Shown piece by piece: positions 1-64,000 of a stretch of 64,000 nt of DNA (position 1 is the stretch's first letter; each line of letters opens with the position of its first letter). The translations under genes were made by a program, and so were the position numbers. The DNA lies in assembly GCA_020161145.1 (NCBI GenBank), contig JAIUPQ010000004.1, positions 62,001-126,000 on the forward strand. The letters are read 5' to 3'. This stretch comes from Pseudomonadota bacterium. Its GTDB lineage: Bacteria; Pseudomonadota; Gammaproteobacteria; Burkholderiales; Burkholderiaceae_C. The notes below the pieces were generated by a model. It saw nothing but the letters and a program-made list of their open reading frames with translations, had not been told where the DNA came from and made no database searches.

Positions 1-4
1 GGTG

Positions 5-28
5 AAGGCGGCGGCCGCGCGCCGCCTT
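5..28 (-). terminator. Hairpin downstream of hutH
   Basis: A perfect 8-bp inverted repeat (AAGGCGGC at 5-12, GCCGCCTT at 21-28, 8-nt loop) lies 8 nt beyond the hutH stop codon. It could end the hutH transcript. There is no clear U-run after it, so it is only a weak intrinsic-terminator candidate. Confidence 0.35.
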
Positions 29-36
29 GGACAGCC

Positions 37-1575
37 TTACCAGCGCGCCGGCACGCCCTGGGTGCCGGCCAGCACCGGCGCCAGCGCGCCGCTGGCCACC
101 AGGGCCGCCGCGCGCTCCATGTCGGGCGCCAGGTAGTGGTCGGTGGGCATGGGGGGCACCTGGGCGCGCAGCAGCGCGTGGGCCTGCTCCAGCGGCGCCG
201 AGCTCTTGAGCGGGCGCAGGAACTCGATGGCCTGGGCGGCGGCCAGCCACTCCACGGCCAGGATGTGCGTCACGTTGCGCACCATGGCCTGCAGGCGCCG
301 CGCGGCGAAGGTGGCCATGCTGACGTGGTCTTCCTGGTTGGCGCTGGTGGGCAGGCTGTCCACGCTGGCCGGGTGGGCCAGCGACTTGTTCTCGCTGGCC
401 AGCGCGGCGGCCGTCACGTGGGCAATCATGAAGCCGCTGTTGAGGCCGGCGTTGGCGGTCAGGAAGGCCGGCAGGCGCGAGACGCCCGTGTCGATCAGCA
501 TGGCGATGCGCCGCTCGGCGATGGCGCCCACCTCGGCAATGGCCACGGCCATGGCGTCGGCGGCCAGGGCCACCGGCTCGGCGTGGAAGTTGCCGCCCGA
601 AATCATGGCGCCGTCGTTGACCAGCACCAGCGGGTTGTCGGTGACCGCATTGGCCTCGCGCAGCAGCACGGTGGCGCAGTGGCGCAACTGGTCCAGGCAG
701 GCCCCCACCACCTGCGGCTGGCAGCGCAGGCAGTACGGGTCCTGCACACGGTCGTCGCCCTCGGCGTGGCTGGCGCGGATGGGGCTGCCCGCCAGCAGCG
801 CGCGGTAGACGGCGGCCACGTCGATCTGGCCCGGCTGGCCGCGCAGCGCGTGGATGCGGGCGTCGAACGGGCCGTCGCTGCCGCGTGCGGCGTCCACCGT
901 CAGCGCGCCGATGACCAGTGCGCTGTCCAGCACCGGCTCAAAGGCAAACAGCGCGTGCAGGGCCAGCGCCGTGCTGGTCTGCGTGCCGTTGATCAGCGCC
1001 AGGCCCTCTTTGGCCTCCAGCGCCAGCGGCGCCAGGCCGGCCGCCTGCAGCACCTCGCGCGCCGGGCGGCGGGCGCCGTCCACCAGAAACTCGCCCTCGC
1101 CCAGCAGCGCCAGCGTCATGTGCGACAGCGGCGCCAGGTCGCCCGAGGCGCCCACCGAGCCCTGGCTGGGCACGTAAGGCACCAGGCCGGCGTTGAAGGC
1201 TGCCAGCAGCGCGTCCACCACCACCTGGCGCACGCCCGAGGCGCCGCGCGCCAGGCTGGCCGCCTTGGTGGCCAGCATCAGCCGCACCACTGGCGGCGAC
1301 AGCGGCTCGCCCACGCCCACGCTGTGCGAGCGGATCAGGTTGAGCTGCAATAGCGCCAGGTCTTCGCGGCTGATACGCTGGTTGGCCAGCTTGCCAAAGC
1401 CGGTGTTGACGCCGTAGACGGCGGCATCGCCACTGGCCGCGGCCTGCACGATGGCGGCGCTGGCCGCGATGGCGGCCCGGGCTTCGGGCACCAGCGCCAG
1501 CTGCACGCCGCCGGCGTGGATGGCGCGCAGCTGCTCGCGCGTGATCGCGCCGGGGGTGAGGGTCAACGAGGTCAT
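37..1575 (-). CDS. hutH: Histidine ammonia-lyase
   Basis: HutH deaminates L-histidine to trans-urocanate, the first step of histidine utilisation, in the cytoplasm. The 512-aa product has the usual length for the family. It carries the Ala143-Ser144-Gly145 triad in [12 protein letters not shown], which cyclises to the electrophilic MIO cofactor. The open frame runs further upstream, but the ATG at 1575 is chosen because the HutH-typical N-terminus ([12 protein letters not shown]) begins there and AAGGA lies just upstream. Unusually, only 32 bp separate this start from the start of a divergent secreted-protein gene, so no separate promoter is obvious. The gene may depend on read-through from the hutU promoter. 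Identity is very secure. Confidence 0.97.
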
Positions 1576-1607
1576 GACGGAATCCTTGTGGTGATCGGAG
1601 GTGAAAG

Positions 1608-2789
1608 ATGAAAAGCGTGTGCACGCAGGGTATCTGTGCGGCGATGCTGGCCTGGGCGCCGCTGGTGCTGGCCGCCGACGTGCCGCCCCACAGCGCCGTG
1701 GCGGCGCCCGAATGGACGGCGCTGTTCGACGCCCCCTTCGGTGCCGCACCCGGCTGGGCCGGTGCCGACGGCGTCTACAGCCTGCCGCTGGACGGCGACG
1801 AGCGCATGGGCCAGGGCGGCGCGGCACGCCGCCATTTGATCTGGTTTTCGGACACGTTCGTGGGCGGCGTGGCGGCCGACCGCAGCCGCCTGGCGGGCAC
1901 GGTGATGGTCAACAACACCACGGCCTTGCTCACCGGCAGCCAGCCCGACCCGGCGCGCCTGCAATTCAACGTGCGCCGCGACGCCCACGGCGCTGCGCAG
2001 GCCATGGTCGTGCCCAAGGCCAGCGAGCGCTGGTACTGGCCCAACGACGGCGTGACGGTGGGCGGCAAGACCTACACCTATGCGCTGCGGATGAAGGCCG
2101 GCGGCAGCGGGGCCTTCGCCTTCGAGGTCGATGGCATCGACCTGCTGGCCGCCCGCGCCGCCGACGCCGTGCCGTATGCCGGCGGCTACGCGCAGCGCCC
2201 ACTGCCGCTCTATGCCCCCGCCACGGCCACCCGTGGCGAGACCACCTACGGCATGGCCACGCTGGCGCTGACACGTGCCGCGCGCGCGCCCAGCCCCGAT
2301 GGCTGGGTCTACGTCTACGGCCTGCGCAACGACAACCTGAACAAGAAGCTGCTGGTGGCCCGCGTGGCGCCCAAACAGGTGGCCCAGGCCAGCGCCTACC
2401 GCTTCTGGACCGGCAGCGACTGGAGCGCCGACATCCGCGCCAGCGCATCCATTGCCGGCCGGCTGAGTTCGGAGTTCAGCGTGCAGCCGCTGGCCGACGG
2501 GCGTTTTCTGCTCATCCACCAATGGGATGCGCTGGGCGCCACCATCGTGGCACGCTACGCCGACAGCCCCAGCGGCCCGTTCGGCCCGGCCATCACCATC
2601 TGGACCTGCCCCGAAGCCACGCTGACGCCCAACACCTATGTCTACGGTGCCAAAGGCCATCCCAACCTGTCGCAGGCCGGCGAGTTGCTGATCAGCTACC
2701 ACGTCAACACCTTCGATTTCTGGGAGAACTTCGGCCCGGGCGGCGCCGACATCTACCGCCCACGCTTCATCAAGCTGCCGCTGCCCTGA
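1608..2789 (+). CDS. Secreted DUF5005/DUF4185-like beta-propeller protein
   Basis: The 393-aa product starts with a signal peptide (hydrophobic core about residues 8-22, likely cleavage after VLAA), so it is probably exported. The mature part has short motifs such as WFSDTF near the N-terminus and [11 protein letters not shown] followed by [12 protein letters not shown] near the C-terminus. These resemble proteins annotated as DUF5005/DUF4185, which are related to five-bladed-propeller glycosidases; this family link is from memory and not certain. GGAG sits 7 nt before the ATG. It lies opposite to and between hutU and hutH, starting 32 bp from hutH. No catalytic residues can be assigned, so a sugar-binding or hydrolytic role is only a guess. 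Confidence 0.6.
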
Positions 2790-2790
2790 A

Positions 2791-2862
2791 TCAGGCTTTG
2801 AGCATGGGCTTCAGCCCCTGCTTGCGTGTGAGGGCGCCGGGGATCAGAACGAGTGGATTCAT
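2791..2862 (-). other. 23-codon ORF resembling hutH start and hutU end
   Basis: The ATG overlaps the TGA of the upstream membrane-protein gene (ATGA), so translation could be coupled. The peptide contains LIPGALTRKQ, similar to the HutH N-terminus ([10 protein letters not shown]), followed by QGLKPML, similar to the HutU C-terminus (QGLKLPML). At DNA level, nine and thirteen bases either side of a 3-nt gap match the hutU 3' end. It could be a recombination scar left when genes were inserted between hutU and hutH, a tiny coupled peptide, or chance. A function is not claimed. Confidence 0.35.
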
Positions 2863-3500
2863 TTCTCGCTCTTTTCTTCGGTTTCGGATTGCCGGGCCTG
2901 ATCGGATTGAATGTCTTGGGTAAGGCGAATGGCGGCTCCAACGCGGGCGGCCTGCCGAACGAAGAAGAACCCGGCTAGCCAGCAGGCAGGGCCAAGAAGG
3001 GAGCCCATGAATGCAAGATCCCATTTCCCTAATCTAACTGCATCGGGGATGGTCGCAAATATGGTGAGGCCACCCATTCCAACCAATAATGCGGCCACAA
3101 TAAAATAAGCGGTCCGCAAAGTATTTGATCCCTTTTTGAGAGATACGATCCCGCTGTAGCGATCAACGTCAAGGTAGGCCAGCCCTTCGGTGGCTTGTTG
3201 AAGGGCGATGGCTTGCGATGGGTTAGTAGGACGCAATAAAAATCGGATAGTCGGCGCGGATAGTCCTGAAGAACCCGTCGCCGCCGCTATTCCACTTTCA
3301 ATCAGCATCGGATGCATTTGCTCAATGCCACCTGCCTCGAAAAATTTCATGAATTTCTCATGGCGATCATCAAAATATTTTGACTCTAGATTTTTAACGT
3401 GGTGACGTATTTTCACAATTCCAATATAACTACCGATGGCGGTGGGAATGACCCAGCGCGCAAGGTTTTGGAGAAAATTGGGTAGATTTTCGATGCTCAT
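2859..3500 (-). CDS. Hypothetical membrane protein, low-GC insertion in hut locus
   Basis: I do not recognise this 213-aa protein. It has a hydrophobic stretch at about residues 15-30, a charged soluble part at 31-125 rich in Lys, His and Asp, two clear membrane segments at about 130-150 and 161-182, and a charged tail. The start codon is 11 nt after the hutU stop, and the AAGGA of its ribosome site abuts that stop, so it is placed as the next gene of the hutU transcript. Its base composition is unlike its neighbours: only 19 of 60 bases are G or C at 3361-3420, against roughly 70% in hut genes. This points to horizontal acquisition. The ATG at 3500 is the first in the AT-rich frame. Confidence 0.75.
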   Translation of the reverse strand: MSIENLPNFLQNLARWVIPTAIGSYIGIVKIRHHVKNLESKYFDDRHEKFMKFFEAGGIEQMHPMLIESGIAAATGSSGLSAPTIRFLLRPTNPSQAIALQQATEGLAYLDVDRYSGIVSLKKGSNTLRTAYFIVAALLVGMGGLTIFATIPDAVRLGKWDLAFMGSLLGPACWLAGFFFVRQAARVGAAIRLTQDIQSDQARQSETEEKSEK

Positions 3501-3511
3501 TGGATGCGTCC

Positions 3512-5176
<1,665 letters not shown>

Positions 5177-5206
5177 AGGCGGTCTCCTTGGCTTGGAAGG
5201 CCCGCA

Positions 5207-5235
5207 CTTTAACTTGTCTAGACAAGTTCATGCAA
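5207..5235 (-). promoter_or_regulatory. Probable hutU promoter
   Basis: Reading the minus strand, TTGCAT (5235-5230) and TTAAAG (5212-5207) are separated by exactly 17 bp. This fits a sigma-70 type promoter about 30 bp before the hutU GTG. The spacer is almost entirely filled by the palindromic operator at 5211-5228, as expected for direct repression. It is assigned by eye only. Confidence 0.55.
5211..5228. promoter_or_regulatory. Probable HutC operator (perfect 18-bp palindrome)
   Basis: AACTTGTCTAGACAAGTT is a perfect inverted repeat 35 bp upstream of hutU. GntR/HutC-family repressors bind short palindromes with TTGT...ACAA-type half sites, and hutC is encoded in this locus. Binding here would block the hutU promoter until urocanate relieves it. 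I saw only this one copy; none was found before hutC. Confidence 0.75.
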
Positions 5236-5261
5236 GCGGGTTTTTCACCACCCCCGCGTCC

Positions 5262-6725
5262 TCAGGTCATGAAGCCCACGTCCCGCGCGCCGCCAAACGC
5301 CGCCAGCGCGGGCAGCACCTCGGTCAGCTGGCCCTCGTCCAGCCCCCACCAGCGCAGCAGCGTGGCGGCGTATTGCGCCACGCCGGTGGTGGGCAGCCAG
5401 CGGCCCTGGCGCTCCCAGGGTTGCTCGCCGATGTCGTCGGGGCCGCCCAGCGCCAGCTCGGGGTGTTGGCCATAGGTGGCGCCGCCGCGCACGCCACCGC
5501 CGAAAACCAGTTGCAGATTGCCCCAGGCGTGGTCGGTGCCTAGCGACTGGTTGGGGGCAAAGGTGCGGCCGAAGTCCGAGGTGGTGAACAGCGTCACCGC
5601 ATCGGCGAGGCCGATGGCCTGCATGGCCGCATCGAAGGCGGCCACGGCTTGCGCCAGCTCGCCCAGCAGGTCGGCGTGCAGGCCGGCCAGCACGTCGTCG
5701 CGATCGACTTGCTGGGCGTGGGTGTCGAAGCGGTTCATCTGGGTGTAGAACAGCTGGCGGGCATCGCCGATCAGGTCGCGCGCGGCCACCATCTTGGCGA
5801 CCTGGTAGAGCTGGCGGCCCAGCGGCGAGGCGATGCGGCCGTCCTGCACCAGCGGCGCAAAAGCGCTGTCCACCGCAGCGAACAGGGGCAGATCGCCGGG
5901 CTTGGCGGCCACCGCGTCGCCCAGCAACGCCGAGATGGCAAAGGCCTCGCGCTGCGACTGGGCCAGCGCCTCGGCCACCGGGTTGGCCTGCGCCTGGCCG
6001 TACAGCGTGCGCAGCGCGGCGGCGCGGGCCGAGGCGGCGGCGTCGCGCTGGCGCCAGGCCTCGTTGCCCAGTTCGTAGACGCCGAACTTGTTGCCCGGGT
6101 CGGGCAGCACCAGCGCCTGGCGCAACCCGGCGTTGCCAAAGCGCGTGTTGCCGGCGCAGGAGATGACGGGCTGGCGGCTGTGCACGGCGTCGCTGGCGCG
6201 GCCGCCCCAGCCGCTGACCACGTCGGCGCGCACGTCGGCGCTGGCCCACAGGTGCTGCTGGTCGTTGTGCGACAGCAGGTTGTCGGGCACCAGCGCCGAG
6301 TTGGCCGGCATGGCGCGGAACTGGGCCTTGGTCAGCGGCTGCACCAGCGGCCCGACGTTGAACACCGGCGCCAGCCGCCCGCCCTGCCACAGCGGCAGCA
6401 GCGGCGCCAGCGCCGGATGCAGGCCGTAGTCGGTGCCGGCCAGTGCCCGCAGTTGCGCCTGCGGCAGCGCCAGCGGGCCGCGCACGCCGGCGTATTGGGC
6501 GTAGCGGCCGCCGTCGGTGGGCACCACGGTGTTGAGGCCGTCGTTGCCGCCGTCCAGGTGGATGCAGACCAGCGCGCGGTAGCCGCCGGTGCCGGCGGCG
6601 CGGGCACGGCCGCTGCCCAGGGTCAGCGGCAGGGCGGCGCCCAGGCCGCCCAGCGCACCCAGGGCCAGCGTGCTGCGGCGCAGGAAGTGGCGGCGGGCGG
6701 GGCAGGTCAAGGCAACAGGGTTCAT
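5262..6725 (-). CDS. DUF1501 family protein, Tat-exported
   Basis: The 487-aa product begins with a twin-arginine type leader (RRHFLRRSTLALGALGG) ending near ARAA, so a folded protein is probably exported to the periplasm. The body matches the DUF1501 family, with motifs VCIHLDGGNDGLNT near the N-terminus and FTTSDFGRTF near the C-terminus. This family is distantly related to the alkaline-phosphatase/sulfatase fold and its substrate is unknown. The start at 6725 puts the RR motif about ten residues in. It lies 10 nt downstream of a DUF1800 gene; these two families are commonly encoded side by side, so they likely work together. It is not a classical hut gene. Confidence 0.88.
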   Translation of the reverse strand: MNPVALTCPARRHFLRRSTLALGALGGLGAALPLTLGSGRARAAGTGGYRALVCIHLDGGNDGLNTVVPTDGGRYAQYAGVRGPLALPQAQLRALAGTDYGLHPALAPLLPLWQGGRLAPVFNVGPLVQPLTKAQFRAMPANSALVPDNLLSHNDQQHLWASADVRADVVSGWGGRASDAVHSRQPVISCAGNTRFGNAGLRQALVLPDPGNKFGVYELGNEAWRQRDAAASARAAALRTLYGQAQANPVAEALAQSQREAFAISALLGDAVAAKPGDLPLFAAVDSAFAPLVQDGRIASPLGRQLYQVAKMVAARDLIGDARQLFYTQMNRFDTHAQQVDRDDVLAGLHADLLGELAQAVAAFDAAMQAIGLADAVTLFTTSDFGRTFAPNQSLGTDHAWGNLQLVFGGGVRGGATYGQHPELALGGPDDIGEQPWERQGRWLPTTGVAQYAATLLRWWGLDEGQLTEVLPALAAFGGARDVGFMT

Positions 6726-6735
6726 GGCAACAGGC

Positions 6736-8526
6736 TCACTGCACGTGGAAGGCGGGGCTGGCAAACACCAGAAAGGCGGCTTGCTGCACGCGGGCGCGGC
6801 GCCACTGGGCTTCGTCGCCGCTGGCGGGCACGGCGGCCACGGCGGCCACGATGGGGTCGCGCGCGCTGGCCGGCAGCACGGCGCCGGTGGCCAGCCGCGC
6901 CAGGCGGTCCACCAGCGCGGCCGGGTCCTGTGCGTCGGCCTGCCAGGCGGTCAGATCGACGCGGGTGCCGGTGGCGCCGGGCACGTCCTGCGAGGCGGCG
7001 GAGCCGTTCCACATGAACAGGTAGGTCAGGTAGTTGAGCCGCGCCAGCCCGGTGTTGGCGTTGAGGATGCCGAACTCGGGCGCCCGCAGCCCGCTGCCGG
7101 GCAGCCGGTAGTCGGGCGGGTAGTAGTTGAAGACCGAGGGCGAGGCAAAGATGCGCTGGCGCACCAGCTCGCCCCACCAGTGGGTCAGCGCCTCGCCGTC
7201 GGTCTGGCCGTGCAGCGCGCGCAGCACGTGGGCGAACACCACGGCGGGCTCGCGCAGCTTGCCGTCCTGCACGCCGCGTGTGGCCGGGGTGCGGGCCTCG
7301 GTGTCCAGCAGCACGGCGGCCACGGTGGCGGCCAGATCGCCCGCCTGGCCGGTGCCGAAGGCCTGGCCATCGGCCGTGTGGCGGCCGGCGCTGAAGGCCT
7401 GGCCCACGCGCTGCACATAGCCGGCGCTGGGGTTGCTGGTGACCAGCTGGGCGATCAGGTGGCGGGCCAGGAAAGGCGGCAGGTTGGGGTGGGCCATCAC
7501 GCTGTCCAGCACGCGCTCCAGCGCCTCGGGCGCGGCGGTGCCGGCCGGCACGGTGACGCCGGAGAGCAGCGTGCGCTCGCTGGCGTCGCGCAGGCTGGTC
7601 AGCGGCACCATGTCGCCCTCGAGGTAGCGGCAGTTGGCGCCGCGCGGCCAGCAGCGGCCGTTGCTGCTCATGCCGCCGACCGGATAGGTCCAGCCGGTCA
7701 GCGCGTAGGCGTAGGCGCGCACGGTGTCGGTGCCGTAGGTGGGCTGGCAGCTGCCGCCCGCCCAGTCGCCGCCCGGGGTCAGCGCGCAAGGGCCGATGGT
7801 GAACAGCTGCAGCAGCTCGCGGGCGAAGTTCTCGTTGGGGGCCACCTTGTCGTTGTTGACGTGGCCCAGGTAGTCGCCCATCACGGGCGACAGCGCCACG
7901 CGGCGCAGCACGTCGCGGTAGTTGCCGAAGGCGCCCTCCAGCAGCTGGTTCTGGTAGCGGCGCAGGCCGTAGGTGCCACTGACCTCGCGCGAGCTGACCA
8001 CCAGCAGTTGCGACAGGGCGAACGCCACGCGCTGGCGCAACGGGTCGGGGCTGGCCACGGCGTGGCGGTAGAAGTCCCAGGTCACCGGGTCGCCCGACAG
8101 CCAGTCGCGCCGGCAGGTGGGGCTGGCGTGGGCGGGGTCGTTGCAGAAGTCGTTGCCGGTATAGCCCTGGTGCACGGCGCCGGTGCCACCCAGCGTGTAG
8201 CGCGAGACGGGCTGGCGCATCTGCCCGGCCACCCAGGCGGCGGCGGTCTGGCCGGTCATGGCCGTCAGCTCGGCCTCGTTGGCGCCAAAGCTGGCTTGCA
8301 GCGCCAACCGGTGGGCCTCGGGGGCGGTCAGCGTGACGGCCGTGGGTGGCGGTGGAGGCGGAGGCGGTGGTGGCGGCGGAGGCGTGCCGCCGGGCGGCGG
8401 GTCGGTGCCGGTGGGCGGGTCGCTGGCGGCGCCGCCACCGCCACAGCCCATCAGGGCGGCGGCCAGCGCCAGGGCAGGCAGCCAGCGCAGGAGGGGGGTC
8501 GGCGCGGGGGCGGGGTGGGGGTTCAC
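6736..8526 (-). CDS. DUF1800 family lipoprotein
   Basis: With the GTG start at 8526 the product is 596 aa. The N-terminus has a lipoprotein signal (hydrophobic run ending ALMGC), so the protein is probably anchored to a membrane. A low-complexity linker with 13 consecutive prolines, written with mixed proline codons, joins the lipid anchor to a DUF1800 domain. Recognisable blocks are FARELLQLFTIG, AYALTGWTY and FNYYPPDYRLPG. DUF1800 function is unknown, but it is typically paired with DUF1501, as here. The frame stays open upstream to 8622, so the exact start is uncertain; the chosen GTG gives a normal-length lipoprotein leader. Confidence 0.85.
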   Translation of the reverse strand: MNPHPAPAPTPLLRWLPALALAAALMGCGGGGAASDPPTGTDPPPGGTPPPPPPPPPPPPPTAVTLTAPEAHRLALQASFGANEAELTAMTGQTAAAWVAGQMRQPVSRYTLGGTGAVHQGYTGNDFCNDPAHASPTCRRDWLSGDPVTWDFYRHAVASPDPLRQRVAFALSQLLVVSSREVSGTYGLRRYQNQLLEGAFGNYRDVLRRVALSPVMGDYLGHVNNDKVAPNENFARELLQLFTIGPCALTPGGDWAGGSCQPTYGTDTVRAYAYALTGWTYPVGGMSSNGRCWPRGANCRYLEGDMVPLTSLRDASERTLLSGVTVPAGTAAPEALERVLDSVMAHPNLPPFLARHLIAQLVTSNPSAGYVQRVGQAFSAGRHTADGQAFGTGQAGDLAATVAAVLLDTEARTPATRGVQDGKLREPAVVFAHVLRALHGQTDGEALTHWWGELVRQRIFASPSVFNYYPPDYRLPGSGLRAPEFGILNANTGLARLNYLTYLFMWNGSAASQDVPGATGTRVDLTAWQADAQDPAALVDRLARLATGAVLPASARDPIVAAVAAVPASGDEAQWRRARVQQAAFLVFASPAFHVQ

Positions 8527-8654
8527 GGTGGGGTCTGGTTCCGAGCGTCCGCAACGGGGACGGCCTACCCGATATCGGCCGGTTGAGCCCATGCTTGACG
8601 CCCCCGATGTGAGCCGCTGCAACGCCGCGCCGGCGGCCTGGGTAGCATGGCGGC

Positions 8655-9380
8655 ATGGCCACCCCGTCCCGCCCCGCCGCGCCGCCGCCGCCTTATCAGC
8701 GCGTCAAACAACATGTCAAAGAAGGGTTGGCGCGCGGCGCCTGGCCAGCCGGCACGGCCCTGCCCAGCGAGGCCGAGCTGGTGGCGCAGTTCGGCGTCAG
8801 CCGCATGACGGTGAACCGCGCGCTGCGCGAGCTGCAAACCGAAGGCCTCATCCAGCGCGTGCAGGGCGTGGGCAGCTTTGCCGCGCCGCTGCACAAGGTG
8901 GCCTCCACGCTGCGGCTGCGCGATGTGCACGAAGAGATCGAGGCGCGTGGCCACCACCACATGGTGCGCGTGGTCAGCCAGGGCGCCGAGCCGGCGCCGC
9001 CCGCCGTGGCCGAGCCGCTGGGCGTTCCAGCGGGCAGCACGGTGTTCCACGTCGTGCTGCTGCACCACGAGAACGGCACCCCGCTGCAGGTGGAAGACCG
9101 CTGGGTCAACCCGGCCCTGGTGCCCGACTTCCTGGCCAACGACTTCAGCCAGACCACGCCCACCCAGGTGCTGTTTGCCCGCACCGTGCTGCATGCCGCG
9201 CAGTATGCTATCGAGGCGCTGCCTGCCGGCCGCGCGGAGGCGGCCCTGCTGGGCATGGAGCCCGGCGCCCCCTGTCTGGTCGTCTCGCGCCGCACCGAGG
9301 CGCGCGGCGGTGTCATCACCATTGCGCGGCTGACCCACCCGGGGGCGCGCTACCTGCTGCAAGGATCTTTTCAGCCATGA
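8655..9380 (+). CDS. hutC: Histidine utilisation repressor HutC (GntR family)
   Basis: The 241-aa protein has a GntR winged helix at about residues 15-80 (motif LPSEAELVAQFGVSRMTVNRAL) and a UTRA ligand-binding domain from about 95 to the end, the HutC subfamily architecture. In characterised HutC proteins urocanate binds the UTRA domain and releases DNA. It is the first gene of the plus-strand hut operon, overlaps the next gene by ATGA and is therefore probably co-transcribed. Its likely target is the palindrome at 5211-5228; no obvious copy lies before its own start. Confidence 0.95.
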   Translation: MATPSRPAAPPPPYQRVKQHVKEGLARGAWPAGTALPSEAELVAQFGVSRMTVNRALRELQTEGLIQRVQGVGSFAAPLHKVASTLRLRDVHEEIEARGHHHMVRVVSQGAEPAPPAVAEPLGVPAGSTVFHVVLLHHENGTPLQVEDRWVNPALVPDFLANDFSQTTPTQVLFARTVLHAAQYAIEALPAGRAEAALLGMEPGAPCLVVSRRTEARGGVITIARLTHPGARYLLQGSFQP

Positions 9381-10213
9381 ACACCCCCGGTTCCGACGCG
9401 GCTGCCCACGCCCGCGCCATCGTCACCCCCGAGTTGGTGCGCGCCTATGCCGAGGACGGCGTGGTCTGCCTGCGCGGCATCCTGCGCCCGCCCGAGGTGG
9501 CGCAGCTGGAGCGCGGCATCGCCGCCAACCTGGCCGCGCCCAGCCCGCGCGCCAAGGTGGCCAGCCGGCCCGACGACCCGGGGCAGTTCATCGAAGACTT
9601 CTGCAACTGGCAGGCCAATGCCGACTACGCCGCCGTCATCGGCGCCAGCGCGCTGGCCCATGCCGCCGCGTTGCTGATGCAAAGCGCCTCCGTGCGGCTC
9701 TATCACGACCACATGCTGACCAAGTCGGCTGGCACACAGCAGACCACGCCCTGGCACCAGGACCAGCCCTATTACAACGTCGAAGGGCGGCAGAACGCCA
9801 GCTTCTGGGTCCCGGTGGATGCGGTGCCGCGCGAGGCCACGCTGGAGTTCGTCGCCGGCTCGCACCGGGGCCCCTGGCTGATGCCGCGCAGCTTCATGTC
9901 CAACGAGGCCAAGTGGTTCCCCGAGGGCTCGCTGGCCGACCTGCCGGACGTGGAAGGCCAGCGTGCGGCCTTCGACATCCGGGGCTGGGCCATGGAGCCG
10001 GGCGATGCGGTGTGCTTCCACATGCTGACGCTGCACGCCAGCCGGGGCAGCGCTACGCGGCGGCGCGTCTGGAGCCTGCGCCTGCTGGGCGACGACATGC
10101 GCCACGCGCCGCGCCATTGGGTCACCTCGCCGGCCTTCCCCGGTCTGGCCGACGAACTGGCGGCCGGCGCGCCGCTGGACCATCCGCTCTTTCCGCTGCT
10201 GGTGACCGCATGA
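9377..10213 (+). CDS. Phytanoyl-CoA dioxygenase (PhyH) family protein
   Basis: The 278-aa product is a probable Fe(II)/2-oxoglutarate-dependent oxygenase. Candidate iron ligands are the His and Asp of WHQDQPYYN and the His of CFHMLTLHAS, with a downstream Arg-rich stretch that could bind 2-oxoglutarate. The ATG overlaps the hutC stop, and its own stop overlaps the hutD start, so it is tightly locked into the hut operon. PhyH is not part of the classical histidine pathway. A substrate related to histidine, for example a methylated or hydroxylated imidazole compound, is an inference from context only. Confidence 0.87.
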   Translation: MNTPGSDAAAHARAIVTPELVRAYAEDGVVCLRGILRPPEVAQLERGIAANLAAPSPRAKVASRPDDPGQFIEDFCNWQANADYAAVIGASALAHAAALLMQSASVRLYHDHMLTKSAGTQQTTPWHQDQPYYNVEGRQNASFWVPVDAVPREATLEFVAGSHRGPWLMPRSFMSNEAKWFPEGSLADLPDVEGQRAAFDIRGWAMEPGDAVCFHMLTLHASRGSATRRRVWSLRLLGDDMRHAPRHWVTSPAFPGLADELAAGAPLDHPLFPLLVTA

Positions 10214-10767
10214 ACCTCCATGCACTGGCCGACACCGCGCCGCAACCCTGGGCCAACGGCGGCGGCGTCACGCGCGAGCTGCTGGCCTGGCCCACCGCCG
10301 CCGCCTGGCAGGTGCGCGTGAGCGTGGCCGACATTGGCCAGGATGGCCCCTTCAGCGCCTACCCGGGCGTGACGCGCTGGTTTGCGGTGCTGGAGGGCGG
10401 GGGCGTGGCGCTGCACCTGCCCGCCGGCACCCGGCGGCTGACCACGGCCGATGCCGCGCTGTGCTTTGACGGTGCCGATGCGCCCGGCTGCACGCTGCTG
10501 GACGGCCCCACCCGCGACCTCAACCTGATGCTGCGCGGCGTGGACTCGGGCGGCCTGCAGGCGGCGGGCGCGGCCGATTGGGTCAGCCCGCGCCCCCACC
10601 GCGCCGTGTTCACCACCGCTGCGGCCACGCTGCACACGCCGCAGGGCAGCCATGCCCTGCCGACCATGAGCCTGGCCTGGCTGGCGGATGCCGCCCACCA
10701 ACCCTGGCGCCTGACCGGTCAGGGAGGCCAGGGCCGCGCCTGGTGGCTGGACTGGGCTTTCAGATAA
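10210..10767 (+). CDS. hutD: HutD family protein
   Basis: This 185-aa protein matches HutD/Ves: PWANGGGVTREL near the N-terminus, followed by RVSVADIGQDGPFSAYPG and the block LDGPTRDLNLM. HutD is a bicupin-fold protein found in hut operons. In Pseudomonas it has been proposed to limit over-induction of hut genes, perhaps by binding N-formimino-glutamate or urocanate; it has no proven catalytic activity. The ATG overlaps the stop of the PhyH gene. Presence of HutD strongly supports assignment of the whole plus-strand cluster to histidine use. Confidence 0.92.
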   Translation: MNLHALADTAPQPWANGGGVTRELLAWPTAAAWQVRVSVADIGQDGPFSAYPGVTRWFAVLEGGGVALHLPAGTRRLTTADAALCFDGADAPGCTLLDGPTRDLNLMLRGVDSGGLQAAGAADWVSPRPHRAVFTTAAATLHTPQGSHALPTMSLAWLADAAHQPWRLTGQGGQGRAWWLDWAFR

Positions 10768-10823
10768 TGGCATCCGTCCCCCGGGGGCACGGCCCTCGGC
10801 GTCTCACCTGAACCGGCGCGCCC

Positions 10824-12053
10824 ATGTCCGACTCCACCTCACTGCACGCCCTCACCCAGGCCCGCCTGGCCACCCTGGCCGGCGATGCCGGCTGGGGGCT
10901 GATCGACGACGGCGCCCTGCTGTGGCGCGGCGAGACCCTGCTGTGGGTGGGCGAGCGCGCCGGCCTGGCGACGGCCATCGCCGCCCACGGCGGCGAGGCC
11001 CAGGTGGCCGATGCCGGCGGCGCGCTGGTCACGCCGGGCCTCGTCGATGCCCACACCCATCTGGTCTACGGCGGCGACCGCTCGGCCGAGTTCGAGCTGC
11101 GGCTGGAGGGCGCCAGCTACGAGGCCATTGCCCGCGCTGGCGGCGGCATCCGCTCCACCGTGGCCGCCACCCGCGCGGCCAGCGAGGACGCGCTGTTTGC
11201 GCTGGCCGCCCGCCGCGCCCGCGCGCTGATCGCCGACGGCGTCACCACGCTGGAGATCAAGTCGGGCTATGGCCTCTCGGCCGAGGACGAGGCCCGCTGC
11301 CTGCGCGTGGCGCGGCGCATCGGGCGTGAGCTGCCGCTGACGGTGCGCACCACCTCGCTGGGCGCGCATGCGCTGCCGCCCGAGTTCGAGGGCCGGGCCG
11401 ACGACTACGTCAGTGCCGTCATCGGGTGGCTGCCGGATCAGCAGGCGGCGGGACTGGTCGATGCGGTGGATGCGTTCTGCGAGGGCATCGGCTTCACGCC
11501 GGCCCAGACCGAGCGCGTCTTTCAGGCCGCGCGGGCGCAGGGGCTGCCCGTCAAGCTGCACGCCGAGCAGCTGTCCAACCTCGAAGGCGCGGCGCTGGCG
11601 GCGCGCTACGGCGCGCTGTCGGCCGACCACCTGGAGTGGCTCAGCGACACCGGCATTGCCGCCATGAAGGCATCGGGGACCGTGGCCATGCTGCTGCCGG
11701 GCGCCTTCTACGCGCTGCGCGAAACCAGGCTGCCGCCCATCGCCGCGCTGCGGGCGGCCGGCGTGCCCATGGCGGTGGCCACCGACCACAACCCCGGCAC
11801 CTCGCCCACGCTGTCGCTGCGGCTGATGCTGAGCATGGCCTGCACGCTGTTTCGCCTCACGCCCGAAGAGGCGCTGCGCGGCGCCACCGTCCACGCCGCG
11901 CGCGCGCTGGGCCTGGCCGACCGGGGCCGGCTCGCGGCCGGCCAGCGCGCCGACCTGGCGCTGTGGGACGTGGGCCACCCGCGCGAGCTGGCCTACCTGT
12001 TCGGCCACAACCCGCTGATCGGCCGCATCCACGGGGGCCGCGATGACGCCTGA
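10824..12053 (+). CDS. hutI: Imidazolonepropionase
   Basis: HutI hydrolyses 4-imidazolone-5-propionate to N-formimino-L-glutamate, the third step of the pathway. The 409-aa product is an amidohydrolase-superfamily enzyme of normal length. It has the metal-binding [10 protein letters not shown] motif, the KLHAEQLSN block and the late DHNPGTSP motif supplying the catalytic Asp. It follows hutD after 56 nt and its 3' end overlaps the next gene by 11 nt. Confidence 0.97.
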
Positions 12054-12693
12054 GTTCTGGCTGCACCGCTGGGCCGCCGGCCAGACCGGCTGGCACCACG
12101 CCGCGCCGCAGCCGGCGCTGTGCGCCCATTGGCAGCGGCTGGCGCTGCGGCCCGGCGCACCCGTCTTCGTGCCGCTGTGCGGGGCCTCGGCCGACCTGGT
12201 CTGGCTGGCCGACCAAGGCCATCAGGTGCTGGGCGTGGAACTGGCCGAGGTGGCCGTGCAGCGCTTTTTTGCCGGGCAGGGGCTGGTGCCGGAAGTCGAA
12301 GGCAACCGCTGGCGCGCCGGCCCCTACACGCTGTGGTGCGGCGACTTGTTTGCGCTGCCGCCATCGCTGTGGGCCGGCTGCGCTGCCGTCTACGACCGTG
12401 CTGCCTGGGTCGCCCTGCCGCCTATCGAGCGCGCTGCCTATGCCCAGGCCGTCTTCGGGCCGCTGGCGCCCGGCGCGCAAGCCTTGTTGCTGACGCTGGA
12501 CTACGACCAGACGCAGCGCGCCGGCCCGCCGTTTGCCATGCCCGACGCCGAGGTGCTGGGCCACCTGGCCGGCGCCTGGCAGATCGAGCGCCTGGCGCGC
12601 GAAGACGTGCTGGCGCAAGAGCCCAAGTTCGCGCAGGCCGGCGTCACCGCACTGCACGAGTCCGTCTTCCACCTCACCCGCACCGCGCCATGA
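12043..12693 (+). CDS. tpm: Thiopurine S-methyltransferase-like enzyme
   Basis: The 216-aa protein fits the bacterial TPMT family: an N-terminal [14 protein letters not shown] block, the SAM-binding motif [24 protein letters not shown] (split here as VPLCGAS...GHQVLGVE) and [11 protein letters not shown] later. Known bacterial members methylate thiopurines and selenium or tellurium oxyanions. The start overlaps hutI by 11 nt and its stop overlaps the hutG start, so it is embedded in the hut operon. A role in histidine catabolism is not established. It could methylate an imidazole or thiol by-product, or be a passenger. Confidence 0.88.
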
Positions 12694-13490
12694 CCCACAC
12701 CCTCTACCCCGGCCGGGTGCCGCTGCTGGTCAGCCTGCCGCACTGTGGCACCGCCATCCCGCAGGATCTGCATGCCGCCTACGTGCCCGAGGCCCTCGCC
12801 GTGCCCGACACCGACTGGCATCTGGCCGAGGTCTACGCCTTTGCCCGCGAGCTGGGCGCCAGCGTCATCGTGCCCACCACCTCGCGCTACGTCATCGACC
12901 TCAATCGCCCCGGCGACAACGCGCCCATGTACCCCGGCGCCAACAACACCGAGCTGTGCCCCACGCGCAGCTTCACCGGCGCGCCGCTGTACCGCGACGG
13001 GCGCGCGCCCGATGCGGCCGAGATCGAGCGCCGCCGCGCCACCTGCTGGCAGCCTTACCACGACGCCTTGCAGGGCGAGCTGCAGCGGCTGCGCGCCGCC
13101 CATGGCCGCGCCGTGCTGTGGGACGGCCACAGCATCCAGAGCGCGCTGCCCTGGCTGTTCGAGGGTCGCCTGCCCGACCTCAACCTGGGCACCGCCAGCG
13201 GCGCCAGTTGCGCGCCCGAGCTGCGCGAGCGGCTGGCCGCCGTGCTGGCCGCCCAAAGCGCCTACAGCCAGGTGGTGGACGGCCGCTTCAAGGGCGGCCA
13301 CATCACCCGCCACTACGGCCAGCCGCAGGCCGGCATCCACGCCGTGCAGATGGAAATGGTCTTTGCCGCCTACATGACCGAAGAGGCCCCGCCCTGGCCG
13401 CTGGACGCGGCCAAGGTGGCGCGGCTGCAAGGCGTGCTGCGGGCGCTGCTGACCGAGTGCCTGGATTGGGCGAAGGCCGCTAAAGCCTGA
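12690..13490 (+). CDS. hutG: N-formylglutamate deformylase
   Basis: HutG hydrolyses N-formyl-L-glutamate to formate and glutamate, the last step of the five-step histidine pathway. The 266-aa sequence shows the N-formylglutamate amidohydrolase motifs SLPHCGTAIP near the N-terminus, YVIDLNRPGDN, LWDGHSIQSALP and FKGGHITRHYG, with His and Asp/Glu residues suited to zinc binding. Its ATG overlaps the stop of the TPMT-like gene by four bases. With hutF downstream, this defines the deiminase/deformylase branch and not the single-step formiminoglutamase branch. Confidence 0.95.
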   Translation: MTHTLYPGRVPLLVSLPHCGTAIPQDLHAAYVPEALAVPDTDWHLAEVYAFARELGASVIVPTTSRYVIDLNRPGDNAPMYPGANNTELCPTRSFTGAPLYRDGRAPDAAEIERRRATCWQPYHDALQGELQRLRAAHGRAVLWDGHSIQSALPWLFEGRLPDLNLGTASGASCAPELRERLAAVLAAQSAYSQVVDGRFKGGHITRHYGQPQAGIHAVQMEMVFAAYMTEEAPPWPLDAAKVARLQGVLRALLTECLDWAKAAKA

Positions 13491-13491
13491 C

Positions 13492-14013
13492 ATGCACACC
13501 TTGAGCGCCGCCGGACTGGTGCTGGAGCCGCTGTGCGAGCGGCATGCGGCGCTGATGTGGCCGTTGCTGTCGGATGCGAGGCTGCACATCCATCTGGACG
13601 AGTCTGCGCCGGCCTCGCTGGACGCGCTGCAACAGCGCTACCGCCGCTGGGAGGCCCATCGCGTCTCGCCCGACGGCCAGGCGCACTGGTTGAACTGGGT
13701 GATGCGCGTGCAAGACCATGCCGTCGGTTGGCTGCAGGCCACCGTGCAGCAGGACGGCAGCGCCTGGGTGGCTTACGTGGTGGGCACCGCGCACCAAGGC
13801 CAGGGCCTGGCCCGGCGCGGCGTGCAGGCGCTGCTGGACCATCTGCGCCGCGACCACCGCTGCACCCGCGCCCTGGCCCAGGTGGAGGCGGCCAACGGCC
13901 CCTCGATTGCCTTGCTGCAGGCGCTGGGGTTTGAGCCGATGGCTGTGGCGCCCCATCCGCTGACGCCGACGGAGCGGGTCTATGAACGACGCCTGGAATC
14001 TCCTCATGCCTGA
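13492..14013 (+). CDS. GNAT family N-acetyltransferase
   Basis: The 173-aa product has the GNAT fold signature: an N-terminal LEPLCERHAALMW strand-helix, and the acetyl-CoA binding motif A, V-V-G-T-A-H-Q-G-Q-G-L-A-R-R-G, at about residues 96-110. It is related to RimJ/RimL-type acetyltransferases. The start is one base after the hutG stop, so it belongs to the same transcription unit. Its substrate is unknown. Context suggests an amino acid or pathway intermediate, but this is inference. It is followed by a short coupled ORF and then hutF. Confidence 0.82.
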   Translation: MHTLSAAGLVLEPLCERHAALMWPLLSDARLHIHLDESAPASLDALQQRYRRWEAHRVSPDGQAHWLNWVMRVQDHAVGWLQATVQQDGSAWVAYVVGTAHQGQGLARRGVQALLDHLRRDHRCTRALAQVEAANGPSIALLQALGFEPMAVAPHPLTPTERVYERRLESPHA

Positions 14014-14080
14014 TCTGCCGACCGACCGCTTGGCCTGGCATCAAGGCACCCCGTGTGCACCAACCCACCCATCACCATGA
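14006..14080 (+). other. 24-codon ORF bridging GNAT gene and hutF
   Basis: This frame starts with an ATG inside the last codons of the acetyltransferase gene and its TGA overlaps the hutF ATG (ATGA). The peptide contains LAWHQGTPCAPTHP and matches nothing I know. The arrangement is what a translational-coupling leader would look like, but the length is within chance expectation. Confidence 0.25.
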
Positions 14081-15447
14081 CCACTCTGTACTGGACCCCT
14101 CACGCCTGGCTGCAAGGCCAGTGGCAACCCGACGTGCTGCTGGAAGCGGGCGCCGATGGCCGCTGGGCGGGCATCACGCCGCACACGCCTTGCCCCGAGC
14201 AGGCCCGGCGCCTGGCCGGCCCCGTGCTGCCGCCGCTGGTCAACGCCCACAGCCACGCCTTTCAGCGCGCGTTCGCGGGCCTGGCCGAGCGGCGCGCGTC
14301 GGTCAGCGACGACTTCTGGAGCTGGCGCGACCGCATGTACGGCGTGGCGCTGCGCATCACGCCAGCTCAGCTGCGCGCCATTGCCGCCCAGCTTTACCTG
14401 GAGCTGCTGCGCGGTGGCTACACCCAGACCTGCGAGTTCCACTACCTGCACCACCGCGAGGACGGCAGCCCCTATGCCGACCCGCTGGCCATGAGCTGGG
14501 CGCTGGCCGATGCCGCCGCCGACACCGGCATGGGCTTGACGGTGCTGCCCGTGCTCTACGCCCACGCCGGTTTTGCGCAGCCCCAGTTGCGTGACGACCA
14601 GCGCCGCTTCAAAACCGATGCCGACTGGGTCTGGCGCGCCAGCCAGGCCATCAACGCCGCTGCCCGCCCGCGCGTGCAGGCCGGCGTGGCGCTGCACTCG
14701 CTGCGCGCCGCGCATGCGGCGGACATCACCGCGCTGCGCGCCCTGGTGGGCGATGCCGAGGTGCCCATCCACATCCACATCAGCGAGCAGCCGCAGGAGG
14801 TGGCCGACTGCCTGGCCGCCCACGGCCAGCGGCCCATGCAGTGGCTGGCCCACCACCACCCGCTGGATGCGCGCTGGCAACTCGTCCACGCCACCCACAG
14901 CACGCCGGGCGAGATTGCCCAGGTGGCCGCCAGCGGCGCCGGCGTGGTCATCTGCCCCGGCACCGAAGCCAATCTGGGCGATGGCGTGGCCGACCTGCCG
15001 GGCTGGCTGGCGGCGGGGGTGCCACTGACCATAGGCTCCGACAGCCACGCCACGCGCGCCGTGATGGAGGAGTTGCGCTGGCTGGACTACGGCCAGCGCC
15101 TGGTGCTGGGCCGCCGCAACGTGGCCGCCGACCCGCCCGCCCAGCCTTCAACCGCTGCGCGCCTCTTTGACGCCATGCTGGCCGGCAGCGCCCGTGCGGC
15201 GGGGCTCTCAAGCTGGGGCTTGCAGCCGGGCGCCCGCGCCGACGCGCTGGTGCTGGACACGGCGGCCGACGGCCTGCTGGGCGTGCCCACCGACCACCTA
15301 CTGGACGCCGCCGTCTTCAGCGCCGACCCGCGCCCTTATGCGGCGGTGCTGGTGGGCGGCGAGGTGGTGTTGGAGCATGGCCGCCATGGGCGGCAAGCGG
15401 CGATCGCGAGCGAGTTCGAGGGGGTGATGCGGGCGCTGTTTGGCTGA
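14077..15447 (+). CDS. hutF: Formimidoylglutamate deiminase
   Basis: HutF deaminates N-formimino-L-glutamate to N-formyl-L-glutamate, which HutG then cleaves. The 456-aa amidohydrolase-superfamily protein shows the expected motifs: NAHSHAFQR (metal HxH), HIHISEQPQEV, HATHST and GSDSHATRAVMEELRWL. An upstream in-frame ATG exists at 14053, but the ATG at 14077 is preferred because the family N-terminus starts there and the overlap with the preceding mini-ORF suggests coupling. It is the last gene of the plus-strand hut operon. Confidence 0.95.
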   Translation: MTTLYWTPHAWLQGQWQPDVLLEAGADGRWAGITPHTPCPEQARRLAGPVLPPLVNAHSHAFQRAFAGLAERRASVSDDFWSWRDRMYGVALRITPAQLRAIAAQLYLELLRGGYTQTCEFHYLHHREDGSPYADPLAMSWALADAAADTGMGLTVLPVLYAHAGFAQPQLRDDQRRFKTDADWVWRASQAINAAARPRVQAGVALHSLRAAHAADITALRALVGDAEVPIHIHISEQPQEVADCLAAHGQRPMQWLAHHHPLDARWQLVHATHSTPGEIAQVAASGAGVVICPGTEANLGDGVADLPGWLAAGVPLTIGSDSHATRAVMEELRWLDYGQRLVLGRRNVAADPPAQPSTAARLFDAMLAGSARAAGLSSWGLQPGARADALVLDTAADGLLGVPTDHLLDAAVFSADPRPYAAVLVGGEVVLEHGRHGRQAAIASEFEGVMRALFG

Positions 15448-15528
15448 AAGCCGGCTCACACGGAGCACTCCCTCCTGAAGGGTTCCAGTCCATTGGGGCG
15501 CGACGGTCAGCCACGCTGCATCCTGCTG

Positions 15529-15948
15529 CTAGGTGTCCTTGGGTGATGCTTGCTCAGGATGTGTGCGCTGCACCGGCACATGCAGGTTTGTGAACAAAAC
15601 AAGGCAGGCGCCCAGGCAGAGCGAAAGCAGCGAAAACACCACGGTGCCTATCCACACGAGCGACCCGTTCATCGCTTGCGCGGTTTCCAGGCGACTGAAC
15701 AAGAGTTTCAACTCCATGTGCTGTTGTTGGACGATCTTGAACATGCCATCCGTGTCAGCGGTGTTGGCCTGGAAGGGCGCAGCTTGTTGGCTGACCAGCT
15801 CAGCGCTGGCTGGCTGAAAGTCTGAAATATCTCCTGTGCTGTTCACCAGGTAGATCAGCAACGCGCCGTGTCCGGCACAGTACATGCAAATCAGAAAGGC
15901 GCCGGCGAGCGTCCAGCGGACGCAAGCGATATGCAAGCGCTGTTTCAT
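15529..15948 (-). CDS. Hypothetical two-TM membrane protein
   Basis: This 139-aa protein has an N-terminal membrane segment at about residues 12-34, a polar loop of about 60 residues rich in Gln, Asp and Ser, a second membrane segment at about 98-118 and a short polar tail. The ATG is preceded by GAGG. No known family is recognised; the topology of two membrane spans around a periplasmic loop recalls a stripped-down sensor input module. It stands alone between convergent hutF and the hydrolase gene, in a patch of slightly lower GC than its neighbours. Confidence 0.65.
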   Translation of the reverse strand: MKQRLHIACVRWTLAGAFLICMYCAGHGALLIYLVNSTGDISDFQPASAELVSQQAAPFQANTADTDGMFKIVQQQHMELKLLFSRLETAQAMNGSLVWIGTVVFSLLSLCLGACLVLFTNLHVPVQRTHPEQASPKDT

Positions 15949-16044
15949 GCGGCCTACCTCCCCACCAACGCCCGCTCGGCGTTGATCTGGCGCGGTATCT
16001 CGTGGCGAGGCAAGCTCAGCGCCTGTGTTGGTGCCGCGCCCAGG

Positions 16045-16971
16045 TCAGCCCAGGTGGGTCTTGAAGAAGGGGATCAGCTTCTCCAGCGCCTCGCCCACCG
16101 GCCCGGGCTGGTCGTACAGCTCGTAGTGCGTCGTGCCTTTGACGACCACCAGCTCCTTGTGCTTGGAGGCGGCGCGGCCGTAGATTTCCTGGCCGTCGCG
16201 GTAGGCGCCGAAGCCGCCGGGCTGCTCGCCCATCACCACGATCATGGGCGCGGTCAGCAGCGTCTCGGCCAGGTGGAAGGCGTCCCAGCCCACGGCGGTG
16301 GCGCGGTGCGAGAACAGCGCCCGGGTGCCGGCGCCGTCGTTGGCGCAGCGGTTGCGGTAGTAGTCGGTGGCGCCCAGCACATCGACGTCGGTGATGCCCG
16401 CCTGCTGGGCCTCTTTGAGCGACGCGGGCACGAACATGTCCGTCTGCGCCTTGCCGCCGCGCGCCTCGGCGGTGCGCTGCTTGCCCATGGCGTCCAGCGC
16501 GGCTATGGGGTCGTAGCCGCTGAAGCCTTCGCGGCACAGGCGGCCGAAGTTGACGCCGGTGATGCTGGCCAGCGCCTTGATGCGGCGCTCGGTCATGGTG
16601 ACGTTGATGGCGTAGCCACCGCCGCCGCAAATGCCCAGCACGCCGATGCGCTCGGCGTCCACATAGGGCAGCGTCGTCAGGTAGTCGACCACGTGGCGGA
16701 AGTCCTCCACCGCCAGGGCTGGGTCTTCGATGTAGCGCGGCTCGCCGCCGCTGGCGCCCTGGGTGCTGCGGTCGAAGGCGATGACGACAAAGCCGGCTTC
16801 GGCCAGCGCCTTGCCATAGACGTTGCCCGAGGTCTGCTCTTTGCAGCTGCCGATGGGGTGGGCGCTGATGATGGCCGGGTAGGTCTTCTTGTCGTCGAAG
16901 CCGGGCGGAAACTGGATGTCGGCGGCAATGTCCCAGTACATGTCGGCGTTGCGGATGGAAACGGTCTGCAT
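16045..16971 (-). CDS. Alpha/beta hydrolase with Cys nucleophile
   Basis: The 308-aa product is an alpha/beta-fold hydrolase of the dienelactone-hydrolase/YcjY-like group. The nucleophile elbow reads GICGGGG, which puts a Cys (residue 115) where most family members have Ser; dienelactone hydrolases also use Cys here. A likely catalytic His is in KGTTHYELYD near residue 280, and the oxyanion region is SAHPIGSCKEQ. It has no signal peptide, so it is cytosolic. The ATG at 16971 was chosen because upstream in-frame sequence is out of character for the family. Substrate unknown; it is a lone gene divergent from a patatin gene. Confidence 0.82.
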   Translation of the reverse strand: MQTVSIRNADMYWDIAADIQFPPGFDDKKTYPAIISAHPIGSCKEQTSGNVYGKALAEAGFVVIAFDRSTQGASGGEPRYIEDPALAVEDFRHVVDYLTTLPYVDAERIGVLGICGGGGYAINVTMTERRIKALASITGVNFGRLCREGFSGYDPIAALDAMGKQRTAEARGGKAQTDMFVPASLKEAQQAGITDVDVLGATDYYRNRCANDGAGTRALFSHRATAVGWDAFHLAETLLTAPMIVVMGEQPGGFGAYRDGQEIYGRAASKHKELVVVKGTTHYELYDQPGPVGEALEKLIPFFKTHLG

Positions 16972-17093
16972 GGGGTGCTCCGGGTGAAGGCAAAGGGGTG
17001 TGCGGGTGACTATAAGCTTGCAGGATGCTGACGCCAGGCCCGCCATCGCGGGTACAGTGCCGCGCCACGGCAGCCCTGTGCAAAGGATGTTCG

Positions 17094-18569
17094 ATGCCCC
17101 CTGATGCCCCGATCTCTCCCCTGACGCCACGCGGGTGGGCGATGCACGTCGGCCTGGTGGCGGTGGCGGCGCTGCTGGCGGGTTGCACGGCCATGGCGCC
17201 CATCAATCCGCCCCTCGACGCGGTGCAGCCGCAGGACGGCTACCGGATATCGACGCTGCTGTCGCGCGAGCGCGGCAAGGAGCTCAACACGCTGGTGCTG
17301 CTGGCGTTCTCGGGCGGCGGCACGCGGGCGGCGGCGCTGTCGTATGGCGTGCTGGAAGAGTTGCGCCGCTACAAGGTGATCCGCGAGCGCGGCGAGCACA
17401 CGCTGCTGCAGGAGGTGGACATGATCTCAGGCGTGTCCGGCGGCAGCTTCACCGCGCTGGCCTACGCCTGGATGGGCGAGCGGATGTTCGATCAGTACGA
17501 ACACCGCTTTCTCAAGCGCGACGTGCAGGGCGAGCTGATCGGCCGCCTGCTCAGCCCCAAGTACTGGCCCGACCTGATGAGCGACCGCTGGGGCCGCTCG
17601 GAGATGGCGGCCGACTACTACGACGACATCTTGTTCGACGGTGCCACCTTCAACGACTTGCGTGCACTCAAGACCCCGGCCGTGCTGGTGTCGGGCACCG
17701 ACATCTCCACCGGCGCGCGCTTCGAGTTTTCGCAAGAGACGTTCGACCTGCTGTGCAGCGACGTGGGCGCGGTGCGGCTGGCGCGGGCGGCGGCCACCTC
17801 GTCGGCGGTGCCGGTGTTGTTGACGCCGGTGACCTTTCGCAACTATGGCGGGCGCTGTGGGTCGGCCCTGCCCAGTTGGGCTGCCGAGGTGGCCGACCCC
17901 GACAACCCGGTTCGGCCCGCTGGCCGCGCGCTGCTGCGCTACCGCGACATCAAGAGCCTGCAGGACAGCGAGAACCGCCCCTATCTGCACGTCATCGACG
18001 GCGGGGTGTCCGACAACCTGGGCTTGCGCGGCATCCTGGAGGCCTTCGAGGAGCTGGAGGTCAGCCCCACCTTCCGCCGCGAGACGGGGTTCGACCGCAT
18101 CCGCCACATCCTGATCATCGTCGTCAACTCGCGCTCGGCGCCCGAGTCCGCCTGGGACCGCTCGCCCACGCCGCCGGGCATGGTGGACCAGTTGCTGCAA
18201 TCGTCCAGCGTGCCCATCGACCACTACAGCTACGAGTCGGTGGAGTTGCTCAAGGACACGGTGTTCCGCTGGAAGACCCGCCGCGAGCTGGCCATGGTGC
18301 AGCTGCGCCTGAGCGGCGCCACCGAGGCCGAGGCGCGTGAGGCCGTGCCCGAGGTGACCTTCAATGCCATCGACATCAGCTTCGACGCCATCGCCGACCC
18401 CGAGGAGCGGCGCTACTTCATGACCCTGCCCACCACCTTCGTGTTGCCGCCCGAGGACGTGGACCGGCTGCGCGAGATCGGTGGCCGCCTGCTGCGCGAG
18501 TCGGCCGGATTCCAGATCCTGATCAAGCGGGGCATCCGCAAGGCGGAGCCGCCAGGCGTGCCGCCCTGA
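17094..18569 (+). CDS. Patatin-like phospholipase lipoprotein
   Basis: The 491-aa protein carries a lipoprotein signal with lipobox LLAGC (Cys31), so the mature form is probably anchored in the outer membrane facing the periplasm. The patatin domain shows the oxyanion loop SGGGTR (73-78), nucleophile Ser115 in GVSGGS, and the catalytic Asp302 in IDGGVSDN, the usual Ser-Asp dyad. Such proteins are lipid acyl hydrolases. The upstream in-frame ATG at 17025 would spoil the signal peptide, so 17094 is preferred. The gene ends 5 bp before the convergent mobA gene. Confidence 0.9.
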   Translation: MPPDAPISPLTPRGWAMHVGLVAVAALLAGCTAMAPINPPLDAVQPQDGYRISTLLSRERGKELNTLVLLAFSGGGTRAAALSYGVLEELRRYKVIRERGEHTLLQEVDMISGVSGGSFTALAYAWMGERMFDQYEHRFLKRDVQGELIGRLLSPKYWPDLMSDRWGRSEMAADYYDDILFDGATFNDLRALKTPAVLVSGTDISTGARFEFSQETFDLLCSDVGAVRLARAAATSSAVPVLLTPVTFRNYGGRCGSALPSWAAEVADPDNPVRPAGRALLRYRDIKSLQDSENRPYLHVIDGGVSDNLGLRGILEAFEELEVSPTFRRETGFDRIRHILIIVVNSRSAPESAWDRSPTPPGMVDQLLQSSSVPIDHYSYESVELLKDTVFRWKTRRELAMVQLRLSGATEAEAREAVPEVTFNAIDISFDAIADPEERRYFMTLPTTFVLPPEDVDRLREIGGRLLRESAGFQILIKRGIRKAEPPGVPP

Positions 18570-18574
18570 CGGGC

Positions 18575-19153
18575 TCAGCCCGCCGCGGCCAGGTCGTCCG
18601 GCGTGTTGAGGTTGGCGAACGCCGCCGAGTCGTCGAACGGCACCACCGCCAGCCGCTGGCGCGCCAGCCAGTGGCGGATGGCGCGCCGGTCGCTGGCCAG
18701 ATAGGCCGCCAGGCTGGGCGCCAGTTGTGGCCGCAGCAGCGCAAACGTGGGCTGCCAGCCCTCGCCCGTGGTCGCCACGGCCGCGTCGGCGCCCTGAGCC
18801 AGGGCGGCCGCATGCAGCCGCGCCACCAGATCCAGCGGCAAGGCGGGGGCATCGCAGGGCACCGTGGCCAGCCACGGCGTGGTGCAGGCGCCCAGCGCGG
18901 CCAGCCAGCCGCCCAGCGGCCCCTGGCCCGGCGTGGCATCGGCCAGCACGCGGGCCGCAGGCGCCAGCGCCGCATAGGCGGCGGCATGGCGGTTGGCGCT
19001 GATCAGCAGCGGCCCCACCTGCGGCGCCAGCCGCGCCAGCACGTGGGCCGCCAGCGGTTGGCCGTGCAGCCGCACCAGCCCCTTGTCGGCACCGCCCATG
19101 CGGCTGCCCGCGCCGCCGGCCAGCAGCAGGCCGGTGAAGGTCGGCCCGGTCAC
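18575..19153 (-). CDS. mobA: Molybdenum cofactor guanylyltransferase
   Basis: MobA transfers GMP from GTP to molybdopterin to form the MGD cofactor used by DMSO-reductase-family enzymes. The 192-aa protein begins with the nucleotide-binding GLLLAGGAGSRMGGADKGL motif and has TVPCDAP, the metal-binding acidic position of this fold, and NLNTPDDL near the C-terminus. The start is a GTG at 19153, one base after the mrp stop codon, so it is co-transcribed with mrp. Length is typical. Confidence 0.92.
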   Translation of the reverse strand: MTGPTFTGLLLAGGAGSRMGGADKGLVRLHGQPLAAHVLARLAPQVGPLLISANRHAAAYAALAPAARVLADATPGQGPLGGWLAALGACTTPWLATVPCDAPALPLDLVARLHAAALAQGADAAVATTGEGWQPTFALLRPQLAPSLAAYLASDRRAIRHWLARQRLAVVPFDDSAAFANLNTPDDLAAAG

Positions 19154-19154
19154 C

Positions 19155-20210
19155 TCAGGAGCTGACCTGGATGGGCGGGAACTTGCTCGAATAGTCTTTG
19201 GGCAGCCCCGCCACCGCCAGCGCCACCTGCTCGGCCAGCGCGCGGTAGCTGGCCGCTGCCGGGCTGTCGGGCGCGGCGGCCACGATGGGGGTGCCGGCAT
19301 CGGCCTGCTCGCGCACGGCGCGCACCAGCGGCAGCCGCCCCAGCAGTGGCACGTGGGCGGCCTCGGCCAGCCGCTCGCCGCCGCCCGTGCCAAAGAGGGC
19401 GTCTTCATGGCCGCAATTCGGGCAGCAATAGAACGCCATGTTCTCCACCACGCCCAGCACCGGCACGTTGACCTTGCCGAACATGGCCAGGCCTTTGCGC
19501 GCGTCGGCCAGCGCCACGTCTTGCGGTGTGGTGACGATGACGGCGCCGGTCAGCGGCACGCGCTGGGCCAGCGTGATCTGGATGTCACCCGTACCCGGCG
19601 GCAGGTCCACCAGCAGGTAGTCCAGCTCGCCCCAGTTGGTCTGCTTGAGCAACTGGTCCAGCGCCTGCGTGGCCATGGGGCCGCGCCAGACCACGGCGTC
19701 GTCGGGCTTGACCAGAAAACCGATGGAGGCCACCTTCAGGCCGTGGGCTGCCAGCGGCTCCATGGTCTTGCCGTCCAGGCTCTCGGGGCGGCCGGCCACG
19801 CCCAGCATCATGGGCATGCTGGGGCCGTAGATGTCGGCGTCCATCACGCCCACCCGCGCGCCCTCGGCGGCCAGCGCCAGCGCCAGATTGGCGGTGACCG
19901 TGCTCTTGCCCACGCCGCCCTTGCCCGAGGCCACGGCCACGATGTTGGCCACCCCCGGCAGCAGCGGCAGGCCGCGTTGGGCCTGGTGGGCGATGACTTT
20001 GCTGCGCACCGTCACCTCGGCCGCCGCCGCGCCGGCGGCACGCAAGGCGTCGCTGGCGGCGGCCTGCAGCGCCGCGTGGCGGCTTTGCGCCGGGTGGGCC
20101 AGCGTGAGGGTGGCGTGCACGGTGCCACCGTCGATGCGCACGGCAGCGCTGGCATGAGGCGGCAGCAGGGATTCGAGTGCGGCGCGCGCGGCGGCTTCGG
20201 TCAGGGCCAT
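19155..20210 (-). CDS. mrp: Mrp/ApbC Fe-S cluster carrier ATPase
   Basis: The 351-aa protein has an N-terminal DUF59/MIP18-type domain (about 1-85) and a C-terminal P-loop domain of the Mrp/NBP35 family with the deviant Walker A GKGGVGKST and the Fe-S binding pair CPNCGHED. These proteins bind and transfer iron-sulfur clusters to apo-proteins. The next gene, mobA, starts one base after its stop, linking Fe-S and molybdenum-cofactor supply. A DUF1289 gene starts divergently only 3 bp away if its first ATG is used. Confidence 0.95.
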   Translation of the reverse strand: MALTEAAARAALESLLPPHASAAVRIDGGTVHATLTLAHPAQSRHAALQAAASDALRAAGAAAAEVTVRSKVIAHQAQRGLPLLPGVANIVAVASGKGGVGKSTVTANLALALAAEGARVGVMDADIYGPSMPMMLGVAGRPESLDGKTMEPLAAHGLKVASIGFLVKPDDAVVWRGPMATQALDQLLKQTNWGELDYLLVDLPPGTGDIQITLAQRVPLTGAVIVTTPQDVALADARKGLAMFGKVNVPVLGVVENMAFYCCPNCGHEDALFGTGGGERLAEAAHVPLLGRLPLVRAVREQADAGTPIVAAAPDSPAAASYRALAEQVALAVAGLPKDYSSKFPPIQVSS

Positions 20211-20213
20211 GGG

Positions 20214-20462
20214 ATGATCGCCAAGTCAAAAGCCCAGTTTAAAACCGTGGCCTCAGCCCCGCCGCCCTTCAACCCCGCCACCAGCCCCGATCCCGTGCCC
20301 TCGCCCTGCGTGGGCGTTTGCCGCATCGACGCCGCCAGCGGGCTGTGCGAGGGCTGCTGGCGCACGCTCGATGAGATCGCCGCCTGGGCCAGCCTGGGTG
20401 ACGGGGCGCGCCGCGCCGTCTGGCAGCGCCTGCCGGCGCGGCAGTGGCCTCAATCCTCTTAA
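20214..20462 (+). CDS. DUF1289 small Cys-rich protein
   Basis: The 82-aa product contains the DUF1289 core SPCVGVCRID...GLCEGCWRTLDEI, with four Cys in a CxxxC...CxxC pattern that likely binds a metal or Fe-S cluster, followed by EIAAW. Function is unknown. The first ATG is at 20214, but a GTG at 20247 would give 71 residues, closer to the family norm, so the start is uncertain. It lies divergent from mrp and directly upstream of a diguanylate cyclase. Confidence 0.82.
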   Translation: MIAKSKAQFKTVASAPPPFNPATSPDPVPSPCVGVCRIDAASGLCEGCWRTLDEIAAWASLGDGARRAVWQRLPARQWPQSS

Positions 20463-20471
20463 AACCCTACG

Positions 20472-22253
20472 ATGCCTGGCATGCCAGCCGCTCAGTCGCC
20501 GGGCCCCGCCGTGGCCCACCTCAATGCCGCCGCCCGGGTGGCGCTGGCCGGGCAGCCTGCCGAGGCCTTGCGCCTGGCCCAGGCGGCCGAGACCCAGGCG
20601 CTGGCCGATGGCGACCAGCCCGGCCTGGCCACGGCCTTGCTGCTGCAAGGCCGCGCCCACATGGCGGCGCAGGCACCGCTGGCGCAGACCTTGCCCCCGC
20701 TGGAGCGCGCCGCCCTGCTGTACCAGGGCCTGGGCGATCTGGCCGGCGAGGCGCGCACCGTCAACCTGCAGGCCCTGGCCCATGCCGGCGGCGACGATCT
20801 GGAGGCGGCGCTGCGCTGCCACCACCGCGGCATCACGCTGCGCCAGCGGCTGGGCGACAAGGCCGGCGAGGCGGGGCTGCTGGCCAACATCGGGGCGCTG
20901 CTGCGCGAGCATGGCCAGTACGCCGAGGCCCTCAAATACCTGTTGATGGCGCAGGAGGTGGCGCAACAGGCGGGCGACGCACGTGCCGTGGCCCATGCGC
21001 TGGCCCACACCGGCACCGTGCTGGATGCGCTGGACGACACCCCGCGCGCGCTGGAGCATTTGCTGCGGGCCCAGCGGCTGGCCGAGGGCGTGGCCGACCC
21101 GGCGCTGGCCGCCGCCGTGCACACCAGCCTGGGCCGGCTGCTGGCCCGTAGCGGCCAGCCGGCCGAAGGCCAGCGCCACCTGACGCGGGCGCTGACCCAG
21201 GCCCGCGCCAGCGCGCAGCCGGCCGTCACCGCGCAGGCGCTGCTGGGCCTGGGCCTGGTGCAGCAGCAGGCCGGTGCGCTGCCCGGTGCCGAGCGCGTGC
21301 TGCTGGAGGCCTTGACGCTGGCTCAGCGGGCCGGCCGCCGCGCGGCGCAGGCCGAGGCGCTGCTGGCGCTGGCGCGCAACCACTGGCTGCAAGACCAGGG
21401 CGAGACGGCGCTGCGCCTGCTGGACGACGCGCTGGCGCTGCTGCAGCCGCTGCCGCCCGACCACCTGGCCGGGCGCCTGCATGAGCTGTTGTCGGCCATC
21501 CATGAGCAGCGTGGGGCGCATGCCGAGGCGCTGTACCACTACAAGGCCTTCCATGCGGGCCAGCAGCGGCTGCGCGGCCAGGACACCCAGCGCCGCGCGC
21601 GGGCCTTGCTGGCGCGCACCGAGCTGGACGCGGCCCAGCGCAGCGCCCATGCGCTGGCCGATGAACTGGATGCCGCCCGCGCCAGCGGCCGCGAGCAGCA
21701 GGCGCTGCTGGACCAGCTGGCGGCCCAGTCCGAGCTGCTGCGCCAACTGGCCCGCGAGGACGGCCTCACAGGCCTCGCCAACCGCCGCTGGCTGGATACG
21801 CAACTGGCGCACGAGGCCGAGCGGGCGCGCCGCTATCGCCATCCGCTCAGCGTGGCCATGATCGACGTCGATCACTTCAAGCGCATCAACGACCGCTGCT
21901 CGCACCGTGTGGGCGACGAGGTGTTGCGCCGCCTGGCCGGCCTGCTGCGCGGCGCCTGCCGGCAGGTGGACGTGGTGGGCCGCTACGGCGGCGAGGAGTT
22001 CGTGCTGTTGCTACCCGAGACGCCGCTGATGGCGGCCTCGGCGGTGTGCGAGAAGCTGCGCCAGCGCATTGCCGCGCTCCATGTCGGCGACCTGCACCCC
22101 GATCTGGTGCAGGTCACCGCCAGCATCGGCCTGGCCGGCGCCGAGGGCGCGGCCGTGCAGGCCGAGGCGCTGGTGCAGGCCGCCGATGCCCAGCTCTACC
22201 GCGCCAAGGCCGAGGGCCGCAACCGCGTTTGCGTGGACCGGGCTAGCGGCTGA
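20472..22253 (+). CDS. TPR-domain diguanylate cyclase
   Basis: The 593-aa protein has no signal peptide or membrane segment. Residues of about 15-400 form a string of TPR-like helical repeats rich in Ala, Leu and Gly. A coiled segment follows (about 385-430), and then a GGDEF domain. The active site is GGEEF (506-510) and an inhibitory RxxD site (RQVD, 497-500) stands five residues before it, so an active, product-inhibited c-di-GMP synthase is expected. The TPR part probably senses a protein partner. Its 3' end overlaps the convergent nucleotidase gene by 11 bp. Confidence 0.92.
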   Translation: MPGMPAAQSPGPAVAHLNAAARVALAGQPAEALRLAQAAETQALADGDQPGLATALLLQGRAHMAAQAPLAQTLPPLERAALLYQGLGDLAGEARTVNLQALAHAGGDDLEAALRCHHRGITLRQRLGDKAGEAGLLANIGALLREHGQYAEALKYLLMAQEVAQQAGDARAVAHALAHTGTVLDALDDTPRALEHLLRAQRLAEGVADPALAAAVHTSLGRLLARSGQPAEGQRHLTRALTQARASAQPAVTAQALLGLGLVQQQAGALPGAERVLLEALTLAQRAGRRAAQAEALLALARNHWLQDQGETALRLLDDALALLQPLPPDHLAGRLHELLSAIHEQRGAHAEALYHYKAFHAGQQRLRGQDTQRRARALLARTELDAAQRSAHALADELDAARASGREQQALLDQLAAQSELLRQLAREDGLTGLANRRWLDTQLAHEAERARRYRHPLSVAMIDVDHFKRINDRCSHRVGDEVLRRLAGLLRGACRQVDVVGRYGGEEFVLLLPETPLMAASAVCEKLRQRIAALHVGDLHPDLVQVTASIGLAGAEGAAVQAEALVQAADAQLYRAKAEGRNRVCVDRASG

Positions 22254-23949
22254 GCCGCCGCACGCGTGGCTCGGGGTCGGGGGTGGCGCCGGCTTGCAGC
22301 GCGGCCGCCAGGGCGTCCACGTCTGGCCCGGCGCCCTGGCGCGGGCCGGTGGCGGCCTTGAGGATGGTCAGGCCGTTGCCGCCTTCGGCCATGTAGCTGT
22401 TGACCACCACGCGCAGCGGCTGGCGCGGCGCCACGGGCCGGCCGTTCAGGCGCAGCTCGCGCACGCGCTGGCCGGCCGGCGCCCCGGGCGCCCAGGTGTA
22501 GCGCAGCGAACGTGAGACGTGCAGCAGGCGCTCGGGGTTTTGCGCTTCGAGCAAGGCCTTGAGTTGGGCGCCGGTGAGGGTGAGCACCACCAGGCTGTTG
22601 CCAAACGGCTGGGCGGTGAAGACCTGGCCGTAGGTCACCTGGCATGGCGTCTGGCCGGCGCAGCGCAGATCGGCACGCAGGCCGCCAGGGTTCATCAGCG
22701 CGAGGTCGGCGCCCAGGTGGGCGGCGGCCTGCTGCTGGGCATCGGCCACCAGCCGGCCCAGGGTGCCACGGGCCTCGTCGGCGTCGCCGCGCTCGAAAGG
22801 CGCCTCCAGGGGCGCGAGCGCGAGCGTGGCCAGTGGTGCGGCGGCGGCCACCCAGGCGGCCACCTGGCGGGCCACGGCGGCATCGGGGCGGGCGGCGGCC
22901 AGCGGGGCGCGCCAAGGCAGCGGCGTGGCGGCGAGCACGGCCTCGCGCAGGGCGGCCGGTGTCTCGGGGCGCAGCACGGGCAGGTTGATGGCCTGCACCC
23001 GGGTGGCGCGGCCGGTGGCGGGGTTCAGCGTCAGATCGAGCACCGAGATGCCGCGCCCATACGAGGTGGCCTGCACCACGGGCCGGCCGGCCACGGTACA
23101 GCGGTAGCCCTGATGGGTGTGGGCCGAGAGCACGGCGGCGTAAGCGGGGGTCAGTTGCTCGGCGATGGGGGCCATGGCGCCGCGCAGGCCGCCGGCGCAG
23201 CCGTTCCAGTCGCCACCGTCGGTGTGGCCGCCTTCATGCACCAGCGCCAGCACGGTGTGCACGCCGCGGCGCGCCAGCGCGGCGGCTTCCCGGTTCAGTG
23301 CGGTGGCTTCGTCCTCGAAGCGCAGGTCTTTGATGCCACTGGGGCGGACGATGCCGGGCGTGGTGCGGGTGATGGCGCCCACCACGCCCACGCGCACGCC
23401 GCCCACGTCGGTCACCCAGGAGGGGGCCAGGCCGGCGCCCTGGACGTTGGCGCCCAGCAGCGCAAACGGCATGCCACGGTAGGCGGGCGCCGGCGCGGCG
23501 CAGCTTTGCGTGGGGGTGCGCGTGGCGTCGGCGGGCGCGCAGCCGCCGCGCTGCAGGCGGCGCAGCTCGGTCAGGCCCGCGTCGAACTCGTGGTTGCCGA
23601 CGGCGGCCACCTGCACGCCGAGGGCAGCGGCCACGGCGATGGTGGACTCGTGGCGAAACAGCGTGCTCTCCAGCGGCGCGGCACCGATCAGATCGCCGCT
23701 GGCGAGCACCAGGCAATGCGGCGCGGCGCTGCACAGGGCGCGCACCAGGCCGGCCAGAGCCGCAGCACTGCCCAGTGGCACGCGCTCGGTTTCGCTGCCC
23801 CCCGTGAGTTGGCCCAGCGGCAGTGAGAGGCCGTCACCGGCCAGGTGGCCGTGCCAGTCGTTGAGGGCCACCACGCGCAAGGCCACCGCCTCGGCGGCTG
23901 GCGCCGTGCCGGCGGTCAGCAGCGCGGCGGCCAGCAGCAGCGCGCGCAT
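22243..23949 (-). CDS. Periplasmic 5'-nucleotidase / metallophosphatase (UshA-like)
   Basis: The 568-aa protein begins with a cleavable signal peptide (to about residue 20). The N-terminal calcineurin-like metallophosphatase domain has NDWHGHL, SGDLIGAAP, GNHEFD and SAHTHQGY metal-binding motifs. The C-terminal 5'-nucleotidase substrate domain starts near residue 340 and includes NPGGLRADL and YGQVFTAQPFGNSLV. It likely dephosphorylates extracellular nucleotides for purine or phosphate recovery. It overlaps the convergent GGDEF gene by 11 bp and follows proQ by 5 bp. Confidence 0.92.
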   Translation of the reverse strand: MRALLLAAALLTAGTAPAAEAVALRVVALNDWHGHLAGDGLSLPLGQLTGGSETERVPLGSAAALAGLVRALCSAAPHCLVLASGDLIGAAPLESTLFRHESTIAVAAALGVQVAAVGNHEFDAGLTELRRLQRGGCAPADATRTPTQSCAAPAPAYRGMPFALLGANVQGAGLAPSWVTDVGGVRVGVVGAITRTTPGIVRPSGIKDLRFEDEATALNREAAALARRGVHTVLALVHEGGHTDGGDWNGCAGGLRGAMAPIAEQLTPAYAAVLSAHTHQGYRCTVAGRPVVQATSYGRGISVLDLTLNPATGRATRVQAINLPVLRPETPAALREAVLAATPLPWRAPLAAARPDAAVARQVAAWVAAAAPLATLALAPLEAPFERGDADEARGTLGRLVADAQQQAAAHLGADLALMNPGGLRADLRCAGQTPCQVTYGQVFTAQPFGNSLVVLTLTGAQLKALLEAQNPERLLHVSRSLRYTWAPGAPAGQRVRELRLNGRPVAPRQPLRVVVNSYMAEGGNGLTILKAATGPRQGAGPDVDALAAALQAGATPDPEPRVRRLSR

Positions 23950-23954
23950 GGTGC

Positions 23955-26462
<2,508 letters not shown>

Positions 26463-26463
<1 letters not shown>

Positions 26464-27533
26464 TGATGCTGAGCCGCACCATGTATCAGGAACAGGAAGA
26501 GATGGCCGCTGCCGGCCCGCTGGTGGCCATGACCATGATCCAGGCCATCCGCTCGGCGCTGGACATCATGCTGGGGCGCGACGACGACGTGGTCGTCTTC
26601 GGCCAGGACGTGGGCTACTTCGGCGGCGTGTTCCGCTGCACCGATGGCCTGCAGACCAAGTACGGCAAGCAGCGGGTGTTCGATGCGCCCATCTCCGAGA
26701 GCGGCATCATCGGCGCCGCCGTGGGCATGGGCGCCTATGGCCTGCGGCCGGTGCCCGAGATCCAGTTTGCCGACTACTTCTATCCGGCCTGCGACCAGAT
26801 CGTCTCCGAGGCCGCGCGCATGCGCTACCGCTCGGCCGGCGACTTCATCGCGCCGCTGACCATCCGCATGCCTTGTGGCGGCGGCATCTATGGCGGGCAG
26901 ACGCACAGCCAGAGCCCCGAGGCGTTCTTCACCCACGTCTGCGGCTTGCGCACCGTGATGCCCAGCAACCCGGTGGACGCCAAAGGGCTGTTGATTGCCG
27001 CCATCGAGAGCAACGACCCGGTGATCTTCCTGGAGCCCAAGCGGCTCTATAACGGCCCCTTCGACGGCTACCACGACCGCCCGGTGGTGCCGTGGAGCAA
27101 ACACCCCAAGGGCCAGGTGCCCGAGGGCTATTACCGCGTGCCACTGACCAGCGCCGCCGTGGCCAGGCCGGGCACCGAGGTGACGGTGCTGGCCTACGGC
27201 ACCATGGTCTATGTGGCCCAGGCCGCCGCCGAGGCGGCCGGTGTGGATGCCGAGGTGATCGACCTGCGCAGCCTGTGGCCGGTGGATCTGGAAACCATCA
27301 CCGAGTCGGTGCGGCGCACGCGCCGCTGCGTGGTGGTGCACGAGGCCACCAAGACCAGCGGCTTTGGTGCCGAGTTGTCGGCGCTGGTGCAGGAGCATTG
27401 CTTCTACCACCTGGAGGCGCCGGTGCTGCGCGTGGCGGGCTGGGACACGCCCTACCCGCACGCCCAGGAATGGGCTTACTTCCCCGGTCCCGCGCGCGTG
27501 GCCGCTGCGCTCAAAAAAGTCATGGAAGGTTGA
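26463..27533 (+). CDS. bkdA2: Branched-chain 2-oxoacid dehydrogenase E1 beta
   Basis: The 356-aa E1 beta subunit pairs with BkdA1 to form the alpha2-beta2 decarboxylase. It shows the transketolase-like pyrimidine domain (about 20-195: VVVFGQDVGYFGGVFR, RVFDAPISESGIIG) and the C-terminal transketolase domain (about 215-345). Two adjacent ATG codons (26463 and 26466) are possible starts; the first overlaps the upstream TGA, implying coupled translation. It is followed by the E2 gene after 3 nt. Confidence 0.93.
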
Positions 27534-27536
27534 ATC

Positions 27537-28862
27537 ATGGGATTGCATGTGGTGAAGATGCCCGACATCGGTGAGGGCATTGCCGAGGTGGAACTGGTGG
27601 CCTGGCATGTGGCCGTGGGTGACACGGTCAAGGAAGACCAGGGCCTGGCCGACGTGATGACCGACAAGGCCTCGGTGGAGATCCCCTCGCCGGTGGCGGG
27701 CAAGGTGGTGTCGCTGGGCGGCGCCGTGGGCGAGGTGATGGCCGTGGGCTCGGCGCTGATTGCCATCGAGGTGGCCGGTGCGGGCAACGTGACCGGTGAC
27801 GCGGCCAGCGCCATGGCAGCCAAGGCCGCGCCTGCGGCCGCACCGGCCGCGCCGGCTCCTGCGCCGAAGGCCGAGGCCAAGGCGGCGCCCAGCCCGGCGC
27901 CCAAGCCGGCCCCTGCGCCAGCGCCCAAGGCGGCGCCGGCACCGTCCGCGAGCCGGCCCGAGCGCGCCGTCCACCCGGAGGGCCGGCCGCTGGCCTCGCC
28001 CGCCGTGCGCCAGCGGGCGCTGAACGAGGGCATCCGGCTGGAGCTGGTGGCCCCCACGGGCAGCGCCGGCCAGGTCACGCACGACGACCTGGACGCCTAC
28101 CTGGCCCAGGACGCCGCCAGCGATGGCGGCCGGCGCAGCAGCAGCTATGTGCGCCGCACCGACGAGACCCAGGTGCCCGTCATTGGCCTGCGGCGCAAGA
28201 TCGCCCAGCGCATGCAGGAGGCCAAGCGCCGCATTCCGCACTTCACCTACGTGGAGGCCTGCGACGTCACCGAGCTGGAGGCGCTGCGCAAGCAACTCAA
28301 TGACCGCTATGGCAAGTCGCGCGGCAAGCTGACGCTGATCCCGTTCATTGCCCGTGCGCTGGTGCTGGCGCTGCGTGAGTTTCCGCAGATCAATGCCCGC
28401 TACGACGACGAGGCCGACGTGGTCACGCGCTACGGCGCCGTCCACCTGGGCATGGCCGCGCAGACGCCCGGCGGGCTGATGGTGCCGGTGATCCGCCACG
28501 CCGAGGCCATGACGCTGTGGGAGGTGGGTGCCGAGGTCACCCGGCTGGCCGAGGCCGCGCGCAGTGGCAAGGCCACGCGCGATGAGCTGCAGGGCTCCAC
28601 CATCACGCTGACCAGCCTGGGGCCGCTGGGCGGCATCGTCACCACCCCGGTCATCAACATGCCCGAGGTGGGCATCGTGGGCGTCAACCGCATCATCGAA
28701 ACGCCGGTCTTCGTCCACGGCCTGGTCACCGCACGGCTGATGATGAACCTCTCGTCCTCATTCGACCACCGCGTGGTGGACGGTATGGACGCGGCGCAGT
28801 TCATCCAGTTGGTGCGCGCCTACCTCGAAACCCCCTCACTGCTTTTCATCGACGCCGCATGA
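27537..28862 (+). CDS. bkdB: Dihydrolipoamide acyltransferase E2 of branched-chain complex
   Basis: The 441-aa E2 transfers the acyl group to CoA and forms the core of the complex. Domains in order are one lipoyl domain (1-80, lipoylated Lys in [11 protein letters not shown]), a long Ala/Pro/Lys-rich flexible linker (about 85-140), a peripheral-subunit-binding domain (about 148-190, [14 protein letters not shown]) and the catalytic domain (about 205-440) ending with the active-site motif [10 protein letters not shown]. Its stop overlaps the ATG of the E3 gene. Confidence 0.94.
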
Positions 28863-30262
28863 ATACCTTGCACACCCAACTGCTCATCATCGGCGGCGGC
28901 CCTGGCGGTTACGTGGCCGCCATCCGCGCCGGTCAGGCCGGGCTCAAAACGGTGCTGGTGGAAGCCCAGGCCCTGGGCGGCACCTGCCTGAACGTGGGCT
29001 GCATCCCTTCCAAGGCGCTGCTGCATGCGGCCGAACAGTTCGAGACCGCCACCCATGCGGCGGCCGAAGGCGGCAACGCCCTGGGCATCCGCGTGCAAAG
29101 CCCGGTGCTGGATCTGGCCAAGACCATGGTCTGGAAGGACGGCATCGTCGCCAAGCTGACCGGCGGCGTGGCCCATCTGGTCAAGAAGCAAAAGGTGGAG
29201 GTGTTGGCCGCCACCGCGCGCATCGTCGATGGCAAGACCGTCATCGCCACGGCGGCCGACGGCAGCCAAACCAAGATCAGCTGCGACCACCTGCTGCTGG
29301 CCACCGGCTCCACGCCGGTGCAGATTCCCGGCCTGCCGTTTGGCGGCGACATCCTCTCCAGCACCGAGGCGCTGGCGCTGACGGCGGTGCCCGCGCACCT
29401 GGCCGTGGTGGGCGGCGGCTACATCGGGCTGGAGCTGGGCACCGCCTACGCCAAGCTGGGCGCCAAGGTCACTGTGGTGGAGGCGCAAGACCGCGTGCTG
29501 CCCGCCTACGACGCCGAGTTGGTCAAGCCTGTGGTCAAGTCGCTGGCCAGGCTGGGCATCACCGTGCTGACCGGCGCCAAGGCCCAGGGCTTTGCCAACG
29601 GCCAGTTGACCGTGCAACTGGCTGATGACGCTACCCAGACCGTGCAGGCCGACAAGGTGCTGGTGGCCGTGGGCCGCAAGACCATGACCGAAGGGCTGAA
29701 CCTGGAGGCGCTGCAACTGACCATGGGCCCCGGCCACAGCGTGGTCGTCGATGCCCAGTGCAAGACCTCGATGACCGGCGTCTACGCCATTGGCGACTTG
29801 ACCGGCGAGCCCATGCTGGCCCACCGCGCCATGGCCCAGGGCGAGGTGGCGGTGGACGCCATCGCCGGCAAGAAGGTGGCCTTCCAGCCGCAGGTGATTC
29901 CGGCCGTCTGCTTCACCGACCCCGAGGTGGTGGTGGTGGGCCTTTCACCCGAGCAGGCCAAGGCGCAGGGTATTGCGGTCAAGACGGCCAGCTTCCCCTT
30001 TGCCGGCAACGGCCGCGCCATGACGCTGGAAGCGGGCCTGGACGGCTTCATCCGCGTGGTGGCTAGAGAGGACAACCACCGCATCCTGGGCTGGCAGGCC
30101 GTGGGCACGGGCGTCAGCGAGCTGTGCAGCACGTTTGCCCACTCGATTGAGATGAACGAGCGGCTGGAAGACGTGGCCCACATCATCCACGCCCACCCCA
30201 CGTTGGGCGAGGTGGTGCAGGAGGCGGCGCACAAGGGGTTGGGGCGGGCGCTGCACGGGTGA
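28859..30262 (+). CDS. lpdV: Dihydrolipoamide dehydrogenase (E3)
   Basis: The 467-aa flavoprotein reoxidises the lipoyl groups of E2 with NAD+. It has the FAD motif [12 protein letters not shown] at the N-terminus, the redox disulfide [13 protein letters not shown] (about residues 40-52), the NAD motif [12 protein letters not shown], an FAD-binding [14 protein letters not shown] and the catalytic HAHPTLGE near the C-terminus. As the last gene of the bkd operon it likely serves this complex specifically. It ends 11 bp from the convergent ccdB-like toxin gene. Confidence 0.95.
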
Positions 30263-30273
30263 GGGGGGTGGGG

Positions 30274-30591
30274 CTACACCCCGCTGACCACCGCATCCAA
30301 TGCGTCCCGCAACTCGCCAGCATGCCCGGCCAATGAAGCAAGTGGCTGACGCAGCAGGCGGGCGTTCAATGGCGCTGCCAGATGGGGCAGCAGACTGACG
30401 CGACGCCCTTCTATCGTGAACTGTGGTGACAGCCGGCGGGGCGCCGCGGGGGCGTCGCTGACACGCAGCGCCAGCGGCACGACCTGCCGGGTCGTCAGGT
30501 CGGACAGCAGATTGCTCTGCATGTCCACCACGTAAGGGATCTGGTTGCGGGAGCTGACGCTGGGGTTGGGGTAGACGTCGTACTGCGCCAT
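30274..30591 (-). CDS. ccdB: CcdB family toxin
   Basis: The 105-aa protein fits CcdB, a gyrase-poisoning toxin: YDVYPNPS near the N-terminus, VVDMQSNLLSDLTTRQVVPL and a C-terminal LRDALDAVVSG helix, all at the family positions. CcdB binds GyrA and traps the cleavage complex. The gene follows the antitoxin gene by 6 nt, the classical order. It is a chromosomal copy next to the bkd operon, so plasmid maintenance is not its role here. Confidence 0.9.
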   Translation of the reverse strand: MAQYDVYPNPSVSSRNQIPYVVDMQSNLLSDLTTRQVVPLALRVSDAPAAPRRLSPQFTIEGRRVSLLPHLAAPLNARLLRQPLASLAGHAGELRDALDAVVSGV

Positions 30592-30597
30592 GGCGGG

Positions 30598-30858
30598 CTA
30601 CCAAACTTTGACGTCGTCATTCCAGATGCCGTGATCCTCCACCAGCTTGCGCTGCTCGGTCAGCCAGTCTGCATACTGTTGTGCAAACTGGCGCCGTTCA
30701 TCGGTTGCTGGACTGGGGGCACTCAGGCGTTGGTAGGCCTCGTAGGAAAGCAGCACGGTGTCGGGTCGGCCAGCTTTTTCCACGATAACCGGTGCCTGTT
30801 TGGCTTGGCGGCACAGGACGCCAAATTGGTTCTTGGCTTGGGTGGCGGTGTAGTGCAT
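30598..30858 (-). CDS. Antitoxin: Phd/YefM-type N-terminus, CcdA-like C-terminus
   Basis: The 86-aa product begins like Phd/YefM antitoxins (YTATQAKNQFGVLCRQAKQAPVIVEKAG split here over residues 3-30), a DNA-binding and dimerisation domain. The C-terminal third (about 58-86, with YADWL..., VEDHGIW and a final Trp) instead resembles the toxin-wrapping tail of CcdA, which also ends in Trp. This would match the CcdB toxin encoded 6 nt downstream. It probably neutralises the toxin and autorepresses the pair. The hybrid reading is by eye. Confidence 0.85.
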   Translation of the reverse strand: MHYTATQAKNQFGVLCRQAKQAPVIVEKAGRPDTVLLSYEAYQRLSAPSPATDERRQFAQQYADWLTEQRKLVEDHGIWNDDVKVW

Positions 30859-30956
30859 GGCGAGTCTCCGTGCGACGGAAATTGGCCATTTTAGCCATTC
30901 CATCGGGCGAGACGGGCTTCTCAAGGCGCCGCTGGGCACGGCGCCTTTGGGGGTAC

Positions 30957-31517
30957 TCAGTACGGATCCGCAAACCGCAACACCGTCGCCAAATCCATCC
31001 CCCGCACGATGTCGTTGGAGTGGTAGAGCAGCCCCCAGTCGTCGATGGCCGAGCGGTCGGCGAAGACGCACAGGGCGATGGGGTCGTCCCCGCGCTTGGC
31101 GGCCCAGCCGCCGCCGCTGCCGTTGCTGCCGACCTGGATGGCGCCGCCCAGTTGGCGGCAGTACAGCCAGGCCGGGTTGCCAAAGCCTATGCCGTCCCAG
31201 GGCACTTTGGCGTAGTAGGCCAGCGTGGCCATGGTGGGTGCGCGGCTCATCAGCGTGGCGTTGAACAAGGTGATGCGCGAGCCGTCATCGGCCGTGTAGG
31301 TGCAGCCCAAGGCGCCGCCGCCGTAGGGCACCCATTGCTCGGGCGCGGCGTTGGTGTTGGCCCAGGCGCGCAGTGCCTGCACCTGGCCGCCGGTCTGGGT
31401 GCAGTGGCGGGTGTCCAGTTCGTTGACGGCGGCGTGGGGCACGTCGGGCGCAGCCAGGGCGGCCAGCGGAAAGGCCAGCGACAGGATGGCGAGGCCGCGT
31501 TGGGCAAAGGTGGGCAT
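30957..31517 (-). CDS. Secreted DUF333-like protein
   Basis: The 186-aa product has a signal peptide (hydrophobic 8-22, cleavage near ALAA). The mature part has two segments resembling the DUF333 pattern of Cys-Gly-Gly followed by a Trp: CTQTGGQV near residue 40 and YCRQLGGAIQV with LCVFADRSAIDDWGL near the C-terminus. DUF333 proteins are small periplasmic proteins of unknown function. It is divergent from the tryptophanase gene across a 197-bp gap that contains an FNR-type box. Confidence 0.65.
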   Translation of the reverse strand: MPTFAQRGLAILSLAFPLAALAAPDVPHAAVNELDTRHCTQTGGQVQALRAWANTNAAPEQWVPYGGGALGCTYTADDGSRITLFNATLMSRAPTMATLAYYAKVPWDGIGFGNPAWLYCRQLGGAIQVGSNGSGGGWAAKRGDDPIALCVFADRSAIDDWGLLYHSNDIVRGMDLATVLRFADPY

Positions 31518-31613
31518 GGGGTGTCTCCTTGTAGGGGAATGGGTGCCCCATGGTGGGCAGGGGGGTCGGGCTTGTCACTGCTGGTTTGCCCGCTCCGTAC
31601 AAGCGCCAGGCCT

Positions 31614-31627
31614 TTGATCTGCATCAA
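31614..31627 (+). promoter_or_regulatory. FNR/Anr-type box upstream of tryptophanase
   Basis: TTGATCTGCATCAA is a perfect match to the FNR/Anr consensus TTGAT-N4-ATCAA. It is centred about 94 bp before the tryptophanase ATG. A weak -10-like TACCTT at 31673-31678 would place the box near -64, close to a class I activator position. It could alternatively serve the divergent gene. Confidence 0.6.
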
Positions 31628-31714
31628 CCTCGGCGTTGGTGCCAACCGACACCACGGCCCGGCGGCCGGTGCTACCTTGCCACGCACTATCTCCAACCGA
31701 CGCTGAGGAACCCC

Positions 31715-33088
31715 ATGCCCAAGACCCTGATTGAACCTTTTCGCATCAAGTCCATCGAGCCCATCAAGATGACCACACGCGCGCAGCGCGAGCAGTTGCT
31801 GGAGGCGGCCAGGCTCAATGTGTTTTTGCTGCGCGCCGAGGACGTGCTGATCGACTGGTTGACCGACTCCGGCACGGGCGCCATGTCGTCGCGCCAATGG
31901 GGCGCGGTGATGGAGGGCGACGAGAGCTATGCCGGCGCGCGCAGCTTTTACCGCCTGGAGCGCGTGGTGCAGGAGCTGACCGGCATGGCCCATTTCGTGC
32001 CGACGCACCAGGGCCGGGCGGCCGAGAAGGTGCTCTTCGGTGCGGTGTGCGAGCGCGGCCAACTGGTGCCTAACAACTGCCATTTCGACACCACGCGCGC
32101 CAACCTGGAGTACCTGGGCGTGGAGGCGCAAGACCTGGTGATTGCCGAGGGTTTGCAGCCCAGCCTGGTGCACCCGTTCAAGGGCAATATCGACCTGGCG
32201 CGGGTGGCGGCGCTGCTGGAGACCGAGGGCGCGCGCATTCCGTTCGGCATGCTCACGGTCACCAACAACACGGGCGGCGGGCAGCCGGTGTCCATGGCCA
32301 ATATCCGCGACTATGCGGCGCTGCTCAAACGCCATGGCAAGCCGCTGGTGATGGACGTGTGTCGCTTTGCCGAGAACGCCATGTTCATCAAGATGCGCGA
32401 GCCGGGCTATGCGCAGGTCAGCATCCGCGCCATCGTGCAGGAGATGTTCTCGTATGCCGATGGCTGCACCATGAGCGCCAAGAAGGACGGCATGGTCAAC
32501 ATGGGCGGCTTCATCGCGCTGCGCGACGATCGCTGGATCGAGCCGGTGCGCAACGGGCTGATTCTGGCCGAGGGCTTTCCCACCTACGGCGGCCTGGCCG
32601 GGCGCGACCTGGAGGCGCTGGCCGTGGGGCTGGAGGAGGGCATCGACGAGGACTACCTGCGCTACCGCCTGCGCACGGCCGAATACCTGGGCGAGCGGCT
32701 GGAAGCGGCCGGCGTGGGCTTCATGAAGCCCACCGGCGGCCACGCGGTCTACATCGATGCGCGCACGGTGCTGCCGCAGATGCCGGTGGCCCAGTACCCG
32801 GCCTGGGCGCTGTGCAATGCGCTGTACCTGGAGGGGGGCATTCGCGGTGTGGAGGTGGGCTCGGTGATGTTCGGCAAGCGGCTGGCCGACGGCACCGAGA
32901 CCTTCCATGCGATGGAGCTGGTGCGGCTGGCGTTTCCGCGCCGCATGTACACGCAGTCGCACTTCGACTACGCGGCCGAGGTCATCGCCGAGGTCAAGGC
33001 CAAGGCCGCCGCCATTCGCGGCGTGCGCATCACCAAGCAGCCCAGGCTGCTGCGGCACTTCACGGCCGAGTTCGCCTGGGCTTCTTGA
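31715..33088 (+). CDS. tnaA: Tryptophanase (tryptophan indole-lyase) family
   Basis: This 457-aa PLP-dependent beta-eliminating lyase has the PLP lysine in SAKKD (Lys257). The residues that separate tryptophanase from tyrosine phenol-lyase are of the tryptophanase kind: Asp125 in FDTT, Val381 in VEVG where TPL has Arg, and His448 in LRHFT where TPL has Phe. It would cleave tryptophan to indole, pyruvate and ammonia. Overall it is diverged from the E. coli enzyme. It converges on a TPL gene with 4 bp between stops. An upstream open frame is ignored because family homology starts at this ATG. Confidence 0.85.
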   Translation: MPKTLIEPFRIKSIEPIKMTTRAQREQLLEAARLNVFLLRAEDVLIDWLTDSGTGAMSSRQWGAVMEGDESYAGARSFYRLERVVQELTGMAHFVPTHQGRAAEKVLFGAVCERGQLVPNNCHFDTTRANLEYLGVEAQDLVIAEGLQPSLVHPFKGNIDLARVAALLETEGARIPFGMLTVTNNTGGGQPVSMANIRDYAALLKRHGKPLVMDVCRFAENAMFIKMREPGYAQVSIRAIVQEMFSYADGCTMSAKKDGMVNMGGFIALRDDRWIEPVRNGLILAEGFPTYGGLAGRDLEALAVGLEEGIDEDYLRYRLRTAEYLGERLEAAGVGFMKPTGGHAVYIDARTVLPQMPVAQYPAWALCNALYLEGGIRGVEVGSVMFGKRLADGTETFHAMELVRLAFPRRMYTQSHFDYAAEVIAEVKAKAAAIRGVRITKQPRLLRHFTAEFAWAS

Positions 33089-33092
33089 TGCC

Positions 33093-34667
<1,575 letters not shown>

Positions 34668-34696
34668 TCAAGTTTTGCGCCGCCGCTACCCCCGGC

Positions 34697-36631
34697 TTAC
34701 GGCTTGAGGTGCTGGCCGAAGAAGCGCTCCATGGCGCCGTAGAACTCGAAGCGGTTCTCCTCGTTGGCAAAGCCGTGGCCTTCGTTGTCCTTGACCATGT
34801 ACTCGACGGCCACGCCGCGTTTCCGCAGCGCCTCGACCATCTGGTCGCTCTCGGCCTGTTTGACGCGCGGATCCTTGGCGCCCTGGACGACCAGCAGCGG
34901 CGTCTTGATCTTGTCGGCGTGGAGTGCGGGCGAGGTGGCTTCCAGCCGCTTTTTCTGCACCGGATCGTTGGGGTCGCCCACCATGGCATATAGCTGCTGG
35001 CGCCAGCTCTCCCAGTAGGGCGGAATGGAGCCCATGAAGGTCAGCAGGTTGGAGACGCCCACGTAGTCCACGGCGGCGGCGTAGAGGTCGGGTGTGGTGG
35101 TGATGCCGGCCAGGGTGGCGTAGCCGCCGTAGCTGCCGCCGTAGATGCCCAGGCGCTTGGGGTCGGCAATGCCCTGGGCCACCAGCCAGCGGGCGCCGTC
35201 GGTGATGTCGTCCTGCATGGCCAGGCCCCATTGGCCGAAGCTGGCCTCCCAGAAGGTGCGGCCATAGCCGGTGGAGCCGCGGAAGTTCATCTGCAGCACG
35301 CAATAGCCCCGGTTGGCCAGAAACTGCACCTCGGGTTTGAAGCCCAAGGAATCGCGGGCCCAGGGGCCGCCGTGCGGGTTGACGATGCAGGCCAGGTTCT
35401 TGGGCGTGCGGCCCACGGGCAGCGTCAGGTAGCCGGTGATGACCAGGCCGTCGCGGGCGGTGTAGCTGATGGGTTTCATTTGCGCCATCTGCGCCTCGGG
35501 CAGCCTGGCGTTGATGACGGCCAGCTGGGTCAGCTCACCGCGCTGGCTGTCGTACAGGTAGCGCACGCCAGGGGTGCGGTCGCTGGAGGCGGAGACGATG
35601 TGGCGGTCCTCGGCCCGGGTGCTGGCTTGCAGGTCGATGCGGTAGCCGGGCAGGCGCTTTTCCAGATCGTGGTAGAGCCGCTCGGTTTGCGCGTCGAAGT
35701 AGTGCTGCTGCCGCTTGGCACCCTCATATTGGGCCTCGGTCAGCACCTTGCGCGCGCGGGAGTAGTTGGCGTAGGTGAGGTCGTTGCCCGGTGGCTGGAA
35801 GATCACTTCTTCAGCGCCAGGCTGGGTGGGGTCTACACGCACCAGGGACAGCAGGTCGCGGCCGCGGTTGGAGCTGAGGTAGAGGCGCTGGTTGTCGAAA
35901 TCGAAAAAGAGCGGTGCCACCGTGGTCTTGTAGTCGGTCTCGATGATGGGTTTGAACGCGTCTTCTTCGCTGGCGCGCCACAGCAGCTGCTTTTGCGTGC
36001 CCACGGTGGCGTAGGCGGCGCGCAGGCGGCCGGCGTGGTCGGTCAGCCAGTAGTCGATGGTGCCGGGGTTGGTGGCCACCAGCGTCTCCTTGCCGCTGCG
36101 CACGTGCACGCGGTAGACGTCGAAGGTCTTCTTGTCGCGCCGGTTGTGCATCAGCAGCAGGTGTTCGGGGTCATCCTCGAGCACATCGACGACGCCGGCG
36201 CGCACGCCGTCGTAAGGGGTGAGGTCGGTGATCTGGCCGTCTTTGGGGTTGACGGCGATGACGTGGTAGTTCTCGTCACCGCCAAAGTCCTTGGCGTAGA
36301 GCAGCGTGTCGCCGCCTTTCCAGAAGTAGCCGTCGACGTCGCGGGCGCTCTCGAAGCTGAGCTGGCGCGGCTGGCCCTGGCGCCGGGCGCCGTCCAGCGC
36401 CTGCACGAAGACGTTGAGGCGGGGCGTGGCCCCTGCGGCAGCCGGGGCCGGCTCCATCCAGGACAGCCAGCGGCCGTCGCCGCTGAGCTGGAAGTTGCTC
36501 TGGGGCGGGTTGGCGAAGAAGTCGCGCAGCGGGAGGTTGGGGGGCTGCGGGGTGTCGGCGGCCCACGCGGCAGGGGGCGGGGCCAGCAGCAGGGCGGCGC
36601 AGGCGGGGGCAAGCAGATGCCAGGACTTCAT
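34697..36631 (-). CDS. Secreted S9 prolyl-oligopeptidase family peptidase
   Basis: The 644-aa protein has a signal peptide (to about residue 24) and is probably periplasmic or secreted. A beta-propeller-like N-terminal region (about 35-385) precedes the alpha/beta hydrolase domain. The catalytic triad is visible: Ser in GGSYGGY, Asp in QGAKDPRV and His in NEGHGF. Motifs NPHGGPWARD and NFRGSTGYGR support the S9 family, dipeptidyl-peptidase/acylaminoacyl-peptidase type. Together with the neighbouring amino-acid lyases it may help use peptides as carbon source. It is preceded by no obvious operon partner. Confidence 0.9.
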   Translation of the reverse strand: MKSWHLLAPACAALLLAPPPAAWAADTPQPPNLPLRDFFANPPQSNFQLSGDGRWLSWMEPAPAAAGATPRLNVFVQALDGARRQGQPRQLSFESARDVDGYFWKGGDTLLYAKDFGGDENYHVIAVNPKDGQITDLTPYDGVRAGVVDVLEDDPEHLLLMHNRRDKKTFDVYRVHVRSGKETLVATNPGTIDYWLTDHAGRLRAAYATVGTQKQLLWRASEEDAFKPIIETDYKTTVAPLFFDFDNQRLYLSSNRGRDLLSLVRVDPTQPGAEEVIFQPPGNDLTYANYSRARKVLTEAQYEGAKRQQHYFDAQTERLYHDLEKRLPGYRIDLQASTRAEDRHIVSASSDRTPGVRYLYDSQRGELTQLAVINARLPEAQMAQMKPISYTARDGLVITGYLTLPVGRTPKNLACIVNPHGGPWARDSLGFKPEVQFLANRGYCVLQMNFRGSTGYGRTFWEASFGQWGLAMQDDITDGARWLVAQGIADPKRLGIYGGSYGGYATLAGITTTPDLYAAAVDYVGVSNLLTFMGSIPPYWESWRQQLYAMVGDPNDPVQKKRLEATSPALHADKIKTPLLVVQGAKDPRVKQAESDQMVEALRKRGVAVEYMVKDNEGHGFANEENRFEFYGAMERFFGQHLKP

Positions 36632-36741
36632 CGGGTCTCCTTGAAAAGGGGGTGAGGCCGCGATGGTGTGCCGGACGGGGTGTGGGGTCGTGCGCGAAGC
36701 GACCGATTGCAGGCTGGGCGGTACAGGCTGCGCGCAGGCAA

Positions 36742-36770
36742 GAAAAAAGGGGCTGCGTGAGCAGCCCCTT
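36742..36770 (-). terminator. Intrinsic terminator of groES-groEL
   Basis: On the minus strand a perfect 10-bp stem (AAGGGGCTGC / GCAGCCCCTT, 4-nt loop) is followed by a U-run, 32 bp after the groEL stop. This is a canonical rho-independent terminator. Confidence 0.92.
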
Positions 36771-36802
36771 GGGTCTTGAAGGCAGGCGGCTTGGCGCCGG
36801 AC

Positions 36803-38467
<1,665 letters not shown>

Positions 38468-38550
38468 CTAGGGAAGGGGGCTCGATCCGGGTGGCCCGGA
38501 TGGCAGCAACCCCCTCGAGGTGGTCTGGGCCACGGCCCAGGCCAGGGGGC

Positions 38551-38841
38551 TTACTTTTGAACCACGGCGAAGAGGTCTTCTTCGCGCATCACCAGCAGCT
38601 CGTCGCCATCGACCTTGACGGCCTGGCCCGAGTACTTGCCGAACAGCACGCGGTCGCCCACCGCCACGTTCAGGGCAACGAAATCGCCTTTGTCGTTGCG
38701 CTTGCCCGGGCCGACAGCCAGCACTTCACCCTGGTCGGGCTTTTCGGCGGCGTTGTCGGGGATGACGATGCCCGAGGCGGTCTTGGTTTCGTTTTCCAGG
38801 CGCTTGACGATCACGCGATCGTGCAGGGGACGCAGTTTCAT
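38551..38841 (-). CDS. groS: Co-chaperonin GroES
   Basis: The 96-aa lid of the GroEL cage has the usual start [13 protein letters not shown], the mobile-loop region [17 protein letters not shown], and GEVLAVGPG. The open frame extends upstream, but the ATG at 38841 is preceded by AAGGAG and gives the standard length. It is the first gene of the bicistronic groES-groEL operon, with promoter and CIRCE just upstream. Confidence 0.99.
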
Positions 38842-38920
38842 GGGTTCTCCTTGAGGGAAAAAGCACGCCGCAGCGAAGGCTGCGGCGCAGACGGTTCGAT
38901 CGGGCCCGATCAGGGTGCTG

Positions 38921-38947
38921 TTAGCACTCAATCGACCCGAGTGCTAA
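38921..38947. promoter_or_regulatory. CIRCE element (HrcA operator)
   Basis: TTAGCACTC (38921-38929), a 9-nt spacer and GAGTGCTAA (38939-38947) make an exact match to the CIRCE consensus. It lies about 80 bp upstream of groES, just downstream of the -10 box, so HrcA binding would block transcription until heat shock. Confidence 0.97.
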
Positions 38948-38949
38948 CA

Positions 38950-38977
38950 ATTATAGGGGTGCCTCAGGCGATTTCAA
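38950..38977 (-). promoter_or_regulatory. Sigma-70 type groES promoter
   Basis: On the minus strand TTGAAA (38977-38972) and TATAAT (38955-38950) are separated by 16 bp, and the CIRCE begins 2 bp after the -10. The arrangement is that of a housekeeping promoter controlled by HrcA; no sigma-32 consensus was recognised. Confidence 0.85.
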
Positions 38978-38992
38978 GAGGCGCTGGTGCCA

Positions 38993-39211
38993 TCAGGTGG
39001 CTGCGGGCGGCGAGGCGTCGTCGGCCTCATCGGGCGCGGCGCCGACGCGGTAGTGCTCACTGGCCCAGGCGCCAAAGTCCAGCCCCTGGCAGCGGGCGCT
39101 GCAAAAAGGCCGGTAGGGGTTGTCGGCGGCGTACCAGGTGGCTTCGCCGCAAGCGGGGCAGGCGACCTGGATGCGGCGTGCAGCGGCGCTGGAGTCGGGG
39201 GGCGCCGTCAT
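38993..39211 (-). CDS. yacG: DNA gyrase inhibitor YacG
   Basis: The 72-aa protein has the zinc-binding pattern CPACG...FCSARC and the following GLDFGAWASEHYRV, typical of YacG. In E. coli YacG binds GyrB and inhibits DNA binding by gyrase. The ATG overlaps the zapD stop codon (ATGA), so it is the last gene of the pilB-pilC-pilD-coaE-zapD-yacG series. The open frame extends upstream, but homology starts here. Confidence 0.93.
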   Translation of the reverse strand: MTAPPDSSAAARRIQVACPACGEATWYAADNPYRPFCSARCQGLDFGAWASEHYRVGAAPDEADDASPPAAT

Positions 39212-39969
39212 GCGCACAGCGCCAAATCCATGGTGATGTCGGCGTCGGTGGCCGGGCGCAGGCGGCCATCGGCCGGGTCGGGGCGCATCAGGCGCACGCC
39301 CACCATCAGGCGGTGGCCGGTGATTTCGGGCACCAGGCCGGTGTCGCCATCCAGGCGCAGGCGCAGCAGCTGGTAGGTTTTGCCCGGGGCCAGGCTTTGC
39401 TGGTATTGGCCGGCAGTGGCGACGATGCGCTGGGGCATGCCGGTGTCGCGCAACAGGTGCAGCATCAGGCGCAGTGCATGGGCCAGCGGGGTCAGCTCGG
39501 TCAGCCACCGTTGCAGGTCGGCGCGGCGCTGGTCGGCGGGGTGTTGCTGCCAGGCGTAGTAGCCGGGCAGGTCGAACTCGCAAGTGCCGGCCGGGATGTG
39601 GATGCGGCTGCGGATGCCCATCAGCCATTCGTTGCTGGTCAGTCCCTGGCCCGCCTTGCCGGTGGTCTGGTTGAGGGCGTCAAACGCCGCGTCGATGCGG
39701 GCGACCACGTCATCGAGTGCATCCTCGCTGACGCCAGGGTGGCCGCGGTAGGCCTGAAATTGGGCCTTGTGGCGCTCCAGCTCCTTGAGCAAATCGCTCT
39801 TGAGGTCGGCGCGGGCGGCCACGTCGAGGATGTCGAACAGCGTGGCGAGCGCGAAATGGTGGTCGATGGCGTCGTCGCGCGCCACCAGCGTGTCCAGCCG
39901 GCCGACAAGCTGCTCCAGCCGCAGCAGCGTGCGCACGCTTTCGTTCAGCGGGTATTCGTAGAGGACCAA
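39208..39969 (-). CDS. zapD: Cell division protein ZapD (TTG start)
   Basis: ZapD cross-links FtsZ filaments at the division ring. The 253-aa product has the family opening (V/I)LYEYPLNE.VRTLLRLEQL and the conserved block GYYAWQQHPADQRRADLQRW. The family usually starts with Met-Ile-Leu-Tyr-Glu-Tyr; here the only codon at the matching position is TTG at 39969, so a TTG start is proposed. No ATG or GTG in frame gives a sensible N-terminus. It overlaps yacG and follows coaE by 43 bp. Confidence 0.9.
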   Translation of the reverse strand: MVLYEYPLNESVRTLLRLEQLVGRLDTLVARDDAIDHHFALATLFDILDVAARADLKSDLLKELERHKAQFQAYRGHPGVSEDALDDVVARIDAAFDALNQTTGKAGQGLTSNEWLMGIRSRIHIPAGTCEFDLPGYYAWQQHPADQRRADLQRWLTELTPLAHALRLMLHLLRDTGMPQRIVATAGQYQQSLAPGKTYQLLRLRLDGDTGLVPEITGHRLMVGVRLMRPDPADGRLRPATDADITMDLALCA

Positions 39970-40012
39970 GGCGCGCTCAACCCCATGTGATCGTTGTGCA
40001 GCGGCGATTGTT

Positions 40013-40645
40013 TCACAGCACGGGCAGCGCCCAGGCCTGCCAGACGCGATCGACCTCGGCGCGCAAGGCCTCCAGGGTGATGGCGTGGTTGACGATGACG
40101 GCATCGGCCACGGCGCGGCGCTGGGCGTTGCTGGCCTGCTGGGCGATGACGCGACGCACGTCCGCCTCGGTCCAGCCGGAGCGGGCCATGACGCGGCGCA
40201 CCTGCTCGTCGGGAGGGCACTCCACCACCAGCACCTTGTCCACCCGATCCGCCCAGTGGCCGGACTCCACCAGCAGCGGCACATCAAACACCACCGGCCA
40301 GCCGGGGCGTGCCTGCATCAGCTGCCGGGCGTCAGCCAAAGCTTGCGTCAGGATCAGGGGGTGGAGGATGGCCTCCAGCCGCTGGCGTGCCTGGGCGGCG
40401 TCGGGGCCGGCGAAGACGACGGTGCGCATGTGGGCGCGATCCAGTGCGCCGTCACGGTCTATGGCTGCGGCGCCAAAGGCGTCGGCGATGGCCGGCAGCG
40501 CGGCGCCACCAGGGGCGGTCAGGGCACGGGCCAGGGCGTCGGTGTCGACAATGCCGGCACCCAGGTCGGCCAGCATCCGGGCCACGGTGGACTTGCCGCT
40601 GCCGATGCCGCCCGTCAGGCCGATGGTGGTTACAGCCCCAGCCAT
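40013..40645 (-). CDS. coaE: Dephospho-CoA kinase
   Basis: CoaE phosphorylates dephospho-CoA at the 3' hydroxyl, the last step of coenzyme A synthesis. The 210-aa protein has the P-loop GLTGGIGSGKST, DTDALAR, the HPLI motif and VVFDVPLLVES, all standard. Its 5' end overlaps pilD by 16 bp, an arrangement common in beta- and gamma-proteobacteria (pilD-coaE). Confidence 0.97.
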   Translation of the reverse strand: MAGAVTTIGLTGGIGSGKSTVARMLADLGAGIVDTDALARALTAPGGAALPAIADAFGAAAIDRDGALDRAHMRTVVFAGPDAAQARQRLEAILHPLILTQALADARQLMQARPGWPVVFDVPLLVESGHWADRVDKVLVVECPPDEQVRRVMARSGWTEADVRRVIAQQASNAQRRAVADAVIVNHAITLEALRAEVDRVWQAWALPVL

Positions 40646-41556
40646 GCGTTGACGCGGCCCGTGCCGAGCAGCATCACTGCGATGCCGCCGCCAGCCAGGA
40701 AGGGGCCGAACGGCACGTAGCCGCCCTCCCGCAGGCCCCCGCTGAACTTGAGGCCCAGGCCGACGACCGTGCCGACGATGGACGAGGCCAGGATGATGGG
40801 CAGCAAGGCGGGCCAGCCCAGCCAGGCGCCCAGCGCGGCCAGCAGTTTGAAGTCACCGGCGCCCATGCCTTCCTTGCCCGTGACCAGCTTGAACAGCCAG
40901 TACACGGACCACAAGGCCAGGAAGCCGGCCACCGCACCCCAAAGTGCGCTTGCCAGCGGCACGCCGCTCCAGCCCAGGGCGGCTGCCACCAGGCCGGCCC
41001 ACAGCAGCGGCTGGTTCAACACGTCGGGCAGCAAGGTGGTGTCCCAGTCAATGGCCGAAAGGGTGACCAGCACCGCCAGCACGCCGCACCACAGCAGCGC
41101 CGTGGGGGTGGCGCCGAAGCGCCAGCCGGCCAGCGCGAACAGCACGCCAGTCAGCAGCTCGACGAGGGGATAGCGCACCGAAATGGGCGCGGCGCAGCCG
41201 GCACAGCGGCCTTTGAGGCGCAGCCAGCCCAGCAGCGGCACGTTCTCATGCCAGGCAATGGCGCGGTTGCAATGCGGACAGGCCGAGCCGGGAAAGGCCA
41301 GGTTGAACCGCGCAAGGGCGGCGAGCTGGCCTTCGATGCGCTGAGCCAGCGCACCCGCCTCCTTGGGTGCGTCGGCACCGAAGGTCTGACGCCAACCCTC
41401 GCCGTCACCCAGGTAGCCAGCGACTTCGCCCCAGTCGCCGCGCGCCATCATGCGCGGCAATCGGTACACCACCACGTTCAAAAAACTGCCGACCACCAGG
41501 CCGATGAGGCCTAGCGCCCAGGGTGAAGCAAACCAGGCCCAGAGACTATCCGCCAT
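40630..41556 (-). CDS. pilD: Type IV prepilin peptidase/N-methyltransferase
   Basis: PilD cleaves the leader of prepilins and methylates the new N-terminus, in the inner membrane. The 308-aa polytopic protein has the zinc-binding pair CPHCN...CAGC in the first cytoplasmic loop and the two catalytic aspartate sites IDWDTTLLPD and GAGDFKLLAALGAWLG. It overlaps the pilC stop by one base and coaE by 16, so pilB-pilC-pilD-coaE read as one operon. Confidence 0.96.
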   Translation of the reverse strand: MADSLWAWFASPWALGLIGLVVGSFLNVVVYRLPRMMARGDWGEVAGYLGDGEGWRQTFGADAPKEAGALAQRIEGQLAALARFNLAFPGSACPHCNRAIAWHENVPLLGWLRLKGRCAGCAAPISVRYPLVELLTGVLFALAGWRFGATPTALLWCGVLAVLVTLSAIDWDTTLLPDVLNQPLLWAGLVAAALGWSGVPLASALWGAVAGFLALWSVYWLFKLVTGKEGMGAGDFKLLAALGAWLGWPALLPIILASSIVGTVVGLGLKFSGGLREGGYVPFGPFLAGGGIAVMLLGTGRVNAWLGL

Positions 41557-42779
41557 CAGACGACCTGGCCAATCTTGAAGATGGGCAGGTACATGGAGAC
41601 CACGATGCCACCGATCAAGGTGCCCAGGAAGACGATGATGATGGGCTCCATCAGGCTGGACAGGCCTTTGACCATGTCGTCCACCTCGCCCTCATAGAAG
41701 TCGGCCGCCTTGCTCAGCATCGCGTCCAGCGAGCCGGACTCCTCGCCGATGGAGGCCATCTGCAACACCATGGTGGGAAAGACGTTGGTGGACGTCATGG
41801 CGGTGGTCAAGGCGGTGCCTGAGGCGACGTCGCGCTGAATCTGCTCGGTGGCATCGGCGTAGACGACGTTGCCGGCTGTGCCGCCCACCGAGTCGAGCGC
41901 GTCCACCAGTGGCACACCGGCCGCGAACATGGTGGACAGGGTGCTGGTCCAGCGCGCGATGATGGACTTGCGCACCAACTCACCAAAGACGGGCACGCGC
42001 AGCAACAGGCGATCCATGAACCGCTGCATATTCTCTGACCGCCGCCAGGTGCGCATGAACATGTAGCCACCGCCAAAGAGGGCACCGAAGATCAGCCACC
42101 AGTATTCGACGAAGAACTCGCTGATGGCCATGACGATCAAGGTGGGCGTGGGCAGGTCGGCGCCAAACGACTCAAAAACGCTCTTGAAGGCCGGAATGAC
42201 GAACACCATGATGACCGCCACCACAATAAATGCCACGATCAGCACGGAAGTGGGGTACATCAATGCCGATTTGACCTTCTGTTTGATGGCCAGGTTTTTT
42301 TCCTGGTAGATCGCCAGGCGGGTCAGCAACTCCTCCAGGATACCGCCTGCCTCACCGGCCTCGACCAGGTTGCAATACAGGTTGTCGAAGTACTGCGGGT
42401 GGCGACGAAACGCCTGTGACAGGCTGGTGCCGGTCTCGACGTCGGTGCGGATGTCGGTCAGCAGCTTGGTCAGGCGGGGGTTGGGGGCGCCGCGGGCCAC
42501 GATGTCGAAGGACTGCAGCAGGGGCACGCCGGCCTTCATCATGGTCGCCAGTTGGCGGGTGAAGACGGCAATATCCTTGGCTTTGATGGACTTTCCGCCT
42601 TTGGAGCGGCGGCGTTTGATCTTGGTGACCAATATGCCCTGACGCCGCAGGCTGGCGGTGACGGCCGATTCGCCAGCCGAGCGCTGCTCACCGCGCACGA
42701 CCTTGCCGTTGCGGTCCTTGCCCTCCCACTCGAAGATGAATTCCTTGACGGCCTTGGTGGCGGCAGTGGCGATGGCCAT
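41556..42779 (-). CDS. pilC: Type IV pilus inner-membrane platform protein PilC
   Basis: PilC is the inner-membrane platform that couples the PilB motor to pilus assembly. The 407-aa protein has two GspF/PilC repeats (about 70-195 and 275-400) with three membrane segments (around 175-195, 220-245, 380-400), and the blocks LLTRLAIYQEKNLAIKQKVK and MASIGEESGSLD. It follows pilB by 16 bp and overlaps pilD. Confidence 0.97.
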   Translation of the reverse strand: MAIATAATKAVKEFIFEWEGKDRNGKVVRGEQRSAGESAVTASLRRQGILVTKIKRRRSKGGKSIKAKDIAVFTRQLATMMKAGVPLLQSFDIVARGAPNPRLTKLLTDIRTDVETGTSLSQAFRRHPQYFDNLYCNLVEAGEAGGILEELLTRLAIYQEKNLAIKQKVKSALMYPTSVLIVAFIVVAVIMVFVIPAFKSVFESFGADLPTPTLIVMAISEFFVEYWWLIFGALFGGGYMFMRTWRRSENMQRFMDRLLLRVPVFGELVRKSIIARWTSTLSTMFAAGVPLVDALDSVGGTAGNVVYADATEQIQRDVASGTALTTAMTSTNVFPTMVLQMASIGEESGSLDAMLSKAADFYEGEVDDMVKGLSSLMEPIIIVFLGTLIGGIVVSMYLPIFKIGQVV

Positions 42780-42795
42780 GCGTCTGTTCCTCGTG

Positions 42796-44544
42796 TCAGT
42801 CGTTGGTCGCGGAGATCACTTCCTCCAGCGTGGTGACGCCCAATCGCACCTTGAGCAGGCCCGATTGGCGCAAGTCGCGCACCCCCTCGCGTCGGGCCTG
42901 GGCAGCAATGTCAAGTGAGCCACCCTGCGCCAGGATGATGCGCTGGATCTCCTCTGAGATCGGCATGGCCTGGTACAAACCTAAGCGCCCGCGATAGCCG
43001 TTGTTGCAGGCCGAGCAACCCACGGCACGATAGGGTTTCCAACTGCCATCCAGGTCGGCCTCGGTGAACCCGGCGTCCAGCAGTGATTCGGTAGGGTAGT
43101 CGGCCGGCTGCTTGCAGGTCTCGCACAGCCGCCGCACCAATCGCTGCGCAGTGATCAGCAGCACACTGGATGCGATGTTGAAGGGCGCCACGCCCATGTT
43201 CAGCAGGCGCGTCAGCGTCGATGGCGCATCGTTGGTGTGCAGCGTCGAAAGCACCAGGTGGCCAGTCTGTGCCGCCTTGATGGCGATGTCGGCCGTCTCC
43301 AGGTCGCGAATTTCGCCCACCATGATGACGTCTGGATCCTGGCGCAGGAACGACTTCAGTGCGATCGAAAAAGTCAGTCCGGCCTTCTCGTTGACGTTGA
43401 CCTGGTTGATGCCGGGTAGGTTGATTTCCGCTGGATCTTCGACCGTGGAAATGTTGGAGCCCGGCTGATTGAGGATGTTCAGGCAGGTGTAGAGCGACAC
43501 GGTCTTGCCCGACCCTGTGGGGCCGGTGACCAACACCATGCCGTAAGGTCGATGGACGGCGACGAGCAGGCGATCCTTCTCGGCCTTCTCGTACCCCAGG
43601 GCCTCGATGCCCAATTTGGCGCTGGAGGGGTCCAGGATCCGGATGACGATCTTCTCGCCAAACAGGGTTGGCAGCGTACTGACGCGAAAATCGATAGATT
43701 TGCTGCCAAATCTGAGCTTCATACGGCCATCTTGTGGCACGCGCTTCTCGGCGATGTCCAGCTTGGAGATCACTTTGATGCGCGAGGCCAACTTGTCTTT
43801 GATGGCCAGCGGGGGTTGAGAGATTTCGCGCAGTTCACCATCAATGCGAAAGCGGACGCGGTAAATTTGTTCGTAGGGCTCAAAATGCAAGTCGGATGCG
43901 CGCATGTTGATCGCATCGATCAACATCTTCTGCAAAAATCGTACAACAGGCGCGTCCTCGACCTCGACGGAGGTGTCCTCGTTGGGAGACGAGACTTCCT
44001 CGTCGGTGACGTCGAATTCAAACTCCGTGCTGGCGATCGCCTCCAGCGTCTGGGCGACGCTGGCGGTCTGGGTCTCCAGTTGGCGGGTGAGTTTGTCGTA
44101 CTCCACCAGCACCCAGTCGGGCACCAGTTGGGTGGCAAATTTGATGCGCTCGGCGGCCTCCAGGTCGGTCGGGTCGGCGCAGGCCAGAAACAGTCGACCG
44201 CCTCGCCGTGACAGCGGCAGCACGCGGTACTGGGCCAGCAACTTGGCGTCCAGCAGGCCGCGTGGCATCAGTTGGGGATTGACGGCGTCCAGATCCAGCA
44301 GGGGGATGGCCAAACGCTGCGACAGCGTGTGGGCCAAGGCCTGCGGCGTCATGACTTTGGCGTCCATCAACTCGGTGACGAAGCTCGCGCGCTTGTCGCG
44401 CGCCTGCCGCGTCAACGCCTGCGCCTGACTGCTGCTCAGCTGTCCGGCCAGCACCAACACCCGAGCGGCACCGGTCAAGGTGTCGGGCGGCGTCTCGGCG
44501 AGCGGGTCTGCGGGTGGCAAGGCGGGGGGGGCGACAGAGGCCAT
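42796..44544 (-). CDS. pilB: Type IV pilus extension ATPase PilB
   Basis: PilB is the hexameric ATPase that drives pilus extension. The 582-aa protein has an N-terminal MshEN/T2SSE-N domain (about 40-190) and the C-terminal GspE-type ATPase: Walker A GPTGSGKT, Asp box GEIRDLETADIAIKAAQTGH, His box THLVLSTLHTNDA-like sequence, and a tetracysteine zinc site (CETC...CSACN). The open frame extends upstream; the ATG at 44544 gives the usual length. First gene of the pilB-C-D group. Confidence 0.96.
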   Translation of the reverse strand: MASVAPPALPPADPLAETPPDTLTGAARVLVLAGQLSSSQAQALTRQARDKRASFVTELMDAKVMTPQALAHTLSQRLAIPLLDLDAVNPQLMPRGLLDAKLLAQYRVLPLSRRGGRLFLACADPTDLEAAERIKFATQLVPDWVLVEYDKLTRQLETQTASVAQTLEAIASTEFEFDVTDEEVSSPNEDTSVEVEDAPVVRFLQKMLIDAINMRASDLHFEPYEQIYRVRFRIDGELREISQPPLAIKDKLASRIKVISKLDIAEKRVPQDGRMKLRFGSKSIDFRVSTLPTLFGEKIVIRILDPSSAKLGIEALGYEKAEKDRLLVAVHRPYGMVLVTGPTGSGKTVSLYTCLNILNQPGSNISTVEDPAEINLPGINQVNVNEKAGLTFSIALKSFLRQDPDVIMVGEIRDLETADIAIKAAQTGHLVLSTLHTNDAPSTLTRLLNMGVAPFNIASSVLLITAQRLVRRLCETCKQPADYPTESLLDAGFTEADLDGSWKPYRAVGCSACNNGYRGRLGLYQAMPISEEIQRIILAQGGSLDIAAQARREGVRDLRQSGLLKVRLGVTTLEEVISATND

Positions 44545-44690
44545 GGGGTAGGCGATGATGACCGGTATGGTCGCCGCCGGGCGACCGGAAATGTGTCGCT
44601 CAGGCAGTGTTGTTCTGAATCTGGCGACACTGTTGCATTGTGCCAACGTCAGGTTGCGCTATGTCACGGTTGGCAACAGACCGAATCCAA

Positions 44691-44725
44691 ACAAAAGCCC
44701 GCTTGGGCCAAAGCCAAAGCGGGCT
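44691..44725 (-). terminator. Intrinsic terminator after tRNA-Pro
   Basis: On the minus strand AGCCCGCTT (44725-44717) pairs with AAGCGGGCT (44704-44696), followed by a U-rich run. It lies 16 bp beyond the tRNA 3' end and separates it from pilB. The remaining stretch 44545-44690 should hold the pilB promoter; no clear boxes were found. Confidence 0.88.
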
Positions 44726-44740
44726 GATGTGATGGGCAAC

Positions 44741-44817
44741 TGGTCGGGGTGAGAGGATTCGAACCTCCGGCCTCTACGTCCCGAACGTAGCGCTCTACCA
44801 GGCTAAGCTACACCCCG
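44741..44817 (-). tRNA. proK: tRNA-Pro (CGG)
   Basis: The minus-strand 77-nt sequence folds as a full cloverleaf: acceptor CGGGGTG with its partner, D-arm with GCCTGGTAGAGC, anticodon loop TTCGGGA giving anticodon CGG (reads CCG), T-arm GGTTCGAATCC, discriminator A and an encoded CCA end. It is followed by an intrinsic terminator. Confidence 0.98.
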
Positions 44818-44886
44818 TGTACTCGATCGGCCAGCGCGGCCACTGCTGTGACCCCACTGCGACCACCAACTGCGACTCACTGCGAG

Positions 44887-45864
44887 CTAGTATGTCCGGG
44901 CAACCGACGAAACCGCTAATTCTAGCAGGGCTTCGCGCGCCTGGGTAGGGGGTAGTGCATGCAGCAAGGCCTGGCGTGCCACCTCGGCTTCGGCGCGTGC
45001 GGCCTCCAAGGTGGCGGCAATGGCGCCTGTGGCCTGGACGATGGCGATGATCTCGGCCAGGTGTTCGCTGTCGCCTTGCTCGATGGCGCGGCGGATGGTG
45101 GCGGCCTCCTCGGCACTGCCATGCGTCATGGCCAGCAGCAGGGGCAGCGTGGGCTTGCCTTCGCGCAGATCGTCTCCCGCGTTTTTGCCCAGATTCGCTG
45201 CCTGGCCGGTGTAGTCAAGTGCGTCGTCCACCAACTGGAATGCCGTGCCCAGCGCACGACCATAGTCGGCGCAAGCCGTCTCGACAGCGGGCGGCGCGCC
45301 CGCCAGCACGGCGCCCAGGCGGGCGCTGGCCTCGAACAACTTGGCCGTCTTGAAGCGGATGACGCGAAGGTAGTTCGCGATGGTGACGTCGGCGTCGTGC
45401 ACGTTCATCAACTGCAAGACTTCGCCTTCGGCAATGACGTTGGTGGCGTCCGCCAGCACGTCCAGCACGCGCATCCGGTTCACGCCCACCATCATCTGGA
45501 AGGCGCGCGAGTAGAGGAAGTCGCCGACCAGTACGCTGGCGGCGTTGCCGAACAAGGCGTTGGCGGTCTGGCGGCCGCGCCGCAGCAGCGATTCGTCGAC
45601 CACGTCGTCGTGCAACAAGGTGGCGGTGTGGATGAACTCAACAGTGGCCGCCAACTCGTACTGCTCGGGCCCATCAAAGTTCAGTGCCTGGGCCGTCAAC
45701 AGCACCAGACGCGGGCGAATGCGCTTGCCGCCCGCACTGACGATGTAATGGCCGATCTGTTCGATCAACGCCACGTCGGAGGTCAACCGCGCGCGGATCA
45801 CCTCATCCACCCGGGCCATGGCCGCATGCATCGGATCGGCAAGGTTCTGGGAGGCGTCAGGCAT
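44887..45864 (-). CDS. ispB: Octaprenyl/polyprenyl diphosphate synthase
   Basis: IspB makes the long isoprenoid side chain of ubiquinone from FPP and IPP. The 325-aa trans-prenyltransferase has the first Asp-rich motif LLHDDVVDES and the second FQLVDDALDYTG, plus SAGGKRIRPRLVLL near the N-terminus. It lies divergent from rplU, as is usual in proteobacteria. The length of the side chain cannot be read from sequence. Confidence 0.95.
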   Translation of the reverse strand: MPDASQNLADPMHAAMARVDEVIRARLTSDVALIEQIGHYIVSAGGKRIRPRLVLLTAQALNFDGPEQYELAATVEFIHTATLLHDDVVDESLLRRGRQTANALFGNAASVLVGDFLYSRAFQMMVGVNRMRVLDVLADATNVIAEGEVLQLMNVHDADVTIANYLRVIRFKTAKLFEASARLGAVLAGAPPAVETACADYGRALGTAFQLVDDALDYTGQAANLGKNAGDDLREGKPTLPLLLAMTHGSAEEAATIRRAIEQGDSEHLAEIIAIVQATGAIAATLEAARAEAEVARQALLHALPPTQAREALLELAVSSVARTY

Positions 45865-45911
45865 GGGTGAGCGGGTGTGGGCTGTGTGGCAAATTCCGCA
45901 TTATAAGAGTC

Positions 45912-45941
45912 TTGGCAAACCCAGCGTGGTTATGCTATGAT
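45912..45941 (+). promoter_or_regulatory. rplU-rpmA promoter
   Basis: TTGGCA (45912-45917) and TATGAT (45936-45941) are 18 bp apart, about 80 bp upstream of rplU. A sigma-70 promoter for the ribosomal protein genes is likely. An extended -10 is not seen. Confidence 0.7.
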
Positions 45942-45972
45942 TCCATACTTCGCCTTTTGGGCGAGGTGGGTG

Positions 45973-45988
45973 GCATGGCGCGCCATGC
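45973..45988 (+). promoter_or_regulatory. 16-bp perfect palindrome in rplU leader
   Basis: GCATGGCGCGCCATGC lies between the putative promoter and the rplU ribosome site. As RNA it could form a hairpin; as DNA it could bind a dimeric protein. No known r-protein leader is recognised. Confidence 0.4.
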
Positions 45989-46021
45989 TGGTTCAAGAAC
46001 ACAAACCGACGAAGGTTTCAT

Positions 46022-46333
46022 ATGTACGCGGTCATAAAAACCGGTGGCAAGCAATACAAGGTTGCTGCCGGCGAGAAGATCAAGGTAGAACAGATTGCTG
46101 CGGACGTGGGCCAAGAGGTGGTGATCGAAGAGGTGTTGGCGCTGGGCTCCGGGGCCGACCTCACGATTGGCACCCCGCTGGTCAGTGGCGCCAAGGTGAC
46201 GGCTACCGTCATCGCTCAAGGTCGCCATGACAAGGTGCGCATCTTCAAGATGCGTCGCCGCAAGCACTACCAGAAGCATGGCGGCCATCGCCAGCACTAC
46301 ACCGAGTTGCAGATCAACGCGGTCAACGCCTAA
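46022..46333 (+). CDS. rplU: 50S ribosomal protein L21
   Basis: The 103-aa L21 binds 23S rRNA in the large subunit. It starts with [14 protein letters not shown] and has the C-terminal [18 protein letters not shown] block that defines the family. GAAGG lies 8 nt before the ATG. It is followed by rpmA after 19 bp. Confidence 0.99.
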
Positions 46334-46352
46334 GCGCAAGGAGTAACGACTC

Positions 46353-46610
46353 ATGGCACAGAAAAAAGGCGGCGGCTCCACACGCAACGGTCGCGATTCC
46401 CAGCCCAAGATGCTGGGTGTCAAGGCATTCGGTGGTCAGGCCGTTTCGGCCGGCTCCATCATCGTGCGTCAGCGTGGCACCAAGTTCCACGCCGGCAGCA
46501 ACGTCGGCATGGGCCGTGACCACACGCTGTTCGCGTTGGTCGATGGCACGGTGTCGTTCGGTGTGCAGGGCGCGCTGAATCGCCACATGGTCAATGTGAC
46601 GCCGGCCTGA
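46353..46610 (+). CDS. rpmA: 50S ribosomal protein L27
   Basis: The 85-aa L27 reaches the peptidyl-transferase centre with its N-terminal tail. It starts [15 protein letters not shown] without the cleavable extension known from Firmicutes, and has [21 protein letters not shown] precedes the ATG. A terminator follows 30 bp downstream. Confidence 0.99.
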
Positions 46611-46639
46611 CCGCCCAGCGACACGCGTCACCAACCAGC

Positions 46640-46668
46640 AACCCGCCCTTGTGGCGGGTTTTGTTTTT

Positions 46669-46670
<2 letters not shown>
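46640..46670 (+). terminator. Intrinsic terminator of rplU-rpmA
   Basis: AACCCGCC (46640-46647) pairs with GGCGGGTT (46653-46660) over a 5-nt loop and is followed by a T-rich run (46659-46669) that reaches the convergent lysA stop. Confidence 0.92.
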
Positions 46671-47942
<1,272 letters not shown>

Positions 47943-47946
<4 letters not shown>

Positions 47947-48077
47947 GGCGCCGAGGCGCCCGATGCCGGCACCGAGGCCGATGGCGCCGCTGCCGGGGGA
48001 TGAACCAGCGGCCCTTTTTGTCCGCAACCCATGGCCATCAGCAGCCCCACTACACTCATCAGCGTTCGCACTCTCAT
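47943..48077 (-). CDS. lptM: LptM (YifL-type) small lipoprotein
   Basis: This 44-residue ORF starts with a short lipoprotein signal and lipobox ending MGC (Cys18), followed by the hallmark GQKGPLVHPP sequence and a Pro/Ala/Ser-rich tail. LptM assists maturation of the LptD/LptE lipopolysaccharide translocon in the outer membrane. The position directly before lysA, with overlapping ATGA, and divergent from cyaY (13 bp between starts) is the conserved context. It is easily missed because of its size. Confidence 0.9.
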
Positions 48078-48090
48078 GCGCCAAAGTGTA

Positions 48091-48453
48091 ATGTCCACGT
48101 CCCCACGCCCTGCTGACATCCTGACCGACGCCGATTACTTCGCCCGCGCCCATGCCGTGCTGGATGCCGTGGAAACCCAGGTGGATGCGTGGCTGGACGC
48201 CGACACGGTGGACATCGATACCCATCGCACCGGCGGGCTGCTGGAGTTGACGCTGCCCGGTGGCAGCAAGCTGATTCTCAACACCCAGCCGCCGCTACAG
48301 GAAATCTGGCTGGCGGCGCGCGGCGGTGGTTTTCATTTCCGTTGGGCCGGCGGGCAATGGGTGGACACGCGCGACGGCGTGATCTTCTGGCAGCGGCTGT
48401 CCGAGCACGCCAGCGCCCAGGCGGGCCTGGCGCTGGTGTTTGCGGCCAACTGA
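48091..48453 (+). CDS. cyaY: Frataxin-like iron-sulfur assembly protein CyaY
   Basis: The 120-aa frataxin homologue modulates Fe-S cluster assembly and can bind iron. The N-terminal acidic helix (about 12-35, with Asp and Glu) and the blocks LILNTQPPLQEIWLAAR and GGFHFRW are typical. The ATG at 48091 gives the normal length; an upstream in-frame ATG would overlap the divergent lptM. Confidence 0.93.
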   Translation: MSTSPRPADILTDADYFARAHAVLDAVETQVDAWLDADTVDIDTHRTGGLLELTLPGGSKLILNTQPPLQEIWLAARGGGFHFRWAGGQWVDTRDGVIFWQRLSEHASAQAGLALVFAAN

Positions 48454-48461
48454 GGCCGCTT

Positions 48462-50807
48462 TTAGCGGAACAAGTCCAGGATGCTCTTCTTCTCTGCATC
48501 CGTGGGTGGCGGCGGCACATTGGCGGCGGGCAGGGTTTCTTCAACGATGCTCTGCACGCCTTCGCCGTGGGCGTATTCCTCGTAATACCAGTCGCCCACC
48601 TGCGCCACGCCCGGTGGCGCCGTTTTTTCCGCCACCGGCACACCGGCCAGTGCCGTGCCCATGTAGTCGATCCACACGGGCAGTGAGAGGCCACCGCCGG
48701 TTTCGCGGTCGCCCAGTTTGCGGGGGTTGTCGTAGCCTATCCAGACGGCCGCCACGCGGGAGGGGCCGAAGCCCACGAACCAGGCATCCATGGCATCGTT
48801 GGTCGTGCCGGTCTTGCCGTAGAGGTCGGGCCGCTTGAGGGTGGCCTGGGCGCGTGCGGCGGTGCCAGAGCGGGCCACTTCCTGCAGCAGGCTGTCCATG
48901 ATGAAGGCATTGCGCGCGTCGATGGCGCGCTGGGCCTCGGTGGGCGCGGCCAACTGGGTCTCGTACAGCAGCTTGCCCTGCGTGTCGGTGACGCGGGCGA
49001 TCAGCACCGGCGCCATGCGGTAGCCGCCGTTGGCAAACACGCTGTAGCCCACGGCCATCTGCATGGGGGTGACCGAGCCGGCGCCCAGCGCCATGGTCAG
49101 ATAGGGCTCGTGCCGTTCACGGTCAAAGCCAAAACGGGTCACCCAGTCGCGGCCATACCCCACGCCGATGGCTTGCAGCACGCGGATGGACACCATGTTC
49201 TTGGACTTGGCCAGCGCGCGGCGCAGCGGCATGGGCCCTTCGAACTTGCCGTCGTAGTTCTTGGGCTCCCAGGGTTGGCTGCCAGTGGCGCCCGCGCTGA
49301 AGAACAGCGGGCCATCGTTGACGATGGTGGCCGGGCCGAAGCCTTTTTCCAGGGCGGCTGAATAGATGAAGGGCTTGAATGCCGAGCCCGGCTGACGCCA
49401 GGCCTGGGTGGCGTGGTTGAACTTGTTGCGGCCGAAGTCGAAGCCACCCACCATGGCGGCGATGGCGCCGGTCTCGGGTTGCATGGCCACGAGCGCCCCC
49501 TCCACCTCCGGCAGTTGGGTCAGCGCCCAGTCTTTGCCCACCCGCATGGCCCGCACCACCGAGCCGCGCCGGATCTGCCGTCCGGCGGCAGCATTGGCGG
49601 CCAACCCGGACGTCACGGGCTTCAGCCCATCGCCTTGAATGGTGAGCTGCTCGCCCGATTGCAGGGCGACCACCACCTTGCGGGGCCCGGCTTCCAGCAC
49701 CACGGCGGCGCGCAGGTCGTCGTTATCCGGGTGGTCGGCCAGGGCCTCGGCGATGCGGGCATCCAGCAGCGCCGGGTCGGCCGGCAGATCGACGTGGCCC
49801 TCGGGCCCGCGATACACCTGACGCAGTTCGTAGTCCATCAGCCCCTTGCGCAGCGCGCGGTAGGCCGCCAGTTGCTCCTTGGCTCGCACCGTGAGTTGCA
49901 CCTGCAGGCCGCGGGTGTAGGTCTCGTCGCCATATTGGTTGTAGATCATCTGCCGGGCCATCTCGGCCACGTACTCGCCGTGGTAGGGCAGCGTGGTCTG
50001 CCGGCGGTAGCTGAGCACCTCGGCCTTGGCCGTTGCATGCTCGGCCGGCGTGATGAAGCGGTTGTCCAGCATGCGGTCGATGATGTACTGCTGGCGGATG
50101 GTGGCCCGGCGCGGGTTGGCGATGGGGTTGTAGGCCGACGGCGCCTTGGGCAGGCCGGCCAGCATGGCGGCCTCGGCGATGCTGACCTGCTGCAGCGGCT
50201 TGCCGAAGTAAATCTCGCTGGCGGCAGCAAAACCATGCGCGCGCTGGCCCAGGAAGATCTGGTTCATGTACAGCTCGAGAATCTGCTCCTTGGTCAGGGC
50301 GTGTTCAATCTTCAGTGCCAGCAGCACCTCGTAGAGTTTGCGCGTCAGGGTTTTTTCGGTGGAGAGGTAGAAATTGCGCGCTACCTGCATGGTGATGGTG
50401 GAGGCGCCCTGGCTGCCCACCGAGCCGAATTGCGCCAGGCCGGCACGCAGCACGCCCCAGTAGTCCACCCCGCCATGCTCGTAAAAGCGAGCATCCTCGA
50501 TGGCCAGCACGGCGTTCTGCATCACCTTGGGAATCTGGGCAATGGGCATGAATTGACGCCGCTCGTCGCCGAATTCGCCCAGCAACTCGCCCTCGGCCGA
50601 ATAGACCCGCAGCGGCAGCTTGGGCTGGTAGTCGGCAATGGCTTCCAGATCGGGCAGGTTGTGGCTGGCGACCGCCAGGCCCACCACGATGCCGATGGCG
50701 CCGATGAGCACCAGGGCTGCCACACCGCCGACCAGGCCGAGCAGAATGCGCAGCCATACCGGACGGACGGAGGATGAAGGCTTGGCAGGGGTTTGGGCGT
50801 CGCTCAT
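48462..50807 (-). CDS. mrcA: Penicillin-binding protein 1A
   Basis: The 781-aa bifunctional enzyme polymerises and cross-links peptidoglycan in the periplasm. A membrane anchor (about 22-45) is followed by the GT51 glycosyltransferase domain (EDARFYEHGGVD with catalytic Glu, GASTITMQVARN), an OB-like insertion and the transpeptidase domain with SxxK (GSAFKP), SKN and KTGTT. An ATG 18 nt upstream exists, but AAGG precedes the ATG at 50807 and the likely -10 box would put the transcript start at the upstream codon. Divergent from pilM, as in most proteobacteria. Confidence 0.96.
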   Translation of the reverse strand: MSDAQTPAKPSSSVRPVWLRILLGLVGGVAALVLIGAIGIVVGLAVASHNLPDLEAIADYQPKLPLRVYSAEGELLGEFGDERRQFMPIAQIPKVMQNAVLAIEDARFYEHGGVDYWGVLRAGLAQFGSVGSQGASTITMQVARNFYLSTEKTLTRKLYEVLLALKIEHALTKEQILELYMNQIFLGQRAHGFAAASEIYFGKPLQQVSIAEAAMLAGLPKAPSAYNPIANPRRATIRQQYIIDRMLDNRFITPAEHATAKAEVLSYRRQTTLPYHGEYVAEMARQMIYNQYGDETYTRGLQVQLTVRAKEQLAAYRALRKGLMDYELRQVYRGPEGHVDLPADPALLDARIAEALADHPDNDDLRAAVVLEAGPRKVVVALQSGEQLTIQGDGLKPVTSGLAANAAAGRQIRRGSVVRAMRVGKDWALTQLPEVEGALVAMQPETGAIAAMVGGFDFGRNKFNHATQAWRQPGSAFKPFIYSAALEKGFGPATIVNDGPLFFSAGATGSQPWEPKNYDGKFEGPMPLRRALAKSKNMVSIRVLQAIGVGYGRDWVTRFGFDRERHEPYLTMALGAGSVTPMQMAVGYSVFANGGYRMAPVLIARVTDTQGKLLYETQLAAPTEAQRAIDARNAFIMDSLLQEVARSGTAARAQATLKRPDLYGKTGTTNDAMDAWFVGFGPSRVAAVWIGYDNPRKLGDRETGGGLSLPVWIDYMGTALAGVPVAEKTAPPGVAQVGDWYYEEYAHGEGVQSIVEETLPAANVPPPPTDAEKKSILDLFR

Positions 50808-50832
50808 GAAGACCTTGGCATACAACCGGGTG

Positions 50833-50838
50833 ATTATA
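50833..50838 (-). promoter_or_regulatory. -10 box of the PBP1A gene
   Basis: A consensus TATAAT on the minus strand lies 26 bp before the chosen start. No convincing -35 is seen at 16-18 bp. Confidence 0.5.
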
Positions 50839-50994
50839 AAAAGCGGGCTTGCCCACTGTGGCGGCCCGGCTGCAATCTGTGTGAATGCACCGCGATTGAC
50901 TATCGTTTCGAAGCGTAAGGGTCAAACCGCACTGCTAGCATGACTTGGCTGATTACATGAACGGCGCATCGGGCGCCCATTGGGAGTGGCCGAC

Positions 50995-52074
50995 ATGGGT
51001 TTGTTGGATCGATTGCTGGGCACCAGACACCCCCAGATCCTGGGCCTGGACATCAGCTCGTCAGGCGCCAAACTGGTGGAACTGGGGCAAGATAACAGTG
51101 GCGCCACGGTGCTGGAGCGCATGGCGCTGGAGCCCTTTGAGAAGGGCTGGATCGTTGATGGCCAGATCGAAAAATTCGATGAGGTGGCCGATGCCGTGCG
51201 CCGCCTGGTGGCCAAAAGCGGCACCCGCACCCGTCAAGTGGCCATGGCCATGCCACAGTCTACGGTCATCACCAAAAAGATTGTGCTGCCGGCTGGCCTG
51301 CGCGAAGAGGAGATGGAGGTGCAGGTCGAGAACGAGGCCCACCAGTACATCCCGTTCTCGCTGGACGAAGTGAGCCTGGACTTCTGCGTCATCGGCCCCA
51401 ATGCGCAAAGCGCCACCGAGGTGGACGTGTTGATCGCAGCCTCGCGCAAAGACCGTGTGCAGGACCGCCAAGGTCTGGCCGAAGCGGCAGGCCTGGTGCC
51501 GGTCGTGCTTGATATCGAGTCCTACGCCGCGCGGCTGGCCATGACGCGCCTGCTGGCCGCGCTGCCCGACGCCAGCGCGCTGCCGCTGGTGGCGCTGTTC
51601 GACATTGGTGCCGACACCACCAGCCTCAAGGTGTTGCGCGGCGAAGAAATGCTCTACGACCGTGACCAGTCATTCGGCGGCGCCCAACTCACCCAGCTGA
51701 TTTCGCGTCAGTACGGTTTCTCACACGAAGAAGCCGAGCAAAAGAAACTCAACGGTGACCTGCCCGACGACTACGCGACCAGCTTGCTGGCGCCGTTCGT
51801 GGACAGTCTGGCCCATGAAATCGGCCGCGCGCTGCAGTACTTCTTTACCAGCACGCCGCACCACAAAGTCGATCATGTGATGCTGGCCGGTGGCACGGCG
51901 GCCATGAGCGGCCTGCCAGACCGCGTGATGGAGGTGACCGGCTTCGACTGCAAAGTCGTCAACCCGTTCGAGCACATGGTGATTGCCCCCAGCGTGCGCG
52001 CCACCAAGTTGCGCGCCGAGGCGCCGTCCTATCTGACGGCGTGCGGGCTGGCCATGCGGAGGTTCGTCCAGTGA
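50995..52074 (+). CDS. pilM: Type IV pilus assembly protein PilM
   Basis: PilM is an actin-like cytoplasmic protein that binds the N-terminal tail of PilN and forms the base of the alignment complex. The 359-aa sequence has the ATPase-fold blocks LGLDISSSGAKLVEL, FDIGADTTSLKVL and VMLAGGTAAMSGLP, and EVQVENEAHQYIPF. GGGAG lies before the ATG at 50995. First gene of pilMNOPQ; it overlaps pilN. Confidence 0.97.
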   Translation: MGLLDRLLGTRHPQILGLDISSSGAKLVELGQDNSGATVLERMALEPFEKGWIVDGQIEKFDEVADAVRRLVAKSGTRTRQVAMAMPQSTVITKKIVLPAGLREEEMEVQVENEAHQYIPFSLDEVSLDFCVIGPNAQSATEVDVLIAASRKDRVQDRQGLAEAAGLVPVVLDIESYAARLAMTRLLAALPDASALPLVALFDIGADTTSLKVLRGEEMLYDRDQSFGGAQLTQLISRQYGFSHEEAEQKKLNGDLPDDYATSLLAPFVDSLAHEIGRALQYFFTSTPHHKVDHVMLAGGTAAMSGLPDRVMEVTGFDCKVVNPFEHMVIAPSVRATKLRAEAPSYLTACGLAMRRFVQ

Positions 52075-52682
52075 TATTGATCAACCTGCTCCCGCACCGG
52101 GAGCTTCGCCGTCAGGAGCGCCGCCGCGCGTTCTTCACGGCCACCGGCCTGGCGGCCTTGATGGGTGCGGGCTGTTTCGTGCTCTGGTACGCCGTGGTGC
52201 AGCAACAGACGGCCGCGCAAGTCGATCGCAACCAGTTTCTGAGCAGCGAGATCAAGCAACTCGACAGCCAGATTGCCGAGATCGCCTCGCTGCGCGAGGA
52301 GATTGAAGCGCTGAACGCCCGCCAGCGCGCCGTTGAAGACCTGCAGACCGACCGCAACGTCCCCGTCTACCTGCTCAACGAGCTGGCTCGCCAGACCCCA
52401 CAAGGCGTCTACCTGACGAGCATCAAGCAGACCGGCAACACCGTCAACATCACCGGTTTGTCGCAGACCAACGAGCGGGTCTCCGAGCTGCTGCGCAACA
52501 CCGCCTACAACTCCCCGTGGCTGGAGCGGCCGGATCTGGTGGAGATCAAGACCGCGACCGCGCGTGACCTGCAACGGCGGCTGTTCGAGTTCTCCATGCG
52601 CGTCGATATCAAGCGGCCGCAACCGCCGGCCGATAAGGCGAGTGATGCCAAGCCGGGCCGCAAGGCCGCGGCAAAGGGATAA
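52071..52682 (+). CDS. pilN: Type IV pilus assembly protein PilN
   Basis: PilN is a bitopic inner-membrane protein of the alignment complex. The 203-aa product starts at a GTG (overlapping the pilM stop, GTGA) with INLLPHRELRR, the conserved PilM-binding tail, then a membrane segment (about 22-43), a coiled coil (about 45-90) and a periplasmic ferredoxin-like domain. The C-terminus is Lys-rich. Confidence 0.95.
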   Translation: MILINLLPHRELRRQERRRAFFTATGLAALMGAGCFVLWYAVVQQQTAAQVDRNQFLSSEIKQLDSQIAEIASLREEIEALNARQRAVEDLQTDRNVPVYLLNELARQTPQGVYLTSIKQTGNTVNITGLSQTNERVSELLRNTAYNSPWLERPDLVEIKTATARDLQRRLFEFSMRVDIKRPQPPADKASDAKPGRKAAAKG

Positions 52683-52685
52683 CAC

Positions 52686-53381
52686 ATGGCCGACGACAAC
52701 CCCAAGCCCACACTGAGTGACCAACTGCGCCTGGCGCAGGCTCAGTTCCAGGGCATCAACCCCAAAGAGCCGGGCCAGTGGCCCATCGTGCCCAAGGTCG
52801 CGGCCTGGGCCGGTGTGGCCGTGAGCGTGATCGTCCTGGGTTGGTTTGCGCTGATCAGCAGTGCGACCGACGAATTGACTGCGGCGCAGGCCGAAGAACC
52901 CAAGCTCAAGAGCGAGTACCGCGACAAGCTGACCCAGGCCGTCAATCTGGAGGCGCTCAAGAAGCAAAAGGCCGAGGTCGAGGTCTACGTGGCCCAACTC
53001 GAAAAACAGCTGCCCGGCAAGGCCGAAATGGATGCACTGCTGTCCGATATCAACCAGGCCGGCCTCGGGCGCGGTCTGCAGTTCGAGCTGTTCCGCCCCG
53101 GCCAGGTGGTGGTCAAGGACTACTACGCGGAGCTGCCCATTGCGGTCAAGGTATCGGGTCACTACAACGACATCGGCGCGTTCGCTGGCGACATCGCCAA
53201 CCTGTCGCGCATCGTCACGCTGCATGACCTGGCCATCATGCCGCCGGCCAAGGACGCCAGCGGCAACCTGCAGATGGAGGCCACGGCGCGCACCTACCGC
53301 TACCTGGACCCCAGCGAGGTGGCCGAGGCCAAGCGGGCGGCCAGTGAAAAACGCAAAGCGGCGGGAGGGAAGGCCAAATGA
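52686..53381 (+). CDS. pilO: Type IV pilus assembly protein PilO
   Basis: PilO pairs with PilN in the periplasm. The 231-aa protein has a cytoplasmic N-terminus, one membrane segment (about 38-58), a coiled coil (about 60-110) and a periplasmic domain with FELFRPGQVVVKDYYAELPI and YHDIGAF-like sequence. It starts 4 nt after pilN and its stop overlaps the pilP start. Confidence 0.95.
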   Translation: MADDNPKPTLSDQLRLAQAQFQGINPKEPGQWPIVPKVAAWAGVAVSVIVLGWFALISSATDELTAAQAEEPKLKSEYRDKLTQAVNLEALKKQKAEVEVYVAQLEKQLPGKAEMDALLSDINQAGLGRGLQFELFRPGQVVVKDYYAELPIAVKVSGHYNDIGAFAGDIANLSRIVTLHDLAIMPPAKDASGNLQMEATARTYRYLDPSEVAEAKRAASEKRKAAGGKAK

Positions 53382-53914
53382 CCCGTTTGCCCTCTCGTTA
53401 CCTGACCACCCTGGCGGCGCTGATGGCGGTGCTGCTGGCCGGCTGCGGCGATCGGCACGATGAACTGCGCCAATGGATCGCCGCCGAGCGCGCGGCCACC
53501 AAACCCAATGTCAAGGCCATCAGCGAGCCCAAGCGGTTTGTGCCTGAGTCCTACCAGCAGACCAGTGCAGAGCCCTTCAGCAGTGCCAAGCTGCTCACGG
53601 GCACCAGCGTGCGCGGCAAGGACGCGCCGCTGCTGAACGCCGAAATGGAGCGCCGCAAAGAGCCGCTGGAGTCCTACCCGCTGGAAGCCATCACCATGGT
53701 GGGCAGCCTCACCCGTGCCGGCCAGGCCCGTGCCTTGGTGCGGGCGGAAGGCGGACTCTTTGACATCAAGGTGGGTGACCACGTGGGCCAGAACTTTGGT
53801 CGCGTGATGCGCATCACCGAATCCGACATCACGCTGCGCGAAATCGTGCAGGACGCCGTGGGTGAGTGGACGCAACGCACCACCACCTTGCAGCTTCAGG
53901 AGCAAGCGCCATGA
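53378..53914 (+). CDS. pilP: Type IV pilus lipoprotein PilP
   Basis: PilP is an inner-membrane lipoprotein that links PilNO to the PilQ secretin. The 178-aa product has a lipobox (LLAGC, Cys about residue 24), an extended proline-poor linker and a C-terminal beta-sandwich with YPLEAITMVGSL and VGDHVGQNFGRV. The start overlaps the pilO stop and the stop overlaps the pilQ start. Confidence 0.95.
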   Translation: MTRLPSRYLTTLAALMAVLLAGCGDRHDELRQWIAAERAATKPNVKAISEPKRFVPESYQQTSAEPFSSAKLLTGTSVRGKDAPLLNAEMERRKEPLESYPLEAITMVGSLTRAGQARALVRAEGGLFDIKVGDHVGQNFGRVMRITESDITLREIVQDAVGEWTQRTTTLQLQEQAP

Positions 53915-56058
53915 ACCAAGGCTTTCGTTTCAACCTGCCTGCAGCCTGTGTGGCGCTGGTGCTGGCTGGTCTGGGCGCGACTCCGGCCTGGGCCGAGCCG
54001 CTGATCCAGGCCATCACCGCCGCCCAGCAAGCCGGCGCGGACGTGGTGCGCGTGCAGCTGTCGGAGCCGCTTGCAGCGCCGCCTACCGGCTTTGCCGTGC
54101 AATCGCCGGCCCGCGTGGCCATCGACCTGCCGGGCGTGGTCAACGCCATGGGCAAGAACAGCGTGGAGTTCAACCAGGGCAATCTGCGCGAGGTGCGCGT
54201 GGCCAGCAGCGGCGAGCGCACACGGCTGGTGATGAACCTGCGCCAGGCTGCCACCTATCAGACGGCCATGGAGGGCAACACGCTGGTCATCACGCTGGCT
54301 GGCCCCGCGCCGTCGGCCGGGCCTGCCGAGACCTTTGCCGTGGCGCAGAACGAGGATGCGCTGGCCCTGCAGGCCATCGATTTTCGCCGTGGCCAGGATG
54401 GTGCCGGCCGGGTCGTGGTCACACTGGCCAGCACCCAGCAAGGCGTCAATCTGCGGCAACAGGGCAAGAGCCTGATCATCGAGTTCCCGCGCTCCAGCCT
54501 GCCTGAGCGGCTGCGCCGGCGGCTGGACGTCACCGACTTCGGCTCGCCCGTGCAAAGCCTGACTGCCTCCCAGGCGGGAGACCGCGTGCGCATCGCCGTC
54601 GATGCCGTGGGCAACTGGGAACACAGTGCCTACCAGACCGACAACCAGTTCGTGCTGGAAGTGCGGCCGGTCAAGACCGATCCGAACAAGCTGGTGCAAG
54701 GCCCCGGCTACCAGGGCGAGAAGCTGTCGCTGAACTTCCAGAACATCGACGTGCGCGCCCTGCTGCAGGTCATCGCCGACTTTTCCAAGTTCAACGTCGT
54801 CACCAGCGAAACCGTGGCCGGCAACCTCACGCTGCGGCTCAAGGATGTGCCCTGGGACCACGCGCTGGACATCATCCTGCAGGCCAAGGGCCTGGGCGTC
54901 AAAAAGAACGGCAACGTGCTGTGGGTGGCCCCCAAGGAAGAGCTGGCCGTCAAGGAGCAAAGCGAGTTGGAGGCGCGCAAGAAACTCACCGAGCTGGAGC
55001 CGCTGCGCACCCAGGCCTTCCAGCTCAACTACACCCGCGCCGAAGACGTCTCGCGGATGTTGAACGGGCAAACTCAGAGGGCCGCCGGGGCGGGGGGCAC
55101 CTCGGTTTCGACGCGCCTGCTGTCTGCGCGTGGCTCGGTTACCTACGAGCAGCGCACCAATCAGCTCTTCGTCACCGACGTGCCCACCACACTGGAAGAC
55201 GTCTCCAGCATGATCGCCAAGATCGACGTGCCGGTGCGCCAGGTGATGATCGAGGCGCGCATCGTCGAGGCCGACGACACCTTCGGCCGCACCCTGGGCG
55301 TCAAGCTGGGCAGCTCCGACATGCGCGGCCTGCGCGGCGGCACGCCCGGCTACGGGGTGGGTGGCAACAACTACATCACCGTGGGTGGCAACTACAGCAA
55401 CGTGGGTGTGCAGACGCTGCAAACACCCAATACGGCCACCAGCTACAACGACACCCAGTTCGTCAACCTGCCGGCGCCCGTCACCGGCTTCAGCGAGGCG
55501 GCGGCCACGCTGGCGTTCTCGCTGTTCAGCGCCTCGGCCAACCGCTTTTTGAACCTGGAGCTGTCGGCCCTGGAGGCCGAGGGCAAGGGCAAGATCGTCT
55601 CCAGCCCGCGCGTGGTCACGGCCGACCAGGTCAAGGCGCTGATCTCGCAGGGTGAGCAGATCCCGTATCAGGTGGCCACCAGCAGCGGCGCCACGTCCAT
55701 CCAGTTCAAGGACGCCACCCTCAAGCTGGAGGTCACGCCGCAGATCACACCCGACGGCGGCGTCATCCTCGACGTCGATGTGGCCAAGGACAGCCGCGGC
55801 GCCAGCACGCCGGCCGGCCCCGCCATCGACAAGAAGCAGATCACCACCAAAGTCATGGTGGAGAACGGTGGCACCGTGGTCATCGGCGGCATCTACATCC
55901 AGGACGAGCGCGACGAGGTCAACAAAGTCCCCTTCCTGGGCGACGTGCCCTATCTGGGCAATCTGTTCAAGAACAAGGTGCGCTCCAGCCGGCGCACCGA
56001 GTTGCTGGTTTTTATCACCCCCAAGGTGGTGACCGAGCGGGCCATCACGGCGCGCTGA
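53911..56058 (+). CDS. pilQ: Type IV pilus secretin PilQ
   Basis: PilQ forms the outer-membrane pore for the pilus. The 715-aa protein has a signal peptide (to about residue 28), two AMIN domains (about 40-260), an N0/secretin-TonB short domain and N1 domain (LSLNFQNIDVRALLQ), and the C-terminal secretin domain with VPFLGDVPYLGNLFK. The ATG at 53911 overlaps the pilP stop; an upstream ATG would lack a signal peptide. Confidence 0.97.
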   Translation: MNQGFRFNLPAACVALVLAGLGATPAWAEPLIQAITAAQQAGADVVRVQLSEPLAAPPTGFAVQSPARVAIDLPGVVNAMGKNSVEFNQGNLREVRVASSGERTRLVMNLRQAATYQTAMEGNTLVITLAGPAPSAGPAETFAVAQNEDALALQAIDFRRGQDGAGRVVVTLASTQQGVNLRQQGKSLIIEFPRSSLPERLRRRLDVTDFGSPVQSLTASQAGDRVRIAVDAVGNWEHSAYQTDNQFVLEVRPVKTDPNKLVQGPGYQGEKLSLNFQNIDVRALLQVIADFSKFNVVTSETVAGNLTLRLKDVPWDHALDIILQAKGLGVKKNGNVLWVAPKEELAVKEQSELEARKKLTELEPLRTQAFQLNYTRAEDVSRMLNGQTQRAAGAGGTSVSTRLLSARGSVTYEQRTNQLFVTDVPTTLEDVSSMIAKIDVPVRQVMIEARIVEADDTFGRTLGVKLGSSDMRGLRGGTPGYGVGGNNYITVGGNYSNVGVQTLQTPNTATSYNDTQFVNLPAPVTGFSEAAATLAFSLFSASANRFLNLELSALEAEGKGKIVSSPRVVTADQVKALISQGEQIPYQVATSSGATSIQFKDATLKLEVTPQITPDGGVILDVDVAKDSRGASTPAGPAIDKKQITTKVMVENGGTVVIGGIYIQDERDEVNKVPFLGDVPYLGNLFKNKVRSSRRTELLVFITPKVVTERAITAR

Positions 56059-56085
56059 CACATCCAAAAGCAGGAGAGATTCATC

Positions 56086-57615
56086 ATGATGCGCACATTC
56101 AAGGCCTGGGCCGCTGCGCTGTTCACGGGCGCCTTGTTGGCAGCCTGCGGCGGCGGTGGCGGTGACGCCGGCACGCCGCCGTTTGGCGGTGGCAACCCTG
56201 GTACCGGCACCGACACCACCGTCACCTACGTGGTCGCGGTCAGCGTGCAGCGTGGCACCACGGCCATCAACACCATCACCAGCACCGAGACGGTGAAGGC
56301 CGTGGCGCGCGTCACCGACAACTACGGCAAAGTCGTACCCGGCGTGGTGGTGTCATTCAGCGAGGAAGTGGCCTCGTTGTTGAAGTTCGCGCCCAGTTCG
56401 GCCACGGCGCTCACCGGCACCGATGGCACCGCCAGCGTGGACATCTCATCCAACACCACCGCCGACATCGGTGCCACCGAGGTACACGCTGCCGTGAACC
56501 TGGGCGATGCCGCCTACACCGGCATGGCCACGCTGCAGATTCAGGCCGGCTCCGTGGACAACACGCCGGTCCGGCCCGCCGCCATCAATTTCATGAGCGT
56601 CAGTCCAGCCGACAAAGCCATCGTCATCAAGGGCGCGGGCGGTAGCGGCCGCTCGGAATCGGCGACGCTGACCTTCCAGGTGGTGGACGTCAGCAACACC
56701 CCCATCCAGAACGCCCGCGTGGCCTTCAGCATCACCCCCGCAGGTGTGGTCACGCTGAACATCCCCACAGGCCTCAGCGATGCCAATGGCATGGTCACCA
56801 CCACCGTGCAGTCGGGCAGCCAGCCGGCCACCGTGACTGTGATCGCCTCGGCCATGGACGCGCCCGACGTCACGGTGCAGTCCGATCAACTCCTGGTCAG
56901 CAACGGCAAGGTGCTACCAGAAGGCTTCGAGATCGTCGCCGAAAAGTACAACCTGGACTACTGGAGATCAGGTGACAAAACCAAAATCATTGCCTTTGTG
57001 CGGGACGCTTCCGGCAACCCGGTGCCCGATGGCGTGGCGGTGTCCTTCACCACCGACTACGGCGTGGTCGCCAGCTCCGAGCTGGGTGGCTGCGTGACCA
57101 CCAATGGCGAGTGTTCTGTGGACTACAAGGTACAGGATCCACGTTCGCCCAATGGCATCGCCACGGTCGTTGCCCGGGTACGCCAGGGTCAGTCGGACGA
57201 ATCGGCAGCCGCGTTGCCAATCAACATGGCCGGCGGCCCCGGCGACCTGATGCTCACCGATGAGAGCCGCGTGCCGGTCGAGACCATGGTGCTGAACGGC
57301 TGCAAGCAGACCTTTGAATACCTCCTTGCAGACGGTTTTGGCCACAGCCCTGCCGCCGACACCCTGGTGGAGCCAAGTTCCGCAACGTCCGAAGTTGGCG
57401 TCACCATCAAGGCGGGCTCGCCAGTGCTCGATGCAGGCGACTTTCAACCGGTGGGCGTGGTCGTCGAGGTGGACCTGACCAGCACCCGGCTCTCGCCGCA
57501 GTGCGTGGTGGGTGCAACCGTCAAGGAGGCTGGCTTCGTCAGCCTGAAGTTCACCACCCCAGCGGCCAAGCGGGTCACCCTCAAGCGCCTGCGTCTGTTC
57601 TACCCGCAACTCTGA
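56086..57615 (+). CDS. Lipoprotein with Big_1/invasin-like Ig domains
   Basis: The 509-aa product carries a lipoprotein signal (ALLAAC, Cys21) and a Gly-rich linker. Then come at least three bacterial Ig-like repeats (about 45-160, 165-280, 290-400), with the pattern of Val-rich strands and phrases such as ARVTDNYGKVVPGVVVSF and GTDGTASVDIS that recur in Big_1 domains. It could be surface exposed. Placement 27 bp after pilQ and 2 bp before aroK suggests co-transcription with the pilus genes, but a pilus role is inference. AGGAG precedes the start. Confidence 0.82.
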   Translation: MMRTFKAWAAALFTGALLAACGGGGGDAGTPPFGGGNPGTGTDTTVTYVVAVSVQRGTTAINTITSTETVKAVARVTDNYGKVVPGVVVSFSEEVASLLKFAPSSATALTGTDGTASVDISSNTTADIGATEVHAAVNLGDAAYTGMATLQIQAGSVDNTPVRPAAINFMSVSPADKAIVIKGAGGSGRSESATLTFQVVDVSNTPIQNARVAFSITPAGVVTLNIPTGLSDANGMVTTTVQSGSQPATVTVIASAMDAPDVTVQSDQLLVSNGKVLPEGFEIVAEKYNLDYWRSGDKTKIIAFVRDASGNPVPDGVAVSFTTDYGVVASSELGGCVTTNGECSVDYKVQDPRSPNGIATVVARVRQGQSDESAAALPINMAGGPGDLMLTDESRVPVETMVLNGCKQTFEYLLADGFGHSPAADTLVEPSSATSEVGVTIKAGSPVLDAGDFQPVGVVVEVDLTSTRLSPQCVVGATVKEAGFVSLKFTTPAAKRVTLKRLRLFYPQL

Positions 57616-57617
57616 CC

Positions 57618-58178
57618 GTGCCCGACGACCCCACGCTCTCCATCGCGCTCGTGGGCCTACCTGGCAGCGGCAAGTCCACCGTGGGGCGCCAGCTGGCGCG
57701 CTACCTGGGCCTGGCGGCGGTGGACACCGACGCGTTGATTGAACAGCGCGTCGGCATGAGCGTCAAAGACTATTTCGCCGCCGAGGGCGAAGCGCGGTTT
57801 CGCGACCAGGAGCAGGCCGTGATGGCCGAGGTGGCTGCCCAGCCGGGCCTGGTCATCTCGACTGGCGGCGGCGCCCTGCTGCGCGCCGCCAACCGCGAGG
57901 CCTTGCGCCGCCCTGGCATGCACGTGGTCTACCTGCGCTGCGCGCCCGAAGAACTGGCGCGCCGCCTGCGCCAGGACAGCCGCCGGCCGCTGCTGCAGGG
58001 CGGCGACGCGCTGGGCAAGTTGCGCGAGATGGCCCGCGTGCGCGATCCGCTGTACCGCGAGGTGGCCGAGTTCGTCATCGATGCCGGGCGCGGGGCCTCC
58101 GCCAACCGGCTGCTCAATCTCGTCATCATGCAACTGGAGCTGGCTGGCTTCGGCCCGCCGCCGCGCCCGGCCACATAA
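57618..58178 (+). CDS. aroK: Shikimate kinase
   Basis: AroK phosphorylates shikimate at the 3-hydroxyl in aromatic amino-acid synthesis. The 186-aa protein has the Walker [10 protein letters not shown], the shikimate-binding DTDALIE and FRDQE, GGGALLR, and the lid region RDSRRPLL-like. The start is a GTG two bases after the preceding stop. It forms the well-known pilQ-aroK-aroB neighbourhood, here with one lipoprotein gene inserted. Confidence 0.96.
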
Positions 58179-58188
58179 ACTCGGCGGC

Positions 58189-59295
58189 ATGACTGCCGCC
58201 GCCGTGCCCGTGCAGGTGCCCGTTGAACTGGGTGACCGCCGCTACACCATCTGGATCGCCCCTGGCCTGCTGCATGAGCCCGCCGCCTGGCAGGGGCTGC
58301 CCCGCGCCGCCACGGCCCTCATCGTCAGCAACGACGTGGTGGCCCCGCTGTATGCCGATGCCCTGGCCGCCGCGTTGGCGTCGCACTATGGTCAGGTCGG
58401 CCGGGTGCAACTGCCCGACGGCGAGGCCCACAAGGACTGGCCTGCGCTCAACCGCATCTTCGACACCTTGCTGGCCGACGCCGCCGACCGCGACACCGTG
58501 CTCTTCGCCCTGGGCGGCGGTGTGGTGGGCGACATGACCGGTTTTGCCGCCGCCTGCTACATGCGCGGCGTGCCCCTTGTGCAAGTGCCCACCACGCTGC
58601 TGGCGCAGGTGGACTCCTCGGTGGGGGGCAAGACCGCCATCAACCACCCGCTGGGCAAGAACATGATCGGCGCCTTCCACCAGCCCGCACGCGTGGTGTG
58701 CGACCTGGCCACGCTGGCCACCTTGCCGGCGCGCGAGATCTCGGCCGGCCTGGCCGAGGTCATCAAATACGGCCCCATCGCCGATGCGGCCTTCTTCGAC
58801 TGGCTGGAGACCCACCTCGACGCCGTGCGGGCGCTGGAGCCGGCCGCGCTGACCCACGCCGTGCAGCGCTCGTGCGAGGTCAAGGCCCGCATCGTCGCGG
58901 CTGACGAACGCGAGGCAGGCCAGCGCGCCTGGCTCAACTTCGGCCACACCTTCGGCCATGCCATTGAGGCCGGCATGGGCTGGGGCGCCTGGCTGCACGG
59001 CGAGGCCGTGGGCGCGGGCATGTGCATGGCGGCCGAGCTGTCGCGCCGGCTGGGCCTGATCGACGCCGCCACCGTGGCCCGCATCATCGCGCTCGTCGCC
59101 CGCGCCGGCCTGCCCACGCGGGGCCCGGCGCTGCGCGAGCTGACCATAGCCGCCCATCTGCATCACATGCGCGTGGACAAAAAAGCCCAGGCCGGCGCGC
59201 TGCGCTTCGTCGTGCTCACTGAGCTGGGCGCCGCGCGGCTGCAAGCCGTGGACGAAGCCCTGGTGCGCGAGACCCTGGCCGCCTGTTGTGACTGA
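58189..59295 (+). CDS. aroB: 3-dehydroquinate synthase
   Basis: AroB cyclises DAHP to 3-dehydroquinate, the second shikimate-pathway step, using NAD+ and a metal. The 368-aa protein has the NAD motif [15 protein letters not shown], the [21 protein letters not shown] block and metal ligands in GHTFGHAIE and the [10 protein letters not shown] motif. It starts 10 bp after aroK and overlaps dgt by 8 bp. Confidence 0.97.
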
Positions 59296-60409
59296 CCTCG
59301 CGTCCTACGCCGCCCACCCCGAGGCCAGCCGGGGCCGGCGCGTGCCCGAGCCGGCCGCCCCCACGCGCAACGCCTTCCAGCGTGACCGCGACCGCATCGT
59401 CCACAGCACCGCGTTCCGGCGCCTGGTCTACAAGACCCAGGTCTTTCTCAGCCATGAAGGCGACCACCACCGCACCCGCCTCACGCACTCGCTGGAGGTG
59501 GCGCAACTGGGCCGCTCCATCGCGCGCAGCCTGGGCCTGTCGGAAGATCTGGTCGAGGCCCTGGCCCTGGCCCACGACCTGGGCCACACCCCGTTTGGCC
59601 ATGCCGGCCAGCACGCCCTCAATGCCGCCTTGCGTGGCCATGGCGGCTTCGAGCACAACCTGCAAAGCCTGCGCGTGGTGGACAAGCTCGAGCAGCGCTA
59701 CCCCGGCTGGGATGGCCTCAACCTCAGCTTCGAAACCCGCGAAGGCATCGTCAAGCGCTGCCCGCCCGAGTTGGCGCGCGAGTTGGCTGCGCACGAGCCG
59801 GCCAGCATCTGGCAGCGGTTTCTGGATGGCGGCTCACCCAGCCTTGAAGCGCAACTGACCAACCTGGCCGACGAAATCGCCTACAACGCTCACGACGTGG
59901 ACGATGGCGTGCGCTCGGGCCTGCTCACGCTGGACATGTTGCGCGAGGTGCCGCTGATCGAGCGCTTCCGCGCCGAGGTGTTGCGCGACCACCCCACGTT
60001 GGCCCAGGACGCACCGCGCCGGCTGTTGGCCGAGCTGATCCGGCGCATGCTCTCGGCCCAGGTCTACGACGTCATCGACACCACCCGCCTCCGGCTGGCT
60101 GAGGCCGGGCCCGACAGCGTGGACGCCGTCCGCGCCATGCCCCGGCTGGTGGGCTTCGGCGACACCATGCGGGCGCAAAGCGCCGAGCTCAAGCGCTTTC
60201 TGTTTCGCTCGCTGTACCGCCACCCCCAGGTCATGCAGACCAACGCGGCGGCCCAGACCATCGTGACCGAACTCTTCGCCGCCTACCAGGCGCTGGGCGA
60301 GCATGGTGGTCAGCCCCGGGCCATCGCCGACTACATCGCCGGCATGACCGACCGCTTCGCCATCCGCGAGCACGAGCGGCTGACCGGGCAGCGGTTGCTG
60401 CCGCTCTAA
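59288..60409 (+). CDS. dgt: dGTPase-like dNTP triphosphohydrolase
   Basis: The 373-aa HD-domain enzyme hydrolyses dNTPs to nucleosides and triphosphate. It has the HD-superfamily signature RLTHSLEV (His), [13 protein letters not shown] (HD pair) and [13 protein letters not shown] (late Asp), and matches the dGTPase type 2 subfamily in length. The start is a GTG within the last codons of aroB. Family members control dNTP pools; the precise substrate cannot be read. Confidence 0.93.
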
Positions 60410-60415
60410 GCGTGC

Positions 60416-61141
60416 ATGGCCCGAACCGCCCGCCTCGTCATCCCCGGCCTGGCCCATCTGGTGCGGTTGCAGGCCCACGAGGGCGTACAGCCCTTGCCCG
60501 GCGAGGCCGACCGCCAGCGGCTGGTGGCCGACCTGCGTGAAGTGGCCGCCCAGTGCCGCATCCCCATCTGCGCCTACGCGCTGCTGCCGCACGCCGTCTG
60601 GTGGCTGGCCGTGCCGCCCGACGCCACCGCGCTGGGCCTGTTGACCCAAGGCGTGGGCCGGCGTTACGTGGCCTGGCACAACCGCCGCCATGGCCGTCGT
60701 GGCACCTTGTGGAGTGGGCGTTTCCACGCCTGTGCAGTCGAAGCGGGCGCTCACCTCACGTTTGCCATGCAATGGCTGGAAGGGCAGGCCCTGGCGGCCG
60801 GTGAGGCCATCGAGGCCCCGGATGCGGGCTGGAGCAGCCTGGGCCACCACCTGGGCTGGCGCCGCGACGCCTGGCTGGCCGAACCCGCCGAGTGGTGGGC
60901 GCTGGGCAACACGCCGTTCGAGCGCGAGCAAGCCTGGCGTGCCGCGCTGGCCCAGGGCGTGTCACCGGCCGAAGCGCGTCGGCTGGCCGCAGCGGTGCAG
61001 CAAAACCGGGCCTACGGCGGGCGCGAATTTCTGGCCGCGCTGGCCCGCACGGTCGGGCGTGCACTGACACCGCAACCACGCGGTCGCCCCAGGCGGCGCG
61101 CCGATGATATGTCCCCAATTAAATTGACGGGCGACGCATAG
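60416..61141 (+). CDS. RAYT/REP-associated transposase relative, catalytically degenerate
   Basis: The 241-aa protein is a member of the Y1/IS200-like REP-associated tyrosine transposase family: MARTARLVIPGLAHLV opens it, YALLP, GRRYVAWHNR, RRGTLWSGRFHA and WSSLG follow in the family order. However, the HUH metal site (normally PNHVH) reads PHAVW (residues 58-62), losing both His positions, and the catalytic Tyr position (normally RYIELNP) is Trp120. It should therefore be inactive as a transposase. It follows dgt by 6 bp, and a REP-like palindrome lies just past its stop. It may be a domesticated nucleic-acid-binding protein. Confidence 0.85.
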   Translation: MARTARLVIPGLAHLVRLQAHEGVQPLPGEADRQRLVADLREVAAQCRIPICAYALLPHAVWWLAVPPDATALGLLTQGVGRRYVAWHNRRHGRRGTLWSGRFHACAVEAGAHLTFAMQWLEGQALAAGEAIEAPDAGWSSLGHHLGWRRDAWLAEPAEWWALGNTPFEREQAWRAALAQGVSPAEARRLAAAVQQNRAYGGREFLAALARTVGRALTPQPRGRPRRRADDMSPIKLTGDA

Positions 61142-61166
61142 CTGCACATATTGGGGTCTGACCCCA
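61111..61166. repeat. REP-like palindromes at RAYT 3' end
   Basis: TGGGGTC-T-GACCCCA (61152-61166) is a perfect 7-bp dyad. Its left half plus flank (ATTGGGG, 61150-61156) also pairs with CCCCAAT inside the 3' end of the RAYT-like gene (61113-61119). GGGGTC-dyads of this type often flank RAYT genes. The dyad could also act as a transcription barrier before gltB. Confidence 0.6.
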
Positions 61167-61236
61167 TTTATTAGCGCTTGTCGCAGTGCAGCATGTGACT
61201 TAGGCTGCACGGGTTGCCCAGCCAGGAGAGCGTCCC

Positions 61237-64000
<2,764 letters not shown>

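Follow-up and report, generated by a model that had tools for sequence, protein, structure and literature searches.

The PhyH-family gene within the hut operon analysed here was found to be a recurrent partner of histidine genes, and it is the only one of the three extra enzyme genes of this operon that is linked to histidine genes beyond chance. PhyH is very probably connected in function with histidine compounds. Although the hut operon is textbook material, a conserved oxygenase is repeatedly built into it, or set together with HutC and uptake genes, and no assigned role was found for this enzyme; such recurrence suggests that histidine use includes a step not yet described.

The window, a stretch of 64,000 nucleotides, carries on its + strand one tight array, hutC-PhyH-hutD-hutI-TPMT-hutG-GNAT-hutF, at 8655-15447. 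It begins with the hutC repressor gene (8655-9380; TIGR02018, 272.2 bits, cut-off 220), followed by the gene of a PhyH-family Fe(II)/2-oxoglutarate dioxygenase (9377-10213), hutD (10210-10767; PF05962, above the Pfam cut-off), hutI for imidazolonepropionase (10824-12053; TIGR01224, 447.7 bits, cut-off 298.15), a TPMT-family (thiopurine/tellurite) S-methyltransferase gene (12043-12693; NF009732, 237.5 bits, cut-off 213; TIGR03840, 224.6 bits, cut-off 223.2), hutG for N-formylglutamate deformylase (12690-13490; TIGR02017, 352.9 bits, cut-off 278.75), a GNAT acetyltransferase gene (13492-14013; PF13302 and PF00583 above the Pfam cut-offs, no NCBIfam model above cut-off) and hutF for formimidoylglutamate deiminase (14053-15447, starting at GTG 14053 or ATG 14077; TIGR02022, 496.5 bits, cut-off 413.05). 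NCBIfam equivalog cut-offs were passed by HutC, HutI, HutG and HutF, and the TPMT protein passed both NCBIfam equivalog and Pfam cut-offs. The sequence-only reading had described three extra enzyme genes tightly packed among hutC-hutF, and the gene coordinates confirm this arrangement: PhyH overlaps hutC and hutD by 4 bases each, TPMT overlaps hutI by 11 bases and hutG by 4 bases, and GNAT starts one base after the end of hutG.

Ordinary hutH and hutU, absent from that reading, lie in the same window (37-5176), divergent from the hutC-hutF array. The histidine ammonia-lyase gene hutH (37-1578, - strand; TIGR01225, 673.5 bits, cut-off 539.15; PF00221) was identified by a search of the own genome, and hutU (3512-5176, - strand) encodes an ordinary urocanate hydratase (TIGR01228, 963.8 bits, cut-off 375). 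An ergothioneine/thiourocanate branch was considered and rejected: the HutU proteins of the window and of loci L254, L042 and L056 all pass the HutU model and fall short of the cut-offs of the two thiourocanate models. A perfect HutC-type palindrome, ACTTGTCTAGACAAGT, is located at 5212-5227 and is the sole match in the window at up to 3 mismatches. Between this operator and hutC lies a DUF1501 gene (5262-6764, - strand; PF07394), paired with a DUF1800 gene (6736-8622, - strand; PF08811), and the pair (8622-5262) separates hutU from hutC. The DUF1501 gene had no match in 12 same-genus hut loci. The window resembles the HutC regulon of Proteobacteria in its genes (hutC, hutD, hutI, hutG, hutF, hutH and hutU) and in having a matching type of operator.

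The PhyH protein is, as judged from its sequence and its structure model, a member of the Fe(II)/2-oxoglutarate dioxygenase family with the corresponding predicted activity (PF05721, E=2e-19, 71.1 bits, cut-off 22). Residues H127, D129, H220 and R228-R230 were invariant among 41 aligned sequences; the HxD...H triad H127/D129/H220 corresponds to the iron ligands of the family. The window copy is 64-74% identical to 40 relatives, which include Legionella, Halomonas and Burkholderiales. The structure model has a pLDDT of 87.3, with the loop of residues 170-185, largely conserved in the alignment, below pLDDT 50, and its best Foldseek matches were MysH, SnoK and SnoN. A PhyH-type fold is shared with EctD, the leucine hydroxylase GriE and proline hydroxylase H11, although these are only 14-19% identical to the window PhyH. 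The curated EctD-type model gave no match, and the only NCBIfam match at E <= 0.001 was NF045813, far under its cut-off (22.3 of 550 bits). MysH is the nearest solved structure (profile E=3.2e-35, fold E=1.5e-21, 26% identity), and H127, D129 and H220 align to it. MysH, a PhyH-family dioxygenase of mycosporine-like amino acid biosynthesis, is predicted to hydroxylate an attached glycine, thereby freeing the nitrogen or amino acid (PMC10510106). In contrast, the window PhyH sits in hut clusters.

Linkage to histidine genes was then surveyed in 80 named loci of PhyH relatives. At least two hut genes besides hutC were detected in 35 loci, in 23 of which they lie no more than 400 bp from PhyH, and a HisJ/LAO-type binding protein together with HutC in 19. 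The binding protein without any other sought partner was present in one locus, HutC as sole partner in another (L078), and two carry the membrane-protein gene known from the hut cluster of Halomonas, where it stands before phyH; 14 loci had no sought partner (10 with full flanks, 4 with incomplete flanks). Other neighbours are diverse, including RdgC, a RadA-like protein, seryl-tRNA synthetase, DHO_dh and M20 peptidases. An ArcD-like name came from a weak match of a paralogue (30.8 of 650 bits), and the gene adjoining phyH itself had no NCBIfam match. Within hut clusters PhyH occupies several places: between hutC and hutD, before hutD and after transporter genes (Acidovorax), between hutH and hutU (L156), after hutH (L157), after hutU (L155) and, in Halomonas, downstream of hutH (L042).

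The distribution in the bacterial family is patchy, an orthologue being present in 41 of 299 genomes, own included. In 22 of the 40 other same-family genomes with an orthologue it is located at hut genes, for which the chance probability is negligible at a rate of 1% per genome, this rate being an assumption and the related genomes not being independent; 12 of the 40 had no partner within flanks of about 7-8 kb. PhyH was absent from the 12 same-genus hut loci (n=12; L190 belongs to another genus), 9 of which show both hutC and hutD. In a further set of 29 PhyH loci, mostly of 38-47% identity, 21 were scored 'none', although two of them, L257 and L264, have a HutC gene less than 4 kb away. HutC neighbours persist at about 41% identity.

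Operators of the HutC type were found directly at two phyH copies. In L103, phyH opens a phyH-hutD-hutI-hutG-hutF operon, and AGTTGTCTATACAAGT lies just upstream with 0 mismatches. In L264 (PhyH 41% identity), a HutC gene (249.5 bits, cut-off 220) is divergent from phyH, with TGTATATACA between the two at 2 mismatches to the consensus used. These two were the only convincing operators among 31 phyH upstream regions scanned. Orphan PhyH genes had no convincing HutC-type operator upstream, the best being L064 (3 mismatches) and L151 (2 mismatches, site not palindromic). A level of 2 mismatches, as in L264 and L151, is reached by 7 of 660 random windows. The sites of L103 and L264 suggest that HutC controls PhyH in at least some cases; in the majority of hut loci, transcription of phyH would start at a hut promoter further upstream. 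In relatives a palindrome of the same kind as that of the window lies between hutU and hutC. In the window the sole operator, by hutU, is cut off from hutC by DUF1501-DUF1800, and no recognisable HutC operator was found for the hutC-hutF operon; a TGTA-N2-TACA operator was also sought in the window and not found. A comparative study of the HutC regulon lists transporters and HutD as extra members, and its main text nowhere contains the word 'dioxygenase' (PMC5343134).

Burkholderia PhyH loci carry a true HutC (299.8 bits) and a binding protein, of which the nearest relative is the histidine-binding protein 1hpb. A palindrome with a GTCTAGAC core was located upstream of the binding-protein gene in 20 of 22 loci versus 29 of 2200 background windows, a comparison that is partly circular, as the consensus was drawn from the same related loci, and in which background windows could include the site itself. 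The regulon study predicts HisJMPQ to be among the targets of HutC in Burkholderia (PMC5343134). The L053 binding protein passed the lysine/arginine/ornithine model (264.7 bits, cut-off 256.35), while the HisJ model gave the higher score of 283.5 bits under its own cut-off of 459; by these scores the Burkholderia protein could alternatively be a lysine/arginine/ornithine binder. Loci in which PhyH accompanies a binding protein and HutC but no hut enzyme genes suggest that the substrate is imported.

Genes for MTTB, a corrinoid activator and DUF1638 occur close to several PhyH relatives, in likeness to the betaine demethylation clusters of the MttB superfamily (MtgB, MtpB, MtcB). Such a gene set is described for glycine betaine demethylation (PMC12478193; PMC8604678). 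MTTB was detected within 8 of the 80 named loci, 5 of them also with corrinoid activator, BetA and BADH genes, and in 9 of all 135 fetched loci. As a difference from the known clusters, MTTB meets hut enzyme genes in L254 only among the fetched loci. There (PhyH 42%), MTTB follows phyH on the same strand, and an ordinary hutU-hutI-hutH set is divergent. The phyH-MTTB gap is about 94 bases, with no overlap, if MTTB starts at the MARSRGG methionine. Glycine betaine alone may account for the MTTB link.

It is quite possible, and short of probable, that PhyH is a HutC-linked dioxygenase acting on a modified or imported histidine compound to feed hut. A histidine derivative that HutH cannot use directly would be taken up, and its conversion by PhyH would yield histidine or urocanate, on which the ordinary hut enzymes could act. 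The likeliest substrates would be N-methylated histidines, namely histidine betaine (hercynine) or methylhistidine, in which PhyH would hydroxylate the carbon adjoining the nitrogen so that the C-N bond breaks. An N-methylated histidine as the specific substrate is a tentative suggestion, drawn mainly from loci in which PhyH has MttB-type methyltransferase genes nearby, one of them with hutU-hutI-hutH as well. The chemistry predicted for MysH also speaks for N-methyl substrates. Both proposals are weakened by the lack of phyH/MTTB overlap in L254 and by the Burkholderia binding protein being possibly a lysine/arginine/ornithine binder. The most detailed form is unlikely as a whole: PhyH would oxidatively demethylate histidine betaine or N-methylhistidine, opening such compounds to hut in parallel to corrinoid (MttB-type) demethylation, and in Burkholderia would be accompanied by a HisJ/LAO-type binding protein of its own and by a HutC paralogue whose operator is altered. 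If methylated histidines are indeed opened to hut, this would explain bacterial use of histidine betaine or of methylhistidines from animal proteins, and would represent a new demethylase chemistry.

Other roles of PhyH were weighed against the same observations. Hydroxylation of histidine itself or of a hut intermediate (urocanate, imidazolonepropionate), for diversion or for a product with another use, would agree with the close hut linkage, the invariant active-site motif and the presence of free amino-acid hydroxylases (GriE, proline hydroxylase H11) and EctD among the fold relatives. It is doubtful, however, given the absence of PhyH from the same-genus hut loci, the binding protein and HutC linkage without hut enzyme genes, which suggests an imported substrate, and the lack of a constant follow-on enzyme accompanying PhyH. 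The patchy yet recurrent occurrence of PhyH, inserted as a single gene at many operon places, would also suit a repair or clean-up enzyme, one that disposes of some damaged or toxic compound formed on the side during histidine flux and does not open a new substrate; this is quite unlikely, as in Burkholderia the company of an uptake protein and of a separate HutC copy suits uptake better than repair. A general oxygenase role for PhyH, towards quaternary amines such as glycine betaine or towards cationic amino acids, with hut links as by-products of frequent movement, appears improbable. The MTTB loci, 5 of 8 in a choline/betaine cluster, the lysine/arginine/ornithine match of the Burkholderia binding protein and the many orphan loci point in that direction, but 35 + 19 of the 80 named loci show linkage to hut or HutC, HutC-type operators lie directly upstream of phyH in L103 and L264, and HutC neighbours are retained in distant copies.

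The sequence-only reading had suggested that PhyH, TPMT and GNAT together could be one undescribed side branch of oxygenation, methylation and acetylation. Tight packing with overlaps in the window agrees with it, and an S-methyltransferase would not be absurd, as NCBIfam has a model (NF058531) for a HutU-like enzyme with S-methylated thiourocanate as its class of substrate. This joint branch is nevertheless very improbable and was rejected, since neither TPMT nor GNAT turns up again: both were found in 0 of the 135 fetched loci and in 0 of the 12 same-genus hut loci, 10 of which show hutI, hutG and hutF, where both would lie, and the window HutU is the ordinary enzyme. No hut gene was detected near other TPMT genes (0/32 loci) or near other GNAT genes (0/25 loci), with flanks of about 1.5 kb in each case. 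The best relative of GNAT among 200 family genomes is 46% identical. By their distribution TPMT and GNAT look like local additions, unrelated passengers of one operon. In the survey of relatives' hut operons that the same reading had proposed, PhyH alone was encountered in several lineages and layouts, the other two being sporadic, and a side branch of PhyH alone stays plausible on its recurrent hut linkage.

Literature searches by the PhyH name, one of them in a wording that could miss 'urocanate', gave no paper on PhyH with histidine catabolism among the matches listed, and others on hercynine, methylhistidine and Acidovorax gave nothing on this enzyme among theirs. Transposon fitness data on histidine reportedly exist for Acidovorax sp. 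GW101-3H11. A common origin of the window PhyH and the Rubrivivax hutC-phyH-hutD type is not settled by the PhyH tree and a six-gene hut tree. In a quick PhyH tree the window copy groups with orphan PhyH genes, at an open fork with SH-aLRT 86. The label 'hut' in this tree required one hut gene only, L160 having just part of a hutF-like gene, and L108, labelled orphan there, has the binding protein. As judged from this grouping, the position of the window PhyH in the operon may be recent.

The hut array with three embedded enzyme genes, as described by the sequence-only reading, was confirmed by gene coordinates and family matches. On the forward strand, hutC (8655–9380), the PF05721 dioxygenase gene phyH (9377–10213), hutD (10210–10767), hutI (10824–12053), the S-methyltransferase gene TPMT (12043–12693), hutG (12690–13490), the acetyltransferase gene GNAT (13492–14013) and hutF (ending at 15447) were aligned, while ordinary hutH (37–1578) and hutU (3512–5176) were located on the opposite strand. 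The stretch between hutU and hutC is occupied by DUF1501 and DUF1800 genes. The hut operon is of a known kind, and PhyH within it belongs to an uncharacterised enzyme family. The source genome (3.5 Mb, 13 contigs) carries a single PF05721 match. No paper linking PhyH to histidine catabolism was found under the PhyH name in the open-licence literature among the matches listed, and the main text of a HutC regulon study mentions no dioxygenase (PMC5343134). Between hutH and hutU, which are both on the reverse strand, lies a forward-strand DUF4185 gene (1608–2786), and a patatin-like phospholipase gene (PF01734) was detected at 17025–18569 on the forward strand.

PhyH matches at E ≤ 1e-10 were detected in 52 of the 299 sampled family genomes, and copies of at least 57% identity in 41 of the 299, own genome included in both counts. 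PhyH was located at hut genes in 23 of these 41 genomes, the window included, as judged from short loci for 16 (the window among them) and from flanks of about 7–8 kb, contig permitting, for 7. Hut genes were absent from the PhyH flanks of about 7–8 kb in 12 genomes, and the sole hut match in another (G162) was a hutF-like gene about 7.4 kb from PhyH; the remainder were four genomes with PhyH on short contigs and one (G261) left out of the fetched loci. Among the named loci, the best 80 of at least 579 PhyH relatives and including many close ones, two or more hut genes besides hutC were present within 10 kb of PhyH in 35, and at 400 bp or less in 23 of those 35. A HisJ/LAO-type binding protein together with HutC was observed at PhyH in 19 of the 80, the binding protein without HutC in one, MTTB (an MttB-type methyltransferase gene) in eight, and, in two, the membrane-protein gene found ahead of phyH in the hut cluster of Halomonas. 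No partner was scored for 11 loci with full flanks and four with incomplete flanks, yet HutC adjoins PhyH in one of the former (L078), leaving 10 of the 80 as partnerless full-flank loci.

In samples wider than the family, PhyH at E ≤ 1e-40 was found in 11 of 369 class genomes and 32 of 398 phylum genomes, own genome included in each. The wider set of 29 loci consisted of 28 from these matching genomes (4 at 60–68% and 24 at 38–47% identity) and G142 again. No partner was scored in 21, flanks were incomplete in three, hut genes were present in two (L254, L268), only a hutH-like gene in one (L276), binding protein plus HutC in one and binding protein alone in one. True HutC was located within 4 kb of PhyH in L257 and L264, both among the 21.

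Recurrence in hut operons was observed for PhyH but not for TPMT and GNAT, neither of which was present in any of the 135 fetched loci. By family-model match, TPMT is a typical representative of its own family. It is uncommon within the bacterial family, with matches at E ≤ 1e-20 in 4 of 200 genomes, and was found in 38 of 300 order genomes at E ≤ 1e-30, own genome included in both. GNAT relatives in 200 family genomes reached 46% identity at most. Hut genes were absent from the flanks of about 1.5 kb in all 32 other TPMT loci read, and none of 25 GNAT loci was near hut. Both genes may be expressed together with hut, but no sign of a shared function was obtained.

The position of phyH varies. 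The order hutC-phyH-hutD was shared by the window with the Rubrivivax, Aquabacterium and Ideonella type, and in Acidovorax phyH stands between transporter genes and hutD. The gene lies between hutH and hutU in L156, follows hutU in L155 and hutH in L157, and in Halomonas is placed downstream of hutH, preceded by a putative transporter gene. The L268 cluster has two PhyH copies, with 68% and 37% identity to that of the window. On a quick tree of 112 PhyH copies, the hut label required 12 changes, six of them forced by strongly supported branches, indicating repeated gain or loss of the PhyH-hut link; the window PhyH grouped with orphan copies with modest support. In a midpoint-rooted tree of six hut genes (30 loci), the window fell outside both the PhyH-bearing group and the PhyH-less members of its own genus. 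Within that genus, hutI was present in 14 of 16 genomes. PhyH, TPMT and GNAT were not found in 12 fetched hut loci, in which hutC and hutD were both visible in 9 and hutI, hutG and hutF in 10; fewer hut genes are visible in L186 and L188, and the L193 contig is 3.8 kb long. One L268 copy is inside the hut cluster and the other at its edge beyond hutC. The order hutC-phyH-hutD-hutG, with no hutI match between hutD and hutG, was observed in L050 and L072. In region 8261–11684 of L276, a more distant PhyH (36% identity) has as neighbours a LysR-type regulator and a gene resembling histidine ammonia-lyase, the latter borderline for HutH models (528.6 of 524 bits and 528 of 539.15 bits).

A HutC-type operator, ACTTGTCTAGACAAGT, was located at 5212–5227 of the window; in relatives it lies between hutU and hutC, and in the window the DUF1501 and DUF1800 genes separate it from hutC. 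Within 300 bp upstream of the window hutC, no match with fewer than six mismatches to the 12-base operator consensus was found. As the DUF1800-DUF1501 pair parts the only HutC operator from hutC (5212–8654), urocanate control of the hutC-hutF operon may have been lost, or another promoter may be in use. Among 31 phyH upstream regions scanned, an operator-type site was detected in L103, just upstream of phyH as the first gene of phyH-hutD-hutI-hutG-hutF, and in L264 (41% identity), where TGTATATACA at 8176 separates phyH from a true HutC in divergent orientation; the others gave no convincing operator. Burkholderia loci have a binding-protein gene and phyH in succession, with true HutC adjoining (299.8 bits), and G989 carries three HutC above the cut-off, one of them at this locus. 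The nearest match of the binding protein is histidine-binding protein 1hpb (270.2 bits), closely followed by lysine/arginine/ornithine binders, and the LAO model is the only one whose cut-off was passed. Upstream of the binding-protein gene, a palindrome that keeps the operator core but differs in its flanks occurs in 20 of 22 loci versus 29 of 2200 random windows, the consensus being derived from the same loci. The HutC paralogue there may have a specificity of its own. In L053, L084, G989 and other Burkholderia loci, a HutC paralogue lies by the binding-protein gene and phyH, and the upstream palindrome reads GC[AG]GTCTAGACTGC.

The metal-ligand pattern and fold of 2-oxoglutarate dioxygenases were identified in PhyH by alignment, structure model and fold search. 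The closest solved protein was MysH (26% identity in the fold search), predicted to hydroxylate an attached glycine, freeing the nitrogen (PMC10510106). In region 6754–9241 of L254, MTTB follows phyH by about 94 bases on the same strand, with ordinary hutU, hutI and hutH divergent. Five PhyH loci contain genes for MTTB, corrinoid activator, BetA and BADH, and L091 contains a choline-type ABC gene. Gene sets resembling the MTTB/corrinoid activator loci have been reported for glycine betaine demethylation (PMC12478193), and glycine betaine, proline betaine or carnitine is demethylated by MttB-family enzymes (PMC8604678). The theme common to PhyH contexts is histidine compounds and, in one branch, also quaternary amines. 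At the intersection of these contexts, N-methylated histidine is the favoured candidate for the substrate of PhyH. Because ordinary HutU, HutI and HutH adjoin, the expected product is histidine or urocanate and not a thio-compound. PhyH of L033, L073, L079, L091 and L094 lies within choline/glycine betaine clusters (MTTB, corrinoid activator, BetA, BADH). An FA_hydroxylase gene precedes phyH in L073, and a relative of this gene is present in L079.
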